Source: Bradyrhizobium japonicum USDA 6
GTDB lineage: Bacteria; Pseudomonadota; Alphaproteobacteria; Rhizobiales; Xanthobacteraceae
Length of the DNA: 64,000 bases
Reading direction: 5' to 3'
NCBI RefSeq assembly: GCF_000284375.1
Contig: NC_017249.1
Span: 1,426,001 to 1,490,000, forward strand
Below are positions 1 to 64,000 of the stretch, one piece after another. The notes below the pieces were generated by a model, which was given only the letters and a program-made list of their open reading frames with translations, was not told the DNA's origin and did no database searches. Every line of letters begins with the position of its first letter. Positions within the stretch are counted from its first letter, which is position 1. The translations under genes were made by a program, and so were the position numbers.

Positions 1-225
1 GTGCAAATGTCTTCGTTGAAAATGCCATCATCCCATCCTCCCCATCATTGGGGTTGCCATCTTGAACAAATCACGAACGACGTTTACAGGTCAATTTGCG
101 AAAGCGCCGCAGCGCATCACGTCCTGGCCAGCAGTTTGTGATTTTCCCTTCGTCCCCGCGCGACTATGTTCCGCTTTCAGTCTAGAACGCAATTCGACAA
201 AAATATTGGTAGGGGGATGATTCGG

Positions 226-705
226 ATGAACCATGTCGTGAAAGCCTGCTCAGCCGCCGCGTTGTTGGTGACGGCGCTGGCGCCCGCGGCCCGGGCGGAT
301 GACTACCAGCTCAGCCACAACCAGCGGATTTCGTGCAGCCGTGGCCTCGCCCCGGGCAAGCTGAATACCGCGACCTGCAAGTCCTACACCTACCTGTTCA
401 ATACCAAGACCTCGGAATATTTCCGCTGCCAGGTCTCGCTGGCGCTGACCCGCGACAACAAGGAAGTCATCAACGTCCAGACCGACGGCGGTTGCACCAA
501 GAAGCCGCGTATCTTCGAGACTGACGGCCACTACGATTTTGATGCGACCGAGACCGAACCGCCGAACACCAACTCGTTCTTCGGCCCCGGCGGCTATTCG
601 GTATGGGCCGCCGACGTCACCGCACAGAAGGTGCGCGGCTGCATCATCATCTCCTCCGGCCTCGGCTCCGACATCTCCAAGTGCCTGGACATGACCTTCC
701 AGTAA
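226..705 (+). CDS. Exported protein of unknown function
   Basis: The predicted protein has 159 residues. An AGGGGG ribosome site at 211-216 lies nine bases before the ATG at 226; an in-frame ATG at 217 would add only three residues. The first 24 residues form a clear Sec signal peptide ending in A-R-A, so the mature protein is periplasmic or secreted. The mature part has six cysteines, which would suit disulfide bonds outside the cytoplasm, and no domain I recognise. It stands alone, followed by an intergenic palindrome. I infer only export; the function is unknown. Confidence 0.75.
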   Translation: MNHVVKACSAAALLVTALAPAARADDYQLSHNQRISCSRGLAPGKLNTATCKSYTYLFNTKTSEYFRCQVSLALTRDNKEVINVQTDGGCTKKPRIFETDGHYDFDATETEPPNTNSFFGPGGYSVWAADVTAQKVRGCIIISSGLGSDISKCLDMTFQ

Positions 706-723
706 GGGCTTGCCCGTGACGGT

Positions 724-852
724 GCGCTCCCTCCCCCGCCTGCGGGGGAGGGTCGGGGAGAGGGTGTCTCCGCAACGGGACACTCCCCTAGAGGAGAAAG
801 CCCTCACCCGGCGCGGAGCGCCGACCTCTCCCGCAAGCGGGAGAGGTGACCG
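724..852. repeat. Intergenic palindromic repeat (CCTCCCCC type)
   Basis: Two nested hairpin-forming stretches lie here: a GC palindrome near 726-752 (ccgcctgcggg core) and another near 826-848 (ctctcccgcaagcgggagag). The same family recurs near 10677-10793. It lies between genes and could fold in RNA after the upstream gene. It overlaps antisense open frames that I regard as spurious. Confidence 0.65.
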
Positions 853-1037
853 AGCCTGACGCGCGAGTGATCGAACCTCACGTAAGTCCCCCGCTGCGCC
901 ACCTCGCCGCACCCGCGGGTTCCCCAAAAATCGAGCCGGGTCAGCCGTTTACCGCAGTCCTGTTGTGACTTTTGGATGGGTTGACCCGCTTCCCCCATCC
1001 GGCCAATTTCCCGGCCGGTTTGGGGAGTACAACAACC

Positions 1038-1985
1038 ATGAAACGGACGATTTTCGGCGCGGCCGCGGCTCTTGCCCTGGCGGCGTCGGCACCTTGCGCG
1101 CATGCGCAATCCTTCATCAACGTGCTGACCGGCGGCACCTCCGGCGTCTACTATCCGCTCGGGGTCGCGATCGGGAAGATCTACGGCGAAAAGATTCCGA
1201 ACGTGAAGACGCAGGTGCAGGCCACCAAGGCGTCGGTCGAGAACCTGATCCTGCTCCAGCAGGGCCGCGGTGAAATCGCGTTCACGCTGGGTGACTCGCT
1301 CAAGGCCGCCTGGGACGGCGAGGAGGAAGCCGGCTTCAAGACCAAGCTCGACAAGCTCAGGACCATCGGCGCGATCTATCCGAACTACATCCAGATCGTC
1401 GCGACCGCCGAGAGCGGCATCAAGACGCTCGCGGACCTCAAGGGCAAGAGCCTGTCGGTGGGCGCACCGAAGTCGGGCACCGAGCTCAACTCGCGCGCCA
1501 TCCTCGGCGCCGCCGGCATGAGCTACAAGGATCTCGGCAAGGTCGAATATCTGCCGTTCGCCGAATCCGTCGACCTCATGAAGAACCGCCAGCTTGGTGC
1601 GACCCTCCAGTCGGCCGGCCTTGGCGTTGCCTCGCTGAAGGATCTCTCGACCTCGAGCCCGATCACGGTGGTGTCGGTGCCGAAGGAGACCGTCGACAAG
1701 ATCGGCCCGCCCTTCATCTCGGCGATCATTCCGGCCAACACCTACACCGGTCAGGACAAGGACGTTCCGACGGCGGCGGTGGTGAACTATCTCGTGACCA
1801 GCTCCGCGGTGTCGGATGATCTCGCCTATCAGATGACCAAGCTGATCTACGAGTCGCTGCCGGAATTGCAGAATGCCCATGCCGCCGGCAAGGAGATCAA
1901 GCTCGAGACGGCCGCTACCGGCAGCCCGGTTCCGCTGCACCCCGGCGCGATCCGCTATTACAAGGAAAAAGGGCTGATCAAGTAG
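1038..1985 (+). CDS. TAXI family TRAP transporter substrate-binding protein
   Basis: This is a 315-residue periplasmic binding protein. The ATG at 1038 was chosen because it follows a GGGGAG ribosome site at 1022-1027 and begins a standard signal peptide (basic start, Ala/Leu core, cleavage after A-H-A). The mature N-terminus carries the TAXI signature GGTSGVYYPLG, and the middle part (LADLKGKSLSVGAPKSGT) is typical of the family. TAXI proteins deliver small organic acids or related solutes to a TRAP permease; the ligand cannot be read from sequence. The fused permease and DUF1850 protein that complete the transporter follow after an intergenic repeat. Confidence 0.93.
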   Translation: MKRTIFGAAAALALAASAPCAHAQSFINVLTGGTSGVYYPLGVAIGKIYGEKIPNVKTQVQATKASVENLILLQQGRGEIAFTLGDSLKAAWDGEEEAGFKTKLDKLRTIGAIYPNYIQIVATAESGIKTLADLKGKSLSVGAPKSGTELNSRAILGAAGMSYKDLGKVEYLPFAESVDLMKNRQLGATLQSAGLGVASLKDLSTSSPITVVSVPKETVDKIGPPFISAIIPANTYTGQDKDVPTAAVVNYLVTSSAVSDDLAYQMTKLIYESLPELQNAHAAGKEIKLETAATGSPVPLHPGAIRYYKEKGLIK

Positions 1986-2003
1986 TCAGCTTTCGTTGTC
2001 GGA

Positions 2004-2118
2004 CGTCATGGCCGGGCAAAAACGCGAAGCGCGTCTTCGCGCAGATGTCCCGGCCATCCACGTTCTAAGGCTGGGCGAGAAAGTCCGTGGATGCCCGGGA
2101 TAAGCTCGGGCATGACGG
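2004..2118. repeat. Intergenic palindromic repeat (GTCATGGCCGGG type)
   Basis: Inverted arms run from a gtcatggccgggc left end to a gcccgggataagctcgggcatgac right end, with gtggatgcc-type inner sequence. A close relative lies at 9100-9190. It sits between the TRAP binding protein and permease genes, where it could trim or stabilise the upstream mRNA and so allow more binding protein than permease. That role is inference. Confidence 0.7.
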
Positions 2119-2169
2119 TCCGGAGTCGCTGTGCGATGTTAAAAGCGCTGGACGGTTGGGGACATATCG

Positions 2170-4278
2170 ATGTTGCAGGCAGAGGGCTCCGCAGAGCCCA
2201 TCAAGGTTGAGTTCGACAATTTCGAGCATGGCTTTCCGGAAGGATTCGGCCCGGGCCGGTGGGGCACGCTCGCCTACTGGATCGGCATCGCGTTTGCGAC
2301 CTTCCAGCTCTATGTCGCCGCCTTCAACTATCTGCCGAGCCAGGTGGTGCGCGGCGTCCATGTCGGCTTCCTCGTTCTCCTCACCTTCGGCCTGATCGCC
2401 AACTTCACCGCGAAGAGCGATTTCGGGCGTACGCTCGGCTGGGTGATCGGCGCCGCCGGCTTCTTCTGCGGCCTCTATCAATGGATCTTCTATGCCGACC
2501 TGATCGCGCGCGACGGCGATCCGACGCGGCTCGATCTCGCGGTCGGCACGCTGCTCGCGGTGCTGATCTTCGAGGGCACGCGGCGGCTGATGGGCGCGGC
2601 GCTGCCGCTGATGTGCGGCGCGTGTCTTCTCTACTGGTTCTTCGGGCAGTACCTTCCGTCGCCGCTCAACCATCGCGGCTACGATTTCGACCAGATCGTC
2701 ACGCATCTGTCGTTCGGCACCGAAGGCTTTTACGGCGTGCCGATCTACGTCTCGGCGACCTACATCTTCCTGTTCATCCTGTTCGGCTCGTTCCTGGAGC
2801 GCGCCGGCATGATCGAGCTGTTCACCGATGTCTCGCTCGGCCTGTTCGGCCGCACCCGCGGCGGACCTGCCAAGGTCGCGGTGTTCGCCTCGGGCATGAT
2901 GGGCACGATCTCCGGCTCGGGCGTCGCCAACGTCGTCACGGTCGGCCAGTTCACGATTCCGCTGATGATCAAGTTCGGCTATCGCCGCGCGTTTGCGGCA
3001 GGCGTCGAGGCGACGGCCTCGATGGGCGGGCAGATCATGCCGCCGGTGATGGGCGCGGTCGCCTTCATCATGGCGGAGACGCTCGGTGTCCAGTACTCGG
3101 AAATCGTCAAGGCGGCGGCGATCCCCGCCATCCTCTATTTCGCGTCCGCCTTCTGGATGGTGCATCTGGAAGCCGGCAAGCACGGTCTCGTCGGCATGAA
3201 GCGCTCGGAGATCCCGAGCGCGTGGAAGGCGCTGGTGACGCGCTGGTACCTCGTGCTGCCGCTCGCAGCGCTGGTCTACATGCTGTTCGAAGGGTTTACG
3301 CCGCTCTATGCCGGCAGCATGGGCCTTGCGCTGACGGTGACGCTGATCCTCGGCACCGCGATCACGACGGGCGCCTCGTCGATGGTGATCCGCACCATCT
3401 TCTGGATCGGGCTTGCGCTGGTCGTTGCCGCACTATCGCGCGACGGCCTCCAGATCGTGCCGGTCGCGAGCGTCGTCGTCGGCCTGATCGTGATCACGGC
3501 GTTCGTCCGTGGTGGGTTCAAGGCCTTGCGCGAGTGCCGCGATGCGCTCGCCGAAAGCGCCAAATCCGCGATCACCGTCGGCATGGCCTGCGCCATCGTC
3601 GGCGTCATCATCGGCATGATGTCGCAGACCGGCGTCGGCACCATTTTTGGCAGCTGGGTGATCGGGCTCGGCGAGAAGAGCCTGTTCCTGGCGCTGATCA
3701 TGACCATGCTGCTGTCGATCCTGCTCGGCACGGGCATTCCGACCATCCCGACCTACATCATCACCGCCGCGCTCGCCGCACCCGCGCTGGCAAAGCTCGG
3801 CGTACCCTTGATCGCGAGCCACATGTTCGCGTTCTACTACGGCATCATGGCCGATCTCTCGCCGCCGGTGGCACTCGCCGCACTGGCGGCGGCGCCGATC
3901 GCGAAGGAGAACCCGGACAAGATCGGCTGGGAGGCGATGCGCATCGCGCTCGCCGGCTACGTCATCCCCTTCATCTTCGTCTATTCGCCGGCGCTGATGC
4001 TCCAGGCGGGCGATCCCATGGCGGCCAAGCTCGGCTTCTACGGCGCGGTGGCGCTCGCGACCTTGAAAGCGCTGGTGGCGATCGCTCTGTTCGGCATGGT
4101 CGCGATCGGCTTCCTGTTCACGCGGCTGACTTTGATCGAGCGCGTGGTCGCGCTCGGCGCCGCGATGTGCCTGCTCGGCGATTTCGCCTTCAGCGACACC
4201 GCAGGCTTCGTACTCTCGGCGGCCCTCGTGCTGTGGCAATGGCGGCAGCGTCCGCCGGCCGTCGTCGAAGCGGCGTGA
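2170..4278 (+). CDS. TRAP transporter fused permease (DctQM-type, TAXI class)
   Basis: The 702-residue polytopic inner-membrane protein fuses the small four-helix (DctQ) and large (DctM) TRAP subunits, as usual for TAXI systems. The DctM part shows the conserved GMMGTISGSGVANVVTVGQFTIPLM stretch and the second half shows LLGTGIPTIPTYIITAALAAPAL, both hallmark segments of the family. About 17-20 hydrophobic segments are visible. Transport is driven by an ion gradient, not ATP. It should work with the binding protein at 1038-1985. The stop codon overlaps the GTG start of the next gene (GTGA), so the two are translationally coupled. Confidence 0.93.
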   Translation: MLQAEGSAEPIKVEFDNFEHGFPEGFGPGRWGTLAYWIGIAFATFQLYVAAFNYLPSQVVRGVHVGFLVLLTFGLIANFTAKSDFGRTLGWVIGAAGFFCGLYQWIFYADLIARDGDPTRLDLAVGTLLAVLIFEGTRRLMGAALPLMCGACLLYWFFGQYLPSPLNHRGYDFDQIVTHLSFGTEGFYGVPIYVSATYIFLFILFGSFLERAGMIELFTDVSLGLFGRTRGGPAKVAVFASGMMGTISGSGVANVVTVGQFTIPLMIKFGYRRAFAAGVEATASMGGQIMPPVMGAVAFIMAETLGVQYSEIVKAAAIPAILYFASAFWMVHLEAGKHGLVGMKRSEIPSAWKALVTRWYLVLPLAALVYMLFEGFTPLYAGSMGLALTVTLILGTAITTGASSMVIRTIFWIGLALVVAALSRDGLQIVPVASVVVGLIVITAFVRGGFKALRECRDALAESAKSAITVGMACAIVGVIIGMMSQTGVGTIFGSWVIGLGEKSLFLALIMTMLLSILLGTGIPTIPTYIITAALAAPALAKLGVPLIASHMFAFYYGIMADLSPPVALAALAAAPIAKENPDKIGWEAMRIALAGYVIPFIFVYSPALMLQAGDPMAAKLGFYGAVALATLKALVAIALFGMVAIGFLFTRLTLIERVVALGAAMCLLGDFAFSDTAGFVLSAALVLWQWRQRPPAVVEAA

Positions 4279-4652
4279 GCCTCTGTTTCGCAACAGCGGC
4301 TGGCGTGAAAGCGCTGGCGCTTTCCGCCTTCACGCTGGTGTGGACGCATTCGATCGCGAAGGTCGACTGGCAGGAGGACTGGCGCGTGACGCCTGCCGGC
4401 CTCGAGCTGGTGCAGGCCCGCGTCAAAGGCACCGGCCCCGGCATGGAGCCGCCGCCCGAGGCGCGGCTCGTCGACGGCTGGTTTCAGTGGAAGCCGCGGC
4501 GCGCACCGATGCCGGAGGTCGTGCTCGGCAATTCGGGTGCGGCCGGGGAGTGGCGGCTGTGCCATGATGGAAGGTGCCGGACGTTGTCGGAGATTGTCGG
4601 GCATTCGATCGGTGCTAACGTCACGACGATGAAGATTTGCAGCGATCCGTAG
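4275..4652 (+). CDS. DUF1850 protein of the TAXI-TRAP operon
   Basis: The 125-residue product starts at a GTG that overlaps the permease stop codon by three bases. The pattern FTLVWTHSIAKVDWQEDW near the N-terminus, GSGMEPP-like (GTGPGMEPP) and EWRLC are typical of DUF1850, a small family found almost only beside TAXI-type TRAP genes. It has an N-terminal hydrophobic stretch that may act as a signal or anchor. Its role in transport is not known; coupling to the permease argues for a stoichiometric accessory subunit. Confidence 0.82.
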   Translation: MSLCFATAAGVKALALSAFTLVWTHSIAKVDWQEDWRVTPAGLELVQARVKGTGPGMEPPPEARLVDGWFQWKPRRAPMPEVVLGNSGAAGEWRLCHDGRCRTLSEIVGHSIGANVTTMKICSDP

Positions 4653-4718
4653 CCCGGATGGAGCGAAGCGTAATCCGGGAACAGTCGCCCCGGATTACGC
4701 TGCGCTCCATCCGGCTAC
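4653..4718. repeat. Short perfect-armed intergenic palindrome
   Basis: The left arm gcccggatggagcgaagcg (from 4653) and the right arm cgctgcgctccatccggct (to 4718) enclose taatccggga and cccggatta, giving a long near-perfect hairpin. It lies directly between the DUF1850 stop and the dehydrogenase ribosome site, so it may separate these two transcripts. Confidence 0.8.
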
Positions 4719-4741
4719 AAGAACAGCAAGGGAGACACGCG

Positions 4742-5548
4742 ATGGATCGGCTCAAGGGCAAGGTTGCGATGGTGGTGGGCGCCGGCTCGATCGGGCCCGG
4801 CTGGGGCAACGGCAAGGCGACCGCGGTGACCTTTGCGCGCGAGGGCGCGCAGGTGTTTTGCGTCGACCGCAACGGTGCTGCAGCCGAGGAGACCGCGAAG
4901 ATCATCACGGGTGAGGGCGGCAAAGCGACTGCCTTCACCGCGGACGTCTCGCGCGCGAGCGAGATTGAGTCGATGGTGGAAGCGTGCCTGAAGGCCTATG
5001 GCCGCATCGATGTGCTCGACAACAATGTCGGCATCGCCGAGATGGGCAGCGTGGTCGAGGTCGCCGAGGAGAGCTGGGACCGCGTCTTCAACGTCAACCT
5101 CAAGAGTGCCTATCTCGCCATGAAGCACGTCGTCCCCGTGATGGTGAAGCAGGGCGGCGGCTCGATCATCAACATCTCTTCGATCGCCTCGATCCGGCAT
5201 GTCGGGATTTCCTATGTCAGCTACAACGCCAGCAAGGCCGCGATGAACCAGCTGACGCGCTCCACTGCGATCGAGTTCGCGAAGAACCATGTGCGGGTGA
5301 ATGCAATCCTGCCCGGCCTGATGAAGACGCCGATGGTGGAGCATTCCGCGGGTCTCGCGAATAGCTACGCCAAGGGCGACGTCGAGGCGATGTGGCGCGC
5401 CCGCGATGCGCAGGTGCCGATGGGGCACATGGGCGAAGCCTGGGACGTCGCCAATGCCGCGCTGTTCCTGGCGTCGGACGAGTCGAAATATGTGACGGGG
5501 ATCGAGCTCGTGGTTGACGGCGGGATCACGTGCAAGGCGGGGGCTTAA
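4742..5548 (+). CDS. Short-chain dehydrogenase/reductase (SDR)
   Basis: The product is a 268-residue NAD(P)-dependent oxidoreductase of the classical SDR type. ATG 4742 follows a GGGAG ribosome site. The nucleotide-binding glycine motif is GAGSIGPGWGNG (residues 13-24), a longer loop than the usual TGxxxGIG. The NNVG motif (94-97), serines of ISSIAS (146-149 region), and the catalytic Tyr161-x-x-x-Lys165 (YNASK) are present, and the C-terminus ends in the usual ELVVDGGITC. The acidic D42 after the second strand favours NAD. The substrate is not evident. Confidence 0.92.
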   Translation: MDRLKGKVAMVVGAGSIGPGWGNGKATAVTFAREGAQVFCVDRNGAAAEETAKIITGEGGKATAFTADVSRASEIESMVEACLKAYGRIDVLDNNVGIAEMGSVVEVAEESWDRVFNVNLKSAYLAMKHVVPVMVKQGGGSIINISSIASIRHVGISYVSYNASKAAMNQLTRSTAIEFAKNHVRVNAILPGLMKTPMVEHSAGLANSYAKGDVEAMWRARDAQVPMGHMGEAWDVANAALFLASDESKYVTGIELVVDGGITCKAGA

Positions 5549-5569
5549 GCCGCCTCAATCTCCGCTGGC

Positions 5570-5713
5570 GTCCCGGGGCGCGCGTAGCGCGAACCCGGGA
5601 CCCATAACCACAGGACAGAGTTGTTTTGCTAAGTTGTAACTCCGAGTCTTCGTAACCACGCCGGCCTGTGGTTATGGGTCCCGGATCTGCGCTGCGCTTG
5701 TCCGGGACGACAG
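5570..5713. repeat. Composite intergenic palindrome
   Basis: An inverted repeat has arms at about 5594-5613 (cccgggacccataaccacag) and 5665-5684 (ctgtggttatgggtcccgg). It is followed by cggatctgcgctgcgcttgtccgggacga, an element that recurs at 6545-6583 and, in part, at 29908-30050. It lies between converging genes and may stop transcription from either side. Confidence 0.75.
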
Positions 5714-5719
5714 CGGTGA

Positions 5720-6490
5720 CTACTGCGCCAGCGCCAAAATCCCGCCGGCGAACGAATGCCACGCCGCACTCTCGCTGATCGGCCAGTTCAGCACCTTCAC
5801 CGCCAGCAGCGCGAGCGTGCCGTAAATGTAGACGGGATGCACGCGGCCATCGGTGCGCCAGTCGCGCACCATGGCGACGACGAGCAGGAGCGAAGCGACC
5901 ACGGCCGGGGCGATCGTGACGGGCACCGGCGGCGGGCCGGGCGGCCCGGGAGGCGCGAGGAAGGTAATGAACCAGCGCGCGACCGCGGCGTCGAGGATCG
6001 AGACCGCGGCAAGCAGCATCAGGCGCTTGTGAATCTCGGGCTTTCGCGTGTTGACGATCGCGAGCACGAACACCACCGCGAAGAACGCGATGCCGCTCAT
6101 CGGCACGATCGAGAAGCCGATGCCGGCATCCTTCTGCCCAAGTGCGGCGGCGTGCTGCATCACATGCACCGAGGCAAGGAAGCCGAAGATCGTCATCGCG
6201 GTCGCAAGCGACACGCCGGCAATCCCGAGCGCGCGGTGATTGACCACGCGGCCCGACGCCGCGAGCCAGGTCTGGATCACGAAATAGAGAGACCAGGTGA
6301 AGAACAACAGCCCGTGAAAATGAATCACCGGGCTCGCGGAAAACGTCCGCTGTGCGAGCGGCACGAAATAGGTCGGTGCGAAGCCCAGAAACGCGGTGGC
6401 CGCACAGGCCAGCGCCATATTGGGATAAAAATATCGTGCAGGCGACGCATCACGCGCGCGTACACGACGGTCGTCGATCAAGGTCGTCAT
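5720..6490 (-). CDS. Multi-pass membrane protein of unknown function
   Basis: The 256-residue protein has about seven hydrophobic segments, a histidine pair in the third (PVIHFHGLLFFTWSLYF), further histidines later (VNHRALG, SVHVMQHAA) and a proline/glycine-rich loop (PPGPPGPPPVP) between helices five and six. Histidines in or near helices could bind metal or haem, but I do not recognise the family with certainty; it somewhat resembles DUF2306-like membrane proteins. The open frame extends upstream, but only from the ATG at 6490 does the composition become protein-like. Confidence 0.75.
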   Translation of the reverse strand: MTTLIDDRRVRARDASPARYFYPNMALACAATAFLGFAPTYFVPLAQRTFSASPVIHFHGLLFFTWSLYFVIQTWLAASGRVVNHRALGIAGVSLATAMTIFGFLASVHVMQHAAALGQKDAGIGFSIVPMSGIAFFAVVFVLAIVNTRKPEIHKRLMLLAAVSILDAAVARWFITFLAPPGPPGPPPVPVTIAPAVVASLLLVVAMVRDWRTDGRVHPVYIYGTLALLAVKVLNWPISESAAWHSFAGGILALAQ

Positions 6491-6544
6491 CTGGAATGAG
6501 TCTGGAGAGGCGGTGTTTGGTTCAACGCAGACCGCCCCTCCAAC

Positions 6545-6583
6545 GTCGTCCCGGATCTGCGCTTCGCTTGTCCGGGACGACAG
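6545..6583. repeat. Short palindromic repeat
   Basis: The sequence gtcccggatctgcgcttcgcttgtccgggac folds on itself and nearly matches the element ending the repeat at 5570-5713. It separates two genes transcribed in the same (minus) direction. Confidence 0.7.
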
Positions 6584-6597
6584 CGGTGTTTGCGGAT

Positions 6598-8175
6598 CTA
6601 TCCCCCCGCGCTCAATTCTGCGCGATCGAGCTCTTCCTCGATCCGGTGAAACGCGTCGTCGCCGATCACCTCGGTGGCGCGGAGGTCGAAGATCGACTTG
6701 CGCGCGGCCTCGATGGCGCGGCGTCGCAGGGGATCGGCGGGCAACTCGCCGTTGGCGATGCCGCCGTGCGGATCGTCGTCGGCCTGCATCAGGATGGCGC
6801 GGTATTCGAGCCGCAGGATTTCCGCTTCCTCCGACGGATCGTCCTCGATCGCATCGAGCGCGGCGCGATAGGCGATTGCGCGGGCGCGCGCGACCTCGAT
6901 ACCGACGGGATCGTCGTCCTTGAGGCCGAAGGCGAGGATCAGCGGCCGCAGCGTCAGGCCCTGGATGACCAGCGAGCCTAACACCACCGCAAAGGCGATG
7001 AAGACGATGAAGTCGCGGTAGGGGAAGTTTTCCGGCAAGGCGAAGGCGGTGGCGAGCGTGACGAGACCGCGCATGCCGCACCAGGAGATGATGAGGCCGC
7101 GCTTCGGCGAGGCAACCTGCTTGGGATCCTTCGGGTGATAGAGCCCGTGCGCGATCAGGACGCGCAGCGTCGTGCGGTAGAACGTGATCCAGGCGAGCCG
7201 CACCAGCACCACCGTGAGCAGGATCCAGGCGGCAGCCACGCAATATTCCCAGCGGACCTCCGCGTCCAACCGCGTCCAGATCGGCCGCATCTGCATGCCG
7301 ATCAGCATGAAGGCGAGCACGTTGAGCACGAACACCATCGTTTCCCAGACCGCATAGGACGGTACCCGCAACCGCGCCGGCATGCGCGCCCCCGCCGTGC
7401 GCGCGACGGTGATGGCGTAGACGACGATGGTGAGGATGCCGGAGAGGCCGAGATGCTCGGCTGCGATCCAGACCATGAAGGTGGTGGCGAACTGCACGAT
7501 GATCGCGCTCGGCGCTTCCTTCACGCGTTCCAGGAACAGCGGGATGATGCGCCCGGCCAAAAGACCGGCGAGGACGCTGCCGACCAGTCCGAGTGCAATC
7601 GTCGGCGCGACCTCGCTCCATTTCAGATGCTCCATGACGACAGCGCCGACCGCGATGCGATAGATCAGAAGCGCGCTGGCGTCGTTGAGCAGGCTCTCGC
7701 CTTCCAGGACCTTCACCATGCGATAGGGCAGCTTGACCTGGCTCAGGATTGCAACCGCTGCCGCGGCATCCGGCGGGGCCACGATGGCGCCGAGCGCAAT
7801 GGCGGCGGCCCAGGGCATGTCAGGCATCAGCCGGTGCGCGACGAAGGCCACGCCGACCGTGGTCAGGCCGACCGCGGCGACCACCAGGGTCGAGACCGGA
7901 ACCCAGTTGTTGCGGAGATCTCGCAGCGAGGTGTCGAAGGCGGCATCCATCAGCACCGGTGCGACAAAAAGTGCCAAGGCCAGGTCGGGTTCGAGCGTCC
8001 AGGAAGGGCTGTTCGGCACGAAGGCGATCAGCGCGCCGCCGATGGCGAGAAAGGTCGGGTAGGGGACCTTGATCCGCCGCGCCAGCGCCGATAATGCAAC
8101 GGCGCCGAGCAGAAGCACGATGATCCATTCGAATGTCGACACGTTGATCCCCGGAACCGATTTTGGCTGTGCCAC
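6598..8175 (-). CDS. CPA1-family Na+/H+ antiporter
   Basis: This 525-residue inner-membrane protein has about 12 hydrophobic segments followed by a charged cytoplasmic tail of roughly 110 residues. Family features include FVAPVLMDAAFDTSLRDL, the GAIVAPPDAAAAVAIL segment that contains the ion-binding aspartate, and EGESLLNDASALL. Here the usual T-D-P motif reads P-P-D-A. Such proteins exchange cytoplasmic Na+ or K+ for H+ and serve pH and salt homeostasis. The gene is divergent from the TPR gene at 8318, with a 12-bp tandem repeat in the shared intergenic region. Confidence 0.92.
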   Translation of the reverse strand: MAQPKSVPGINVSTFEWIIVLLLGAVALSALARRIKVPYPTFLAIGGALIAFVPNSPSWTLEPDLALALFVAPVLMDAAFDTSLRDLRNNWVPVSTLVVAAVGLTTVGVAFVAHRLMPDMPWAAAIALGAIVAPPDAAAAVAILSQVKLPYRMVKVLEGESLLNDASALLIYRIAVGAVVMEHLKWSEVAPTIALGLVGSVLAGLLAGRIIPLFLERVKEAPSAIIVQFATTFMVWIAAEHLGLSGILTIVVYAITVARTAGARMPARLRVPSYAVWETMVFVLNVLAFMLIGMQMRPIWTRLDAEVRWEYCVAAAWILLTVVLVRLAWITFYRTTLRVLIAHGLYHPKDPKQVASPKRGLIISWCGMRGLVTLATAFALPENFPYRDFIVFIAFAVVLGSLVIQGLTLRPLILAFGLKDDDPVGIEVARARAIAYRAALDAIEDDPSEEAEILRLEYRAILMQADDDPHGGIANGELPADPLRRRAIEAARKSIFDLRATEVIGDDAFHRIEEELDRAELSAGG

Positions 8176-8232
8176 AAGCTAGCACCAATCCGGCCGTATG
8201 ATGGATAGTGCGCCCTCAAGGCAAGGCTCCAG

Positions 8233-8299
8233 CCAAGACCCAAGCCAAGATCCAGGCCAAGATCCAGGCCAAGATCCAGGCCAAGATTCAAGCCAAGAC
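8233..8299. repeat. 12-bp tandem repeat between divergent genes
   Basis: About 5.6 copies of ccaagatccagg lie head to tail (units from 8233, 8245, 8257, 8269, 8281 and a partial at 8293). The three central copies are identical and the outer ones differ by one or two bases. The array ends 18 bases before the ATG at 8318. It could be read through in open frames on both strands, but upstream of the signal peptide this makes no protein sense, so I treat it as a non-coding promoter-region minisatellite. Confidence 0.85.
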
Positions 8300-8317
8300 T
8301 TTTCGACTGCAGCAAGC

Positions 8318-9082
8318 ATGCGTTCTCAAAATCTCATTCGATTGTCCGGTGCGGTGGCGCTCTGTGCGCTTTCGCTCGGGGCGGCCCATGCCGCGACCGG
8401 CGGCGAGCCCGCCGCCGTCGTGCAGGTCGATGTCGCGCCGTGCCTCGCTGCTGCTGCCGCCGACGACATGGACAAGGCCGGTTCCGCCTGCGCTTCCGTC
8501 ATCGACAACGAGAAGACGGCCAAGGCGGACCTGGTCAAGGCGCTGATCGCGCGCGGCGCGTTTTATGCGCGGCATGACCAGGTCGACCGTGCGATCGCGG
8601 ACGACAGCCGCGCGCTTCAGCTCGATCCGACCCTGGCCGATCTCTTCAACGCCCGCGGCGAGCTCTGGCTGAAGAAGGGCGACAAGCCGAAGGCGGTGCA
8701 GGATTTCGGCGCCGCGCTGAAGATCGATCCGAACCACGAGAAGGCCAGGGCCAATCACAAGGCGATGGCGCGCGAGCTCGAGCGGATCGGCGCGCAGATG
8801 GCGGTCGCCGGCAAGCCCAGCTTCAATTGCAGGAGTGCGGCTCGCGCCGTCGAGAAGGCGATCTGCGCCAACCGCGAACTCGCCGATCTCGACCGGGAGA
8901 TATTTGCATCGAATGCCCGCGTGATCCGGGAGGCACGCAATCCGGCGGAAGCCAAGGCGCTTCAGCGCGAGCAGGACGAGTTCATCGCGCGCCGCAATGC
9001 CGGATTTGGCCGGCCGGGCTATGATCTGAAGAAGGCGATGCAGGAGCGGCTGCAGCGGATCAACGGGGTGGACGGGTATTGA
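8318..9082 (+). CDS. Exported TPR protein with C-terminal LprI-like (DUF1311) domain
   Basis: The 254-residue product starts at ATG 8318, where a signal peptide ending A-H-A begins; an open frame reaches back to 8198 but encodes only repeat-derived residues. Residues about 75-150 hold two tetratricopeptide repeats, and the last 80 residues carry the LprI-like pattern (SFNC, AICANRELADLDREI, RNAGFGRPGYDL) with two cysteines. LprI-like domains of other bacteria inhibit lysozyme; TPRs bind protein partners. The next gene encodes a longer paralogue with the same C-terminal domain. Confidence 0.85.
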   Translation: MRSQNLIRLSGAVALCALSLGAAHAATGGEPAAVVQVDVAPCLAAAAADDMDKAGSACASVIDNEKTAKADLVKALIARGAFYARHDQVDRAIADDSRALQLDPTLADLFNARGELWLKKGDKPKAVQDFGAALKIDPNHEKARANHKAMARELERIGAQMAVAGKPSFNCRSAARAVEKAICANRELADLDREIFASNARVIREARNPAEAKALQREQDEFIARRNAGFGRPGYDLKKAMQERLQRINGVDGY

Positions 9083-9099
9083 GGTTCTTCGCCTCATGA

Positions 9100-9190
9100 G
9101 AGGTCGTCATGCCCGGGCTTGTCCCGGGCATCCACGTTCTTTGGGCTGTGGCTAAGGCGTGGATGGCCGGGACAAGCCCGGCCATGACGC
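9100..9190. repeat. Intergenic palindromic repeat (GTCATGCCCGGG type)
   Basis: The arms gtcatgcccgggcttgtcccgggcatcc (from 9107) and ggatggccgggacaagcccggccatgac (to 9188) form a long hairpin around a cgttctttgggctgtggctaag loop. It is the same family as 2004-2118. Confidence 0.8.
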
Positions 9191-9267
9191 CGTGGACAGG
9201 CCCGAATTGAACCCATTCCTCGCCCGCCGCGACAATGGTGAAAACCTGATGTCACGGAGTCTTCCTG

Positions 9268-10653
9268 ATGTGCGGCACGCGTTCTTCCGCGCAAATGTTC
9301 CCGTTTGCCAAAATCCCGCTTCGCGCCTTCCTGCTCGGCGCTGCGATGAGCCTTGTCCTCGCTGCCCCGGCCTCTGCTGCCGTCGATTGCGTGATGGGCA
9401 GCAAGATTGCGCCCGCCGAACTGATCACGGCGTGCGGCGCCATCATCGACCAGACCGCGAACTCATCGGCCGACCGCGCCGCCGCGCTGCTGGTTCGCGC
9501 CGACGCCAATGCGCGAACCTCAGGCGGCCTCACGCAGGCGTTGCGGGATATCGACCGCGCCATCGCGCTGAACGGCAGGAATGCAAAGGCATGGCGCCTG
9601 CGCGGCGACCTGCTGCGCGAGGCCGGCGGCGATCTCAACCGTGCCGCGGCTGATCTCAGCAAGGCCATCGAGCTCGATCCGCAGGACGCGGAAGCCTACG
9701 AGCTGCGCGGCGTCGTCTACACCAATCAGCGCCGGCTCGACCGCGCGCTCGCCGATTACGATCAGGCGATCAAGCTGAAGCCGGATGATGCGCAGGCCTG
9801 GTCCGACCGCGGCGTAAACTATTATCTCGGCGGCGACAACGAGAAGGCGATCCGCGATCTCAGCGAGGCGCTGCGACTCGATCCGAACCGGCCGCGCGCC
9901 TACACCAATCGCGGCGCGGCCTACAAGAAGCTTGGCCAGCTCGACAAGGCAGTCGCCGATGACGGCGAGGCGATCAGGCTCGATCCGAAGGTCCCCGAAT
10001 ATTACGACAATCGTGGCCTGGTGCTGGCCGCGATGGGTGAGTACGACAAGGCGATCGCCGACTACGACCAGGCACTGCGGCTGGCGCCGCGGCCGAACTT
10101 CTTCACCAACCGCGGCGATTCCCACCAGCTCAAGGGCGAGCTTGGCGCGGCGCTCAGCGACTACGAGGCCGCGCTGAAGATCGATCCGAATTTCGCGCAG
10201 ACCTACAACAACCGCGCGGTGCTCTACAAGAAGATGGGCGAGCGCAAGAAGGCGCTGGCCGATTACGAGACGGCGCTGAAGCTCGATCCCGGCAACGAGA
10301 ATGCGGCCAACGGCCGCCGCAGCATGGTCGCGGAGATCGCGAAGTTCGGCGCCGAGCCGCTGCGTCCGCTCGCGGCGAATTCCGGCAACGGCCCGTCGTT
10401 CGATTGCGCCACGGCGAAGCGCGAGGTCGAGAAGGTGATCTGCGCCGATCCGCAACTCGGCGTGCTCGATCGCCAGATCGCCGAGACCTATGAGCGCGTG
10501 CTGAAGGCCGCGAAAGGCCGCTCGGCCGGCGACCTGCGCAGGACCCAGCGCGATTTCCTCAACCTCCGGAATGCGAGCTTCGGCCGGCCCGGCTATGATC
10601 TGAGGAAGGTCATGCAGGATCGGTTGCAGCGGCTGAATGCGATGGAGAGTTGA
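9268..10653 (+). CDS. Exported multi-TPR protein with C-terminal LprI-like (DUF1311) domain
   Basis: The protein has 461 residues. ATG 9268 has a CGGAG site eight bases upstream; an ATG at 9295 would also leave a full signal peptide (ends A-S-A-A). From about residue 90 to 350 there are eight successive 34-residue tetratricopeptide repeats (for example YELRGVVYTNQRRLDRALADYDQAIKLKP pattern). The last 85 residues repeat the LprI-like domain of the gene upstream (SFDC, VICADPQLGVLDRQIAETY, FGRPGYDL). It probably acts in the periplasm as a protein-binding scaffold; the partner is unknown. Confidence 0.88.
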   Translation: MCGTRSSAQMFPFAKIPLRAFLLGAAMSLVLAAPASAAVDCVMGSKIAPAELITACGAIIDQTANSSADRAAALLVRADANARTSGGLTQALRDIDRAIALNGRNAKAWRLRGDLLREAGGDLNRAAADLSKAIELDPQDAEAYELRGVVYTNQRRLDRALADYDQAIKLKPDDAQAWSDRGVNYYLGGDNEKAIRDLSEALRLDPNRPRAYTNRGAAYKKLGQLDKAVADDGEAIRLDPKVPEYYDNRGLVLAAMGEYDKAIADYDQALRLAPRPNFFTNRGDSHQLKGELGAALSDYEAALKIDPNFAQTYNNRAVLYKKMGERKKALADYETALKLDPGNENAANGRRSMVAEIAKFGAEPLRPLAANSGNGPSFDCATAKREVEKVICADPQLGVLDRQIAETYERVLKAAKGRSAGDLRRTQRDFLNLRNASFGRPGYDLRKVMQDRLQRLNAMES

Positions 10654-10676
10654 GCGCCTCTACGCGCACACTGCGT

Positions 10677-10793
10677 TCCCTCCCCGCTTGCGGGGGAGGG
10701 GTAGGGAGAGGGGTGGCCACAAACTCCAGGCCGAGTTCGTGGCCACCCCTCTCTCCCGCTCTCCCCCGCAAGGGGGGAGAGGGCTCACCTTTG
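10677..10793. repeat. Intergenic palindromic repeat (CCTCCCCG type)
   Basis: Inner arms ggagaggggtggccac (10705-10720) and gtggccacccctctct (10739-10754) surround aaactccaggccgagttc; outer arms are gggggaggg and ctcccccgc. It is related to 724-852. The rest of the gap to 10983 shows no gene. Confidence 0.75.
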
Positions 10794-10983
10794 TCGTAGC
10801 TCCAGCTTGCCGCGATGGCCTTGCTGCCCTCCCTCCGAAAGGCCCATCCTTTTCAGCTTGAACCGCGGCCCGTTCCCGGGAAAATACCTCTCAAACAACG
10901 CCGGCGCTTGATCCCTGTCATGGCGGGACACTCGTCCTGTCGGTCAGGTCAAGGCCAGGCGAAAAGGGAACGGGAGCGCGGGA

Positions 10984-12894
<1,911 letters not shown>

Positions 12895-12904
12895 GGCGAT
12901 CTCC

Positions 12905-13014
12905 GCTGTCATCACCCGCGAAAGCGGGTGATCCAGTACGCCGCGGCCGGAGTTGCGTGACCCAATGACCGCCGCGGAGTACTGGATTCCCCGCCTTCGC
13001 GGGGAATGACGGTG
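12905..13014. repeat. Intergenic palindromic repeat (ATCCAGTA type)
   Basis: The arms gtcatcacccgcgaaagcgggtgatccagtacgcc (left) and cgcggagtactggattccccgccttcgcggggaatgac (right) form a long imperfect hairpin. The same family occurs at 16915-17047. Confidence 0.8.
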
Positions 13015-13089
13015 CGTGTGGAACGGCGTCCAGGGACTTACAATCTCCTCATTCCGCGCTAAACAGGGCCGGCCAACAGGGGACCTCGT

Positions 13090-13359
13090 ATGCCACTCGC
13101 CACCGCGCCGCGCCTGCTTGTCGCCGTGCTGCTCGCCGTCGCTGTCTCCGCCTGCTCCGCGCGCTACCAGACGCCGGTGGCGGTCGGCGGCGACGATGAC
13201 GACGCGGTCTGCCAGAGCCGCGGCTATGCGGCGGGCTCGCCCGAATATGTGGCGTGCCGCAAGGACCGTGACGTCCAGCGCAACGCCGCGACCGCGCGCG
13301 CCGACCGCCGCCAGCGCGATCTCGGCGAATACATGCTGAACCATCCCGAGCGGCCCTGA
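13090..13359 (+). CDS. Small lipoprotein of unknown function
   Basis: The 89-residue product has a lipoprotein signal with lipobox V-S-A-C (Cys20), so it should be lipid-anchored. The mature part is acidic then basic (GGDDDDAVCQSRGYAAGSPEYVACRKDR) with two more cysteines. A GGGGACCTC region precedes the ATG. Similar small lipoproteins with a CxxxGYxxGSxxYxxC pattern are widespread in alphaproteobacteria without a known role. Confidence 0.82.
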   Translation: MPLATAPRLLVAVLLAVAVSACSARYQTPVAVGGDDDDAVCQSRGYAAGSPEYVACRKDRDVQRNAATARADRRQRDLGEYMLNHPERP

Positions 13360-13416
13360 GTCGGCATCGCCTTCGCAGCCCCGCGGATCGTTTCGATCGC
13401 GACGTGTCGGCAAAGC

Positions 13417-13450
13417 AAAAACGCGGCAGGTTTCCCCGCCGCGTTTTGAT
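13417..13450 (-). terminator. Rho-independent terminator after trcR
   Basis: The arms aaaacgcggc and gccgcgtttt flank a short aggtttcccc loop. Read on the minus strand the hairpin is followed by a T-rich tail, so it should end trcR transcription; because both flanks are A/T runs it may also serve the lipoprotein gene from the other side. Confidence 0.82.
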
Positions 13451-13480
13451 TTCGTTCGATGACGAATTGAGAGGGGAGCC

Positions 13481-14176
13481 TTACTCCTCCTCCTCGTCCT
13501 GCTTCTTGCCGCCGAGCGTCTTCAGCTTGGCGAACACGGCGTCGACGTTGAGGTCGTCGCTCGATCGCTCCGCCGGCTCGAACTCGTCCTTCTTGGTGGT
13601 TTCGGAAGCCGGCAGCAGGGTGGCGCCGCCATAGGCTGCGTCGATCGGCTTCTCCTTCGCCGCCCGCGCCACTTCGAAATCGAGCTCGATCTGCGAGCAA
13701 AGGCCAAGTGTCACCGGGTCGATCGGGGTCAGCTGGGAGGTGTTCCAGTGGGTGCGGTCGCGAACGCTGGCGATGGTGCTCTTGGTGGTGCCGACCAGGC
13801 GCATGATCTGGGCGTCCTTGAGCTCCGGATGGCTGCGCAGCAGCCAGAGGATGGCGCTCGGGCGCTCGTGGCGGCGGGAGACCGGGGTGTAGCGCGGGCC
13901 CTTGCGCTTGGGCTGGGGCGGCAGCACGACCTTGCTCTCCTGAAGGCGGAGCCGGTAGTCCGGGTTCTTCTCGCCCTTCTCGATCTCCTCGCGGGTCAGC
14001 TGGCCGTTGGAGAGGGGATCCATGCCCTTGATGCCCTGCGCGGCGTCGCCGTCGGCGATCGCACGCACCTCGAGGGGATGCATCTTGGTGAAATCGGCGA
14101 CCTGGTCGAAGGTCAGCGCGGTGTTGTCGAGCAGCCAGACGGCGGTCGCCTTGGGCATCAGAGGTGCGTTGCTCAT
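13481..14176 (-). CDS. trcR: Cell-cycle regulator TrcR (DUF1013)
   Basis: The 231-residue protein belongs to the alphaproteobacterial DUF1013 family, which current annotation names TrcR, a cell-cycle transcriptional regulator. An AGGAGA ribosome site six bases before the ATG at 14176 fixes the start; the open frame extends 18 codons further without support. The N-terminal half looks like a winged-helix reading head (MPKATAVWLLDNTALTFDQVADF), with a second helix-turn-helix-like segment around AILWLLRSHPELKDAQIMRLVGTTKSTIASVR. The acidic tail ends KKQDEEEE. It is a single-copy core gene, divergent from ispH. Confidence 0.87.
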   Translation of the reverse strand: MSNAPLMPKATAVWLLDNTALTFDQVADFTKMHPLEVRAIADGDAAQGIKGMDPLSNGQLTREEIEKGEKNPDYRLRLQESKVVLPPQPKRKGPRYTPVSRRHERPSAILWLLRSHPELKDAQIMRLVGTTKSTIASVRDRTHWNTSQLTPIDPVTLGLCSQIELDFEVARAAKEKPIDAAYGGATLLPASETTKKDEFEPAERSSDDLNVDAVFAKLKTLGGKKQDEEEE

Positions 14177-14441
14177 GGCAAATCTCCTTTGTGCTTCGCC
14201 CACCCCTCTGGAGGCGAAACCGGTGGTCATCAGCGATGACAGGGAATTCGCGCTATATAAGCCCGGAGGGGCTAGCCACGCAATGGTTCTGCTATAGATA
14301 GTGCCTTGACAGCGCCCGAAAGGGGGCCCAATTCCCTTGGAAGCGCCTGTAAAGTCCTAGCAGACCCATTAAACCCCGATTCCATCCATTGACCGCCCCC
14401 GCCAGAAGGCGAAACGGGTGATTCGGTCCCGAGATCGCTCA

Positions 14442-15410
14442 ATGTCAGCCAAACCAGACCTCAAGATCGTGCTTTGTTCTCCCCGCGGCTTCTGCGCCGG
14501 GGTGGTCCGGGCGATCGACACCGTGGAACGGGCGCTCGATAAATACGGCGCCCCCGTCTATGTTCGCCACGAGATTGTGCACAACAAATACGTCGTCGAC
14601 GGGTTGAAGAAGAAGGGCGCGATCTTCGTCGAAGAGCTCGCCGAAATTCCGGAGAACACCACCGCGCCGGTTGTGTTCTCGGCCCATGGCGTGCCGAAAT
14701 CGGTCCCGGCCGACGCCACCTCCCGCAATCTGTTCTCGCTGGATGCGACCTGCCCGCTGGTCACCAAGGTGCACCGCGAGGCCGCGATCCACTTCAAGCG
14801 CGGCCGCGAGATCTTCCTGATCGGCCACTCCCACCACCCCGAGGTTGTCGGCACGCTCGGTCAGCTTCCGGTCGGCGCCGTGACCCTGATCGAGACCGCC
14901 GAGGATGCCAAGACGATCTCGCCGAAGGACCCGAACAACCTCGCCTTCGTCACCCAGACCACGCTGTCGATCGACGACACCGCGGAGATCGTGGCGCTGC
15001 TCAAGGAGCGCTTCCCGAACATCAACGGCCCGCACAAGGAAGACATCTGCTACGCCACCACCAATCGCCAGCTCGCGGTGAAGAAGGTGGCGCCGGTGGT
15101 CGACGCGCTGATCGTGGTCGGTGCGCCGAACTCGTCGAACTCGCAGCGCCTGCGCGAGGTCGCCGAGCGCGAAGGCTGCAAGATCGCGGTGCTGGCGCAG
15201 CGCGCCGCCGACCTCGACTGGACCAGGTTCGGCAACATCTCGAGCCTCGGCATCACCGCGGGCGCGTCCGCGCCGGAGGTGATCGTCGAGGAGATCATGG
15301 ACGCCTTCGCCGAGCGCTACACGCTGCATGTGGAGACGGTCTCTGCCGCGGAAGAGAACGAGTTCTTCCCGCTGCCGCGCCAGGTGCGCCCCGAAGCCGC
15401 CGCCGAGTAG
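14442..15410 (+). CDS. ispH: 4-hydroxy-3-methylbut-2-enyl diphosphate reductase
   Basis: This 322-residue iron-sulfur enzyme makes IPP and DMAPP in the last step of the MEP isoprenoid pathway. The three cluster cysteines are visible: Cys18 in CSPRGFCAG, Cys104 in DATCPLV and Cys203 in [10 protein letters not shown]. The substrate-binding SSNSQRL motif and the histidines HEIVHNKY and GHSHHPE are also present. ATG 14442 is preferred; a GTG 24 bases upstream lies in the same frame. The gene is followed six bases later by thrB and rnhA, a common alphaproteobacterial order. Confidence 0.96.
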
Positions 15411-15416
15411 ACCTTT

Positions 15417-16400
15417 ATGGCGGTCTACACCGACGTTGCCGCCGACGAGCTTGCGGATTTCCTGAAGCAATACGATCTCGGCGAATTGCTCTCCTACAAG
15501 GGCATCGCCGAGGGCGTCGAAAACACCAACTTCCTGCTGCACACCAGCAAAGGCTCGTTCATCCTCACGCTCTATGAGAAGCGCGTGGCGAAGAACGACC
15601 TGCCGTTCTTCCTCGCGCTGATGACGCATCTCGCCGAACACGGCGTCACCTGCCCGCTGCCGGTGAAGGGCGGGGACGGCGAGGCGCTGCGCGAGCTGTC
15701 GGGCCGGCCGGCCGCGATCATCACCTTTCTCGAAGGCGTCTGGCCGCGCAAGCCGAACGTGGCCCATTGCGCCGGCGTCGGCGAGGGACTGGCCAGGATG
15801 CATCTGGCGGGCGCCAATTTTGCGATCAAGCGTGGCAATGCGCTGTCGGTCTCCGGCTGGCGGCCGCTGTTCGACGCGGCGGCAAGCCGCGCCGATGAGG
15901 TGCAGCCGGACCTGCATGCGTTTCTCGCCGCCGAGCTCGACTATCTCTCGGGCGGAGTCTGGCCGACGGATCTGCCTGAAGGCGTGATCCACGCCGATCT
16001 CTTCAACGACAACGTCTTCTTCCTCGGTGACAAGCTCTCCGGCATCATCGACTTCACCTTCGCCTGCAACGACATGCTGGCCTATGACGTCGCGATCTGC
16101 CTGAATGCCTGGTGTTTCGAGCCGGACCATTCGTTCAACGTCACCAAGGCGCGCGCCTTCCTCAATGCCTATGGCCGTGTGCGAAAACTCTCCGAGGCGG
16201 AAGAAGCCGCGCTGCCGCTGCTCGCGCGCGGCGCCGCGATCCGCTTCCTGCTGACGCGGCTGGTCGACTGGCTCAACGTGCCCGCGGGTGCGCTGGTCAA
16301 GCCCAAGGATCCGCTGGAGTATTTTCGCAAGCTGCGCTTCCACCAAAGCGTTTCCAGCGCGCGCGACTACGGGCTGATGCCGTCAGGACTGGTCGCGTGA
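15417..16400 (+). CDS. thrB: Homoserine kinase (ThrB2, choline-kinase fold)
   Basis: The 327-residue enzyme phosphorylates homoserine in threonine synthesis. It belongs to the aminoglycoside/choline kinase-like ThrB type used by alphaproteobacteria, not the GHMP type. Diagnostic segments are [13 protein letters not shown] at the N-terminus, the Brenner-type catalytic loop [13 protein letters not shown] near residue 195 and the metal-binding [10 protein letters not shown]. It starts six bases after ispH and its TGA overlaps the GTG of rnhA, so all three are probably cotranscribed. Confidence 0.95.
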
Positions 16401-16861
16401 GCGAGCTTCCCATCGTCACGATCTATACCGACGGCGCCTGCTCGGGAAATCCCGGGCCCGGCGGCTGGGGCGCGATCCTGAAGTTCGGCGACAAGGAAAA
16501 AGAGCTGAACGGCGGCGAACGCCACACCACCAACAACCAGATGGAGTTGATGGCCGCGATCTCCGCGCTCGAAGCGCTGAAGAAGCCGTGCACCGTCGAT
16601 CTCTATACCGACAGCCAGTATGTGCGGCAGGGCATCACCGGCTGGATCCACGGCTGGAAGCGCAACGGCTGGCGCACTGCCGACAAGAAGCCGGTGAAGA
16701 ATGTCGAGCTATGGCAGCGCCTCGATGCGGCGCTGAAGCAGCACGAGGTCCGCTGGCACTGGGTCAAGGGCCACGCCGGCCATCCCGAGAACGAGCGCGC
16801 GGATCAACTCGCGCGGGACGGGATCGTGAAGGCGCGGTTGCAGCAGCGGGTGGGGGAGTAG
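16397..16861 (+). CDS. rnhA: Ribonuclease HI
   Basis: The 154-residue endonuclease removes RNA from RNA-DNA hybrids. The GTG start overlaps the thrB stop (GTGA). The four catalytic carboxylates are in place: Asp12 ([11 protein letters not shown]), Glu50 (NNQMELMA), Asp72 (LYTDSQYV) and Asp136 (NERADQLAR). The basic handle ([20 protein letters not shown]) typical of proteobacterial RNase HI is present. Confidence 0.97.
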
Positions 16862-16914
16862 GGCGTCGACGTCTTCGCGGACGCCGCTACATCCCTAGCC
16901 GTCATCGTCGCCAC

Positions 16915-17047
16915 ATTCCCAACTGTCATCGCCCGGCTTGACCGGGCGATCCAGTATTCCAGAGACGCTTGTGATTGAGCCGAGAAGCTTCGGCGTACTG
17001 GATGCCCCCCCGTGCGCAATTGCGCACTAGGCGGGGCATGACAGTGT
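16915..17047. repeat. Intergenic palindromic repeat (ATCCAGTA type)
   Basis: Left end tgtcatcgcccggcttgaccgggcgatccagtattcc and right end gtactggatgcccc...ggcggggcatgacagtg pair with each other; a small inner palindrome gtgcgcaattgcgcac sits near 17012-17027. It lies between converging rnhA and the peroxiredoxin gene, and is related to 12905-13014. Confidence 0.8.
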
Positions 17048-17074
17048 CATTTGTGGTTGAGGGCGTTGGCCGCC

Positions 17075-17560
17075 TTACAGCTGCCCCAGCAGCGTATCGC
17101 CACCGGAGACCTCGACCTTGCCGGGCATCGCTTCGAGGTTCAGCTTCTTGACCACGCCGTCCTCGACCAGCATCGAATAGCGCTTGGAGCGGATGCCGAG
17201 GCCATTGCCGGAGGCGTCCAGCTCCATGCCGATCGCCTTGGCGAAGTCGGCATTGCCGTCGGCGAGGAAGATGGCCTCGTCGCGCTGGTCGGTATCGCGC
17301 TTCCAGGCGTTCATGACGAAAGCGTCGTTGACGGAGACGATGGCGATGGTGTCGACGCCCTTGTCCTTCATGGCATAGGCGTTGAGGAAGATGCTCGGCA
17401 GATGCATCTTGTGGCAGGTGCCGGTGTAGGCGCCGGGCACTGCGAACAGCGCCACTTTCTTGCCCTTGAAGATGTCGTCGGTGGTCTTCACCTGCGGACC
17501 TTCGGCCGTCATCACGCGGAATTTCGCCTCGGGCAGCTTGTCGCCAGTCTGGATCGCCAT
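17075..17560 (-). CDS. Peroxiredoxin (Prx5-like)
   Basis: The 161-residue thiol peroxidase reduces H2O2 and organic peroxides. The peroxidatic cysteine is Cys49 in VPGAYTGTCHKMHLP; the usual second Thr-Pro of PGAFTPTCS is Thr-Gly here. AWKRDT, ADGNADFAKAIGM and RSKRYSMLVEDGVVKKLN match the Prx5/AhpC-TSA hybrid group. An AGGGAG site seven bases before ATG 17560 fixes the start. There is no second resolving cysteine, so it is likely a 1-Cys enzyme recycled by glutathione or glutaredoxin. Confidence 0.93.
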   Translation of the reverse strand: MAIQTGDKLPEAKFRVMTAEGPQVKTTDDIFKGKKVALFAVPGAYTGTCHKMHLPSIFLNAYAMKDKGVDTIAIVSVNDAFVMNAWKRDTDQRDEAIFLADGNADFAKAIGMELDASGNGLGIRSKRYSMLVEDGVVKKLNLEAMPGKVEVSGGDTLLGQL

Positions 17561-17656
17561 CGTCAGTCTCCCTGAAAATCGGTCCCGCTTTTTAGACCGT
17601 GCGGCGGCGCTGCACAACATGGGCGGCGAGGGGCGCGGTCCTTCACCGTTATGTCA

Positions 17657-18211
17657 TCAGCCGGCAAAACCGCCGCCGTCGAGGAAGGCCTGTTCTTCCT
17701 CGGTGGTGGCGCGGTCGAGCAGGCGGTTGCGGTGGGGAAAACGGCCGAACCGCTGGATGATGTCGGCGTGCTCCCGCGCGTATTTCAGGTTCTCGGCATT
17801 GTCGGTGTTCTGAAACAGCGCGACGCAATGCAACTGGTCGGGCAGGTGCTCGGAATGCATGAAGGGCAAATAGAGGAATTCGAGCAGGATGGGATCGATC
17901 CTGCGATCGACGCCACGATCGATTGCGCGGCGGGCGACGTCGCGCGCCGGCGCGTCGCTGGCAAAGGCTTCCGGCGTGCCGCGAAACATGTTGCGGGGAA
18001 ACTGGTCGAGCGCGATGACGAGCGCGAGCGCGCCCTCGTCGCTCTCTTCCCAGGAGGCCAGCTCGCCGGCGGTCGCCCGCTTCCATAGCGGAAGAAAGCG
18101 GCGCCGGATCTCAGCATCGAAAGCGTCGTCGCGCTTGTACCAGGCATCGCGGCCGGCCTCGCGCCAGAAGGCGAGAATGCCTGATGGCGTCACGTCGCAG
18201 GTCTCTGACAT
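17657..18211 (-). CDS. DUF924 family protein
   Basis: The 184-residue soluble protein shows the family features ILAFWREAGRDAWYKRDDAFDAEIRRRF, LALVIALDQFPRNMFRGT, LEFLYLPFMHSEH and YAREHADIIQRFGRFPHRN. The DQFPRN and FGRFPHRN motifs are nearly invariant in DUF924 and suggest a helical TPR-like fold; no biochemical role is established. Its start lies 15 bases after the fadD stop on the same strand, so the two may be one transcript. Confidence 0.87.
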   Translation of the reverse strand: MSETCDVTPSGILAFWREAGRDAWYKRDDAFDAEIRRRFLPLWKRATAGELASWEESDEGALALVIALDQFPRNMFRGTPEAFASDAPARDVARRAIDRGVDRRIDPILLEFLYLPFMHSEHLPDQLHCVALFQNTDNAENLKYAREHADIIQRFGRFPHRNRLLDRATTEEEQAFLDGGGFAG

Positions 18212-18225
18212 CAGCAATGAATGGC

Positions 18226-19911
18226 CTACGCCGCCTCTGCCTTCTTCTCGTCGCGGAGCTGCCGGCGCAGGATCTTGCCGACATTGGTCTTCGGCAGGTC
18301 GGTGCGGAATTCGATGTGCTTCGGCACCTTGTAGCCGGTGAGCTGCTCCTGGCAGAACTTGATCACGGCCTCCGCAGTGAGGTTGGGATCCTTCTTCACC
18401 ACGAACGCCTTCACCGCCTCGCCCGACTTGGAATCGGGGATGCCGATCACGGCGCATTCGAGCACGCCCGGATTGCTCGCGATCACTTCCTCGATCTCGT
18501 TCGGATAGACGTTGAAGCCCGAGACCAGGATCATGTCCTTCTTGCGGTCGACGATCTTGGTGTAGCCCTTCTCGTCCATCACGCCGATGTCGCCGGTGCG
18601 GAAATAGCCGTCGGCGGTCATCACCTTGGCGGTCTCTTCCGGCCTGTTCCAGTAGCCCGACATCACCTGCGGGCCCTTGGCGCAGATCTCGCCGGGCTGG
18701 CCGAGCGGGACTTCGTTGCCGTCGTCGTCGCGGATCGAGATCCAGGTCGAAGGCACGGGGATGCCGATCGATCCCGAGAACTCGGTCGTGGTCGCGGGAT
18801 TGCAGGTCAGCGTCGGCGATGTCTCCGACAGGCCGTAGCCTTCGGCGATGAAGCAGCCGGTCACCGCTTTCCACTGCTCGGCGACCGGGCGCTGCACCGC
18901 CATGCCGCCGCCGTTCGAGATCTTCAGCTTGGAGAAGTCGAGCTTCTTGAAGTCGGGATGGTGCATCAACCCGTTGTAGAGCGTGTTCACGGCCGGGAAG
19001 CTGTTGACCTGGTACTTCGCCAGCTCCTTGACGAAGCCCGCGATGTCGCGCGGATTGGGGATCAGCAGATTGCAGCCGCCGGCGCGCACCGCGAGCAGGT
19101 AGCAGGCCGTCAGCGCGAAGATGTGATAGAGCGGCAGCGCGCAGACGATCATGAGCTGATCGACATGCGGCGGCGCGGCGAGTGCCGGCTGGAGCCAGGC
19201 GTCGTTCTGCAGGACGTTGGCGACGATGTTGCGGTGGAGCAGGGTAGCACCCTTGGAGACGCCGGTGGTGCCGCCGGTATATTGCAGGAAGGCGACGTCG
19301 CCCGGCGACAGCTTCGGCTTGTTGAACGTCAGGCCGCGGCCGGCCGATACCGCGTCGTTGAACGACACCGCGCCCGGCAGCGACCAGGCCGGCACCATCT
19401 TCTTGACGCGGCGGACGACGAGGTTGACGATCACGCCCTTGAAGCCGAGCAGGTCGCCCATGCTGCCGACGATGACATGCTTGACTTGCGTCCTCGCGAT
19501 CACCTGCTCCACCGTGTGGGCGAAATTCTCCAGCACGATGATGGCTTCGGCGCCGGAATCCTTGAGTTGATGCTCGAGCTCGCGCGGCGTGTAGAGCGGG
19601 TTGACGTTGACCACCGCGAAACCGGCGCGCAGCACGGCAGCTGTCGCGACCGGATATTGCAGCACGTTCGGCATCATGATCGCGACGCGAGCGCCGCGTT
19701 GCAGGCCGCGGCCCTGCAAATAGGCGGCGAGCGCCAGCGACATCTGGTCGAGGTCGCGATAGCTGATCGCCTTGTCCATGCAGATGAATGCCTTGCGGTC
19801 GGCGAACTTGACGAAGCTCTCCTCCAGCAGGTCGACCAGCGATGCGTATTGGGTCGGCTCGATATCAGCAGGCACGCCGGGCGGATATTGCTTGAGCCAG
19901 ATGCGCTCCAT
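18226..19911 (-). CDS. fadD: Long-chain fatty acid--CoA ligase
   Basis: This 561-residue AMP-forming ligase activates long-chain fatty acids for beta-oxidation or phospholipid use. The P-loop YTGGTTGVSKG lies at residues 211-221, the adenine-binding EGYGLSETSP further on, and the FACS signature region DGYFRTGDIGVMDEKGYTKIVDRKKDMI near 420-450. NVNPLYTPRELEHQLKDSGA and PLYHIFALT are typical of proteobacterial FadD. The length matches E. coli FadD. Confidence 0.94.
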   Translation of the reverse strand: MERIWLKQYPPGVPADIEPTQYASLVDLLEESFVKFADRKAFICMDKAISYRDLDQMSLALAAYLQGRGLQRGARVAIMMPNVLQYPVATAAVLRAGFAVVNVNPLYTPRELEHQLKDSGAEAIIVLENFAHTVEQVIARTQVKHVIVGSMGDLLGFKGVIVNLVVRRVKKMVPAWSLPGAVSFNDAVSAGRGLTFNKPKLSPGDVAFLQYTGGTTGVSKGATLLHRNIVANVLQNDAWLQPALAAPPHVDQLMIVCALPLYHIFALTACYLLAVRAGGCNLLIPNPRDIAGFVKELAKYQVNSFPAVNTLYNGLMHHPDFKKLDFSKLKISNGGGMAVQRPVAEQWKAVTGCFIAEGYGLSETSPTLTCNPATTTEFSGSIGIPVPSTWISIRDDDGNEVPLGQPGEICAKGPQVMSGYWNRPEETAKVMTADGYFRTGDIGVMDEKGYTKIVDRKKDMILVSGFNVYPNEIEEVIASNPGVLECAVIGIPDSKSGEAVKAFVVKKDPNLTAEAVIKFCQEQLTGYKVPKHIEFRTDLPKTNVGKILRRQLRDEKKAEAA

Positions 19912-20102
19912 GGAAAACTCCCCTCAATTTACCAGAGCCCGTTGTGTCTCGGGCTTGCCTCATTGCGGCCAGTATCGAGCCTGCCGGAACGGGTGGCAAG
20001 CCGGTCGAGGCTTAGGACAAAGGTCCGGGAGTGGCTACTGGAATTGTCGCAAGCCACTCTGCCGCAGGTGCGAAGCGCGGGCGCGGCTTGCGAGGGGTGC
20101 CG

Positions 20103-21575
20103 TTAACTGTTGTTGGCCGGCTTGGCGGCGGGCTTGGTCGCGGCCTTGGGCTTGGCGGGCTTGGCCGCCTGATCGCCGCTTGCCGCTGGCTTCTCGGCGG
20201 ATTTCGCCGCCGCATCGTGCTTGGCCGCGGCATGCTTGGTCCCGGCCGGCTTCGCCGCGGACTTGGTATCGCTCTTGGCGTCAGGCTTGGCGACATCCGG
20301 CTTTGCCGCCGCCGTCTTGGCATCCTTCGGCTTGTCGGCTGCTGGCTTGTCGGCTGCGTCAGGCTTCCTGGCGACGCGCGACTTCTTGCCACGCGGCTTT
20401 GGCGTGGCCTGCTGGTCGGCATCGGCCGCGACCGCCGCGATCAGGGCGGTGCCGGTGCGGGTCGGGCCGGTATAGACCAGCACGGGCTCGGCCGCAGCGG
20501 GGGCGGAGGCCATCAGCTCGGAGGCCTTCATCAGGGGCGGCTGAAGGCCCGCGGTGAAGAAGGTGACCTGGGCTTCGCCGCCGGTCGCAGAGGCCGATCC
20601 GGACGTGCCGCCATTGGCGGCGATCAGTGCGTCGTCATCGTCGCTGGCCGGCCGCTTGCGATGACCGCCGCACATGTCCTCGCGCAGGTTCGGCGGCGAG
20701 GCGTCGACCGGCACCAGCCTGTCGACGGTGCCGAGCGAGGGGCGGAGCCAGGTGAGATTATCCTGGCTGAAGCCGCGCTCGAGCAGCTGCGCCGCTTTCA
20801 CTGCACGCGCGGTGCCGGAGTTGGCGCCGAGCACGACGGCGATCAGCCGGCGGCCGTTGCGCGTGGCCGACGCCACGAGATTGTAGCCGGAGGCGCAGAT
20901 GAAGCCGGTCTTGAAACCGTCGGCGCCGGGGTAGCGGCCGATCAGCTTGTTGAAATTGCCGGTGACGCGCTTGCCGAAGCGGATTGCCGGGATGTGCACG
21001 AAGTATTCGTATTCCGGCAGGTCGCGCAGGAACGAGCGCGCGAGAATGCCGAGGTCGCGCGCGGACGTGATCTGGCCGTCGGCGGGCAGGCCGTTCGGAT
21101 TGACGTAGCTCGTCTGCGTCATGCCGAGCTTCCGCGCGGTATCGTTCATCATCGCCGAGAAGCCGTCGATCGAGCCGCCGACGCCTTCGGCGAGCACCAC
21201 GGCCATGTCGTTCGCCGACTTCACCATCATCATCTTCAGCGCGTTGTCGACGGTGAGCTGCGTTCCCGGACGGAACCCCATCTTCGACGGCGATTGCGAA
21301 GCCGCCGTCGGCGACACCGTGAGCAGCGTGTCGAGCGTGAGCCGGCCGTCCTTCACCGCCTTCAGCGTCACATAGGCGGTCATGATCTTGGTGACGGAGG
21401 CCGGATACCAGGGAATGGTCGCGTTCTCCGCCTGCAGCACCTTGCCGCTGTCGGCTTCGATCAGCAGCAGTGCTTCGGCGCCCGCCGCGCGCGGCGCAAG
21501 CAGCGCGGCGGATGCGAGGGCCGCGGCGAACAGGTTGAACAGGGACTTGCGAAGCAGCGGGCGAAGGGCGTGCAC
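20103..21575 (-). CDS. D-alanyl-D-alanine carboxypeptidase with Ala/Lys/Pro-rich tail
   Basis: This 490-residue penicillin-binding protein trims stem peptides of peptidoglycan. A signal peptide (ends A-G-A) precedes the catalytic S60-V-T-K63, the S120-A-N122 and the K222-T-G224 motifs, all intact. The family catalytic domain ends near residue 300. The remaining third holds a DDDD segment and then about 95 residues of repeated Ala, Lys, Pro and Asp (AAKPDVAKPDAKSD type), a flexible basic tail perhaps binding cell wall or anionic polymer. No amphipathic membrane anchor is evident at the C-terminus. Confidence 0.92.
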   Translation of the reverse strand: MHALRPLLRKSLFNLFAAALASAALLAPRAAGAEALLLIEADSGKVLQAENATIPWYPASVTKIMTAYVTLKAVKDGRLTLDTLLTVSPTAASQSPSKMGFRPGTQLTVDNALKMMMVKSANDMAVVLAEGVGGSIDGFSAMMNDTARKLGMTQTSYVNPNGLPADGQITSARDLGILARSFLRDLPEYEYFVHIPAIRFGKRVTGNFNKLIGRYPGADGFKTGFICASGYNLVASATRNGRRLIAVVLGANSGTARAVKAAQLLERGFSQDNLTWLRPSLGTVDRLVPVDASPPNLREDMCGGHRKRPASDDDDALIAANGGTSGSASATGGEAQVTFFTAGLQPPLMKASELMASAPAAAEPVLVYTGPTRTGTALIAAVAADADQQATPKPRGKKSRVARKPDAADKPAADKPKDAKTAAAKPDVAKPDAKSDTKSAAKPAGTKHAAAKHDAAAKSAEKPAASGDQAAKPAKPKAATKPAAKPANNS

Positions 21576-21751
21576 TATCCGATTCCGGTCCTTGGAGACC
21601 CGCCGGTTCCGGTCGGCTCTCGTGATCTGATGGTCGGTTCTGAAGTCCGGCGCCGCCGCTTGCGGCGTCGCAAACCTATACCGGCTCGTGCGTCGAGAAT
21701 AGGGGTTTCGGCCGGGTATTCCGCGATGAAATAGGCCGAATTTCGACGATG

Positions 21752-23548
21752 CTATGGGGACTTGACCGCAGTCGCTGCAGCCTCAGCGGCCGTCACGCTG
21801 GCCCGTGCATTTTCCTGAACCATGAACTGGGCCCTGGCGAGTTCGGCAAAATGGCCCCCTTTGGCCACGAGTTCATCGAAAGTTCCGCTTTCGATCACGC
21901 GGCCGTTCTCGAACACCAGGATCCGCGTGGCATTGCGGATGGTGGAGAGACGGTGGGCGATCACGAACGTGGTGCGTCCCTTCATCACTTCGTCGAGAGC
22001 GGCGTTCACCTTGGCCTCGGTGACGGCGTCGAGCGCGCTGGTGGCCTCGTCCAGGATCAGAATCGGCGGATCCTTCAGCAGCGCGCGGGCGATCGACAGC
22101 CGCTGCCGCTCGCCGCCGGAGAGCATGCGGCCGCGCTCGCCGGCATTGGTCTCGAAGCCACCGCTGCGCTCGATGAATTCGAGCGCCTGCGCGCGCTCGG
22201 CGGCCTTGCGCATCTCGGCTTCGGTCGCATCCGGTTTGCCGACGCGCAGATTGTCCTCGATCGAGCGGTTGAACAGCAGCGCTTCCTGGAACACGACGCC
22301 GATGTTTCGCCGCAGCGACGTCAGCGTCACGCCGCGCACGTCCATGCCGTCGATCCTGATGAAACCGGACTGCGGATCGAAGGCGCGATGCAACAGCGCG
22401 ATCGCGGTCGACTTGCCGGCGCCGGTCGGGCCGACCAGCGCGATGGTCTGGCCGGGCAGCGCGGTGAAGGAGAGGTCCTCGATTGCCGGCCGCTTGCCGT
22501 CATAGGAGAAGGTGACGTCGTTGAATTCGACGAGGCCGGAGAGCCGCCCCGCATCGATCGCGTCAGGGCGGTCGTGCACCGCGGGCACCGCGTCGAGCAC
22601 GTTGAAGAATTCGCGCAGGCGCGGGGCTTCCATGAACACGTTGTTGATGAAGCTCACGACCTGTTCGAGCTTCTGGATCAGCATCGTCGCGAAGCTCACG
22701 AACATCACGATCTCGCCGACCGAGGTGAGCCCCTGGTCGTGCAGGGCGATACCGAGCGAGAAGATCGCGAGCACCGTGATGGTGGTGGAGGCGCGGGTGA
22801 TGACGGTGACGAGCGCCCACCACGACAGCACCGGCATCTGCGCGGCGAGCAGCTCGTCGGCGACGGAGCGCAGTCCCTTCACTTCGGATTCGACACGGAC
22901 AAAACTCTGCACCAGGGCGACATTGCCGAGCGCGTCGGAGGCTCGCGCGGAGAGCTCGCTATATCGCTCCTCGACCGCCATCTGCATGCCGAAGGTCTTG
23001 CGTACGACGAAGGTGGTCAGCACGGTGAAGACGATGCAGAGCACGAACAGCAGGATCGCGAGCCGCCAGTTGAGGTAGAGCGACAGCGGCAGCAGCACCA
23101 CGACCGACAGGATTGCGGCAAAGTGCTCGCGGAAGAAGCCGAGCCACAACCGCCACAGCGCGTCGGTGCCGTTGAGCATCACCTTCATCAGCCGGCCCGA
23201 ATGGGTGCCTGAGTGGAAGGTCAGCGGCAGTTGCAGAATATGCTCGAAATAGTCGGTCAGCACCGCCTGGCGCTGGCGGTGCGAGAGCCGGTCGGCCTGC
23301 AAGGCCACGAGCGCGCTGCAGCCGATGGTGAACAGCCCGAACGCCACCCAGGCCAGCAGGAACGGCCAGGCCGAGTTCGATCCGGCGACCGTCTTGCCGG
23401 AGAGCACGTCGACGATCCGGCCGAACAGCACGGGTTCCGCGAACTGCGAGGCCGCAAGCAGGAGATTGGCAAACGCCAGCAACCAGCCCAGCCGCGCCTC
23501 CTTGCCGAGCAGTTCGAGAACGCGGGTGTAGAGGCGGAGGATGGACAT
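21752..23548 (-). CDS. ndvA: ABC exporter, cyclic beta-glucan type (NdvA/ChvA-like)
   Basis: The 598-residue half-transporter has an N-terminal six-helix exporter domain (about 1-310) and a C-terminal ATPase. Walker [10 protein letters not shown] is at 373-381, the signature LSGGE at 476-480, Walker [13 protein letters not shown] at 496-507 and the switch His in VIAHRLST. The N-terminal start ([22 protein letters not shown]) and overall pattern resemble NdvA/ChvA, which export cyclic beta-glucans to the periplasm for osmoadaptation and, in rhizobia, nodule development. The glucan specificity is inferred from similarity only. Confidence 0.88.
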
Positions 23549-23639
23549 GCGGTGGACGAACTCGGGCGGACGAGACGGTGTGAGCCCGCATTCTAATCAG
23601 GGATCGCCGGTTAGATACAGCGGAAGCTGCGGGTTTTGC

Positions 23640-24689
23640 TCAGTTGATCAACCGTCCTGCGACCGGCGGCAGGAACCGGTCGTCGAAGATATCGCCCGCC
23701 GCCGGCCGCTTGCGGAATTTGAAATCCTGCGCGATCTGGTCGATCGAGCGGTCCAGGCGCGCCGGGTCGATGCCGCCGAGACCGTTGCGCTTGACCTCGT
23801 CGGTCAGGATGTTGTCGATGAGCACGCTGCGCAAGCGTTCCCGCTCGAGGTCGCGGTCGCCGTCGTCGATCCGGCTCGCGGCTTCGTCCGCCGCACGGGC
23901 CGGCTCTTTGATGGTCGCGTTGACGCCGGCGATCAATGCGCGGACGAATCCCTTCACGGCGTCGGGCTTCGTGGCGGCGAAAGCGGGGTTGGCCACCACG
24001 GCGAAGCCGTAGGCCTCGCAGCCATAGTCGGCATAGCGGAGTACCACGAGATCGCCACCGGGCACGCCGCGGTCGCGCAGGTTCACCGCCGACAGATAGC
24101 TGAAGCCGGCGACCGCATCGACCTGGCCCGCGGAAAGGAGCGGCTCGCGGACCGCGGCGCTAATCTTGTGGAATTTCACCTGTGACACGTTGATGCCGTT
24201 CTGCTGCGCCAGCGCCGGCCACAGCCGCATCGACAGATCACCGTCGGCGACGCCGACAGTCTTGCCGTCGAGGTCGGACAGCAAGTGAATGCCGCGGCTC
24301 CTGCGCGCGACGATCGCGTAAGGCGCGCGATTGAACAACATGAACACGGCTTTGACCGGCGCGGCATCGTCCTTGTCGCGAAAGCGGATCAGCTCGTTGA
24401 TGTCGACGAGCGCGAGCTCGCTGCCGCCCTTGGCGACGCGCGCAAGCGCCTCCGGCGATCCGGTTGCGCTCTTGAAGGACACGTTGAGACGCTCGGCGCC
24501 GAAATTGCCGTCCTTCGCGGCGAGGAAGAACGGCGCCATGCTCGCATCGACGGGACGATCGAATGTGAAGTGGATGGCAGTGGACGGCGCAGCAGTCTCG
24601 GCCGCGCTGACGTCGTGTGCAGTCAGCGCGGCAAGCGGGATTGCAATGGCCAGCAGGCCGCGAAGGGCGATCGTCTTGAATGCAAACAT
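23640..24689 (-). CDS. ABC transporter substrate-binding protein (NitT/TauT-like)
   Basis: This is a 349-residue periplasmic binding protein with a signal peptide from ATG 24689 (ends V-S-A). RPVDASMAPFFLAAKDGNF, VSFKSATGSPEALARVAKGGSELALVD, LDGKTVGVADGD and the YGFAVVANPAFA region match the NitT/TauT/SsuA (NMT1-like) class, which binds sulfonates, nitrate, thiamine precursors or aromatic acids. No permease or ATPase gene lies next to it, so it is an orphan that must share a transporter encoded elsewhere. Confidence 0.87.
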   Translation of the reverse strand: MFAFKTIALRGLLAIAIPLAALTAHDVSAAETAAPSTAIHFTFDRPVDASMAPFFLAAKDGNFGAERLNVSFKSATGSPEALARVAKGGSELALVDINELIRFRDKDDAAPVKAVFMLFNRAPYAIVARRSRGIHLLSDLDGKTVGVADGDLSMRLWPALAQQNGINVSQVKFHKISAAVREPLLSAGQVDAVAGFSYLSAVNLRDRGVPGGDLVVLRYADYGCEAYGFAVVANPAFAATKPDAVKGFVRALIAGVNATIKEPARAADEAASRIDDGDRDLERERLRSVLIDNILTDEVKRNGLGGIDPARLDRSIDQIAQDFKFRKRPAAGDIFDDRFLPPVAGRLIN

Positions 24690-24914
24690 CAGTCGCGCCG
24701 GTCCGCATTGTTGTGGTTTCGTGACGCTCGCAGCGCCGGCCGGCGACGAGCCTGCGCGCGCCAACATGAACGGCGGATGAGCGGGGGTTGCGTCATGATC
24801 ACGCAACCCCGTTCAGCTTCTGTTGGGGTTGGGGAACCCAACATGGGCTGCGGTGTTTGAACGGCATGAGCCTGTCGTCAGGCACCATTCGAGGTCCCAA
24901 GGAGGGTCCAGGAC

Positions 24915-25292
24915 ATGTTTGACCGATTTTCGAGATTTGCCGGCCGCAAGGCCGTCTTTGCCACCGCCGCGGTGCTGGCGCTGACCGCGGTCGCCCCGAC
25001 CGCCTCATACGCAGGCGGCCGCCACTGGCATGGCGGTGGCGGCGGTGCTGCGGCTGCCGCGGCCTTTGCCGGCATCATCGGCACCGGCCTTGCGATCGCT
25101 GCGACCCGTGACGCCTACGCTTATGATTACGGTCCGGGTCCGGGTTATGGCTATTACGGCGGCCCTGCCTATTACAGTGGCCCCGCCTACGGTCCTTACT
25201 ACGGCCCAGGCCCGAACTACCAATATCAGCGCTATGGCGGCTCGGCTCCGTCGGAGCTCTGTGGCCAGGGCTACATGCAGAACTGCTACTAG
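24915..25292 (+). CDS. Exported Gly/Tyr-rich protein
   Basis: The 125-residue product has a signal peptide (ends S-Y-A), a HWHGGGGG stretch, an Ala-rich hydrophobic segment (about 48-65) and a Tyr/Gly/Pro-rich tail (GYYGGPAYYSGPAYGPYYGPGPNY) ending with two cysteines. The composition suggests a surface or envelope protein with one membrane-associated helix, as in many rhizobial glycine-rich exported proteins. A GGAGGG ribosome site precedes the ATG. Function is unknown. Confidence 0.75.
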   Translation: MFDRFSRFAGRKAVFATAAVLALTAVAPTASYAGGRHWHGGGGGAAAAAAFAGIIGTGLAIAATRDAYAYDYGPGPGYGYYGGPAYYSGPAYGPYYGPGPNYQYQRYGGSAPSELCGQGYMQNCY

Positions 25293-25293
25293 C

Positions 25294-25338
25294 CTTGGCT
25301 ACCAAGTTCTTGGCTACCAAGTCCCCGGCTACCAAGTC
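25294..25338. repeat. 15-bp tandem repeat, three copies
   Basis: Units cttggctaccaagtt (25294), cttggctaccaagtc (25309) and cccggctaccaagtc (25324) lie head to tail between the stop codon of the Gly/Tyr-rich gene and its terminator. Each unit contains the small palindrome cttggctaccaag, so the RNA could form three short hairpins. Confidence 0.8.
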
Positions 25339-25346
25339 TTGACCAC

Positions 25347-25385
25347 AACGGGCCGTCGCGCTTGCCGCGGCGGCCCGTTTTTCGC
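25347..25385 (+). terminator. Rho-independent terminator
   Basis: The stem aacgggccg / cggcccgtt with inner gtcgcg...cgcggc pairing is followed by ttttcgctttt. It should end the transcript of the Gly/Tyr-rich gene before hisE. Confidence 0.8.
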
Positions 25386-25440
25386 TTTTAACCCTGCGCG
25401 TTAACGCGCTCGCCATTGGTTTAGGGTAGTTTTGAGGACC

Positions 25441-25845
25441 ATGAGTGATTCGCTTGAGCGGCTATATCTGGCTGTGCTCGCGGCCAAGGATCTTGATCCG
25501 GCAACATCGCGTACCGCCCGGCTGTTTCAGCGTGGGCCGTCCAAAATGGCGAAGAAACTGGCCGAAGAAGCCATTGAGGTCGTCATCGACGCGGTCAATG
25601 GCGATAGCGAGGCCGTGATCCGGGAAAGCGCCGACCTGCTCTACAATCTCACGGTGCTCTGGGCCTCGGCCGGCGTGCGCCCGGAGGACGTCTGGCGCGA
25701 GATGGCGCGGCGGGAAGACATGCTCGGCATTGCCGAGAAGCTGCCGAAGTCACCGGTGAAGCTGCCCAAAGTGGCGTCACCGCGCGTTGCCGCCAGGCGG
25801 CCAATTGTCGCGCTGGAAGGGCGCGTCTCGCGCAAGCGCCACTAA
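25441..25845 (+). CDS. hisE: Phosphoribosyl-ATP pyrophosphatase
   Basis: The 134-residue enzyme hydrolyses phosphoribosyl-ATP in histidine synthesis. The metal-binding helices of the MazG-like fold are clear: KLAEEAIEVVIDAV and ESADLLYNLTVLW. RTARLFQRGPSKMAKK is a family hallmark. A TTG three codons upstream is an alternative start, but ATG 25441 fits homologues. About 30 basic residues extend beyond the usual end (PSPRVAARRPIVALEGRVSRKRH region). It is separated here from other his genes. Confidence 0.93.
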   Translation: MSDSLERLYLAVLAAKDLDPATSRTARLFQRGPSKMAKKLAEEAIEVVIDAVNGDSEAVIRESADLLYNLTVLWASAGVRPEDVWREMARREDMLGIAEKLPKSPVKLPKVASPRVAARRPIVALEGRVSRKRH

Positions 25846-25999
25846 AACGCGGTGAAACCGGCGCAAAGCGTCATCGCGCTTTAGGTTGTTGTTTGCGCGT
25901 GATCTTTCGGAAAACCGCGACACACTGTTCCGGATCAGGCCCAATCGTCACAAAACTCGCGATGGACAAATCCGTCCCATGGTGCTTCATCGCGGCGCC

Positions 26000-26581
26000 A
26001 TGCTGAAACGTATCTACGACTGGTGCATCGACGCCGCCCACAAGCCCTACGCGCTCTGGATCATGGGAGCCGTGGCTTTCGCAGAAAGCTCCTTCTTTCC
26101 GGTCCCGCCGGATGTGATGCTGGTCCCGATGTCGCTGGCGCGCCCGCAGCGCGCCTGGGTCTATGCCGCGATCTGCACCGTCACCTCGGTGCTCGGCGGC
26201 CTGCTCGGCTACGCCATCGGCGCGCTGCTGTTCGACTCGGTCGGCCACTGGCTGATTCAGGTCTATGGCCTCGGCGACAAGGTCGATGCCTTCCGCGCCT
26301 CCTATGCCGAGTGGGGCGCGGTGATCATCCTGCTCAAGGGCCTGACGCCGATCCCCTACAAGCTCGTCACTATCACCTCGGGCTTTGCCGGCTACAATAT
26401 CGTCCTGTTCATCCTGTGCTCGATCATCGCGCGCGGCGGCCGTTTCTTCATCGTCGCGATCCTGCTCAACCGCTATGGCGACTGGATCCGCGTCAGGATC
26501 GAGAAGCATCTCGGGCTCTGGGTGACGATCGGCGCCATAGTGCTGGTGCTCGGCTTCGTCGTCGCGGTCAAGCTGATCTAG
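26000..26581 (+). CDS. VTT-domain (DedA/YqaA-like) membrane protein
   Basis: The 193-residue inner-membrane protein has the YqaA-type SNARE-associated/VTT domain: FAESSFFPVPPDVMLVPMSL, GGLLGYAIG, LLKGLTPIPYKLVTITSGFAGYN and a final hydrophobic helix. VTT proteins are thought to move phospholipids across the membrane. The open frame extends to 25886, but no ribosome site supports any start; ATG 26000 begins the conserved part. Confidence 0.87.
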   Translation: MLKRIYDWCIDAAHKPYALWIMGAVAFAESSFFPVPPDVMLVPMSLARPQRAWVYAAICTVTSVLGGLLGYAIGALLFDSVGHWLIQVYGLGDKVDAFRASYAEWGAVIILLKGLTPIPYKLVTITSGFAGYNIVLFILCSIIARGGRFFIVAILLNRYGDWIRVRIEKHLGLWVTIGAIVLVLGFVVAVKLI

Positions 26582-26703
26582 AGAATGATCCGGATCCGAA
26601 GGGCCGCGTCAGCGCGACGTGTGAAGCGGTTCTCCGCAAAGATCATGTTCGCTCGATAACCCCGCGCTTTGCCGCTGCGCCGGGTTCAGCTACGGTTGCC
26701 GTC

Positions 26704-27243
26704 ATGATGGTTCGATCCGGCAATCCGGTCCTCCGACCGGGGACGCTGATATTTGCAGTGCTTTCGCTCCTGCTCGGTGCCGGCGGCACCGGCTGGCCGC
26801 AATCCGCGCCGCCGGCGCTCGGCTTGCAGGAGCAGGGACCGCAGACCGCGCCGCTGCCCTCGACATCAGCACCTTCATCGCCGCCGGCGCGCGAGGAAAA
26901 TCCTGGGCTGATCAACGAAATGGGCAAGCTGTTCGACAAGCTGCCCTCGATCCTGCCGCCGATCAAAAGCCCGAGCGAGACCATGAACGATCTGTCGCGG
27001 CTGGCGACGCCGTCGGCGATGGTGTCGGGGCGCATGGCTTGCCCCGCCTCGTCGAATGGCGCGCCCGACTGCAAGCAAGCCGCCGACCAGCTCTGCCAGA
27101 GCAAGGGCTACAAGGAAGGCAAGAGCCTGAACGCCGATTCCGCGGAAAAATGCTCGGCCAAGGTTCTGATCCCGGGCCGGCAACGCAAACCGGATGACTG
27201 CCGCACCGATACCTTCGTCACCAGCGCGCTGTGCCAGAACTGA
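26704..27243 (+). CDS. Exported protein of unknown function, Cys-rich C-terminus
   Basis: The 179-residue protein starts at a double ATG with an N-terminal hydrophobic signal-like helix, then a Pro/Ser/Ala-rich linker (about 45-65), an NEMGKLFDKLPSILPPIKSPSETM segment and a C-terminal part with six cysteines (MACPASSN, CKQAADQLCQSKGY, EKCSAK, DDCRTD, ALCQN). The CxxAADxxCxxKGYxxGKSL pattern recurs in rhizobial exported proteins. No function is known. It sits 27 bases before aspA. Confidence 0.75.
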   Translation: MMVRSGNPVLRPGTLIFAVLSLLLGAGGTGWPQSAPPALGLQEQGPQTAPLPSTSAPSSPPAREENPGLINEMGKLFDKLPSILPPIKSPSETMNDLSRLATPSAMVSGRMACPASSNGAPDCKQAADQLCQSKGYKEGKSLNADSAEKCSAKVLIPGRQRKPDDCRTDTFVTSALCQN

Positions 27244-27270
27244 GGACGTAGCGCCAGCAAAGGAGCGCCC

Positions 27271-28671
<1,401 letters not shown>

Positions 28672-28696
28672 CTGTTTGCTATCCGCAGCTCTCGCC

Positions 28697-28785
28697 TCGT
28701 CATTGCGAGGAGCGCTTGCGACGAAGCAATCCAGATTGGTTCCGCGGAGACCGTCTGGATTGCTTCGCTGCGCTCGCAATGACGG
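28697..28785. repeat. Intergenic palindromic repeat (GTCATTGCGAGG type)
   Basis: Left arm cgtcattgcgaggagcgctt...gaagcaatccaga and right arm tctggattgcttcgctgcgctcgcaatgacg pair almost throughout, around a short gattggttccgcggagac loop. This family is very common in bradyrhizobial intergenic regions. Confidence 0.85.
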
Positions 28786-28936
28786 AGAAGACGGAAAGGT
28801 AGGAATTCCGCATGTTGGAATTGCGGTAACGGCATCCGCCACGGCGTCAAAACGCAATACTTGACAGTGGAAAGATTGCCTTGTTGGTATGGCCTCCAGC
28901 TTTCGGTTTGCTCGCCACCAAAGGATCGTTTCGCCT

Positions 28937-29905
28937 ATGTCCATGCCCGCCTTGTTCAAGGGACGCCTGTCGATCCCCGTGATCGGTTCGCCGCTCTTCA
29001 TCATCTCGGTGCCCGATCTCGTGATCGCGCAGTGCAAGGCCGGTGTGGTCGGCTCGTTTCCGTCGCTGAACGCGCGGCCGCCGGAGCTGCTCGACGAATG
29101 GTTGGCGCGGATCACCGAAGAGCTCGCGGCCTATGACCGCGCCCATCCCGACAAGCCGTCGGCGCCGTTCGCGGTGAACCAGATCGTGCACAAGTCGAAC
29201 AACCGGCTCGATCACGACATGCAGCTCTGCGCCAAGTACAAGGTGCCGATGATCATCTCGTCGCTTGGCGCGCGCGAGGAGCTCAATCAAGCGGTCCACG
29301 GCTGGGGCGGCATCGTCTTCCACGACGTGATCAACCAGAAGTTCGCCCACAAGGCGATCGAGAAGGGCGCCGATGGCCTGATCCTGGTTGCGGCGGGCGC
29401 CGGCGGCCATGCCGGAACGATCTCGCCGCTGGCCTTCGTTGCAGAAACGCGAAAATGGTTCGACGGCCCGATCGCGCTGTCGGGCGCGATCGGCAACGGC
29501 AAGGCGATCCGCGCCGCGCGCATCCTCGGCGCAGACTTCGCCTATATCGGCTCGGCGTTCATTGCGACCAAGGAAGCCAACGCGGTCGAGAAATACAAGG
29601 AAATGATCGCGGGCTCGACGGCCGACGACATCGTCTACTCCAACCTCTTCACCGGCGTGCACGGCAACTATCTGAAGCCTTCGATCCTCGCGGCCGGCAT
29701 GGATCCGGAAAACCTCCCGACGTCCGATCCGTCCAAGATGAACTTCGGCACGGATGCCTCCGGCGAGCGCGCCAAGCCGAAGGCCTGGAAGGAGATCTGG
29801 GGTTCGGGCCAAGGCATCGGCAGCGTCGACGGCATCATCCCCGCTGCCGATCTGATCGCGCGCTTCAAGAAGGAATATGACGAAGCGATCGATCCGCCGC
29901 TCTAA
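28937..29905 (+). CDS. Nitronate monooxygenase family protein (paralogue 1)
   Basis: The 322-residue TIM-barrel FMN protein is of the NMO/2-nitropropane dioxygenase type. An AAGGA site 11 bases upstream supports ATG 28937; the frame extends to 28889. PVIGSPLFIISVPDLVIAQCKAGVVGSFPSLNAR, HKAIEKGADGLILVAAGAGGHAG and ALSGAIGNGKAIRAARILGADFAYIGSAFIATKEA cover the family flavin-binding regions. These enzymes oxidise alkyl nitronates, though many act on unknown substrates. A clear paralogue lies at 32946, and the genes between encode a thioesterase and an acyl-CoA ligase, hinting at an acyl-CoA related role. Confidence 0.9.
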   Translation: MSMPALFKGRLSIPVIGSPLFIISVPDLVIAQCKAGVVGSFPSLNARPPELLDEWLARITEELAAYDRAHPDKPSAPFAVNQIVHKSNNRLDHDMQLCAKYKVPMIISSLGAREELNQAVHGWGGIVFHDVINQKFAHKAIEKGADGLILVAAGAGGHAGTISPLAFVAETRKWFDGPIALSGAIGNGKAIRAARILGADFAYIGSAFIATKEANAVEKYKEMIAGSTADDIVYSNLFTGVHGNYLKPSILAAGMDPENLPTSDPSKMNFGTDASGERAKPKAWKEIWGSGQGIGSVDGIIPAADLIARFKKEYDEAIDPPL

Positions 29906-29907
29906 CC

Positions 29908-30050
29908 GCTAGTCCCGGACGCGCTGCAGCGTGCCAAAAGCGCGTTCACGCGCGTCTTCGACGCGCTATGGCTGCCGCGCAGAGCCGGGACCCATCGCTG
30001 CAGCACATCGACCCCGGCTCTGCACCGCTTACGCGCTGCGCTGCGTCCGG
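29908..30050. repeat. Composite intergenic palindrome
   Basis: An outer pair, gtcccggacgcgctgcagcg at the left and cgctgcgctgcgtccggggaa at the right, encloses a gccgggaccc...ccccggctctgc inner pair. It is related to the elements at 5570 and 6545 and lies just before the thioesterase gene. Confidence 0.65.
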
Positions 30051-30078
30051 GGAACGCCAGCCGAGATATCGTGCAAAC

Positions 30079-30852
30079 ATGACCGCCATCTTTCGCGTCG
30101 ACTGCAACAACGTCGACACCAGCCCCAATGCCGCGGGCCCGTGGGACCGGCGCATGCAGCACGGCTCGGCGCCGTCTGCGCTGGTGACGTGGGCGGCCGA
30201 ACGCATTCCGACGCCGGTGCCGATGAATGTTGCGCGCGTCACCATCGACTTGATGCGCCCGGTGCCGGTGGCGCCGCTCACGATCGAGAGCGAGGTTTTG
30301 CGCGAGGGGCGCAAGATCCAGCTCTGCGAGATCAAGTTGTTCGCCGACGGTGTTCAGGTCGTCGGTGCCACCGTGCTCAAGATCAAGCGGCAATCGCAGC
30401 CGTTGCCGGACGACGTCAAGGAGTTGCCGGTCACGCTGCCGTCGCCCGAGGACTCGCTGGTCGAGGACGGCCATGGCGCGACCAGTCCGTTCGCAGGCAT
30501 GGTCTCGATGCGCGCCGCGCGCGGCCGCTTCGGCCAGGCCGTGGCCGGCGCGATCTGGTTTCGCCTCGACCATCCGCTGGTCGAAGGCGAAGCGGTCTCG
30601 CAGGCGATGCGCGCCGTGGTCGCCGCCGACTTTTCCAACGGCACCGCCTCGACGCTCGACTTCCGCGCCTGGACCTACATCAATGCCGACCTCACCGTGA
30701 ACCTGTCGCGCCAGCCGGTCGGCGAGTGGATCTTGCTCGACGGTGAATCCTGGATCGGCCCCGACGGCGCCGGCCTCGCGATGTCGCGGCTCGCGGATCG
30801 TCACGGCTATTTCGGCCGCGCGGTGCAGAGTCTGGTGATCGAAAAGCGGTAA
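30079..30852 (+). CDS. Acyl-CoA thioesterase family protein (double hotdog)
   Basis: The 257-residue product has the layout of the bacterial TesB-like/4HBT_3 thioesterases: an N-terminal hotdog (AALVTWAAERIPTPVPMNVARVTIDLMRPVPVAPLTIESEVLREGRKIQLCEIKLF-type pattern, in shortened form here) and a C-terminal hotdog (ASTLDFRAWTYINADLTVNLSRQPVGEWILLDGESWIGPDGAGLAMSRLADRHGYFGRAVQSL). It should hydrolyse acyl-CoA thioesters in the cytoplasm. The frame runs upstream through the repeat, but protein-like sequence begins at ATG 30079. Confidence 0.87.
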   Translation: MTAIFRVDCNNVDTSPNAAGPWDRRMQHGSAPSALVTWAAERIPTPVPMNVARVTIDLMRPVPVAPLTIESEVLREGRKIQLCEIKLFADGVQVVGATVLKIKRQSQPLPDDVKELPVTLPSPEDSLVEDGHGATSPFAGMVSMRAARGRFGQAVAGAIWFRLDHPLVEGEAVSQAMRAVVAADFSNGTASTLDFRAWTYINADLTVNLSRQPVGEWILLDGESWIGPDGAGLAMSRLADRHGYFGRAVQSLVIEKR

Positions 30853-30985
30853 GCGTGACGGCAAGCGCCGTGAGCGCTCCTTTGAGCCGATGGAACGGCA
30901 GACTTCCGCCGCCGCGGAAGGGATGCCCTGGTCGCGAACCTCTTCTTGTCCGGAGGTCTCTGTTCGACGCCAGCGTCCTGCCAGT

Positions 30986-31084
30986 TCAGCTGCCGTAGAC
31001 GATCTTGATCTCCCACAGCAGGACGATGATAGCCGTGATCAAGGTGATCGCGGCCAACGCACTTTCCAAGGAAGCGACTCTCAT
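30986..31084 (-). CDS. 32-residue single-span membrane protein
   Basis: A complete small frame runs from ATG 31084 to TGA. A GCGGAG ribosome site lies six bases upstream of the ATG. The peptide starts MRVASLESA, continues as one hydrophobic helix (ALAAITLITAIIVLLW) and ends EIKIVYGS, so it should insert once in the inner membrane. Codon use and the strong start make chance unlikely. It lies downstream of the acyl-CoA ligase gene on the same strand, 191 bases after its stop, and converges on the thioesterase. No known family is recognised. Confidence 0.62.
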   Translation of the reverse strand: MRVASLESALAAITLITAIIVLLWEIKIVYGS

Positions 31085-31274
31085 TTGATACTCCGCTTCC
31101 CAGCCCCGTCAGCGGTCTAGTTGATTCGTTGATTCGCCTGCAATTGCGCGGAGGGCGTGCCTGAAAAGTCCCTTCCGAGCTGTTGTTCGCGGGTCACAGC
31201 GCCCCGTAGAACCCCGGGGTCCGGCCGCGGGAATCCGTGCGGTGCTGCCTGCCACAAGTTGCAGATCGGGATGA

Positions 31275-32837
31275 CTACCCCACCATCCGGTCCCGTCCGC
31301 TCCAGAAGCCTGCGCGCAGCACCTTCTTGTCGACCTTGCCGACGCCGGTCATCGGCAGCTGCTTGACGAACCGGATCTGCTTCGGTGCATGTGCCGAGCC
31401 TTTTCGCGTCTTCACCAGATTGATCAGCTCGTCCGGATCAGGCTTTGCCCCCTCGCGCGGCACGACGATGGCGGTGACGGCTTCGCCCCATTTCTCGTCG
31501 GGAATGCCCACAACCGCGACCATCGCAACATCCGCATGCTGCGACAGCACGTCCTCGACCTCGCGCGGAAAAATGTTGAAGCCGCCGGAGACGATCATGT
31601 CCTTCTTGCGGTCGAGGATGAACATGTAGCCGCGCTCGTCCTTGCGCGCGACGTCGCCGGTGTGGACCCAGCCATTCTTCAGCGTCTCGGCGGTGATGTC
31701 GGGCCGCTTCCAGTATTCGGCCATGACATGCGGCGCGCGCACGCAGATCTCGCCGGCTTCGCCCGTCTTCACTTCCTGGTCGTTGTCGTCGAGGATCCCG
31801 ACCTCGCAGGTCGAGATCGGGAAGCCGCAGGACAGGAACAGCTCCGGCGTCCTGGGATCATGATCCGCCTTTCGCAGCACCGAAATCGGATAGCATTCGG
31901 TCTGCCCGTAAAGCTGCGAGAACACCGGCCCAATGCGGTCGATGCCCTCGACCAGCCGGCTCGGTGACATCGCGGAAGCGCCGTAGAGCACGAGCTCCAG
32001 TGAGGACAGATCGGTCCTGCTCAAGGCGGGATGATCGAGCAGCACATAGATCATGGTCGGCACGAACAGCGTGAAATTGATGCGCTCGCGCGAGATCGTC
32101 GCCAGCACCGCCTCGGGATCGAAGCCTTTCAGCATATGCACGGTGCCCCCGCGCATCAGGGTCGGCACCACTTTCGTGCCGGCGACATGGCTGATCGGGG
32201 CGACCGCGAGATAGTGCGGGATGTCCGGGATCTCGAAGTCGGCGAGGATCGCGGCAGCACCACCGGCGTTCTCGCGGTGATAGCGCAGCGCGCCCTTGGA
32301 TTTGCCGGTCGTGCCGCCGGTGTAATTCAGCGTGGCGAGATCGTCGGGGCCGGCGAAGCAATGCGCGCTGGCGTGGCCTTCGATCTCGATCGCCTGCAAC
32401 AGGTCGACGCCATAGTCGGCGGCTCCCATGGTGAAGACAGCCTTGAGCCGGCTCGCACTCGCGGCAAGCTCGCCGCCGCGATCGCGGAAGGTGGCGGCAT
32501 CGACCACCAGCATCTCGGCCTCGGAATCCTCGAGCTGGAAGAGCTGGTCTGCCCGCGATCCCAGCGGATGCAGCCAGGTGACGCAGAGCCTGGATAGTTG
32601 CGCGGCGACGCCGGCGCACCAGGTGTCGGCACGGTTCGCAGTGAGGAAGGCGACGCGCGCGCCGGGCTGCAAGCCAAGCCGCATGAACACCGCCTGGATG
32701 CGTCCGATCAGGTCGATGGTGCCCTGATAGCTCAGCGATCCACCGGGCCAGGCGAAAGCGGTGCGGCCGGGATAGCGCGACAGTGCCCGCAGCGTCTGCG
32801 CGCAAGTCGGGGACGATGCGTGGAGCGGATCGGACAT
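31275..32837 (-). CDS. Acyl-CoA synthetase (AMP-binding)
   Basis: This 520-residue acyl-adenylate-forming ligase shows the P-loop NYTGGTTGKSKG near residue 170, QLYGQTECYP, and WVHTGDVARKDERGYMFILDRKKDMIVSGGFNIFPREVED near 400-435, with the catalytic lysine in TGVGKVDKK at the end. It activates a carboxylic acid to its CoA ester; the acid is not evident, although medium-chain or aromatic acids are common for this branch. An ACGGGGA region precedes ATG 32837. A long upstream extension of the frame is antisense to the second nitronate monooxygenase gene and is not real. Confidence 0.92.
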   Translation of the reverse strand: MSDPLHASSPTCAQTLRALSRYPGRTAFAWPGGSLSYQGTIDLIGRIQAVFMRLGLQPGARVAFLTANRADTWCAGVAAQLSRLCVTWLHPLGSRADQLFQLEDSEAEMLVVDAATFRDRGGELAASASRLKAVFTMGAADYGVDLLQAIEIEGHASAHCFAGPDDLATLNYTGGTTGKSKGALRYHRENAGGAAAILADFEIPDIPHYLAVAPISHVAGTKVVPTLMRGGTVHMLKGFDPEAVLATISRERINFTLFVPTMIYVLLDHPALSRTDLSSLELVLYGASAMSPSRLVEGIDRIGPVFSQLYGQTECYPISVLRKADHDPRTPELFLSCGFPISTCEVGILDDNDQEVKTGEAGEICVRAPHVMAEYWKRPDITAETLKNGWVHTGDVARKDERGYMFILDRKKDMIVSGGFNIFPREVEDVLSQHADVAMVAVVGIPDEKWGEAVTAIVVPREGAKPDPDELINLVKTRKGSAHAPKQIRFVKQLPMTGVGKVDKKVLRAGFWSGRDRMVG

Positions 32838-32945
32838 ATGTTTCCCCGTTGCTTTGTCATCGGCTTTTGACGTGCCAATGTTTGCGCGCAACGCTAGCAC
32901 AGGGAAGGCGGGATGGAACGACAAAGCCCGCGCAAGGAGGCGTGA

Positions 32946-33911
32946 GTGGCATCCGATCGACTGCAACACTTCCGTGATCGTCTCGCTTTGCCTCTGATTG
33001 CAGCGCCGATGTTTCTGGTGTCGGGCTTCGAGCTCATGGTCGCGGCCTGTCGCAATGGCGTGATCGGCAGCTTCCCCACCGTGAATTGCCGCAGCACGGA
33101 ACAGCTCGAGGCGTGGTTCGCAGAGATCGAAGCGCGACTGCGGCAACACGAAGATCACACAGGTCGCAAGGCCGCGCCGCTTTGCCCGAACCTGATCGTG
33201 CATCGCTCCAACGCGCGGCTGGAGCAGGATCTCGCCGTGCTGCTGCGACACAAGCCGGAGATCGTCATCACCTCTGTTGGGTCGCCCGCGCCGGTGTTGA
33301 AGCCGCTGCACGATGCCGGCGCGCTGGTGTTGGTAGACGTGGCCTCGATCCGCCACGCCCAGCGCGCGGCGGAAGCCGGCGCCGACGGGCTCGTGCTGCT
33401 CACCGCGGGCGCAGGCGGGCAGACCGGCTGGCTCAATCCGTTCGCGTTCGTCCGCGCGGTGCGCGCGTTCTTTGACGGCGTCATCGTGCTCGCCGGAGGC
33501 ATCAGCGACGGCCGCGCGCTCCATGCGGCTGGAGTCCTCGGCTGCGATCTCGGCTATATGGGCACGAAATTCATCGCGACGCGCGAGAGCATGGCGGACG
33601 AGCGCCACAAGGAGATGCTGGTCGACAGCAACGCCGACGACATCCTGCTTACCACCGCGTTCACGGGGTTGCAGACCAGCATGCTGAAGCCGTCGATCGT
33701 GGCTGCGGGCCTTGAACCCGACGATCTGCCGGCGCGTGGCGCGATTGACATCGGCAAGGACATTGACGTCGACGCGCGCGAAAACCGCCCGAAACGCTGG
33801 CGCGATATCTGGAGCGGAGGACACGCGACATCGGGCGTGACCGACGTGATGGCGGTCGACGATCTCGTGGCGCGGACCCTCGCCGAATATCGCGATGCGG
33901 GCGGGCGGTAG
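32946..33911 (+). CDS. Nitronate monooxygenase family protein (paralogue 2)
   Basis: The 321-residue NMO-like flavoprotein starts at a GTG with an AGGAGG ribosome site five bases upstream. It aligns throughout with the product of 28937: PLIAAPMFLVSGFELMVAACRNGVIGSFPTVNCR, AEAGADGLVLLTAGAGGQTGW, VLAGGISDGRALHAAGVLGCDLGYMGTKFIATRES. The two diverge enough to have different substrates. It is divergent from the acyl-CoA ligase gene with 108 bases between starts, so both may share control. Confidence 0.9.
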   Translation: MASDRLQHFRDRLALPLIAAPMFLVSGFELMVAACRNGVIGSFPTVNCRSTEQLEAWFAEIEARLRQHEDHTGRKAAPLCPNLIVHRSNARLEQDLAVLLRHKPEIVITSVGSPAPVLKPLHDAGALVLVDVASIRHAQRAAEAGADGLVLLTAGAGGQTGWLNPFAFVRAVRAFFDGVIVLAGGISDGRALHAAGVLGCDLGYMGTKFIATRESMADERHKEMLVDSNADDILLTTAFTGLQTSMLKPSIVAAGLEPDDLPARGAIDIGKDIDVDARENRPKRWRDIWSGGHATSGVTDVMAVDDLVARTLAEYRDAGGR

Positions 33912-34073
33912 GCGGCATCCTTCCCCTCGCGCGTTTGCGGGAGAGGGAGGGGCCGTCGCTTCCGATCACAGTTAATCGAGCGCGCCTCCGCGGCCCCGTA
34001 CTTAACGGCAGATTAACCAACGCCCGCCAAGAATCCCCTCACGGCCGCCAATCAGGACCGAGAGGGACAGGCG

Positions 34074-34322
34074 ATGGACTTCGATTTTCTCAATAGCAAG
34101 ACAGCCGCGACGCTGGACGAGATCCGGGTCCGCGTGGCCCATGCCCTGGCCCGTCATCCGCTGTGCCGCAACGTGCGCTTCGACATCGTCAGCGTCCCCC
34201 GCACCCGCCGGGGCGGCAACTGGACGGTGACCCTGCAATCGGTCGAGCCGCGCGCGGTCTGGGAGGCTTCCGAGATCGTCGCCGACATCCAGGATGCCTA
34301 CGACCTCGCGCTAGCTGCCTGA
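34074..34322 (+). CDS. Conserved small protein of unknown function
   Basis: The 82-residue soluble protein begins at ATG 34074 after a GAGAGGGACAGG ribosome region. It has no signal or membrane helix. An N-terminal helix (KTAATLDEIRVRVAHALARHPLCRNV) is followed by two strands (VRFDIVSVPR, GNWTVTLQSV) and a final helix (WEASEIVADIQDAYDLALAA), which suggests a compact alpha/beta fold. No function is known. Confidence 0.72.
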   Translation: MDFDFLNSKTAATLDEIRVRVAHALARHPLCRNVRFDIVSVPRTRRGGNWTVTLQSVEPRAVWEASEIVADIQDAYDLALAA

Positions 34323-34453
34323 TTTCCCTGAAATTTCAGGGCATGTCGCTGTAGTCCGCGCGATTGCCGTTACGATGGCACCGTTCGGCCTTAATTACCG
34401 CCCAGTTTCCGGGCACTGATCACGTGGACTTGACGCCGGGCGCGGAGAGACGT

Positions 34454-35161
34454 TTGTCGAAAGCCATCACCATCGTCGTGCTGACCTGTTTCCTCGTCCT
34501 CGGCGCGGCAACCACTGCCATCCTCGGCCGTGACAGCGTGCCCAGCGTCAGCGCCGAGATGATCACGCAGGCCCCGCCGAAGCCGCTCGCGACCAACCGC
34601 GCCGCCAAGGCCGACCGTCTGGTTCCGACGCTGGCGCTGGCTTCGGCCGCGATCGAGCCGGTGCAGGTGCCCGCCGACAGGCTTTCGCAGACCCCGGCGC
34701 TGACCGAGCCGCTGCGCCAGGCCTTCGCCGCCGCCACGCCGTCCGACTTCCCGATGCCCAAGGCAAGCGCGCATGATGCGCCGGCCGCCGCAGAGCTTCC
34801 TGCCGTCGAAGTCCCGGCCAAGCCGAAGGTCGTCGCCAAGCCGCCGCCGCAGAAATCCTATTCGCTGCTGTCCGAGGCCCAGATCGCGGGCATCAGGGAT
34901 CGCCTGAAGCTGTCGTCGTCGCAGGAATATTACTGGCCATCGGTCGAGACCGCGTTGCGCAACGTCGTCCGCAAGATCTCGGCAAACAAGCTCTCCAATC
35001 CGAACGCGCCGGGCGTGCCGATCGATCCGAATTGCGACGAGGTCCAGCAATTGAAATCGGCCGCAATGCCGCTGCTGTTCCAACTGCGCGACGACCAGAA
35101 AGAAGAAGTGCGCAAGCTCGCCCGCATCATCGGGCTGGAGAAGGTCGCGCAGCAGATCTGA
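34454..35161 (+). CDS. Membrane-anchored/exported protein with LTxxQ-like helical C-terminus
   Basis: The 235-residue protein begins at TTG 34454, five bases after GGAGAG; a GTG at 34424 is the alternative. An N-terminal hydrophobic helix (AITIVVLTCFLVLGAATTAIL) acts as signal or anchor, then comes an Ala/Pro-rich linker (about 40-140) and a helical end with RDRLKLSSSQEYYWPSVETALRNVV and KSAAMPLLFQLRDDQKEEVRKLARIIGL. This resembles the LTxxQ repeats of Spy/CpxP-like periplasmic proteins, but the match is weak. It should act in the periplasm. Confidence 0.7.
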   Translation: MSKAITIVVLTCFLVLGAATTAILGRDSVPSVSAEMITQAPPKPLATNRAAKADRLVPTLALASAAIEPVQVPADRLSQTPALTEPLRQAFAAATPSDFPMPKASAHDAPAAAELPAVEVPAKPKVVAKPPPQKSYSLLSEAQIAGIRDRLKLSSSQEYYWPSVETALRNVVRKISANKLSNPNAPGVPIDPNCDEVQQLKSAAMPLLFQLRDDQKEEVRKLARIIGLEKVAQQI

Positions 35162-35248
35162 CGCGCAAGTTCCTCCGGGAACTGCGCCCCGTATCGGGAA
35201 CATCCGGCAATCGACAAACGTTGCCCGCTCCAAAGAGGGAGTGGATCA

Positions 35249-35920
35249 ATGCGCGCCTCGACAGCCTATTTCGTCGGTGCCGGAACGATTGTCGCGGCCA
35301 TCGCCACTGGTCTTGGCGGCGGCATCGTCGCCGGCAATATCATGAATCCGGTTTCGTCCAAGCAGGGCCCGGACACGAGCAAGATGGCGCAGCGCGCTGA
35401 AGCCGCCAAACCCGCGACGACGAACGCGCCATCCGAGCGTTTGCAATATCTCACCGGCTCGCAAGCCTTCGGCGCCATGATCGCCGCGCCGGCACAGGCC
35501 GAAGCCAAATCCGAACCCGCAAGGTCCGACACGCAGGCAAGTCAGGCGAACGCCGAGCCGCCAGCGCCGCAGCCTTCCCAGGCGGCCGCGGCCGAGCCGC
35601 CCAAGCCGGCACCAGACGGCGCAAGGCCTGCCGAGCAGCAGGCATCGACAGAGCCGCCATCCTCACCCGACAACGCCTATGCCAAGGCCAGGGATTCCGA
35701 TGTGAAGCGCGCCGCGTCCGAACGGCGCCGCATGGAGCGCCGCGAGCGCTGGGCCGAGCGCCGGCACTATGACCCCCGCGAGCCGCGTGGCATGCGCGAC
35801 CGCACCGATTGGGATGACGTCGCGCGCAACATCCGCGAAGATTCCGATGCGCGCGATGTCGCGAGCCCGCCGCGCGGCGGCTTGCCGCAGATCAGGCTGT
35901 TCGGGCCCGACGATGATTAG
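35249..35920 (+). CDS. Membrane-anchored low-complexity protein of unknown function
   Basis: The 223-residue protein has an N-terminal transmembrane helix (AYFVGAGTIVAAIATGLGGGIVAGNIM), an Ala/Pro/Glu-rich middle (about 70-150) and a strongly basic and acidic segment (KRAASERRRMERRERWAERRHYDPREPRG), ending LPQIRLFGPDDD. An AGAGGGAG ribosome site precedes the ATG. The layout is that of a periplasmic stalk protein. Function is unknown. Confidence 0.72.
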   Translation: MRASTAYFVGAGTIVAAIATGLGGGIVAGNIMNPVSSKQGPDTSKMAQRAEAAKPATTNAPSERLQYLTGSQAFGAMIAAPAQAEAKSEPARSDTQASQANAEPPAPQPSQAAAAEPPKPAPDGARPAEQQASTEPPSSPDNAYAKARDSDVKRAASERRRMERRERWAERRHYDPREPRGMRDRTDWDDVARNIREDSDARDVASPPRGGLPQIRLFGPDDD

Positions 35921-36280
35921 CGCGCATCTCCGCCGTCGCGCACGCGATCGTGAGCGACGGTTCGTTCTGCGGACGCGCTTGCCTCGAATTTCAACTTCCA
36001 GACGATCTCCGTTCAATGCATGATTGGCGTGGCTAGCCAAAGGCCGCGTCATGGGCGTAGCGCTGTTAGCTTCGGGTCGCTCCTTCGCGCCGTACGGCGA
36101 AGGCGTCACCGCGCCGACGCCGGTTGATAGAGCCGGCATTGCCTGGCTGCTCCATTTTCTCGCGCGACACGCGCGGAATCGCGGCTTCACCGCGCTGCAA
36201 TTGCCCTCGAAGGCGGACGGCGGGGCGGCCTTCTCGATTGACCTCACTTATCTCGCATTGCAAACCTTTTAGAGGTTTCC
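35921..36280. other. Intergenic region without a convincing gene
   Basis: An 82-codon plus-strand frame (36024-36272) and overlapping minus-strand frames exist, but none has a ribosome site or protein-like composition. Nothing else is evident apart from the probable promoter region of the membrane protein gene at 36281. Confidence 0.5.
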
Positions 36281-36748
36281 ATGTCGATACATCTGTTGTG
36301 GACGTCCGCGGACAGTCTCATCGTTGCCTTTGCACTCGCATTCATCGTTCCGCAACGGCATGTGCTGCCGCTCATTCTGATGTTCGGCGCTTGCGATGCG
36401 CTGGGTTCCGCGCTCGGCGTCACGATGCAGGTCGCGGGCGGGCTCGCAGCGATCCTGTTGATCGCGTGCGGCGCATCGCTGGTGGTACGCTACCCCATCG
36501 CGCAACGTCTTCTGAATGCGCCGGGCTGGTTCTATGTGCTGCCACCGCTGCTGGCGATCGACAATCTCGTGTCGCCTACGCCTGATGCGCCGGCCGTTGC
36601 CGCACTGTCGAGCGCGATCATGGCCGGGCTCGGCTTTGCCTGCGGATCCGTCGTGTCGCGCGGGTGGCGCGCAGGCTTGCGCGACGTACGACCGCTTGCA
36701 GCGGCTTGCCTGATTGCGGCCGGAAGCCTCCTCGCCTACGGAGCCTGA
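36281..36748 (+). CDS. Multi-pass membrane protein (weakly MntP-like)
   Basis: The 155-residue protein has five or six hydrophobic segments. WTSADSLIVAFALAFIVPQRHVLPLILMFGACDALGSALG and LAIDNLVSPTPDAP carry aspartates inside helices, reminiscent of MntP-type manganese exporters, where such residues bind metal. This assignment is tentative. The gene ends one base before the ATG of the propeller protein, so the pair is probably translated together. Confidence 0.72.
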   Translation: MSIHLLWTSADSLIVAFALAFIVPQRHVLPLILMFGACDALGSALGVTMQVAGGLAAILLIACGASLVVRYPIAQRLLNAPGWFYVLPPLLAIDNLVSPTPDAPAVAALSSAIMAGLGFACGSVVSRGWRAGLRDVRPLAAACLIAAGSLLAYGA

Positions 36749-36749
36749 C

Positions 36750-38648
36750 ATGGTCGCCTCCGTCACGACCCGCAGCTACGACCGTGCCCGTACCGGTACG
36801 AACAATTCCGAGACGGTGCTGACGGCGACCGCCGTCCGCACCAGGGGCATCGTCAAACTCTTCAGCCTTCCGATTCCCGACGATCCCAGGCTCGAGGCGC
36901 AGCCGCTGGCGGTCGGCGGCGTGCACACAGCCGACGGCAAGACCCGCGACCTGATCTTCCAGGCCAGCATGGGCAATTGGGTCTATGCATTCGACGCTGT
37001 GAGCGGCGAGAAGATCTGGGCGACCAACCTCGGACGTCCCATCGTCGGAACGAGGGCGATCGACGGCCACATGACCAACGTCCATTGGGGCATTCTCTCG
37101 ACCCCGGTGATCGACGAGGGGGCGGGCATTCTCTATGCCTGCGCCTGGATCAGCGACGACGGCAGCGTCGCCAAGGGGCAGCATTTCCTCGCGGCGCTGC
37201 GGATCCGCGACGGCTCGAAGGTGCACGGGCTGCTGAACCTGGAGGGCGCGGTCTACACGCCGCCGAACGGCCTACCGGTGCAGAAATTCATCTCGGCCCA
37301 GCGCAAGCAGCGCAGCGCCCTGACGCTGACGCGGAACCACGTGCTGATTCCCTTCGGCACGATCGCCGAGACCTCGAAGACGGCGCGCGGCTGGCTGCTC
37401 GCGGTCGATGTCCATGCCTGGCGGCTCGCGACGTCGTGGTGCTCCACCGTCACCGGCTCCGGCGGCGGGCTGTGGCAGAGCGGGGCCGGCCCGGCCCTCG
37501 CTCCCGACGGTTCAATCTACGTCATCACCGGCAACGGGGCATTCTCGCCGCAGCATGGCGATTTCGGCGAGAGCATCGTGCGGCTCGCCTTGCACACCGG
37601 AAGCCATGCGCATTTCGAAGTCATGTCGTGGTGGGCGCCATGGACCGACGCCAACCGGGTCGGCGCGGCCGCAGACGCAGACGCAGCAACCGCCGACGAT
37701 GACGACAATGACGAACTGGCGTTGCCGTCGAACGTTTCCCTGCCCTCCGTGATCGCGCATGCAAGGCGCATGGGAATGCCACTGAAGCCGCGGTATGCGC
37801 GCGAGATGCCGCATGTCGAGGTCACCTCCGGTCGCAGTGCAACCGATGCGCAGATCGCGCCGGTCGTGGCGCATCACATGGAGGCGATGAACGAGTCGAT
37901 GTGGGGCGATCAGGATTTCGGTTCCGGCGGTCCGGTCTATGTCGCCTCCGCCCATGCCATTCTGGCCGCGGGCAAGGACGGCATCCTCTATACCGGCAAT
38001 GCCAATGCGCTCGGCAAGACGCAGCCGGGCGAACTTGTGGCCGGGCATTTCGCGGCGAACTACAACAGGCTTCGCATGCCACCGATCCTGTACACGTATT
38101 TCGATCCCGCCGTGCCGCCGGCGCCGGCGTCACCGATGGAGCTGAATCTGTTTCCCGGCGGCGCCACGCGGCATCTGCATGGCACGCCGCTGCTGTTCCA
38201 GTCCGCCACCCACGGCACCATGCATTTCGTCGGCGGCGAGAACAGCGCCTTGCGGGCCTGGTCGATTACGGCCGACGGGAGAACGACCTATCTCGCCGGG
38301 GGCAACGAGATCGCCTCGCCGCAATCGCCGCGTCCGCCGGGCGGCATGCCCGGCTGGAGCATCACGCTTGCCGCCAACAACGGCACCGATGGCATCATCG
38401 TGGCGATGGTGCCCTATCAGGACAGCAACATGATTCTCAGTCCGGGCCGCTTCCTGGTCTACGACGCGCAGAATTTCGCCACCAATCCGGATGGCTCCAA
38501 ACGGCTCCAGGTGATCTGGGACAGCGAGGACTGGGGGCCGGAGCACGCCTTCATGCATCCCAAGTTCAACCGTCCGATCGTCTGGAAAGGCCGCATCTAT
38601 CGCCCGACTTATGACGGCCGCATCGACGTCTATGGCCTGACGACCTAG
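36750..38648 (+). CDS. PQQ-like beta-propeller repeat protein
   Basis: The 632-residue protein begins SYDRARTGTNNSETVLTATAV, the usual opening of secreted quinoprotein-like propellers, and has repeated blades such as NWVYAFDAVSGEKIWATNLG, GPALAPDGSIYVITGNGAF and HAILAAGKDGILYTGNANALG. An acidic insert (AAADADAATADDDDNDELAL) splits the middle. No signal peptide is visible at either candidate start, so either it is cytoplasmic or it leaves by another route. No PQQ ligands can be assigned. It follows the membrane protein gene by one base. Confidence 0.82.
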   Translation: MVASVTTRSYDRARTGTNNSETVLTATAVRTRGIVKLFSLPIPDDPRLEAQPLAVGGVHTADGKTRDLIFQASMGNWVYAFDAVSGEKIWATNLGRPIVGTRAIDGHMTNVHWGILSTPVIDEGAGILYACAWISDDGSVAKGQHFLAALRIRDGSKVHGLLNLEGAVYTPPNGLPVQKFISAQRKQRSALTLTRNHVLIPFGTIAETSKTARGWLLAVDVHAWRLATSWCSTVTGSGGGLWQSGAGPALAPDGSIYVITGNGAFSPQHGDFGESIVRLALHTGSHAHFEVMSWWAPWTDANRVGAAADADAATADDDDNDELALPSNVSLPSVIAHARRMGMPLKPRYAREMPHVEVTSGRSATDAQIAPVVAHHMEAMNESMWGDQDFGSGGPVYVASAHAILAAGKDGILYTGNANALGKTQPGELVAGHFAANYNRLRMPPILYTYFDPAVPPAPASPMELNLFPGGATRHLHGTPLLFQSATHGTMHFVGGENSALRAWSITADGRTTYLAGGNEIASPQSPRPPGGMPGWSITLAANNGTDGIIVAMVPYQDSNMILSPGRFLVYDAQNFATNPDGSKRLQVIWDSEDWGPEHAFMHPKFNRPIVWKGRIYRPTYDGRIDVYGLTT

Positions 38649-38780
38649 CTGCTGTCCCTCTCCCTTCTTTCCCGGGGAGAGGGTGGCTCGCGGCAGAGAG
38701 TCTCTGCTCCGGCTGCGTCGAGGCAGCTCTCATCCGCCTTGCCATTGGCAAGGCACCTTCTCCCACAGAGGGGACGAAGA

Positions 38781-39005
38781 TCACCCGCCGTGCGATTCCA
38801 CCACCTTGCGGCAGGCGTCCGAGAGCTTTGTCTTGTTCTCGCGCAGGCAGGCATTCATCTGTGGCGGCTTGCCGATATGTTCGGCGCAGAATTTGCCGGC
38901 GTCGCCGCGGCAGGCCATCTGCTCCTGCGGCGTCGGACCGGATTGCGCAGCGGCGGGCAGGATGGCGGCAGCGAGCAGCAGCGCGGCAAGGACTGAAGTC
39001 TTCAT
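38781..39005 (-). CDS. Small exported Cys-rich repeat protein
   Basis: The 74-residue product has a signal peptide ending A-A-A and a mature part with four cysteines in the pattern MACRGDAGKFCAEHIGKPPQMNACLRENKTKLSDACRKVV. This is one unit of the cysteine-rich (GLG1-like) repeat found in rhizobial periplasmic proteins. An AGAGGTG ribosome site precedes ATG 39005. Function is unknown. Confidence 0.82.
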   Translation of the reverse strand: MKTSVLAALLLAAAILPAAAQSGPTPQEQMACRGDAGKFCAEHIGKPPQMNACLRENKTKLSDACRKVVESHGG

Positions 39006-39230
39006 GAAACACCTCTTTGGGATTGTGGCGGGTCCCGCTGGGATCGGGTGAGCCGGACCATCTCGCGGAGGGCCGTTGCCGGTCCATGCCATGTTCATGG
39101 CATCGGCTCGCCCGCCGCACCCCCATCTTCATGGCATGTATCCGCGCGCCGTCTTTTGCCATTCAGGCTGCACGTCGGCTGCGAGACCCGGTGATTGCAT
39201 CGGGCGCCGAACGGGAAGCAGGAGAGCAAG

Positions 39231-39512
39231 ATGTCGAAAAACGTGGGAGCGCTGAGCGCCGGGCTGACGGTCATGATGCTCGCGGGCGCGGCGATGGTGT
39301 CGCTGGGCACGAGCCCGGCGCAGGCGGTGGTCTATTGCAAGACGGTCGGCGTGCCCAAGGGCTGCGTGGTGCGGCCGACCGGGGCGGTCGTGGTCGCGCC
39401 GGCCGCCGCGGTCGCGGTGGCGACGCCCGGCGTCGGCGCGCCCGGTGTCGGCGTTCGTGCGGGGACGCCGATGAATCGCGGAGGCCCGGTCAATCGCGTC
39501 GGCGTGCGCTGA
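39231..39512 (+). CDS. Exported Val/Ala/Gly-rich small protein
   Basis: The 93-residue product starts at ATG 39231 after a CAGGAGAG site. A signal peptide (ends A-Q-A) is followed by VVYCKTVGVPKGCVVRPTG with two cysteines and then a low-complexity Val/Ala/Pro/Gly tail ending NRGGPVNRVGVR. Many rhizobia carry such short exported proteins. Function is unknown. Confidence 0.75.
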   Translation: MSKNVGALSAGLTVMMLAGAAMVSLGTSPAQAVVYCKTVGVPKGCVVRPTGAVVVAPAAAVAVATPGVGAPGVGVRAGTPMNRGGPVNRVGVR

Positions 39513-39650
39513 CGATCTCGTTTGATTGAGTTGATTGCATCGCTTCGGGCGAAAGGATGATTTGCGGACGAACCCCCCGTCCTCCGCATCACGATAATCC
39601 GGCCCGTTCCCTCTCTCCGTGCGTCCCACACGTTCGGGGAGGGGGGCTTT

Positions 39651-41606
39651 TCAGCCGGTGGCGGCGGCGTCGCTATCCGGAAAGGTTTTCGGCAGTTGCA
39701 GCCGTACGCGCGTACCCGAGGAATCCGAGGCCAGATCCAGCACCGCGCCGCAGCGCGCGGCGCGGCTTCGCATGTTGCGCAGCCCCCGCGCAGTCTGGCC
39801 AGCACTGCCAGCTTCGCCGTTGCCGGACAGGGCAAAGCCCTTGCCGTCGTCCGCGACGCTGATCATGCCCCGCGGTCCTTGGCCGTTCTCTCGGCCGTTC
39901 TCTTGGCCATCTCCTTGGCCATCGTCGAGCGTCTCGATGGTAACAACGATATGGCGCGCCTGCGCGTGCTTGACCGCGTTGGTCACGGCCTCGTCGAGGA
40001 TGCGCACGATCTGGATGACGTGCCATGGCCGCAGCTCAGGATGCAGCGGCAGGCCCTGCGGCGTCGCCACGTGCCATCCGAGGGCGACGTCGTGCGGCCG
40101 CAACTGTGCCGCCGCGCGCTCGCGCCAGGAGCCGAGCGCAAGCATCAGGTCGCCGCCGATGTCGTCCATGGAATCGATGACGAGGCGCAGATCCTTCAGC
40201 GCGGCGCGCGCGGCGTCCGTGATGCCTGAGCTCTCGTGTCCACGCTCGGAGAGCGCGACGATGCTGACGAGCTGGCCGCCGAGGCCGTCATGCAGGTCGC
40301 GCATCAGCCGCGTGCGCTCGTTGGCGAGTGCAGCCGCCCGCGCACGTTCCTCCTCGCGCGCAAAGCTCGCCTTCAGCCGCTCCTCCGCCTCGCGCACGCG
40401 CGTCACGAGCTGGCTGGCAAAACTGTCGACCTGGTTCAGGGCGCGGGCGAAGCGCCAGGTCAGCCCGGCGCCGATCGCGACCAGCATCGCCGAATAGGAC
40501 AGGCGCGAGACGAAGATGCGCTCGTTGGTCATGATCTCGAACACCGACAGCATGTCGTGGACCCAGCAGGTCAGCACGATGGTCACTGCGCAGCCGAGCG
40601 TGAAGCTCGCGGCGTCCTGCCTCCGCACCACCTGTGCCGCCGTGATGCTGGCCATCAGCAGCAGACAGACGCCGACCATGGGAATGCCGAGGACCAGGAA
40701 GAGAATGCGCGGTAGCGGCGGGCCGCCCACCAGTCCGACCGCGAACACCACGATGCCCGGCACGAACAGCAGGGCGCCATAGCGCGGCCAGCGCCAACCG
40801 AAGAACAGCAGGGCGAAGACGACGATCAGCGCGCTCTCGGTCGGCGCCGATGCCAGCAGCACCGCGGCAAGCCGCGATGTCGTGGCCGGCGGCACCGGCG
40901 GCGGCACGAACGCCTGCACCACGCCGAGCACCATCGCCACCGCCAGCACGCCATAGACCGGCTCGCGCCGCCGCATCAGCCACATGATGGCGAGGATGAC
41001 GGCGAGGATCGATTGCCAGGCGGAGAACACCACGGGCAGCGTGACGAACAGCAATGTGCGTGTCTCGTAGGACGGACGCAGGGCAGCATCCGGCCCGACA
41101 TAGACGGTGTCGAGAAAGCCCTTCAGCGGCCCCCAAACGAACAGCCGCACCGCGATCTCGTTGTCGCCGTCATGCAGCAGCGAGGCGGGGATGAGCGCGA
41201 TCTGTGGCGTGTTGCGGTCCGGCCGGTTGGCGTTGGCATCGCGGCGGGAGTCGAGCACGACGACGCCGTTGACGGCGACCTCCACCGCGTTGCTGAAGCG
41301 CGGCAGGAATACGGACCATCCGGCATCGTCGTCTCTGAAAGTGAAGGTGCCGGTGTAGAGCGGAGGATCTGACAGCGAATAGCGCGACGACGTGAAATGC
41401 GGCAGCGTCACGGGACGGGTGGCGCCGTCCTCCCGCAGCGAAAATCCGCTGACTGCAAAATCGTCGGGGTCGCTGGGCTGGAGCAGCCGCAGCCCCAGGA
41501 TGGTGACGATCACGATCAGCGCTTGGAGCAGCAGATAAGGCACGAGGCGCGCCACGATCAGCCGGCGCCGCGGTCGCGCAGGTGCCTTCGCCGCAATCTC
41601 GCTCAC
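39651..41606 (-). CDS. NarL-type sensor histidine kinase with 7TM-like input domain
   Basis: The 651-residue inner-membrane sensor starts at a GTG overlapping the regulator stop (GTGA). A first helix (20-40) and an extracytoplasmic beta domain (about 45-180, the 7TMR-DISM extracellular type) precede seven or so helices (185-385). A coiled segment leads to the HisKA_3 box RDLHDGLGGQ with phosphorylated His439, the N box DEAVTNAVKHA (538-548) and the G box DDGKG (586-590). A Gly/Gln/Asn-rich insert at 561-578 comes from a 12-bp DNA repeat inside the ATPase domain. The signal is unknown. Confidence 0.9.
   Translation of the reverse strand: MSEIAAKAPARPRRRLIVARLVPYLLLQALIVIVTILGLRLLQPSDPDDFAVSGFSLREDGATRPVTLPHFTSSRYSLSDPPLYTGTFTFRDDDAGWSVFLPRFSNAVEVAVNGVVVLDSRRDANANRPDRNTPQIALIPASLLHDGDNEIAVRLFVWGPLKGFLDTVYVGPDAALRPSYETRTLLFVTLPVVFSAWQSILAVILAIMWLMRRREPVYGVLAVAMVLGVVQAFVPPPVPPATTSRLAAVLLASAPTESALIVVFALLFFGWRWPRYGALLFVPGIVVFAVGLVGGPPLPRILFLVLGIPMVGVCLLLMASITAAQVVRRQDAASFTLGCAVTIVLTCWVHDMLSVFEIMTNERIFVSRLSYSAMLVAIGAGLTWRFARALNQVDSFASQLVTRVREAEERLKASFAREEERARAAALANERTRLMRDLHDGLGGQLVSIVALSERGHESSGITDAARAALKDLRLVIDSMDDIGGDLMLALGSWRERAAAQLRPHDVALGWHVATPQGLPLHPELRPWHVIQIVRILDEAVTNAVKHAQARHIVVTIETLDDGQGDGQENGRENGQGPRGMISVADDGKGFALSGNGEAGSAGQTARGLRNMRSRAARCGAVLDLASDSSGTRVRLQLPKTFPDSDAAATG
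39878..39925. repeat. 12-bp tandem repeat inside the kinase gene
   Basis: Four units lie head to tail: cttggccgttct, ctcggccgttct, cttggccatctc and cttggccatcgt. Read on the minus strand they give the GQGDGQENGRENGQ loop between the N and G boxes of the ATPase domain. The length is a multiple of three, so copy-number change would keep the frame. Confidence 0.82.
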
Positions 41607-42292
41607 AGCTTGATCAGGCCCTGCTGCACCGCCTCGAACACCGCTTCGCTACGCGTGTGCACTTCGAGCTTGCGATAGATGTTCTTGATGTGGCCCGGCA
41701 CGGTCTGCCTGGACAGGCCGAGATGGCTCGCGATCTCGGCGTAGCTGAAACCCTTGGCGATCCCCCAGAGGATGTCGATCTCGCGCGGGGTGAGCCGTGC
41801 GGTGTTGAGCACGGGACCCCGCGGCGGCTCGGCCGAACTCGGCGCGGCGCCTTGCGTTCTGCGCACGATGAAACGGGCGATCGAGGCCGAGATCGGCGAA
41901 TGGCCGGCGACCAGATCGCGCACGGTGGTGGCGATGTCGGTCGGGAAGGCGTCCTTCAGGAGATAGCCGGTGGCGCCGACCGTGATCGCCGAGATCACGC
42001 TCTCCTCGTCGCCGAGCGCCGAGATCACCATGATCTCGGTGTCGGGAAAGCGCTGCCGGGTCTCGCGGATCAGCTCGATGCCATGGCCGTCGGGCAGCCG
42101 CAGATCGGTCAGCAGCACCCGCGGCGCGCCGCCGTTCAGGGCCTGGCGCGCCTCGCCGAGCGTGGCTGCGCTGCGCACCTTGTAGCCGGCCTTGACCAGC
42201 GCATCCTGGAGCCGCCAGCAGGTCGGCGCGTCGTCCTCGACGAGGAGGATGGTGATGGCCTCACCCGTCTCGCCCTGTTCGCTCATGTTCAT
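41603..42292 (-). CDS. LuxR/NarL-family response regulator
   Basis: The 229-residue regulator has a receiver domain with acidic ED(20-21), phospho-acceptor Asp63 in LLTDLRLPDG and Lys in YLLKDAF, and a C-terminal LuxR-type helix-turn-helix (LTPREIDILWGIAKGFSYAEIASHLGLSRQTVPGHIKNIYRKLEVHTRSEAVFEA). The usual S-x-x-T-V-K reads RQTVPGHIK. It is encoded upstream of, and coupled to, its sensor kinase; ATGs at 42292 and 42286 are both possible starts. Confidence 0.93.
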   Translation of the reverse strand: MNMSEQGETGEAITILLVEDDAPTCWRLQDALVKAGYKVRSAATLGEARQALNGGAPRVLLTDLRLPDGHGIELIRETRQRFPDTEIMVISALGDEESVISAITVGATGYLLKDAFPTDIATTVRDLVAGHSPISASIARFIVRRTQGAAPSSAEPPRGPVLNTARLTPREIDILWGIAKGFSYAEIASHLGLSRQTVPGHIKNIYRKLEVHTRSEAVFEAVQQGLIKL

Positions 42293-42407
42293 CGTCCCGC
42301 ACCGCGTGTCCCCCGCGGCGCGAGGCCAAGTTTAGCCGCGGCGCGAACGCCGCGACACCCATAATCATGGGGGCGTTGTCACTCTTCCGCTTCGTTGTGG
42401 CCGGCGC

Positions 42408-45155
42408 CTACTGCCTTGCCGCAGCCGATGGCGTCGGCAGCGCGGGCAGACGCTGTACCGTGATCCGCGCCGTGCCGCTGTTGTTCTTGTAGTATTGTTC
42501 GTCGGGCCCGAAATAGTCGGCGTAATTTGCTGGGGCCAGCCATCGCAGGAAGCCCGGGACGATCTGCACGGCGTCGTTGACGTAGAAGAACAGCTCGCCG
42601 GAATCAGGTGCGGTGAATTCAGCCACCATCCGGTCTGCAAGTTTCTGCGTGTCCCAGACCTTGCGTGCCGACTCGTCTGGCGGAAGCGCATCGAATGTAC
42701 CCATCTTCACGATATCAGCCTTGAGTTTCGTCAGCTTCGCCGCATCGTCCGCGCTCGATTCCTCAGCTTTTTCGATGCGGACGGGATATCTGTTTTTTGG
42801 CTCATCCTGAGCATTGTCCTCGGGGAGGGTCGGGTCAATGCGGCGCGGCAGTTCATCTGCCGACATCACGTTCATGGCCTGCAGCGGCTGATCGTTCAGG
42901 CCCTTCTCGCCGACGCGTACGACCGGCTGGAACCAGTCCGCGCCGAACAGTCGCCGGGTCGGGAGAGCGAGGTAGTGGTGGTTTTCGTAGGTCTGGAATC
43001 CGTTGACGCCGGTCATGATCGTGCGGTCGAACCAGCGTTGGTCGATATCGATCCAGACCCGGTATTTGCGGCCCTTCTCCACGGCGAGCCTGCTGGCCCA
43101 GCAGAACTGGTTGACGTTGAAAAGCTCGGTCGCAGCAAGCGCGTTGTCGCCCACCGGCTTGGCTGGCGGAATGTCTAACGCGACGTTCGCTCCATTTTTC
43201 TTCGCCTCCGCGGCTCTTGTTTCCGGGGTTTCGCAAACCTGTCCGGTCGCGACGCGCCAGGTGAAGAAGCTGCTCGAGGCGATCAGCAAGGCCGCGGCGT
43301 AGATGACGACGATGGAGACGATGGGAAAGATGATCTTGGTGAACGGAAAGCTCATCCACCACGCACTTCGCTGCATCAAACCGCCGAACCTGAACAACAA
43401 ACTCATCCGGCTGAGGTTTTTTGCGCTCGCCTTCCGTTCCGGCCGGTACCAGGCGAGCCGCGCGCGCTCCTGGATGCCATCACGCAGCGAGGCGTTGATG
43501 CTCCAAACCCACCACGTGACCAGCACGACGAGTGAGGTCGCGACGGGATAATAGAGTGCGATATTGAGCCATGGCCCCGCATAGGAGGGCAACATGTTCT
43601 TGAGCAGGTTCGCGATGGAGCCGAGCACGGCGCTGAAACCCCAGTCGATGTTGCTGACAAAATCGCGCAGGCTCTTGCCGGATGTATCTATGATCTTGCG
43701 GGCGATCCACGGCCAGGCGACAATGATGGCCGTCATGATCAGGAGCGAGAAATAGGCCACGCGTCGCCACCACACGGCGCCGCGCGCCAGATTCGCCATG
43801 TCCGCGTCTGGCGCTTTCATTCCAGTGAAGGCGTCGGATTCCTCCTTGCTTATCGGGCGCCTCGCTTTCTTCACGTAGGCGTCATGCATGGCTTGGTGCG
43901 CGCCGTCATTGGTGAGCTCCCTGATGCTTCCGTCGGGCATCAGCACCCGCGCGTTCGCCGGCAGCATGATCGGCGCATAATCGTCGCATCCGAACAGCAT
44001 TCGTTCGACCACGGCGAAGTGAACGACCGGTTTGCCGCCGTTCACATCGCCTTCGAGGACCGGCCGCGGACCGTAGCGGTAAAGCACGGCGGCGCCGCTG
44101 CGTGAATCGTGCTTTGGCCCGATCGCCGATTGATACTCGCGGAAACGCTCGATCGTGCCCTTCTGGAAGCGCAATTGGCCACCGAGCTGTTCGGCCATCC
44201 AGACCAGCGGAACGAAGGAGAGGGTGGAATCCGGGTAACCGCCGCCAATGTCGGAATGGACGCCCGCGAACCACACCTCCTTGACAGTCTGGTCATTCGC
44301 CAGACGGCTCTGGTCGATCCGCAGCGGATGAAAGGTGGTGCGCTCGTCGTCAAGCGCGAGCGCGTGACAGATGTGCTTCGCCTTGCGCGAAGGCCGGTGA
44401 TTGCGGAACGAAATCGGCCAAATTGCCCAGTCGATCGCGACGCGCAGCTCCTCGATCGGTACGCCGAAAGCCTCGACCGTGTCGAACAGCCCGAGGAATT
44501 CGATCTCGACGTTCTTGCGGCCGGCCATGGCCTTGCGGACCGTGCAATAGGAGCGGTGCCTGCAGACGAAATGGTAGATGATGAGCAGCAGGTCGCGAAT
44601 CCAGCGCGCAATCCAGATCGTCGGCAGGCTGCGATAGCCCACCGATTCCTTGCGGTATTCCCGCCATGCGGACATGGCGTTGCGCTCCATCTCGGCATGC
44701 GAGACCGGCTCGCCCTCGATCTCCGCCGGCACCAATCCCTGGCTCGCGATCAGCGCCGCCAGCGTTCGCGCGGTGAAGGCGCCGCGGCTGAAGCCGAAGA
44801 TGTAGATCTCGTCGTCCTCGCGCCAGTTCCAGCACAGGAAGCGGTAGAGCTTGCGGACGTTGGAGGGAACGCCGATACCGGTGGCGCCGTCGATGGCTGC
44901 GAGCGGCGCCCAGCCGGCGGTGCCGACGCCCTTGATGTAGTGGGCGATCTGGTCCGGCTGGGTGTGGTCGAGCGCTTCATAGAGCCGCCAGACGCTGGAT
45001 TCCTGGGCGGTGAACGCGTTGCCCGTGCCGTCGGCGAACAGCACCAGCTTGCGCTTCGACAGGGTGGTGGCTGTCGTCTCGCCGGCGCTTGCATCGTCAT
45101 GCGTGTGCTTGGGTCTGGCAGAATTACCATTCTGCGCGCCATCATGCTGGGTCAT
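42408..45155 (-). CDS. DUF2235 hydrolase with transmembrane segments
   Basis: The 915-residue protein starts at ATG 45155 after an AGAGGGG site. Residues about 34-400 form the DUF2235 alpha/beta-hydrolase: ADGTGN at 41-46, nucleophile elbow GFSRG at 121-125, acid in LFDTV (225) and VHSDIGGGY at 299-307. DUF2235 covers phospholipases such as type VI effector Tle1. Here the hydrolase is followed by three strongly hydrophobic segments in the 460-640 range and a roughly 250-residue C-terminal domain, so it is probably membrane-bound. No type VI genes are adjacent. It more likely acts on the cell's own lipid or polymer. Confidence 0.85.
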   Translation of the reverse strand: MTQHDGAQNGNSARPKHTHDDASAGETTATTLSKRKLVLFADGTGNAFTAQESSVWRLYEALDHTQPDQIAHYIKGVGTAGWAPLAAIDGATGIGVPSNVRKLYRFLCWNWREDDEIYIFGFSRGAFTARTLAALIASQGLVPAEIEGEPVSHAEMERNAMSAWREYRKESVGYRSLPTIWIARWIRDLLLIIYHFVCRHRSYCTVRKAMAGRKNVEIEFLGLFDTVEAFGVPIEELRVAIDWAIWPISFRNHRPSRKAKHICHALALDDERTTFHPLRIDQSRLANDQTVKEVWFAGVHSDIGGGYPDSTLSFVPLVWMAEQLGGQLRFQKGTIERFREYQSAIGPKHDSRSGAAVLYRYGPRPVLEGDVNGGKPVVHFAVVERMLFGCDDYAPIMLPANARVLMPDGSIRELTNDGAHQAMHDAYVKKARRPISKEESDAFTGMKAPDADMANLARGAVWWRRVAYFSLLIMTAIIVAWPWIARKIIDTSGKSLRDFVSNIDWGFSAVLGSIANLLKNMLPSYAGPWLNIALYYPVATSLVVLVTWWVWSINASLRDGIQERARLAWYRPERKASAKNLSRMSLLFRFGGLMQRSAWWMSFPFTKIIFPIVSIVVIYAAALLIASSSFFTWRVATGQVCETPETRAAEAKKNGANVALDIPPAKPVGDNALAATELFNVNQFCWASRLAVEKGRKYRVWIDIDQRWFDRTIMTGVNGFQTYENHHYLALPTRRLFGADWFQPVVRVGEKGLNDQPLQAMNVMSADELPRRIDPTLPEDNAQDEPKNRYPVRIEKAEESSADDAAKLTKLKADIVKMGTFDALPPDESARKVWDTQKLADRMVAEFTAPDSGELFFYVNDAVQIVPGFLRWLAPANYADYFGPDEQYYKNNSGTARITVQRLPALPTPSAAARQ

Positions 45156-45326
45156 GGGGCCCCTCTGGCAATCGACGGTGAAGCACTTCAGGCTGAAGCC
45201 GTTCAGCACTCCACGATTTCAATCAATGGTTGCGTCATGAAAAGCAGGTGCATTCTGTGCATAGTCCCGTTGAGGTAGCAAGCGGGATCGCGCCGCCGCG
45301 CCACCAGGATTCGCGCAACCGCGGGG

Positions 45327-45560
45327 CTACGGGATTTCCACCTTCGGCGGCGGATAGCGGCGCGCCAGCGCCGACAGCGGCAGGTGCCGTTCGCCTTCCG
45401 GCAGCTCCAGAAAGGCCAGCACTTGCGGCCGCTTCCAGTCACCGATGCCGAAATCCATCGCCGTCCATTTCTGCGGCTCGGGGCCTTCGAGGCCCCGGAC
45501 CCAGACGAAATAGCGGGGGAGGTCGTCGGCATCCGCTTCCGTCGTGCGTCTCCTGGCCAT
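45327..45560 (-). CDS. Conserved small protein of unknown function
   Basis: The 77-residue soluble protein has the pattern RYFVWVRGLEGPEPQKWTAMDFG and VLAFLELPEGERHLPLSALARRYPPP. It has no signal peptide. Starts at ATG 45560 or TTG 45563 are equally possible. The Trp/Pro-rich composition is clearly coding. The neighbours give no clue to function. Confidence 0.68.
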   Translation of the reverse strand: MARRRTTEADADDLPRYFVWVRGLEGPEPQKWTAMDFGIGDWKRPQVLAFLELPEGERHLPLSALARRYPPPKVEIP

Positions 45561-45684
45561 CAAAGCTGCTCACTGCATCACCATTTCGTTGCGATAGGAT
45601 ATAGGTATCGGCTCGCTGAAGTCGAACTCCCGGCTGCGGGTCCTGTGAGGCTGGACCGGTTGGTTAATGTGCAGGTCTGAAGAT

Positions 45685-46145
45685 ATGAACGAAGCGACGA
45701 GCGATGGCTGGGGTGCCGCCACGGACGTCACGAAAAAGCTGACCGGCTCGTGGTCCTTCAACCGTGTCATCGAAGGCCAGGCTACGATGCAGGGTATCGC
45801 GATCTTCACGCCCCTGGACGGGGGCGGCTGGCCTATCGCGAGCAGGGATATCTGAAGCTCGCGAACGGCACCATTGTGCAGGCCGAACGCGAATACGTCT
45901 TCAGCAACAGCGGCGGAGGATTCAAGGTCTTCTTCAGGGAAGATCCGCTGCGGCTGTTTCACGAGATTTCACTGTCCGCATCTTCCGGAGGAGAGCTGAG
46001 CGGACGTGCGCGCCATCTTTGCAGGCACGACGACTATCAGTCGGCCTACATGTTTCGGCCGGATGGAACGTTCGTCGTCCGTCATGTCGTGTCGGGTCCA
46101 CGCAAGGACTACACGATGAACACGACCTACAGGCGTCTCCCGTGA
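45685..46145 (+). pseudogene. DUF6314-like protein, frameshifted
   Basis: The first frame (from ATG 45685) reads LTGSWSFNRVIEGQATMQGIAIFTPLDGG and then hits a stop at 45853-45855. The second frame continues LAYREQGYLKLANGTIVQAEREYVFS...HEISLS...YMFRPDGTFVVRHVVSGPRKDYTMNTTYRRLP to 46145. Together they give one DUF6314-like lipocalin-type protein of about 153 residues. The break is at the five-G run 45820-45824; a sixth G would restore D-G-G-R-L-A-Y. Either the gene is broken, or the sequence lacks a base there. Confidence 0.8.
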
Positions 46146-46180
46146 TCAAGCCGGGGCGATGGCGGCGGCCGTGCCGTCTC

Positions 46181-46483
46181 TCACCGCCAGAGCTCACTCT
46201 CCGCCACGCGGTTGATGTCGGCGAGCCGGCGGTTGGCGTCGGCGTTCAGGTCGATGCTGGCCACCAGCGTCAGCAGGCGGTGATAGGCGCCGTCGGCGAT
46301 TTCGACCGGCAGCGGCTCCTCGTCAAAGGCCTCGACATAGCTGCCGACGAGGCCGCTCAACAGGCGGCAAAGACCGCGCTGGGCGGGATCGTCCCGGCCG
46401 AGCGTCTCGAGCTTTTGCTGAAATGTCCGGAAGGTGCGCAGGCCGTGGTGCTGTTGCGAAAGCCACGTATGCAGGTCGTTCAT
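46181..46483 (-). CDS. Conserved small helical protein of unknown function
   Basis: The 100-residue soluble, all-helical protein starts at ATG 46483, six bases after GAAGGAG. HTWLSQQHHGLRTFRTFQQKLETLG, LCRLLSGLVGSYVEAFDEEPLPVEIA and RLLTLVASIDLNADANRRLADINRVAESELW are the helices. No known family is recognised. It is the last gene before the change in composition at about 46.5 kb. Confidence 0.75.
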   Translation of the reverse strand: MNDLHTWLSQQHHGLRTFRTFQQKLETLGRDDPAQRGLCRLLSGLVGSYVEAFDEEPLPVEIADGAYHRLLTLVASIDLNADANRRLADINRVAESELWR

Positions 46484-47005
46484 GTGAGCTCCTTCGAGTT
46501 ACAGAAGAAGCTACCGGTTTATACAGGCGGGATGTGACGATTGGAAGGGGAGGGGGAAATTGAGGCTGCTTCGGCGGGACAGCCTTCGCTGTTTCGCATG
46601 GATAGACTTGCGCCTGGCTCGCCCAGCCGTAGCTGCGAAGCAGCGAAGGCTGGTGCGCCATTCAGAACAAAGATGCGAACTCGTATGTTATTGAGATATC
46701 AATATAATTTCTAGCCCATTAGCCCGTGAATGCTTCTCAACCTCCCGGAATGCATCACGCGGCTAGTTGTTTGAATTACCGTGGAGCTGGAAGGCGGCCG
46801 GTTCGGTCCGGGCTAAGCCCTTCCAATCCTGAGGTTTTTTGTGCACTCGTATAAATTGCCCCTTCACGACCGAACCAACCAATGCGATATCGGACGGGTA
46901 TATTGCCGGAAGCTCGATGGGACCACAGCGTCCTGTGCCGCCTAACCTCGCTTATACTTTGAGGCCGCGACAACGAACACCACGGAACGAGGAGAGGAGG
47001 CGTTT
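46484..47005. other. Gene-free boundary region before the helicase module
   Basis: The region holds no credible gene. Near its left end is an inverted repeat with 12-base arms cagccttcgctg (46580-46591) and cagcgaaggctg (46641-46652). From about 46660 to 46760 the sequence is unusually AT-rich for this genome (ttattgagatatcaatataatttc), which suggests a junction of inserted DNA and a possible promoter for the module. Confidence 0.6.
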
Positions 47006-47660
47006 CTGTCAAGCATCACCGCAGCCGATCTGGCAGCTGTGCTCTCCGGCGACCCCGAAGCTCTGGATGTTCATCTGTCGCTCGTTGACCGAGATGTCGT
47101 CATCGACGGATACCAGGTCAAAATTCACTGTCACTGCCTCACTGTCGACGGCAACGGGCGGGTATGCCAGCGTCACCCATGAAGGGATGCTGAAGCTTTA
47201 TTGGGGCGAATCTAAAATCTACAAAGATGCGGCCACCGCCATCAAAGACTGTCTGGCCTCGGTTGCGCCTTTCCTGATCGAGCCGGAGCACGAAGACGCT
47301 GGACGGGAGCGCGACCTCATTCTCTTGAGCGACAAGGCTGATTTGAGCGATCCGGCGTTGACCGAGGCGCTCAAACGCTACTTCGATAAGATGTCGCCAA
47401 TGTCCAAACGCGTTAAATATTGCGCTGTCGCCCTCGTGGGCTTTGATGCTGCCTTCTATCCTGGCGACAGAGCTCAAGCTATTGCGGACGAAATGAAAGA
47501 AGCGGCGCGGATCGAACTCAAGAAATGGAGCTCAACGATCGGAACGCGCCTGAAGAAAGAAAAACTGGAGCAGGTTGAAGTCGAGCTATTTTGCCTTCCG
47601 CTGCCGTCCGCCGAAGACTTCCGGGCCGCGTTCCTAAAGGCGATGGGGCAGACCGTATGA
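47006..47660 (+). pseudogene. hamA: Hachiman HamA-like (DUF1837) nuclease, degraded
   Basis: The N-terminal part (SSITAADLAAVLSGDPEALDVHLSLVDRDVV..KIHCHCLTVDGNGR) lies in one frame, opened by GGAGAGGAGG at 46991-47000 and a CTG at 47006 where a start codon is expected; that frame stops at 47180-47182. The C-terminal part (YASVTHEGMLKLYWGESKIYKDAATAIKDCLASVAPFL...ELFCLPLPSAEDFRAAFL) is in another frame and runs to 47660. GESK is the E-x-K half of the PD-(D/E)xK nuclease motif of HamA. From remembered homologues about 80-90 codons between the parts, including the metal-binding Asp, are missing. A short product from ATG 47094 or 47187 remains possible. The stop overlaps hamB (ATGA). Confidence 0.75.
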
Positions 47661-50173
47661 GCCTGAACGATTTGCAAGGCTGGCTCGTTGCTGAAGGTCT
47701 GCGCGAGGACCTCGATCAATTGACCCTACATACTGTCGTGGCTGAACTGGACAATATTGTACCGCCCACCGACAAGGCTGCCTCATTCGACTGGCCTCGG
47801 CTTTTGCTGGCAGGAAGCATACTCGCGCAGTCGGATCAACGGACCTATCAAGACGCAGCGCTTCGTATCGCCACTGCGGCAATCACGCTCTCCGACAGTG
47901 AGGCCATCAAAGATTCCGGCGCGGTTCTCTTAGGAAAGTTATCAAATTTTCGTGCGGTTTCGCTCGCGACCGAACGCGGGTTGCTCACTGCCGACGTTGA
48001 GGGACGGCTAGGGATGGCGTTGCGTATCGAAGCGCAGCGCCGCCAGATGGATCAGTCGATTCTAGTCCAATCCAGTGGGCGATGGATTCAGGTCAATGAC
48101 TTCCAACAGCGTTTCTGGAGCCAGGCTGACAATTACCAATGGCTTTCGGCATCCGCTCCGACAGCATCCGGTAAGACGTTCTTGGTCTTACAATGGCTGA
48201 TCGACCAAATCCGATCGACCGAGATGCATGTCGCTGTCTATTTGGCGCCGACAAGGGCGCTCGTTGCTGAGATCGAAGCAAATCTGGTCTCACTGCTCGG
48301 AGCCCGCAGCGGCATAGAAGTCTCGTCGCTTCCGATACGGGAAAAGCACGACAAAGCCCACGAAGGCGGTTCACGCGCTATCTTTGTGCTGACGCAGGAG
48401 CGCATGCACCTGCTGGCTAACGCCATTGGCGGCGCCTTCAAGGTCGACCTGCTCGTTGTCGACGAGGCACATAAGATCGGGGACAATCAACGCGGCGTCA
48501 TCCTTCAGGATGCCATAGAGCGCGCCAGTCGCTCCAATCGCACGCTTAAGCTCGTCTTCATCAGTCCTGCCACCCAAAACCCGCAGGAGCTTCTTGCAGA
48601 CGCTCCGGAAGGAGCTCACACCGCGTCGTTTGAAAGTGACGTTCCAACTGTGCTTCAAAATCTCATCGTGGCCGAGCAGGTGCCGCGTAAGCCAAAACTA
48701 TGGAAATTGTCGGCACGCAAACACGCGTCCTTGTTGCCGCTTGGTGTGGTCCAGCTCGGCAGCAGCCCGGGCTCGCTAAAGAAAAGGCTGGCATTCATCG
48801 CCGCTGCAGCTGGAGAGCGCGGCGGGACACTTGTCTACGCAAATCGCGCCTCCGATTCCGAAGACATCGCCGATCTCATCAGTCAGCTGATACCGGAAGT
48901 GCCATCTGACCCTGAATTGCTTGAGCTTGCAGATTTGGCACGCAAAGGCGTTCACCCACGCTACAGGCTCGCGCCGCTGGTCGAGCGCGGCGTAGCCTTT
49001 CACTACGGCAATATGCCGTCACTCATCCGCTCGGAGGTCGAGCGGCTGTTCCGCTCAGGCAAGATTCGATTCCTTGTCTGTACCTCGACGCTCATCGAAG
49101 GCGTCAATCTGTCTTGCCGAACCATTGTGCTGCGCGGCCCAAGAAAGGGCGTCGGACATCCGATGGAAGCGCACGATTTCTGGAACCTTGCCGGCCGTGC
49201 TGGCCGATGGGGTGATGAATTCCAGGGAAACATCATCTGCATCGATCCTCAGGACGCACAGGCTTGGCCTGATGGCGTTCCCGAGCGGGCTCGGTTCCCC
49301 ATCAAGCGCGAAAGCGACGCCGTGATCGAGCAAGGAGAGAGCCTTGCGGATTATCTGGACCGCCGAGCAACAACTGATTTAGCCGAGTTCGAGGATCCCA
49401 ACCAATTCGAGCAGGTCGCTTCATATCTGCTCGCTACATTTTTACGGCAGGGATCAATCGCACAATCCAGCCTCGCCAAGCGCCACAATCCGGCGATCAT
49501 CGAGCGGCTTGAAGCGAGCCTTGCCAATATCGCCGCGCAGATCGCGGTAGGTCCAGATATTGCGGCCCGACATCCGGGCGTTAGCGCCTTGGGCATGCAG
49601 CGCCTCCTCGAGGCATTCCGCAATTACAAAGGTGATGTCGAAAATCTATTGCCGGCCGCCGTCGATAGCCAGGATAGCTATGATCGCTTCGTGACGATCA
49701 TGCGTCGGATCAACCAGTATTTGTTTCCGGCGTTCACGCCAGACGGGATCATTCCACTTCACGCTCTGATCGTCGTGCAATGGCTAAAGGGCTTCTCTCT
49801 GTCTCGAATGATCGAGCGGAATATCGACTACCACCGTAGGAACGGCCGGTCATTCAAGCTGCCGGTCCTGATCCGCAGCACGATGGAGATGGTCGAACAA
49901 ATCGCGCGGTTTCGGGCGCCGAAGTATTTGTCCGCCTATGTCGACGTACTCAATATGCATCTAGCTGCAATAGGACGGGAAGACCTGATCGATGGTGATG
50001 TCGATATAGGAACGCAGCTCGAATTCGGCGTTTCTTCACGGACCTTACTGTCGCTGATCGAGCTCGGATTGTCTCCATTGTCTTGCGACGCGATTGATTG
50101 TCTTTTCGATTGTCCCAGTAGCTCAATCGCGACAGATGCTTCCAGATTCGTCGGCGTATCGCCAACGATATAG
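47657..50173 (+). CDS. hamB: Hachiman HamB-like DEAD/DEAH-box helicase
   Basis: The 838-residue superfamily 2 helicase starts at an ATG overlapping the hamA stop. Motif I APTASGKT is at 167-174, Ia LAPTRAL near 197-203, II VDEAH at 268-272, III SPAT at 303-306, V region TSTLIEGVNL near 477-485 and VI GRAGR at 513-517; all are intact. A C-terminal region of about 300 residues has no recognised domain. In Hachiman systems HamB senses DNA damage or phage DNA with HamA and releases its nuclease. The partner here is broken, so this helicase may be idle, act alone, or use the shortened HamA. Base composition is lower in GC than in core genes. Confidence 0.85.
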   Translation: MSLNDLQGWLVAEGLREDLDQLTLHTVVAELDNIVPPTDKAASFDWPRLLLAGSILAQSDQRTYQDAALRIATAAITLSDSEAIKDSGAVLLGKLSNFRAVSLATERGLLTADVEGRLGMALRIEAQRRQMDQSILVQSSGRWIQVNDFQQRFWSQADNYQWLSASAPTASGKTFLVLQWLIDQIRSTEMHVAVYLAPTRALVAEIEANLVSLLGARSGIEVSSLPIREKHDKAHEGGSRAIFVLTQERMHLLANAIGGAFKVDLLVVDEAHKIGDNQRGVILQDAIERASRSNRTLKLVFISPATQNPQELLADAPEGAHTASFESDVPTVLQNLIVAEQVPRKPKLWKLSARKHASLLPLGVVQLGSSPGSLKKRLAFIAAAAGERGGTLVYANRASDSEDIADLISQLIPEVPSDPELLELADLARKGVHPRYRLAPLVERGVAFHYGNMPSLIRSEVERLFRSGKIRFLVCTSTLIEGVNLSCRTIVLRGPRKGVGHPMEAHDFWNLAGRAGRWGDEFQGNIICIDPQDAQAWPDGVPERARFPIKRESDAVIEQGESLADYLDRRATTDLAEFEDPNQFEQVASYLLATFLRQGSIAQSSLAKRHNPAIIERLEASLANIAAQIAVGPDIAARHPGVSALGMQRLLEAFRNYKGDVENLLPAAVDSQDSYDRFVTIMRRINQYLFPAFTPDGIIPLHALIVVQWLKGFSLSRMIERNIDYHRRNGRSFKLPVLIRSTMEMVEQIARFRAPKYLSAYVDVLNMHLAAIGREDLIDGDVDIGTQLEFGVSSRTLLSLIELGLSPLSCDAIDCLFDCPSSSIATDASRFVGVSPTI

Positions 50174-50563
50174 CGCCCGGGCAACCGGATCACGCGGCGC
50201 GAACATGGCTGGGTTACTGACTGCCGGCCGGTCATCACTCATTGAACACCAGCCGTCCGCCTTAATGCAGATCTCGACTCGAGCGTCCCTTTGCGCTCGA
50301 TACGGATTATTTGTCCCACCGTTGTGAGCTTCCGTCCATTTTGCCGCGTCGGAGGCCGTTAACTTGTCTGCATCATTCTCGCACTGCTTTGCGATCTGAA
50401 TCAGACGGTCGCGGGGAAAAGCATAGTATCTCACGGCATGGGGAAGCAGCGCGAGCGCAATGGCTGCTGCCAACGTGAGCTTGATCAATCTCAGCAAATG
50501 GCGCCCCAACCGGCAAACAAAACAGTAGAAGAATGCTCGACAGGCTTCACCTCGGGGCCGCAC
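50123..50563 (-). CDS. Membrane-anchored protein of unknown function
   Basis: The frame gives up to 146 residues from GTG 50563; the true start may be a TTG near 50486. One N-terminal hydrophobic helix (IKLTLAAAIALALLPHAV) is followed by FPRDRLIQIAKQCENDADKLTASDAAKWTEAH and ICIKADGWCSMSDDRP with three cysteines, ending in RWRYADESGSICRD. The composition is protein-like. Its 3' end overlaps the hamB 3' end by 51 bases on the opposite strand, which is odd and may reflect the insertion of the module. Confidence 0.6.
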   Translation of the reverse strand: MRPRGEACRAFFYCFVCRLGRHLLRLIKLTLAAAIALALLPHAVRYYAFPRDRLIQIAKQCENDADKLTASDAAKWTEAHNGGTNNPYRAQRDARVEICIKADGWCSMSDDRPAVSNPAMFAPRDPVARALYRWRYADESGSICRD

Positions 50564-50579
50564 GCTGCGCCAAGGTATT

Positions 50580-50816
50580 TCACCGCTTCACAGGCTCAGT
50601 CGGTTTCGCGGTATCCCATGGGCGTTTGCCGGACGCGTCACGATCCCATGGGCGCGCAACCGATGCTGATTTCTCTTCCAATACATCTTTAGCGCGTGCG
50701 GCCTTGATCTGGTCGCGAATTGACATTTCTGTTGCAGCAGGCGCTTGCTCGGCCGCTCGAACATTAGCACTGGATGACAAGAAGAGGATCGCGCCGACCA
50801 CCAAGATCTTTTCCAT
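50580..50816 (-). CDS. Small exported protein of unknown function
   Basis: The 78-residue product from ATG 50816 has a signal peptide (KILVVGAILFLSSSANVRA) and a charged mature part (TEMSIRDQIKAARAKDVLEEKSASVARPWDRDASGKRPWD). The repeated R/K-R-P-W-D is distinctive. A GTG at 50837 is an alternative start. It lies upstream of, and on the same strand as, the gene at 50123. Confidence 0.65.
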   Translation of the reverse strand: MEKILVVGAILFLSSSANVRAAEQAPAATEMSIRDQIKAARAKDVLEEKSASVARPWDRDASGKRPWDTAKPTEPVKR

Positions 50817-51112
50817 CAATGCCGATAGCACGATCACCCGTTGTTGTCCGATCTATCTTCGACCCCAGCGCGGAGCTAACAACAACGATCGCCTTCCACG
50901 CAACGCAGTCGACGCAGTGATAGTCACCCGAAGGCTGCCGTGCAGCTTACGCAGGTGTGCCAGGCTAGACAGCGGACTTTGAGATCCTCGTGCGGGCCGT
51001 CGGACCAGCAACCATTTTCTGCCACATCTCTTGTCCTCCATCACCGATCGAGGCTGCACAAGGGGCATCGGTCGCTGGCACATGGAACTCCCGTCTGTCT
51101 CCGGAGTGCGTC

Positions 51113-51358
51113 ATGACCCGGTACTATTTCGATCTCGTCGACGATGACGGCCTGTTCCTTGACGAGGAAGGTCTGGAACTTGCTGACTTTCGGGCGGCGC
51201 AGGTTGAGGCGGCAAAGTCATTGGCCGACATGGCACGGGATGCGACGTATGAATCTGGCAGTTCTTCAAAGCGCCATATGGCAATTGCGGTACGGGACGA
51301 CGCCGGTCCCGTGATGCATGTGGGGTTCGAATTTGGCGACGGAGGGCGGCAACAGTGA
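51113..51358 (+). CDS. DUF6894 family small protein (copy 1)
   Basis: The 81-residue protein starts at ATG 51113 after a CCGGAG site. TRYYFDLVDDDGLFLDEEGLELADFRAAQVEAAKSLADMARDA and the later AIAVRDDAGPVMHVGFEF are the DUF6894 pattern: a Y-F-D strand, D-E-E-G turn, long helix and two strands. Rhizobia carry many copies; no function is known. Two more copies lie at 57882 and 58599. Confidence 0.82.
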   Translation: MTRYYFDLVDDDGLFLDEEGLELADFRAAQVEAAKSLADMARDATYESGSSSKRHMAIAVRDDAGPVMHVGFEFGDGGRQQ

Positions 51359-51472
51359 CAGGGCCTATGGGTGCCGGCGTTGCTCCTCGATCCACCTTCG
51401 AGCATCCATGAGGTGGCCCCTCGTCGCGCCGCAATAGCGGTCAAGCGTCCGCCTCACGCTTGACTGCGCCGC

Positions 51473-51820
51473 CTACCTCTTTTTTGCCGACCCGAAATCC
51501 GGCTGCCAGGCGACCTCTTTCCGGCTGGGCTGTGCTGCGATCACCTTGGCTTTTTCCTTCTTCGGCTTCTTGGCTTCGCGATTGCCGCGTTGCTGTCCCT
51601 TGGCCATGACGTCCATCTCCTGTTGGGGTTCAAGTTCTTTCAGTTCGTCCGACTGCAGGATGCGCCCGCGAGGCGTGCAGACGCGGACATCCATGTAACC
51701 GTCGCGCAGCAGCTTTCGCGCGAGCCGCAGTGCAACGATCGCGCTGCCACGGCCGAGATTGGCGCTGCCATATTCGTTGGTCCCCATGACCAGGTAAGGC
51801 ACGCGCGTTGCCTTAGCCAT
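51473..51820 (-). CDS. Small basic protein, possible in-frame fusion
   Basis: The 115-residue protein starts at ATG 51820, which overlaps the end of the tiny membrane-protein gene by eight bases. The first 65 residues (YLVMGTNEYGSANLGRGSAIVALRLARKLLRDGYMDVRVCTPRGRIL) look like a small alpha/beta unit. The last 48 (AKGQQRGNREAKKPKKEKAKVIAA) are strongly basic and resemble a separate short rhizobial protein; an internal ATG at 51606 with AGGAG upstream could start it independently. No function is known. Confidence 0.68.
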   Translation of the reverse strand: MAKATRVPYLVMGTNEYGSANLGRGSAIVALRLARKLLRDGYMDVRVCTPRGRILQSDELKELEPQQEMDVMAKGQQRGNREAKKPKKEKAKVIAAQPSRKEVAWQPDFGSAKKR

Positions 51821-51911
51821 TGAGGATGGCCGCAGCACACACCAGAAGCAAAAGGAATAACGGAACGATCACCGGCGGGACCATCCATTCCGAGGCGCGA
51901 AAACGCGACAT
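51813..51911 (-). CDS. 32-residue membrane protein, EWxVPP family
   Basis: A complete small frame runs from ATG 51911 to TAA, with AGGAG six bases before the ATG. The peptide is MSRFRASEWMVPPVIVP followed by FLLLLVCAAAILNG: a short basic head, the E-W-x-V-P-P-x-x-V-P motif, and one hydrophobic helix. Its stop overlaps the start of the next gene by eight bases, so translation is coupled. A second member, frameshifted, is found at 61991-62091, which supports this being a real gene family. I know no name for it. Confidence 0.72.
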   Translation of the reverse strand: MSRFRASEWMVPPVIVPLFLLLLVCAAAILNG

Positions 51912-52166
51912 CGAGCGCTCCTGCAACTCTGTCGGCGGGAGCGCACGTGACCCTCAGTCACCGGTCGATGCCGTTGAGAAGTGCGGTGATGCGACAACCC
52001 TACGCCTGCGAGGCGCCAATAGCGAGTGCTAAAACGCAGTTCGGGCAAGGCTGCACTGCGACGTCAGCGCGCGGCAATGGCGAATGTGCTGGCTATTGCT
52101 CAATGACGGGCGCATGGTCGTCGCTGTCGGTCGGTTAGGGCCCCTCTTGCAAAAAGGCAGGCGTGC

Positions 52167-52433
52167 ATGACCATCCGCTCACGGCGAGAGACCGTCACGT
52201 TCAGACATCCGTTCCGAATCCGCGGCATCGAGCGGCTGCTGCCCGCCGGCGCCTACGAGGTCATCACTGATGAAGAAACGATCGAGAGTCTCACCTTCTC
52301 GGCCTATCGCCGCATCGCGACGATGATTATGGTGCCGGCGGAAGGCGTTCGCGACTCAATGGAGATGCTCTCGATCGGCTCAGTCGATCTCGCCAATGCG
52401 CAGGCTGCGGATGCGAGCGCCGCGCATGACTGA
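52167..52433 (+). CDS. Conserved small protein of unknown function
   Basis: The 88-residue soluble protein starts at ATG 52167. RETVTFRHPFRIRGIERLLPAGAYEVITDEETIESLTFSAYRRIATMIMVP is mostly beta and is a pattern I associate with small rhizobial proteins of unknown role. Its end overlaps the start of the next gene by eight bases, so the two are coupled. Confidence 0.75.
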   Translation: MTIRSRRETVTFRHPFRIRGIERLLPAGAYEVITDEETIESLTFSAYRRIATMIMVPAEGVRDSMEMLSIGSVDLANAQAADASAAHD

Positions 52434-52722
52434 CCATCCCGTAGATCTCGACAAGCATCGCGGCATGGCTGCGCAGAAGGCTACCGATCTGCGCCGCGCG
52501 CTGGCAGACGTCGAGGCCCATGTCAGGGAATTGCGTGAGCGGGAGGCCGAACTTGAACACCGCATGATGACGGTGCCCGCCGCTTCCTGGCCGGAGGCTG
52601 CGGTCAAGGCGCGGCACCTGCTCAACCTCTATGCCGCGAGCCTGCCCGCCGAGGATACGAGGCACCGGGCGCTGGTCGCGTCGTTGCTCGACGACTTCGT
52701 CCGGCTCTCGGGCGAGGACTGA
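52426..52722 (+). CDS. Small coiled-coil protein of unknown function
   Basis: The 98-residue soluble protein from ATG 52426 overlaps the preceding gene by eight bases. Residues about 12-50 form a charged coiled coil (QKATDLRRALADVEAHVRELREREAELEHRM), followed by an all-helical end (KARHLLNLYAASLPAEDTRHRALVASLLDDFVRL). No family is recognised. Confidence 0.75.
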   Translation: MTDHPVDLDKHRGMAAQKATDLRRALADVEAHVRELREREAELEHRMMTVPAASWPEAAVKARHLLNLYAASLPAEDTRHRALVASLLDDFVRLSGED

Positions 52723-52783
52723 CGGCAGAGCAACTCTCCGCACGCGCGATCGTGCCAGCAACGGTCACTTAAAGGAGGAAGCC

Positions 52784-53062
52784 ATGACGCTCACGAGCGG
52801 TCGCTACATCGGCCACGAATATGACCGGATGATCGTGCTGTTCTCGATGCAGGACGGCGGTAAGGAAATTCCCTGCGCGATCTCGACCACCGCGATGGAC
52901 TACCTTGAGCGCGGCCCGCAGGTCCGCCCCGAGCAGCGCGAAGCCCAATTCGTCCGCCTACGCGACCGCATCGAGGCCCGCGCCGCCAGCAAGTATCGAG
53001 CGACGGAACTTGAAGGAGATCCTCGGGGTATCGTGCTGCGCGGCATCGATTTCAGAACCTAA
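52784..53062 (+). CDS. DUF1488-like small protein
   Basis: The 92-residue protein starts at ATG 52784 with an AAAGGAGGAAGCC ribosome site. RMIVLFSMQDGGKEIPCAISTTAMDYLE matches DUF1488, a small beta-rich family of unknown role common in proteobacteria. The C-terminal part (RDRIEARAASKYRATELEG) is helical. It follows the two coupled small genes at 52167-52722 and may belong to the same transcript. Confidence 0.78.
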   Translation: MTLTSGRYIGHEYDRMIVLFSMQDGGKEIPCAISTTAMDYLERGPQVRPEQREAQFVRLRDRIEARAASKYRATELEGDPRGIVLRGIDFRT

Positions 53063-53076
53063 CAACATGCCATGTC

Positions 53077-53226
53077 GTGATCTGGGAATCGTTTAGGCGA
53101 ATTCTTCACAAGTTGGCCCCGGCGCCCGATAACTCGCCCAGCAGCGACGGACAGGCCGATGCTCAAGACAACGTCGATGCGTTCTGGACGTCGCAAGGAA
53201 CCCGTAAGCGACTGAAGGCCAGTTAA
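53077..53226 (+). CDS. Possible 49-residue protein
   Basis: A GTG-initiated frame 15 bases after the DUF1488 gene reads WESFRRILHKLAPAPDN, then a polar stretch, then VDAFWTSQGTRKRLKAS. The composition is protein-like, but there is no ribosome site. Its TAA shares the TTAA sequence with the stop of the converging gene at 53223. This is a weak candidate. Confidence 0.35.
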   Translation: MIWESFRRILHKLAPAPDNSPSSDGQADAQDNVDAFWTSQGTRKRLKAS

Positions 53227-53426
53227 CGATCAATAGTTTTTCTTGAACGATCGACGCGGACGGCCCTGAACTCCGATGGTCCCTCGATCAAACGCTGCCT
53301 TCGCATCGCTTGATCATCGCCATTCGCAGAATTGTCCGCCCTCTCGTCTATAACTTTGCCAGCCAGGTGAGCGGCACGCGCGCGTTGGGTCAGAATGCGA
53401 TGATCACTCGTGCCCGTCTTCGTCAT
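53223..53426 (-). CDS. Small polar protein, RADxSA family (copy 1)
   Basis: The 67-residue protein starts at ATG 53426, eight bases after CAGGAG. It is hydrophilic: TQRARAAHLAGKVIDERADNSANGDD then MRRQRLIEGPSEFRAVRVDRSRKT. The product of 62714-62923 aligns over nearly all of it (LAGxVxDxRADxSA, RxQRLxxGPxEFRxVRVDRSxKT), so this is a genuine paralogous family. The function is unknown. Confidence 0.75.
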   Translation of the reverse strand: MTKTGTSDHRILTQRARAAHLAGKVIDERADNSANGDDQAMRRQRLIEGPSEFRAVRVDRSRKTIDR

Positions 53427-53557
53427 CTCGATCTCCTGGATTACAGACCGCGACTGAAATCTGGCAGCTACGCACCCCCGCTTTTGCTGCGTCGAACTCG
53501 GCGCAACCACCATGGCAATTAATCTATGGCAATAACGTTCCTCTACGCGCATTCCCG

Positions 53558-53836
53558 TTACGCGCGCTCCTTGCCGGCGATCTGCGGCAAGGGAGGCTTG
53601 CGCTCGGGAAGCTTCTTCTTCGGGGGCGCCGGCAGCAAACCTTCCCTGATGGCCTGCTTCCGAGCGAGCTTACGGGCCCGGCGAATAGCCTCGGATTTTT
53701 CGCGCGTCTTTCTTTCGGAAGGCTTTTCGTATGAGCGCCGCTGCTTCATTTCGCGAAAGACACCCTCGCGTTGCATCTTCTTCTTCAGAACACGAAGGGC
53801 CTGGTCGACATTGTTGTCGCGAACAAGTACCTGCAA
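53558..53836 (-). CDS. rpsU: Ribosomal protein bS21
   Basis: The 92-residue protein has the bS21 core [65 protein letters not shown]. The start is TTG 53836: this codon sits exactly where homologues begin M-Q-V-L-V, a GAGGA site lies upstream, and no ATG is in frame nearby. The C-terminal tail ([22 protein letters not shown]) is a proline/lysine-rich extension beyond the usual end. Its location among accessory genes suggests an extra copy rather than the main rpsU. Confidence 0.9.
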
Positions 53837-54129
53837 TTGACATTCCTCGCTGGGCTGCGAATGCGCAAGTCCTGCATGCAGCCAATTGCGCAGGAGTCTC
53901 GTGGCGATTGCGATGATGGGAGTGACGGCGTCTTCTTCCGCCGGCCTCGAACAAGCCGGTCTATGCGTCACGGCAATCAAGTTCGGTAGAGCAACGTGAC
54001 CACTGTCAGCCGCGCTGTCAATGGATAGAGCCGTTCCCACACGTCGTTTGGAGCCCCTCGATCGCAAAGGAACGTTCGCCCACACGCGCTCGTGTAGCAG
54101 CGCTCTCGGAAACAATTTTGAGTGTTGCC

Positions 54130-54157
54130 TTGCAAAAAGCCGAAAATGATATATATT
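54130..54157 (+). promoter_or_regulatory. Probable sigma-70-type promoter of the cold-shock gene
   Basis: TTGCAA (54130-54135), a 16-base spacer and TATATT (54152-54157) stand in an AT-rich stretch. Transcription from about 54164 would give a leader of roughly 120 bases before the cold-shock ATG, a length typical of cspA leaders. Confidence 0.55.
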
Positions 54158-54237
54158 AAAGAAATTCGATTAGCCGCTGTGCCTTGTTGAACGCGCCCGC
54201 GGGCTCCTTTTCCAAAGACATCGACGAAGTTGAAGTA

Positions 54238-54258
54238 ATCGCGTGCTCGTCACGCGAT
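54238..54258 (+). promoter_or_regulatory. Hairpin in the cold-shock gene leader
   Basis: A perfect eight-base stem, atcgcgtg / cacgcgat, surrounds a ctcgt loop, 18 bases before the GGAGA ribosome site of the cold-shock gene. It may form part of a temperature-sensitive leader fold; this is inference from position. Confidence 0.5.
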
Positions 54259-54286
54259 GCGCGCTCGTGCGCTTTGGAGAATGAAA

Positions 54287-54496
54287 ATGACGACAGGTAC
54301 TGTTAAGTGGTTCAACGGCCAAAAAGGCTTTGGATTTATCCAGCCGACCGACGGCAGCAATGATGTGTTCGTTCACATCAGCGCGGTCGAACGGGCTGGC
54401 CTTGCGGGTCTCGCCGAGGGCCAAAAGGTTAACTTTGAGGCCAAGACCGACAAGATGCGCGGCAAAGTGAGCGCCGAAAACCTCTCGCTGGCTTGA
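54287..54496 (+). CDS. Cold-shock protein (CspA family)
   Basis: The 69-residue RNA/DNA chaperone has the RNP1 and RNP2 motifs KGFGFI and VFVHI, with the opening [23 protein letters not shown] six bases upstream fixes ATG 54287; an ATG two codons earlier overlaps the ribosome site. It unfolds mRNA secondary structure, often under cold or stationary stress. It is divergent from rpsU, with a long leader carrying a hairpin. Confidence 0.95.
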
Positions 54497-54539
54497 TTTG
54501 TCGACGTCGCTTTCACGGATGTACTGAAACGGCAGGCTG

Positions 54540-54576
54540 CCCGCTCGATCTTCGGATGGAGCGGGTTTTGTTTTTC
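54540..54576 (+). terminator. Rho-independent terminator with TTCG loop
   Basis: The arms cccgctcgatc and gatggagcggg (one mismatch) close a ttcg tetraloop and are followed by ttttgttttt. It stands 44 bases after the cold-shock stop codon. Confidence 0.88.
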
Positions 54577-54592
54577 ATAATGCGGGTTGAGG

Positions 54593-54835
54593 ATGATCGC
54601 CAGGAAATCGGCAGAGCCGTCGCCCGAAGGCATCGCGCGCTCGAACCGCAAGCGATTGGCCGCTGAAGACGGCGCGCGGGCATTGGCTGACGCGGAACGG
54701 CAGGCCATCGAGGTGCGAAAGAACATGGCGCGCCTCCGCGAGCTGCGTGAGGCCAAGGAAGTTGCCGACATCGCGTTTCGGGCATCGCTGCCTGCGCCCG
54801 CACCGACGAAGCGCAAAAACAGGTCGGCGCGATAG
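54593..54835 (+). CDS. Small charged helical protein of unknown function
   Basis: The 80-residue protein from ATG 54593 is mostly one long charged helix (RKRLAAEDGARALADAERQAIEVRKNMARLRELREAKEVADIAFRAS) with a basic tail (TKRKNRSAR). A TTG two codons earlier is an alternative start. This type of short helical protein is frequent in bradyrhizobial accessory regions. No function is known. Confidence 0.68.
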   Translation: MIARKSAEPSPEGIARSNRKRLAAEDGARALADAERQAIEVRKNMARLRELREAKEVADIAFRASLPAPAPTKRKNRSAR

Positions 54836-54890
54836 TCGAACTCGCGATCGCACGGCATCATCGTGAAACCGAATTGCACGGGCTGGGTGG

Positions 54891-55106
54891 ATGCCTAGAG
54901 TCAAAGCAGACGGCGGGGGAACGATCACTTTCATGCTTGCGCTTGGCGCAGCACGGCAGATGTGCAGGCTTACAACGACGTTTCAGACCGACAAGCAGGC
55001 CTTCAGTTATCTTCACAAATATCGAAAAGAATTCGAGCATATAGCCCGTGCGCGGCTCGCCTCCGGCGAGCTCGAAAACGGAATCGTCGTGCTCTCGATG
55101 CTCTAA
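54891..55106 (+). CDS. Small protein of unknown function
   Basis: The 71-residue frame starts at ATG 54891. ITFMLALGAARQMCRLTTTFQTDKQAFSYLHKYRKEFEHIARARLASGELENGIVVLSML is protein-like, with a helical middle rich in basic and aromatic residues. There is no clear ribosome site, and no family is recognised. Confidence 0.55.
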   Translation: MPRVKADGGGTITFMLALGAARQMCRLTTTFQTDKQAFSYLHKYRKEFEHIARARLASGELENGIVVLSML

Positions 55107-55120
55107 ATCGAGAGCGACGA

Positions 55121-55306
55121 TTATGCCCGGGAGTCTTTCGGCTTGGCTTCACGCGCCAATCGGGCCGCCTTCAGACGCTCGTGATTATCGTGCAGGGATT
55201 GCTGATCTTTCGCGTAATCGGTCATTGGTTTTTCTGTTCGCACCAATTTGAACGCGTTGTTCGCCTCCCGCAGATGCCGGGCAGCCTTCGCTTCGTTTTT
55301 CATCAT
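55121..55306 (-). CDS. Small basic protein of unknown function
   Basis: The 61-residue protein starts at ATG 55306 (or the adjacent ATG 55303) after TGGAGATC. It is hydrophilic and helical: KAARHLREANNAFKLVRTEK, then DNHERLKAARLAREAK. It has no recognised domain. It converges on the gene ending at 55106. Confidence 0.65.
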   Translation of the reverse strand: MMKNEAKAARHLREANNAFKLVRTEKPMTDYAKDQQSLHDNHERLKAARLAREAKPKDSRA

Positions 55307-55614
55307 TTTGATCTCCAGGAATTGGATCAGCGCCGGTCTGGGGCTCGGATATTCGCCATGACAGCCCAAGCGATATTTGCCGGGAGCGGATCAGCGTGAA
55401 CGCTCCGCTTTGCGCCAGATCTTTCGCGAGGTCTCAGCGCGTTGTCGAACAACGGCAAGCGGACGCTGCCTATAGTTATCAACGCTTTCGCGGGACGCAT
55501 GTTCCCGAGGGGCGAGCCGAAGCCCACGCCGCCGCTCGTCTGCCAGACGTTCAGCTAAAATGACAACCAAGTGTGGCGCCGCTCACGAGCTAAGCGCTTC
55601 CACCAGAACTCAGG
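55307..55614. other. Gene-free region
   Basis: I see no frame with a ribosome site and protein-like composition, and no repeat. The short frames present on both strands look like chance. Confidence 0.45.
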
Positions 55615-56622
55615 TTAGCACATCATCGGCGTTGTGTGCGCGTTTCCTTGCCGATTCCTGAAGGCGGTAACCGCCATATGCACCAAGTGCAGTTTGCCCT
55701 CGACTGCGGGTGAAATGTCGAACGGGTACGCGTCGGCAAGGCCAAGTGAGCGGTTGAGGCGGTTGATCGTCAGAGCGAGCGGGGTCCACAACTCAAGGAG
55801 CGCACCGAAATCGCTTTCCAGATACGGGTCATTCAGCGTGTGCTTTCCGCGCGCGTCCAACGACAACGGAAGTCCTGCCAGGGAATCCAGGGTCGAGACG
55901 ATGTGCAGGAAGTGAGCGAAAGTCTCTGCCCAATCCTCCCAGGGATGAGACGTCGCATACATGCTAATGTGACTCGCCGGATCGCAAGACCAATCCTGAC
56001 GGGCATAATAATAGGCAAGCGCAGCCTGGTAGTTCTCTGTCTCGTCGCCAAACACCCGCCGAAACGGCGCTCGAAAACCCGCTTCGTGGATCAGGGCATT
56101 CCAGTAAAAGTGCCCTATCTCGTGTCGAAAGTGACCAAGCAGGGTGCGATAGGGTTCGCGAAAGGAAACACGCCTGATCTCGCGTTGTACGTCATCGGCC
56201 TCCGCAAGGTTGAGCGTTATCAGGCCGGATTCGTGACCGGTCAGGACCGGCCCATGCTCGTCCGAGAGAATCTCGAATGCCAGGCGAAATCCACCCGCGA
56301 ACGCGATCGGCACGCGAAGCCGTCTCAGGTCGTAGATCAGCCTGCGCTTGGCTTCCTCCACGCGCTTCCAAAGGGCTACGTTACGGGGATTCTGTGTGGC
56401 GGGAATGACATGGGTCAGGGAGCAGGACATGCAGTAGGAAGTCGTGGAAACCGCGCACCAGTTGCAACCGATGATATTCCGATTGACGCATTCAAGAGCA
56501 CTTTCCGCACCGATCATCGCCATATTCTCGGGATCGAAGATCAACGGCTGCATGCAGCCGTTGCATTTGGAGAGCTCGAAGGCCGATAGTTGCCCGCAAT
56601 GAGGACATTTGAAATCTCTCAT
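55615..56622 (-). CDS. Putative zinc metallopeptidase with N-terminal zinc ribbon
   Basis: The 335-residue soluble protein has an N-terminal zinc ribbon (Cys6/Cys9 and Cys20/Cys23), a second cysteine set (Cys45, 53, 56, 64, 67), and a metallopeptidase domain with HEIGH at 167-171 (FRHEIGHFYW) and a downstream DETENYQAALAYYYARQDW. This matches the zinc-ribbon plus Peptidase_Mx type. Substrates are unknown. The ATG overlaps the stop of the 56-residue gene upstream (ATGA), and the pair is divergent from a transglutaminase gene. Confidence 0.88.
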   Translation of the reverse strand: MRDFKCPHCGQLSAFELSKCNGCMQPLIFDPENMAMIGAESALECVNRNIIGCNWCAVSTTSYCMSCSLTHVIPATQNPRNVALWKRVEEAKRRLIYDLRRLRVPIAFAGGFRLAFEILSDEHGPVLTGHESGLITLNLAEADDVQREIRRVSFREPYRTLLGHFRHEIGHFYWNALIHEAGFRAPFRRVFGDETENYQAALAYYYARQDWSCDPASHISMYATSHPWEDWAETFAHFLHIVSTLDSLAGLPLSLDARGKHTLNDPYLESDFGALLELWTPLALTINRLNRSLGLADAYPFDISPAVEGKLHLVHMAVTAFRNRQGNAHTTPMMC

Positions 56623-56789
56623 GATGGCGCACGACCATTGAGGGTGTCGATCAACGCACGTTGCTTCTTCAACGCGCGCTTCCTCAGAATATCAGCATCA
56701 ACCTCGCTCACGGTTCGACGCGCGCCCTGGTAAGAGGCCATCTCAGATACAGGCCGCGCCCTCCAGTCTTGCGTGGGTTGAATGGACAT
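56619..56789 (-). CDS. 56-residue protein coupled to the metallopeptidase
   Basis: From ATG 56789 (GGAG ten bases upstream) a 56-residue polar, helical peptide is encoded: TQDWRARPVSEMASYQGARRTVSEVDADILRKRALKKQRALIDTLNG. Its TGA overlaps the ATG of the metallopeptidase gene. The frame extends upstream to 57125, but that part is antisense to the transglutaminase start. A small partner or regulator of the peptidase is plausible but unproven. Confidence 0.6.
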   Translation of the reverse strand: MSIQPTQDWRARPVSEMASYQGARRTVSEVDADILRKRALKKQRALIDTLNGRAPS

Positions 56790-57011
56790 GGGCGTGACTC
56801 CGGATCGCATTTTCATCTTCAACAAAGCCTTCAGTTTGAAACGGGTTCCGGTCAGGCGCTGGGCGGATGTTCTCCACTCAATCGAGCATACGGCTGGCGG
56901 TCGGGACAGCGATGGCATACTGTCCACACCCGAGCGCTCGCAGCCTTCATCGGTGACGATGCCCAAATGGGGGTTCGTAACGATCGCGATCATCTCTTTG
57001 GAGCTACTTCC

Positions 57012-57821
57012 ATGAAGATCCGCGTCGGCTTCGAGATGATCTACGACTTTCCGCAACCGACCCCTCTTATCGCAGTTGTCGGCACTCACTTCACACGGGC
57101 ATCCGACATTGTCCTGCCCGATCATCTTGTCAGCGAGCCGTCGGTGCCGATCACGCCCTACCGCGACGGTTTCGGGAATTGGTGCAGTCGTCTTGTCGCG
57201 CCAGCCGGCCGCATGCGCCTCTCAGCGGACGGCACAGTCCGAGACAGCGGTCTACCCGACGTGATCGTACCATCGGCCCAACAGCACGCAGTGGAAGATC
57301 TTCCGTCGGACACCATCGTATATTTGCTCGGCAGTCGGTATGTCGAGACTGACCGACTTACCGACGTGGCGTGGAAGTTGTTCGAGAAGACCGCGTCCGG
57401 TTGGGCACGGGTCAAGGCGATCTGCGACTTCGTGCATAACCACATTGCTTTCGGCTACGAGCACGCCCGCCCGACCAAGACCGCCTGGGAAGTGTTCAAC
57501 GAAGGCAAAGGCGTTTGCCGGGACTATGCACATCTGGCTATAGCGTTCTGCCGCTGCATGAACATTCCTGCGCGCTACTGCACCGGCTATCTCGGTGACA
57601 TCGGCATGGCGCCTCCATATGCCGCCGGCGATTTCGCGGGCTGGTGCGAAGCCTATATCGGTGGTCGCTGGTACACGTTCGATCCACGTAACAACATTCC
57701 GCGGATTGGTCGCGTCCTAATCGCGCAGGGCCGCGATGCCGCCGACGTTCCGATCACCCAGACATTCGGACCCAACACGTTGCTAAGTTTCAAGGTTTGG
57801 GCCGACGAACTCACCGGCTGA
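57012..57821 (+). CDS. Transglutaminase-like protein
   Basis: The 269-residue protein has an N-terminal beta domain and a transglutaminase core with nucleophile Cys169 in GKGVCRDYAHLAIAFCRCMNIPARYCTGYLGD and Asp224 in GGRWYTFDPRNN. The usual catalytic His, in a H-A-W motif before the E-Y-I-G-G-R-W strand, is G-W here (FAGWCEAYIGGRW), a state I recall in this alphaproteobacterial subgroup. It may act as a protease or amidase. ATG 57012 was chosen at the start of the conserved domain. It is divergent from the metallopeptidase operon. Confidence 0.88.
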   Translation: MKIRVGFEMIYDFPQPTPLIAVVGTHFTRASDIVLPDHLVSEPSVPITPYRDGFGNWCSRLVAPAGRMRLSADGTVRDSGLPDVIVPSAQQHAVEDLPSDTIVYLLGSRYVETDRLTDVAWKLFEKTASGWARVKAICDFVHNHIAFGYEHARPTKTAWEVFNEGKGVCRDYAHLAIAFCRCMNIPARYCTGYLGDIGMAPPYAAGDFAGWCEAYIGGRWYTFDPRNNIPRIGRVLIAQGRDAADVPITQTFGPNTLLSFKVWADELTG

Positions 57822-57881
57822 TCGCAAAAGGGCTGCAATGCGACGGTCCATATCGAATCCCCGGAACCGCGAAAGACAGAA

Positions 57882-58121
57882 CTATTGCCCGGCCTTATTC
57901 GCTTCGAAGGTCAACGCGGCTTGAAATACGTGCCCGGCTTCCGTTCGAACCTCGATAGCAACGTCCGGCCGGTTTTCCTCACCGGCCAAATCGCGGGCCA
58001 GTCCCGCCAATGTGTGAGCCGCCTCCATCTCGGCCTCACGTTGCGTTGAAAACTCTATTCCGTCTTCGTCCGGGTACAGTTCCCGATCGTCTCTGATATC
58101 GAAGAAATATCGGATCATCAT
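57882..58121 (-). CDS. DUF6894 family small protein (copy 2)
   Basis: The 79-residue protein opens MMIRYFFDIRDDRELYPDEDGIEFSTQREAEMEAAHTLAGLARD, the DUF6894 pattern, and ends with VAIEVRTEAGHVFQAALTF. Both ATGs at 58121 and 58118 could start it; CAGG lies upstream. It is similar to the genes at 51113 and 58599. The function is unknown. Confidence 0.8.
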   Translation of the reverse strand: MMIRYFFDIRDDRELYPDEDGIEFSTQREAEMEAAHTLAGLARDLAGEENRPDVAIEVRTEAGHVFQAALTFEANKAGQ

Positions 58122-58185
58122 GAGCGCCTGTTGGAAAGATGTCTGCGCCAGCGCGAGAGGTCCGCAAGCCGATCCAGGATTCGAA

Positions 58186-58383
58186 TTACATTGGCGGCTG
58201 AAGTCCCGGAGAACTGAGCCACCTGTTCACCTCCAGGGCAACATCGATCTGCCGGGCCTTCTGAAGTAGTTCGGCGCGCCGGACGCAAACAGGCATCTCT
58301 TGAGCCTGCTGGCGCAAATTGATCGCCTCTTGAGTGAGACGGTATTCGAATGTCGAAGATTGAGACTCGCTACGAACCTGCAC
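58186..58383 (-). CDS. Small helical protein, KARQxDVA family (copy 1)
   Basis: The 65-residue protein begins at GTG 58383 after AGGGAGAA. RLTQEAINLRQQAQEMPVCVRRAELLQKARQIDVALEVNRWLSSPGLQPP is helical. It aligns with the product of 59095 over the second half (LxxKARQxDVAxxxxxWxxSPxLQxP). Each of the two copies lies downstream of a DUF6894 gene or close by, suggesting that the pair was duplicated together. Confidence 0.7.
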   Translation of the reverse strand: MQVRSESQSSTFEYRLTQEAINLRQQAQEMPVCVRRAELLQKARQIDVALEVNRWLSSPGLQPPM

Positions 58384-58598
58384 GGCTTTCTCCCTTGAAT
58401 GGGCGGGAGCGCGACAGGCGTTCTCATCACCGATGGTTGCCTCGGGTGGGGCGGTGACGACCTTGATATATGTGCTCGAAGGCGCTCCGACCAGACATGA
58501 TTGAAGAAATGTTTTTGGACAGCCTCACGGCTAGTCGAGTACTCCAACTGGAGCCGGAGACCCAGTCGAGATGGAGGCGTCTGTTCTCACAGGCAGCC

Positions 58599-58835
58599 TC
58601 AATGTTTCGTGCTCTCACTTCGATAGACGATCGATACGCAGAAAAGCCGTTCAGTCATCGAGCGCACTTCAACCGCCAAATCTGGACGACTGCCTTTGAA
58701 CACGGACTCTCTGGCGATCCCCGTCAGCGTTTGCATCGCTTCAACTTCAGCAGCCTTCTGATTGGGCAGTCGTAGTCCTTCCTCGTCGGCGAAAAACTCG
58801 CGGCCACTCTGGATGTCAAAGAAATAGCGTTCCAT
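58599..58835 (-). CDS. DUF6894 family small protein (copy 3)
   Basis: The 78-residue protein from ATG 58835 (GGAG eight bases upstream) reads MERYFFDIQSGREFFADEEGLRLPNQKAAEVEAMQTLTGIARES and ends AVEVRSMTERLFCVSIVY. It is the third DUF6894 member in this window. The function is unknown. Confidence 0.8.
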   Translation of the reverse strand: MERYFFDIQSGREFFADEEGLRLPNQKAAEVEAMQTLTGIARESVFKGSRPDLAVEVRSMTERLFCVSIVYRSESTKH

Positions 58836-59094
58836 AAGAGCACTCCACTTCCGTGCAGGCGGGAGCGCTCTCGGTCTCTCAGTCACCGACGCCTACGGGA
58901 CAAGCCTCGGCCGGTGATCGGAAGACAATACGCCAGCTCTAACTTGGTTGCCAGAGATTCCGGGGCCAGCCGGGTCTAAGCAGCGGCAACTTGGACAGGC
59001 TGCCTCCGTAAGCGCCTCAGAATCGAATTCGAGCCATCGGGCATCGACCACCATCACCTGACTTGGTCAATGGATTGTTCCGACGACAAGACTA

Positions 59095-59295
59095 TCAGAC
59101 CGGTAGCTGTAATTCCGGCGAATGCGCCCATTCATCCAGGTGGCAGGCGACATCGGCCTGACGGGCCTTCTTGATCAGCGCATCCCTTTCTGGTCCCGGC
59201 GGGAGCTTGGCGGCCTGGTCAAGAACCTCTTTGGACCACGCTGTTAGTCGCTCCTGCAACGTGAGTTGTTGTTTGAAACGACGTCGCTTCTGCAT
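59095..59295 (-). CDS. Small helical protein, KARQxDVA family (copy 2)
   Basis: The 66-residue protein starts at ATG 59295, eight bases after TTGGAG; an ATG at 59304 is too close to the ribosome site. A basic head (QKRRRFKQQ) precedes LQERLTAWSKEVLDQAAKLPPGPERDALIKKARQADVACHLDEWAHSPELQLP. It is a paralogue of 58186-58383. Confidence 0.72.
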   Translation of the reverse strand: MQKRRRFKQQLTLQERLTAWSKEVLDQAAKLPPGPERDALIKKARQADVACHLDEWAHSPELQLPV

Positions 59296-59558
59296 AGCGT
59301 TCATCTCCAAGTTGATGCCGACAACTGGCGATCTGCTCCGGGCAAAGCCGCGGGCTTACGGTGAATATAACGCTACAGAACAGATAGGTTCGAACCATAA
59401 CAAAGATCAACGTGACCGAAAAAAATCTGACGCAAGCCGCACACAGCGGCTCTCCATTCAATGCATCGAGATTCGGCTCGCCGACAGGCCGATACAGAAA
59501 GCGTCTTTGGTGTCTTGAGCCACTTACTCAATCTACTCTGTTTACTCGCAAGAGCGGC

Positions 59559-60839
59559 CTAAGTCGTTGCAGGCATGCTGAACTCAAAAACCGTTTCTTT
59601 GCCGCTCGAGACAGCCTTAAGCGTCCCGTCATGGGCTCGCGCAATCTCGGATGCGATGTAGAGGCCGAGACCTAAGCCTTGCTGGCTGGGACGGTCGCCG
59701 CGGGTGTACGGCAGAAACAGGCTTTGCATCGCCTTATCCGAGATCGGTGTACCGTAGTTCGTCACCCTGAGGGTAAATCTTCCATCCCCCGTCTTCGCAA
59801 AAACAATGATTGGCTTGTCGATGTCACCATAGGTGATCGCATTCCCGAGTAAATTGGAGAACAATTGGCTGATCTTGATGCGGTCGCATCGGACCGGCTC
59901 GTTTAGGGCAATGTCGGTCTCGATGTTAAGGTCTGGCCACGCCAGACGCATTTCGTTGACAACGTGTTCGATCACGGGGGTCAGTGGCTCGTTTGCGTCG
60001 GGCCTGATCGTCAATCCGCCGCCGAGGCGGCCGCGGGCAAAATCCATGATGTTGTCCACCAGACCCGCCATTCGCATCACGGACTTCTGGATTGATGCCG
60101 CGATGTCGGGCGCTCGCTCGCTATTCGCATCTTTGAGGAGAACGCGCATGCCGCCGGCTATTGACGCCAGCGGATTGCGGAGGTCGTGTCCTAAGACGCC
60201 GATAAACTGCTCCCGCAGCTCCGACGTCTTTCGTTCATCAAGCAGATCGGCTCGAATGCTTTTCAGATCCGCTTCGGCAGACTGCCGCCCCACCTCACTG
60301 GCCAGCAGGCTCTCCGACCTCGCGGCAAGGTCGGCTTGAGAGCGCTCGATGCGCTCGTTGAGATCGAGCTGCGCAGCGATCAATTCCCCAAAGAGCCGAA
60401 CGCTATCGACGATCTCAGGTCGATCTATTTCTCGTGGTCGCGGATCAATCGCGCAAAGCGTGCCCCAAATCTCTCCGTTCGCACGCTTGATCGGAGCCGA
60501 GATGTAGCTCCTGAAACCATACATGCGCGGCGTTGGGTGGTTGCAAAATTCGGCATCCGTCTCGACGTCATCGATGACAACGAGTTCGCCATGGTCGCGA
60601 ATCTCATTGCAGATCGTCGTTTCGACGCGAAGCTCGCTCCCTTCCACGAGGCCGAAATCGATGCTGTCACGAACGGCACAGCACAACCACCGATCGCTGG
60701 TCACTCTGGCAACCGCTACAAAGCCCATGCCCGTGATTCGGGTTACAGCATCCAAAATTTTGGGAACAGCGTTGATCTGCTGAACAGCAGTGATGTCGGC
60801 GCTGAGGTCAGTCATCATTGAACTATAATCAGGGAGCAT
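59559..60839 (-). CDS. GAF-domain histidine kinase
   Basis: This 426-residue cytoplasmic sensor (start uncertain: ATG 60839, 60818 or 60815) has an N-terminal GAF domain (about 20-155, with CAVRDSIDFGL and YISAPIKRANGEIWGTLCAIDP), a coiled coil, the H box GVLGHDLRNPL with His218, and a HATPase domain (SNLLGNAITYG, VTNYGTPIS, QQGLGLGLYIASEIARAHDG). The G1 box has Asn where Asp is usual, as in some GAF kinases. There is no membrane helix. It probably phosphorylates the divergently encoded receiver protein. Confidence 0.9.
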   Translation of the reverse strand: MLPDYSSMMTDLSADITAVQQINAVPKILDAVTRITGMGFVAVARVTSDRWLCCAVRDSIDFGLVEGSELRVETTICNEIRDHGELVVIDDVETDAEFCNHPTPRMYGFRSYISAPIKRANGEIWGTLCAIDPRPREIDRPEIVDSVRLFGELIAAQLDLNERIERSQADLAARSESLLASEVGRQSAEADLKSIRADLLDERKTSELREQFIGVLGHDLRNPLASIAGGMRVLLKDANSERAPDIAASIQKSVMRMAGLVDNIMDFARGRLGGGLTIRPDANEPLTPVIEHVVNEMRLAWPDLNIETDIALNEPVRCDRIKISQLFSNLLGNAITYGDIDKPIIVFAKTGDGRFTLRVTNYGTPISDKAMQSLFLPYTRGDRPSQQGLGLGLYIASEIARAHDGTLKAVSSGKETVFEFSMPATT

Positions 60840-60940
60840 TCCGGTTCCAAGACCAACGCCCGAAGAGGTGAAACGTTCGCGGAACAATGCTAGGCGGCGG
60901 GAGTTACCTGTCGACCTCTAGAGTAAAGTACCCCCATTCG

Positions 60941-61303
60941 GTGGCTCACAAATTCCTTGTGTTGATAGTCGAAGACGAGTTTCTCATTCGTCTGAGCGCG
61001 GCTGAGATGGTGCGCGAGCTGGGTTTTGAGGTCGTCGAGGCCGTGGATGCGGATCATGCAATCGAGCTTTTGGAGACCACCACCGACATCGCGATCGTAT
61101 TTACCGATATTCAGATGCCCGGCTCGATGGACGGCATGGGACTTCTAGCCATTGTTCGCAACCGTTGGCCTCCGATCGCACTGCTGGTCACTTCGGGCCA
61201 GGTAGAACCTGCCGTCGAGGATCTTCCCGCCGGAGCCCGCTTCCTGGCCAAGCCCTATGTGCAAAGGCAACTCGACCAGCATCTCCATGCTCTCACCGGA
61301 TGA
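60941..61303 (+). CDS. CheY-like single-domain response regulator
   Basis: The 120-residue protein from GTG 60941 is a receiver domain alone: acidic ED at 11-12, phospho-acceptor Asp56 in VFTDIQMPGSMDG, and Lys in FLAKPYVQ. The frame extends to ATG 60887, which would add 18 residues. It is divergent from the GAF kinase gene with about 100 bases between. With no output domain, it must act by protein contact or pass phosphate on. Confidence 0.88.
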   Translation: MAHKFLVLIVEDEFLIRLSAAEMVRELGFEVVEAVDADHAIELLETTTDIAIVFTDIQMPGSMDGMGLLAIVRNRWPPIALLVTSGQVEPAVEDLPAGARFLAKPYVQRQLDQHLHALTG

Positions 61304-61990
61304 TGGCCAGCCGTCCGTTGCGTCACACGCGCCAGCGATGGAAGTACCTGGAACAGTAGAAGCGCCTGTCGAGTGGTTCGCGTGCGCACGGGCCAGCACC
61401 AGCGCCGGACGTTGTCATCTCCGACGGGCAAGGGAGACGCATTTGTCCACTGACTACTCGAAATTGGCTCTCTTTCGAGTGAAGGAGCTGTCAAGGTGCG
61501 TTGAGCTGCGGGTGACGGCCCGATTGAAAGTTCCATCGGGGTGTAACCGAGCAGAATGACCAGAGTGTTCGCGGGTAAAGGGCCCGCGTTTGAAGGCGCT
61601 GTGTTTCGATTTCGACGCGGCGCCCGCGAAGGTTTCGACTATGGTCAATCATGCAGCGTGCTTAAAGCGTCCAACCGGGTCAGAAGGACGGCTTGCACTT
61701 TTGCCTTGGCGGGAGCTCCCAATGTTTGGCGGAAATTGGCTTCCGCATAGGCGTGATCGTACTCGGGACTATCCCGGTCGTGTTGATGGTTACCGCCGTT
61801 TTTTGGAGGTGAACCCGCCCGATCCGGAGACGCAATCGACTGCCAATCTACTTTCGGCAGCAATGGGCCAAGATTGATCTGGCTCGGTGGTAAGAAGACT
61901 GCTATAGGATGGGTATCACCGCGCGCTTAGTGGCTGTTATCGGTGACTGAGAGCTTTGCGCTCCCGCCTCAACCCAGTGAAGGCGGTAGA
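61304..61990. other. Gene-free region
   Basis: Several short frames on both strands overlap each other, and none has a ribosome site or a convincing composition. I see no repeats or RNA-like folds. It may hold decayed genes. Confidence 0.45.
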
Positions 61991-62091
61991 ATGTCAAAAT
62001 CTACAAATTCGAAATCCGTGAGTGGCTTGTGCCGCCGCTATTGGTGCCGGTCTTCCTCGCACTGCTGATTGCGGTTGTGGCTATTCTGTAG
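61991..62091 (+). pseudogene. EWxVPP-family tiny membrane protein, frameshifted
   Basis: From 61996 the sequence reads KIYKFEIREWLVPPLLVP then FLALLIAVVAIL and a TAG. This matches the EWxVPPxxVPxFLxLL pattern of the intact gene at 51813-51911. The only nearby ATG (61991, after AAGGCGG) is one base out of frame. An extra A in the AAAA run at 61996-61999 would give M-S-K-I-Y-K and join the parts. It is either a broken copy or a one-base sequence error. Confidence 0.62.
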
Positions 62092-62169
62092 CTGCAAGCG
62101 GTTCAGTCACCATGCGTTCAAAATGCAAATCGAATGCCTGGAGCAAGTTTGGGCCAATGGGAGCCGATA

Positions 62170-62367
62170 ATGGCAAACACTGCAATCATCAGGGATGCCT
62201 ACGGCGTTCCGGCAATTTTCGTTGGCTCGAAAACAGGCCGGGACGATGCGCCTTTTGTTTTCGTGAGCGTCGGAGGTGAGGAGCGCCGGATGCGCTGCTC
62301 GGAGTGGGATGCTCTTCCAATCTGGACCGGCGAGCGTCCTTCTTGGGTCAACAAAGGTGGATCGTGA
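62170..62367 (+). CDS. Small protein of unknown function
   Basis: The 65-residue protein starts at ATG 62170, six bases after GGGAG. ANTAIIRDAYGVPAIFVGSKTGRDDAPFVFVSVGGEERRMRCSEWDALPIW is mostly beta strand and clearly coding in composition. It is followed 13 bases later by an exported protein gene. No family is recognised. Confidence 0.65.
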   Translation: MANTAIIRDAYGVPAIFVGSKTGRDDAPFVFVSVGGEERRMRCSEWDALPIWTGERPSWVNKGGS

Positions 62368-62380
62368 CGGAACCTTCAGT

Positions 62381-62653
62381 ATGAGCAGAACTCGATCCGG
62401 TATGCGGACGGCGGCGCTCCTGCTCGCGTCGGGATTAAGCACATCTGCGTTAGCCGCTTCCGTAGCGGAACCGAATTGCAGCGCGATCGAGAGCACCAGT
62501 GCCCGCCTCTCCTGTTACGATGCGGCGTTTCCGCCAAAGGCCAAGAAGCCCGCCGAAACCGATAGTGCCTCGTCGTCAGGTTACAAGGACCCATTCGTTG
62601 CGGAAGAGGCCCGAACCGCCGCAAAGCTGAAGAACATATGCCGCGGTTGCTGA
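62381..62653 (+). CDS. Small exported Cys-containing protein
   Basis: The 90-residue product has a signal peptide (RTAALLLASGLSTSALA) and a mature part beginning with CSAIESTSARLSCYDAAFPPK. This C-x(n)-R-L-x-C-Y-D pattern is common at the start of small exported proteobacterial proteins. The C-terminus (AAKLKNICRGC) has two further cysteines. The start could instead be ATG 62402. The function is unknown. Confidence 0.7.
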   Translation: MSRTRSGMRTAALLLASGLSTSALAASVAEPNCSAIESTSARLSCYDAAFPPKAKKPAETDSASSSGYKDPFVAEEARTAAKLKNICRGC

Positions 62654-62713
62654 GACTTCGCCGACCGAGCGGCGTGTCCGATCATGCGCGCTCCAATTTG
62701 AGGGTCCAATTTG

Positions 62714-62923
62714 ATGACGAACGAGGATGCAAGAGGTCGTCGGACGGGCCGCCAACGAAGGCGAGCCCTTCGTTTGGCGGGTGCGGTGCTGGATGACAGG
62801 GCCGACAGCTCCGCGAGCTCGCAGGAGCACCAGATTCGCAAGCAGCGTCTTCTCGACGGGCCCGCGGAGTTTAGGGAAGTTCGAGTCGATCGTTCAGAGA
62901 AGACTTCAAGCGACGCTGATTGA
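62714..62923 (+). CDS. Small polar protein, RADxSA family (copy 2)
   Basis: The 69-residue protein from ATG 62714 is a paralogue of 53223-53426: RALRLAGAVLDDRADSSASSQEHQIRKQRLLDGPAEFREVRVDRSEKT. A GAGGG site lies about ten bases upstream. The head differs (TNEDARGRRTGRQRRR). The function is unknown. Confidence 0.72.
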   Translation: MTNEDARGRRTGRQRRRALRLAGAVLDDRADSSASSQEHQIRKQRLLDGPAEFREVRVDRSEKTSSDAD

Positions 62924-62976
62924 TCAGCGTTTCTCGCTGTCTAACGTGTTGATTCGTCGCAGAGCGATGACGGTGC

Positions 62977-63189
62977 ATGGAACATCAGGGTATTGAGTAT
63001 ACGGTGGTTCAAACGATCAATCCACCTGGCTGGAAATGGTCGTTTGAGCGAGCCGGTCGGTCATCGAAAACAGGCATCGGCTTCAATCGAGCAGAGGCTA
63101 TCATCGCAGCTCAACGTGCCATCATCCAATGGCTCAGGGAAAAGCAGCTTCGATCAAATACGCTCGGTCTGCGACCTGCCGATTCTTGA
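62977..63189 (+). CDS. Small protein of unknown function
   Basis: The 70-residue protein from ATG 62977 has the pattern EYTVVQTINPPGWKWSFERAGRSSKTGIGFNRAEAIIAAQRAIIQWL: two strands and a helix. This strand-helix pattern occurs in many small rhizobial proteins. It is followed by a strong terminator. Confidence 0.68.
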   Translation: MEHQGIEYTVVQTINPPGWKWSFERAGRSSKTGIGFNRAEAIIAAQRAIIQWLREKQLRSNTLGLRPADS

Positions 63190-63298
63190 ATTATCTTTGA
63201 CCTCGGGCGTTGCCACTCGATGCCGATGAACCTTAGGGCGACACGTCGGGACTAACCTTTATCGGGATTTTACTCTCACCCTCCCGGGGCTGGTGATC

Positions 63299-63336
63299 CG
63301 CCGCCTGCGCTTTATTTAAGCGGGCGGCGTTTTTTA
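63299..63336 (+). terminator. Strong rho-independent terminator
   Basis: Outer arms cgccgcc (63299-63305) and ggcggcg (63323-63329), inner arms cgctt (63308-63312) and aagcg (63318-63322), then six T residues at 63330-63335. It should end the transcript of the small genes upstream. Confidence 0.9.
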
Positions 63337-63534
63337 TTCCCTTTGTCCCAAGCGATGACTCTCTGACAGATGTTTGGGTTTGCTATCGGCGCATCGCCAT
63401 ATATTGGGCTGCCGGGGCGCCTCCATCGGCACAAGGCTGACGTCGCTCGTATCGTCGTCGTTCAAGGTAGGCGACCGATCCGTTTCAAGCCACGGGTAAA
63501 GCACCTCATGGTGCACAGGTGTGCCGAAATTTTT

Positions 63535-63617
63535 ACTAGTTTTTTAATGGTAAACGGACTGGTAAACACTAGCAACTCTAGTTCTCGCTAGTTAGGCCCT
63601 GAAAGCCTAGGTCATGA
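63535..63617 (+). promoter_or_regulatory. Operator-like repeat cluster before the right-edge gene
   Basis: Within an AT-rich stretch there are direct repeats ggtaaac at 63549-63555 and 63561-63567, an inverted pair actagc (63568-63573) / gctagt (63587-63592), a palindrome actagt (63535-63540), and a small pair taggc / gccta (63593-63609). CTAG occurs five times here (63536, 63569, 63578, 63588, 63607), although this tetramer is rare in high-GC genomes. It lies directly before the ATG at 63621 and probably binds a regulator. Confidence 0.6.
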
Positions 63618-63620
63618 CGC

Positions 63621-64000
63621 ATGACCTTAGATATCAAGCGCCTCCGCGCTGATGCTTCAAGACTGCAGAACGAGCGATCGAAGTCGCGATCCAGTCGTGA
63701 AACGACGGGAACGACGAGGGCGATCCGAGCGGCCCTTCCAGAAATTTACAAGCTGCGCGAGGACAAGGTGCAGTGGTCCGCGATTGCGGCGGCCCTGGCC
63801 GCTCAGGGTGTCGTCCAAGGTAAAGATCAGACTCCCTTGACGACCAATCGCCTGACGGCGCTTGTTCGGCAAATCGAACTGCAGAATGAGAAGCGTGCCG
63901 CGAAGACGGCAAGGAAAGGAGTGAGTCCGAAGGCGCAAAAATTTGCAATGCAAAATCAGCGTCTATCTCTGTCATCCGAACTTAAGGCAGAAACGCAAGC
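63621..64000 (+). CDS. Unidentified protein, possible helix-turn-helix, cut by the window end
   Basis: An open frame runs from ATG 63621 to the window edge with no stop (over 126 codons). The protein opens TLDIKRLRADASRLQNERSK with a polar, Ser/Arg/Thr-rich stretch, then IRAALPEIYKLREDKVQWSAIAAALAAQGV and LTTNRLTALVRQIELQNEKRAAK. The W-x-x-I-A-x-x-L followed by a turn and T-x-x-R-L suggests a DNA-binding helix-turn-helix, as in plasmid or integrative-element regulators. I do not recognise the family. The operator-like repeats just upstream would fit autoregulation. Confidence 0.6.
   Translation, partial: MTLDIKRLRADASRLQNERSKSRSSRETTGTTRAIRAALPEIYKLREDKVQWSAIAAALAAQGVVQGKDQTPLTTNRLTALVRQIELQNEKRAAKTARKGVSPKAQKFAMQNQRLSLSSELKAETQ

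Follow-up and report, generated by a model that had tools for sequence, protein, structure and literature searches.

The window, by which we mean the entire 64,000-nucleotide stretch of DNA analysed, holds a hamA gene split between two reading frames, followed by a hamB gene with a foreign 3' end. We used as reference the intact operon of Bradyrhizobium sp. YR681 (NZ_AKIY01000178.1, locus L003), in which HamA (315 codons), HamB (868) and HamC (97) are unbroken. The features of the locus are as follows.

46651..46708, + strand: 58 bp marking the module's left edge; YR681 carries this stretch twice in direct orientation, once on either side of hamABC (L003 4702 and 9047).
46996..47000, + strand: Shine-Dalgarno-like GGAGG before the hamA CTG, read from the window's letters, with the spacing computed on the identical YR681 leader.
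47006..47182, + strand: N-terminal fragment of hamA, 58 residues, running from the CTG start through 53 homologous codons and 5 in the shifted frame to a TGA stop at 47180-47182.
47163..47165, + strand: deletion junction in hamA with a 2-bp overlap (TA); 293 bp of YR681 (L003 5216-5508) are missing.
47165..47660, + strand: C-terminal remnant of hamA in the other frame, keeping GESK (the E and K of D-E(X)K); the first in-frame ATG after the junction is at 47187.
47657..50173, + strand: hamB ORF of 838 codons, of which codons 1-806 are homologous to HamB (HamB2 profile and YR681 alignment).
50069..50073, + strand: 5-bp microhomology TTGTC at the 3' truncation junction of hamB (alignment to YR681 and to genomes G007 and G034).
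50074..50173, + strand: foreign tail of the hamB ORF, 32 residues; the same DNA occurs in G007 and G034 without hamB before it.
50069..59840, no strand: accessory right flank, 98.2-99.4% identical to G007, G034, G002 and G072, each over part of its length and within the stretches fetched.

Both genes belong to Hachiman, and the locus lies on the low-GC margin of an accessory region. The hamA-type ORF (46839-47660) matched the PADLOC HamA2 profile at 2e-72 and Pfam HamA at 6.5e-29, but only from profile positions 145 of 315 and 93 of 230, respectively. It overlaps the hamB ORF (47657-50173) by ATGA at 47657-47660, and hamB scored 1310 bits against HamB2 (profile positions 1-813 of 865), so that a DUF1837/HamA gene stands beside a HamB-family helicase, as in type II Hachiman. 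A family search detected DEAD and Helicase_C domains in the window's HamB, and its sequence contains APTASGKT, DEAH and GRAGR, which we take to be the helicase motifs (Walker A, DEAH and motif VI). The protein thus retains the N-terminal region and the Ski2-like core with motifs I, II and VI of a sensor helicase. Hel308 and DNA polymerase theta helicases belong to the same Ski2-like superfamily, yet repair-type models scored far below their cut-offs on this protein (96 bits for the best NCBIfam helicase; 72 bits for Hel308, against a cut-off of 1200). GC content is 0.56-0.58 at 47-51 kb, compared with mostly 0.63-0.70 between 3 and 42 kb of the window. The initial annotation had proposed a Hachiman (HamA/HamB) pair with DUF1837/HamA features in the C-terminal half of the first gene, an ATGA start overlap of the helicase gene and lowered GC, and each of these points is confirmed, the family assignment by the profile searches on hamA and hamB, including the comparison with repair helicases. 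Its start at 47006 also coincides exactly with the CTG start codon of hamA; the module, however, is not intact.

Relative to YR681, the window is 96% identical in DNA over 46651-47164 and 99.1% identical over the 2911 bp of 47163-50073. The 293-bp deletion and the accompanying frameshift remove hamA residues 54-150, counting the CTG start of YR681 as residue 1. D147, E165 and K167 of HamA (GADG...GESK; YR681 numbering without the start residue) were invariant in 17 of 17 aligned HamA sequences. The active-site Asp lies within the deleted part, and the E and K are retained past the frameshift; the window therefore has no complete hamA frame with the D-E(X)K of an effector nuclease. For E. coli HamA, PMC12278908 describes this motif as conserved and the E138A,K140A mutant as losing defence; deletion of HamA or HamB, or change of E138 and K140, ablates it. 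We rejected a programmed frameshift because 293 bp, including the Asp, are absent relative to an otherwise near-identical YR681 copy.

Ribosomes might nonetheless restart at ATG 47187, which lies four bases past the stop codon at 47180-47182 and opens the frame with GESK, and the resulting C-terminal fragment might work with the shortened HamB. Such a fragment would lack the active-site Asp and everything before it, however, and probably also two of the three HamB-contact regions published for HamA (30-63 and 102-117 in ECOR31 numbering, PMC12278908). The purine stretch GAAGGG, moreover, abuts ATG 47187 with zero spacing. We consider functional re-initiation hardly probable at all.

The second gene had been described as an intact superfamily 2 helicase, a description that was not confirmed. 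In addition to the profile match ending at position 813, DNA homology ends at 50073 (codon 806), and residues 807-868 of YR681 HamB (62 residues) are replaced by 32 unrelated ones, so the full-length C terminus is lost. The 1.6 kb that begins at 50069 matches G007 and G034 at 99.4-99.6% identity; in those genomes it has no hamB before it, and the DNA of the tail sits downstream of a small ORF, which is presumably DUF3606-like. This occurrence without a preceding hamB (L019, L020) led us to reject the tail as a family-specific C terminus. Both junctions, in hamA and in hamB, are sharp, with overlaps of 2 bp and 5 bp. In the best 120 of 1325 relatives, HamB measures 857-880 aa in 116 cases, compared with 806 homologous residues in the window. 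Within residues 807-850 of the lost tail, an alignment of 25 HamB sequences, the window's own row included, shows conservation of at least 90% at 17 positions and lists C827 as invariant. From this conservation, losing the tail would be expected to have an effect. In the structure models of YR681 HamB and HamA, both of low confidence (pLDDT 65 and 61), the HamB tail appears as helices. PDB searches with these models, to which we give little weight, returned Hel308/HamB-type helicases and, weakly, E. coli Hachiman (8zue_A, E 7.9e-3). By sequence, the best PDB match to YR681 HamB was chain B of 9wh1 (8.8e-44, residues 148-811); it aligns along the C-terminal half of HamB too, and its label, 'DNA polymerase theta (Helicase domain only)', looks odd. 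HamA had no significant PDB match by sequence.

The helicase core (Walker A, DEAH and motif VI region) is open and complete in the window, and HamB could conceivably have been retained by itself in a different role, DNA repair for example. Upstream of the junction, polarisation by NAS96.2 assigns 6 synonymous codon changes and 1 non-synonymous change relative to YR681 to the window lineage, which would fit retention; the YR681 lineage shows 7 synonymous changes and 2 that are not, and 5 more changes (3 synonymous, 2 not) are unpolarisable. The divergence from YR681 is nevertheless too small to separate retention from recent loss, and the ATGA translational coupling to hamA is probably lost, because the frame opened by the CTG already stops 474 bases before hamB. 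We regard a separate role for HamB as very unlikely. As far as the sequences go, the codon changes indicate that the break is recent and nothing more; a signal of decay is not yet visible.

The third gene of the operon is absent. No HamC (DUF3223) was found beside hamAB of the window, and a search with YR681 HamC, itself a match to PADLOC HamC2 at 2.8e-43, gave nothing significant there (best E 0.86). In six of the six loci L003 to L008, YR681 among them, where ORFs were judged by eye, hamC follows hamB. The same holds for all seven annotated plasmid regions among the eight opened (one unannotated) out of 32 plasmid matches. The PADLOC authors named hamAB with HamC 'type II' in 2021, and PMC8565338 reports that the type II system of Sphingopyxis witflariensis DSM 14551 protects E. 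coli and gives the role of HamC as unknown. The ancestor of the window's locus would have had hamC at this position.

At the same site in G002, the left flank is 89% and the right flank 98.5% identical to the window, with about 6.4 kb of other sequence between them. The module thus sits at the junction of ordinary and recently shared DNA, which supports the horizontal origin that had been proposed earlier from gene order, coupling and lower GC, and the location at the edge of an accessory region. Assembly errors might be invoked for the breaks; but the 9.2-Mb genome is a single contig with an estimated completeness of 100%, each of the two breaks is a multi-base rearrangement with a short overlap, and the right flank recurs at 98.2-99.4% identity in four other genomes. 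We consider the chance of such errors negligible.

The 58-bp stretch at the left edge is a dispersed repeat, GG[CT]GCGCCATTCAGAA[CT]AAA..., with an AT-rich end and sometimes in near-palindromic pairs (window 46651-46708; L003; L140, L146 and L147). Its 19-base core, allowing at most one mismatch, was found in 128 of the 265 genomes of the genus, against 0 matches for the control. The idea that it bounds mobile defence cassettes was weakened by the copy in L140, which by eye lies between what look like ordinary genes; a dispersed intergenic repeat of the genus is therefore likelier than a cassette boundary. Beside the Hachiman locus of G248, two copies enclose a neighbouring module (L141 3383-9284). 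Its products are a protein of 848 aa that has no Pfam match, one of 530 aa that combines TCAD9 (ternary complex associated domain 9) with an APH-like part, and a third scoring just under the DUF3800 cut-off; the module is possibly another conflict system. Elsewhere in the window, the product of 42408-45209 (933 aa) carries the catalytic domain of a T6SS Tle1-like phospholipase (PF09994, 228 bits), and an ORF at 53558-54115, in the accessory region, has a ribosomal protein S21 domain (69 bits) after a long N-terminal stretch; its true start is probably internal.

We conclude that the locus is very probably what is left of a type II Hachiman operon (hamA-hamB-hamC) after recent decay, with no working defence by itself. 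A type II operon would have reached a Bradyrhizobium genome within accessory DNA and would then have been broken by two illegitimate deletions at short microhomologies, whose order and cause we infer. The 293-bp deletion would have removed the central part of hamA, active-site Asp included, and destroyed its reading frame; the other would have removed the last 62 codons of hamB together with hamC. At most, the locus could yield a 58-residue HamA peptide, a C-terminal piece of HamA without the Asp, and a tail-less HamB; since only these could be made, it most likely gives no defence by itself. Intact relatives should act like HamAB, in which the HamA nuclease is held by the HamB helicase: for the ECOR31 system, PMC12278908 describes HamB as surveying DNA, with damage-driven helicase action activating HamA.

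The same genome carries a second Hachiman locus (G000:C1:7920391-7923391, L035), on an island beside tRNA-Val. There, HamA is open over 316 codons from a CTG (217 bits) and HamC is open (88 bits), but comparison with Bradyrhizobium manausense SZCCT0344 shows HamB to be broken at residue 456 by a deletion-inversion. The two loci are 72% identical in the C-terminal halves of HamA and 64% identical over HamB residues 1-456. When the genome was searched with the HamA model, HamB and the HamC model, no complete Hachiman operon came up, and its only DUF3223 match was that of the second locus. The initial annotation's functional HamAB defence module is accordingly left without support, both genes being damaged and hamC absent. 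By these searches, the genome holds two half-broken Hachiman loci, complementary for hamA and most of hamB.

This complementarity raises the possibility that the window's HamB works in trans with HamA, which is intact at the second locus (C1:7920391), and with the HamC encoded there. The open genes there and the similarity of the two loci speak for such a pairing, as does the retained N-terminal region of the window's HamB, since HamA contacts the N-terminal bundle of HamB in E. coli according to PMC12278908. If true, defence would be split over two loci, each supplying what the other lost. The window's HamB, however, lacks the conserved last 62 residues. The second-locus allele is common to six genomes (G000, G005, G021, G058, G072 and G213), and in the five others the sole HamB matches at E 1e-8 are the broken HamB itself, so the allele spread without such a partner. 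Its hamA, identical in five of the six genomes with one synonymous change in G021, may be intact just by being recent. Per 1-kb bin, the DNA to the right of tRNA-Val is 98.8-100% identical and the left flank 86-96% (very short bins set aside; coverage starting at 7.8 kb in G058 and ending at about 11 kb in G072). This recent spread of a near-identical island explains the identity of hamA, and we rejected purifying selection as a sign of its use. Pairing in trans is, in our judgement, distinctly unlikely, and the decayed remnant remains our preferred reading of the window's locus.

Comparison with known systems places the locus within its family. One close relative is that of YR681, whose HamB is encoded identically by G248 (100%); both belong to the same genus, in agreement with the earlier impression of a Bradyrhizobium-like genome. 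YR681 differs in its intact three-gene operon, another left neighbour and the 58-bp repeat on both sides. The S. witflariensis DSM 14551 system (NZ_NISJ01000011.1, L006) has the same gene order as the window, a HamB 70% identical to the window's and a HamA 61% identical in the C-terminal half; the system tested (PMC8565338) was complete, whereas the window has damaged hamA and hamB genes and no hamC. HamAB of E. coli ECOR31 (PDB 8VX9), described in PMC12278908 as a two-protein complex, has both families and the nuclease motif D-E(X)K in common with the window's locus, but its HamB is 1174 aa long and it is distant in sequence; YR681 HamB matches 8vx9_B at 1.8e-15. Relatives of HamA were scarce in the samples drawn, occurring in 5 of 385 genomes of the class and 3 of 398 of the phylum (own genome included); none were found among phage records or, in a close-relative scan, in viral contigs.

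We also examined the start codon of hamA at the site homologous to the YR681 start, placed by ungapped extension from the match in contexts with at least 58% HamA identity. Among 19 distinct contexts (24 listed, five with less than 40% identity left out), 14 have CTG, 2 TTG and 3 ATG. The 14 CTG contexts (window 47006; L003 5057; L004, L005, L006, L007, L008, L046, L095, L098, L099, L103, L107 and L109), two of which are identical over the 22 bases upstream, come from Bradyrhizobium, an Acetobacteraceae MAG, Sphingopyxis, an Edaphobacter MAG, Rhizobium, Agrobacterium, Sulfitobacter and others. Between the CTG and the upstream in-frame stop there is no ATG, GTG or TTG in 9 of the 14; 5 have one. 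A purine-rich, Shine-Dalgarno-like stretch precedes the CTG, as GGAG 5-8 bases before it in 10 and as GGGG 4-9 bases before it in 4. The start is already annotated at the CTG in the plasmid records L103 and L109, and some records, L107 for one, set it elsewhere. To judge from these contexts, hamA of the type II clade appears mostly to start with CTG after a Shine-Dalgarno-like sequence, across distant hosts, and the literature searched, in part judged by the titles listed, yielded no paper on this. The pattern suggests that weak initiation at CTG may limit a costly nuclease. A recurrent CTG start would explain mis-set gene starts.

Most loci of this clade in the genus are broken. Counting HamB matches of at least 58% identity in 265 genus genomes, with weaker matches dropped and pieces of one locus counted once, we found 14 loci in 13 genomes. 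Only four (G248, G259, G076 and G277) are full length in one frame; the ten broken loci, namely the window, the six-genome island allele, G080, G218 and G276, represent five distinct breakages. The remnant in G080 (L017/L036) consists of an N-terminal part of hamA adjoining hamB 752-868, that in G218 (L077/L142) of an N-terminal part of hamA with hamB 68-307 in two frames, and that in G276 (L080) of hamB 46-204 with a stop. For annotation, the window serves as a correction: an HMM tool alone would call a match here on the very high scores of both models, although the two genes are each incomplete. For the family, it adds a clear case of recent decay of a defence system by deletions at short overlaps.
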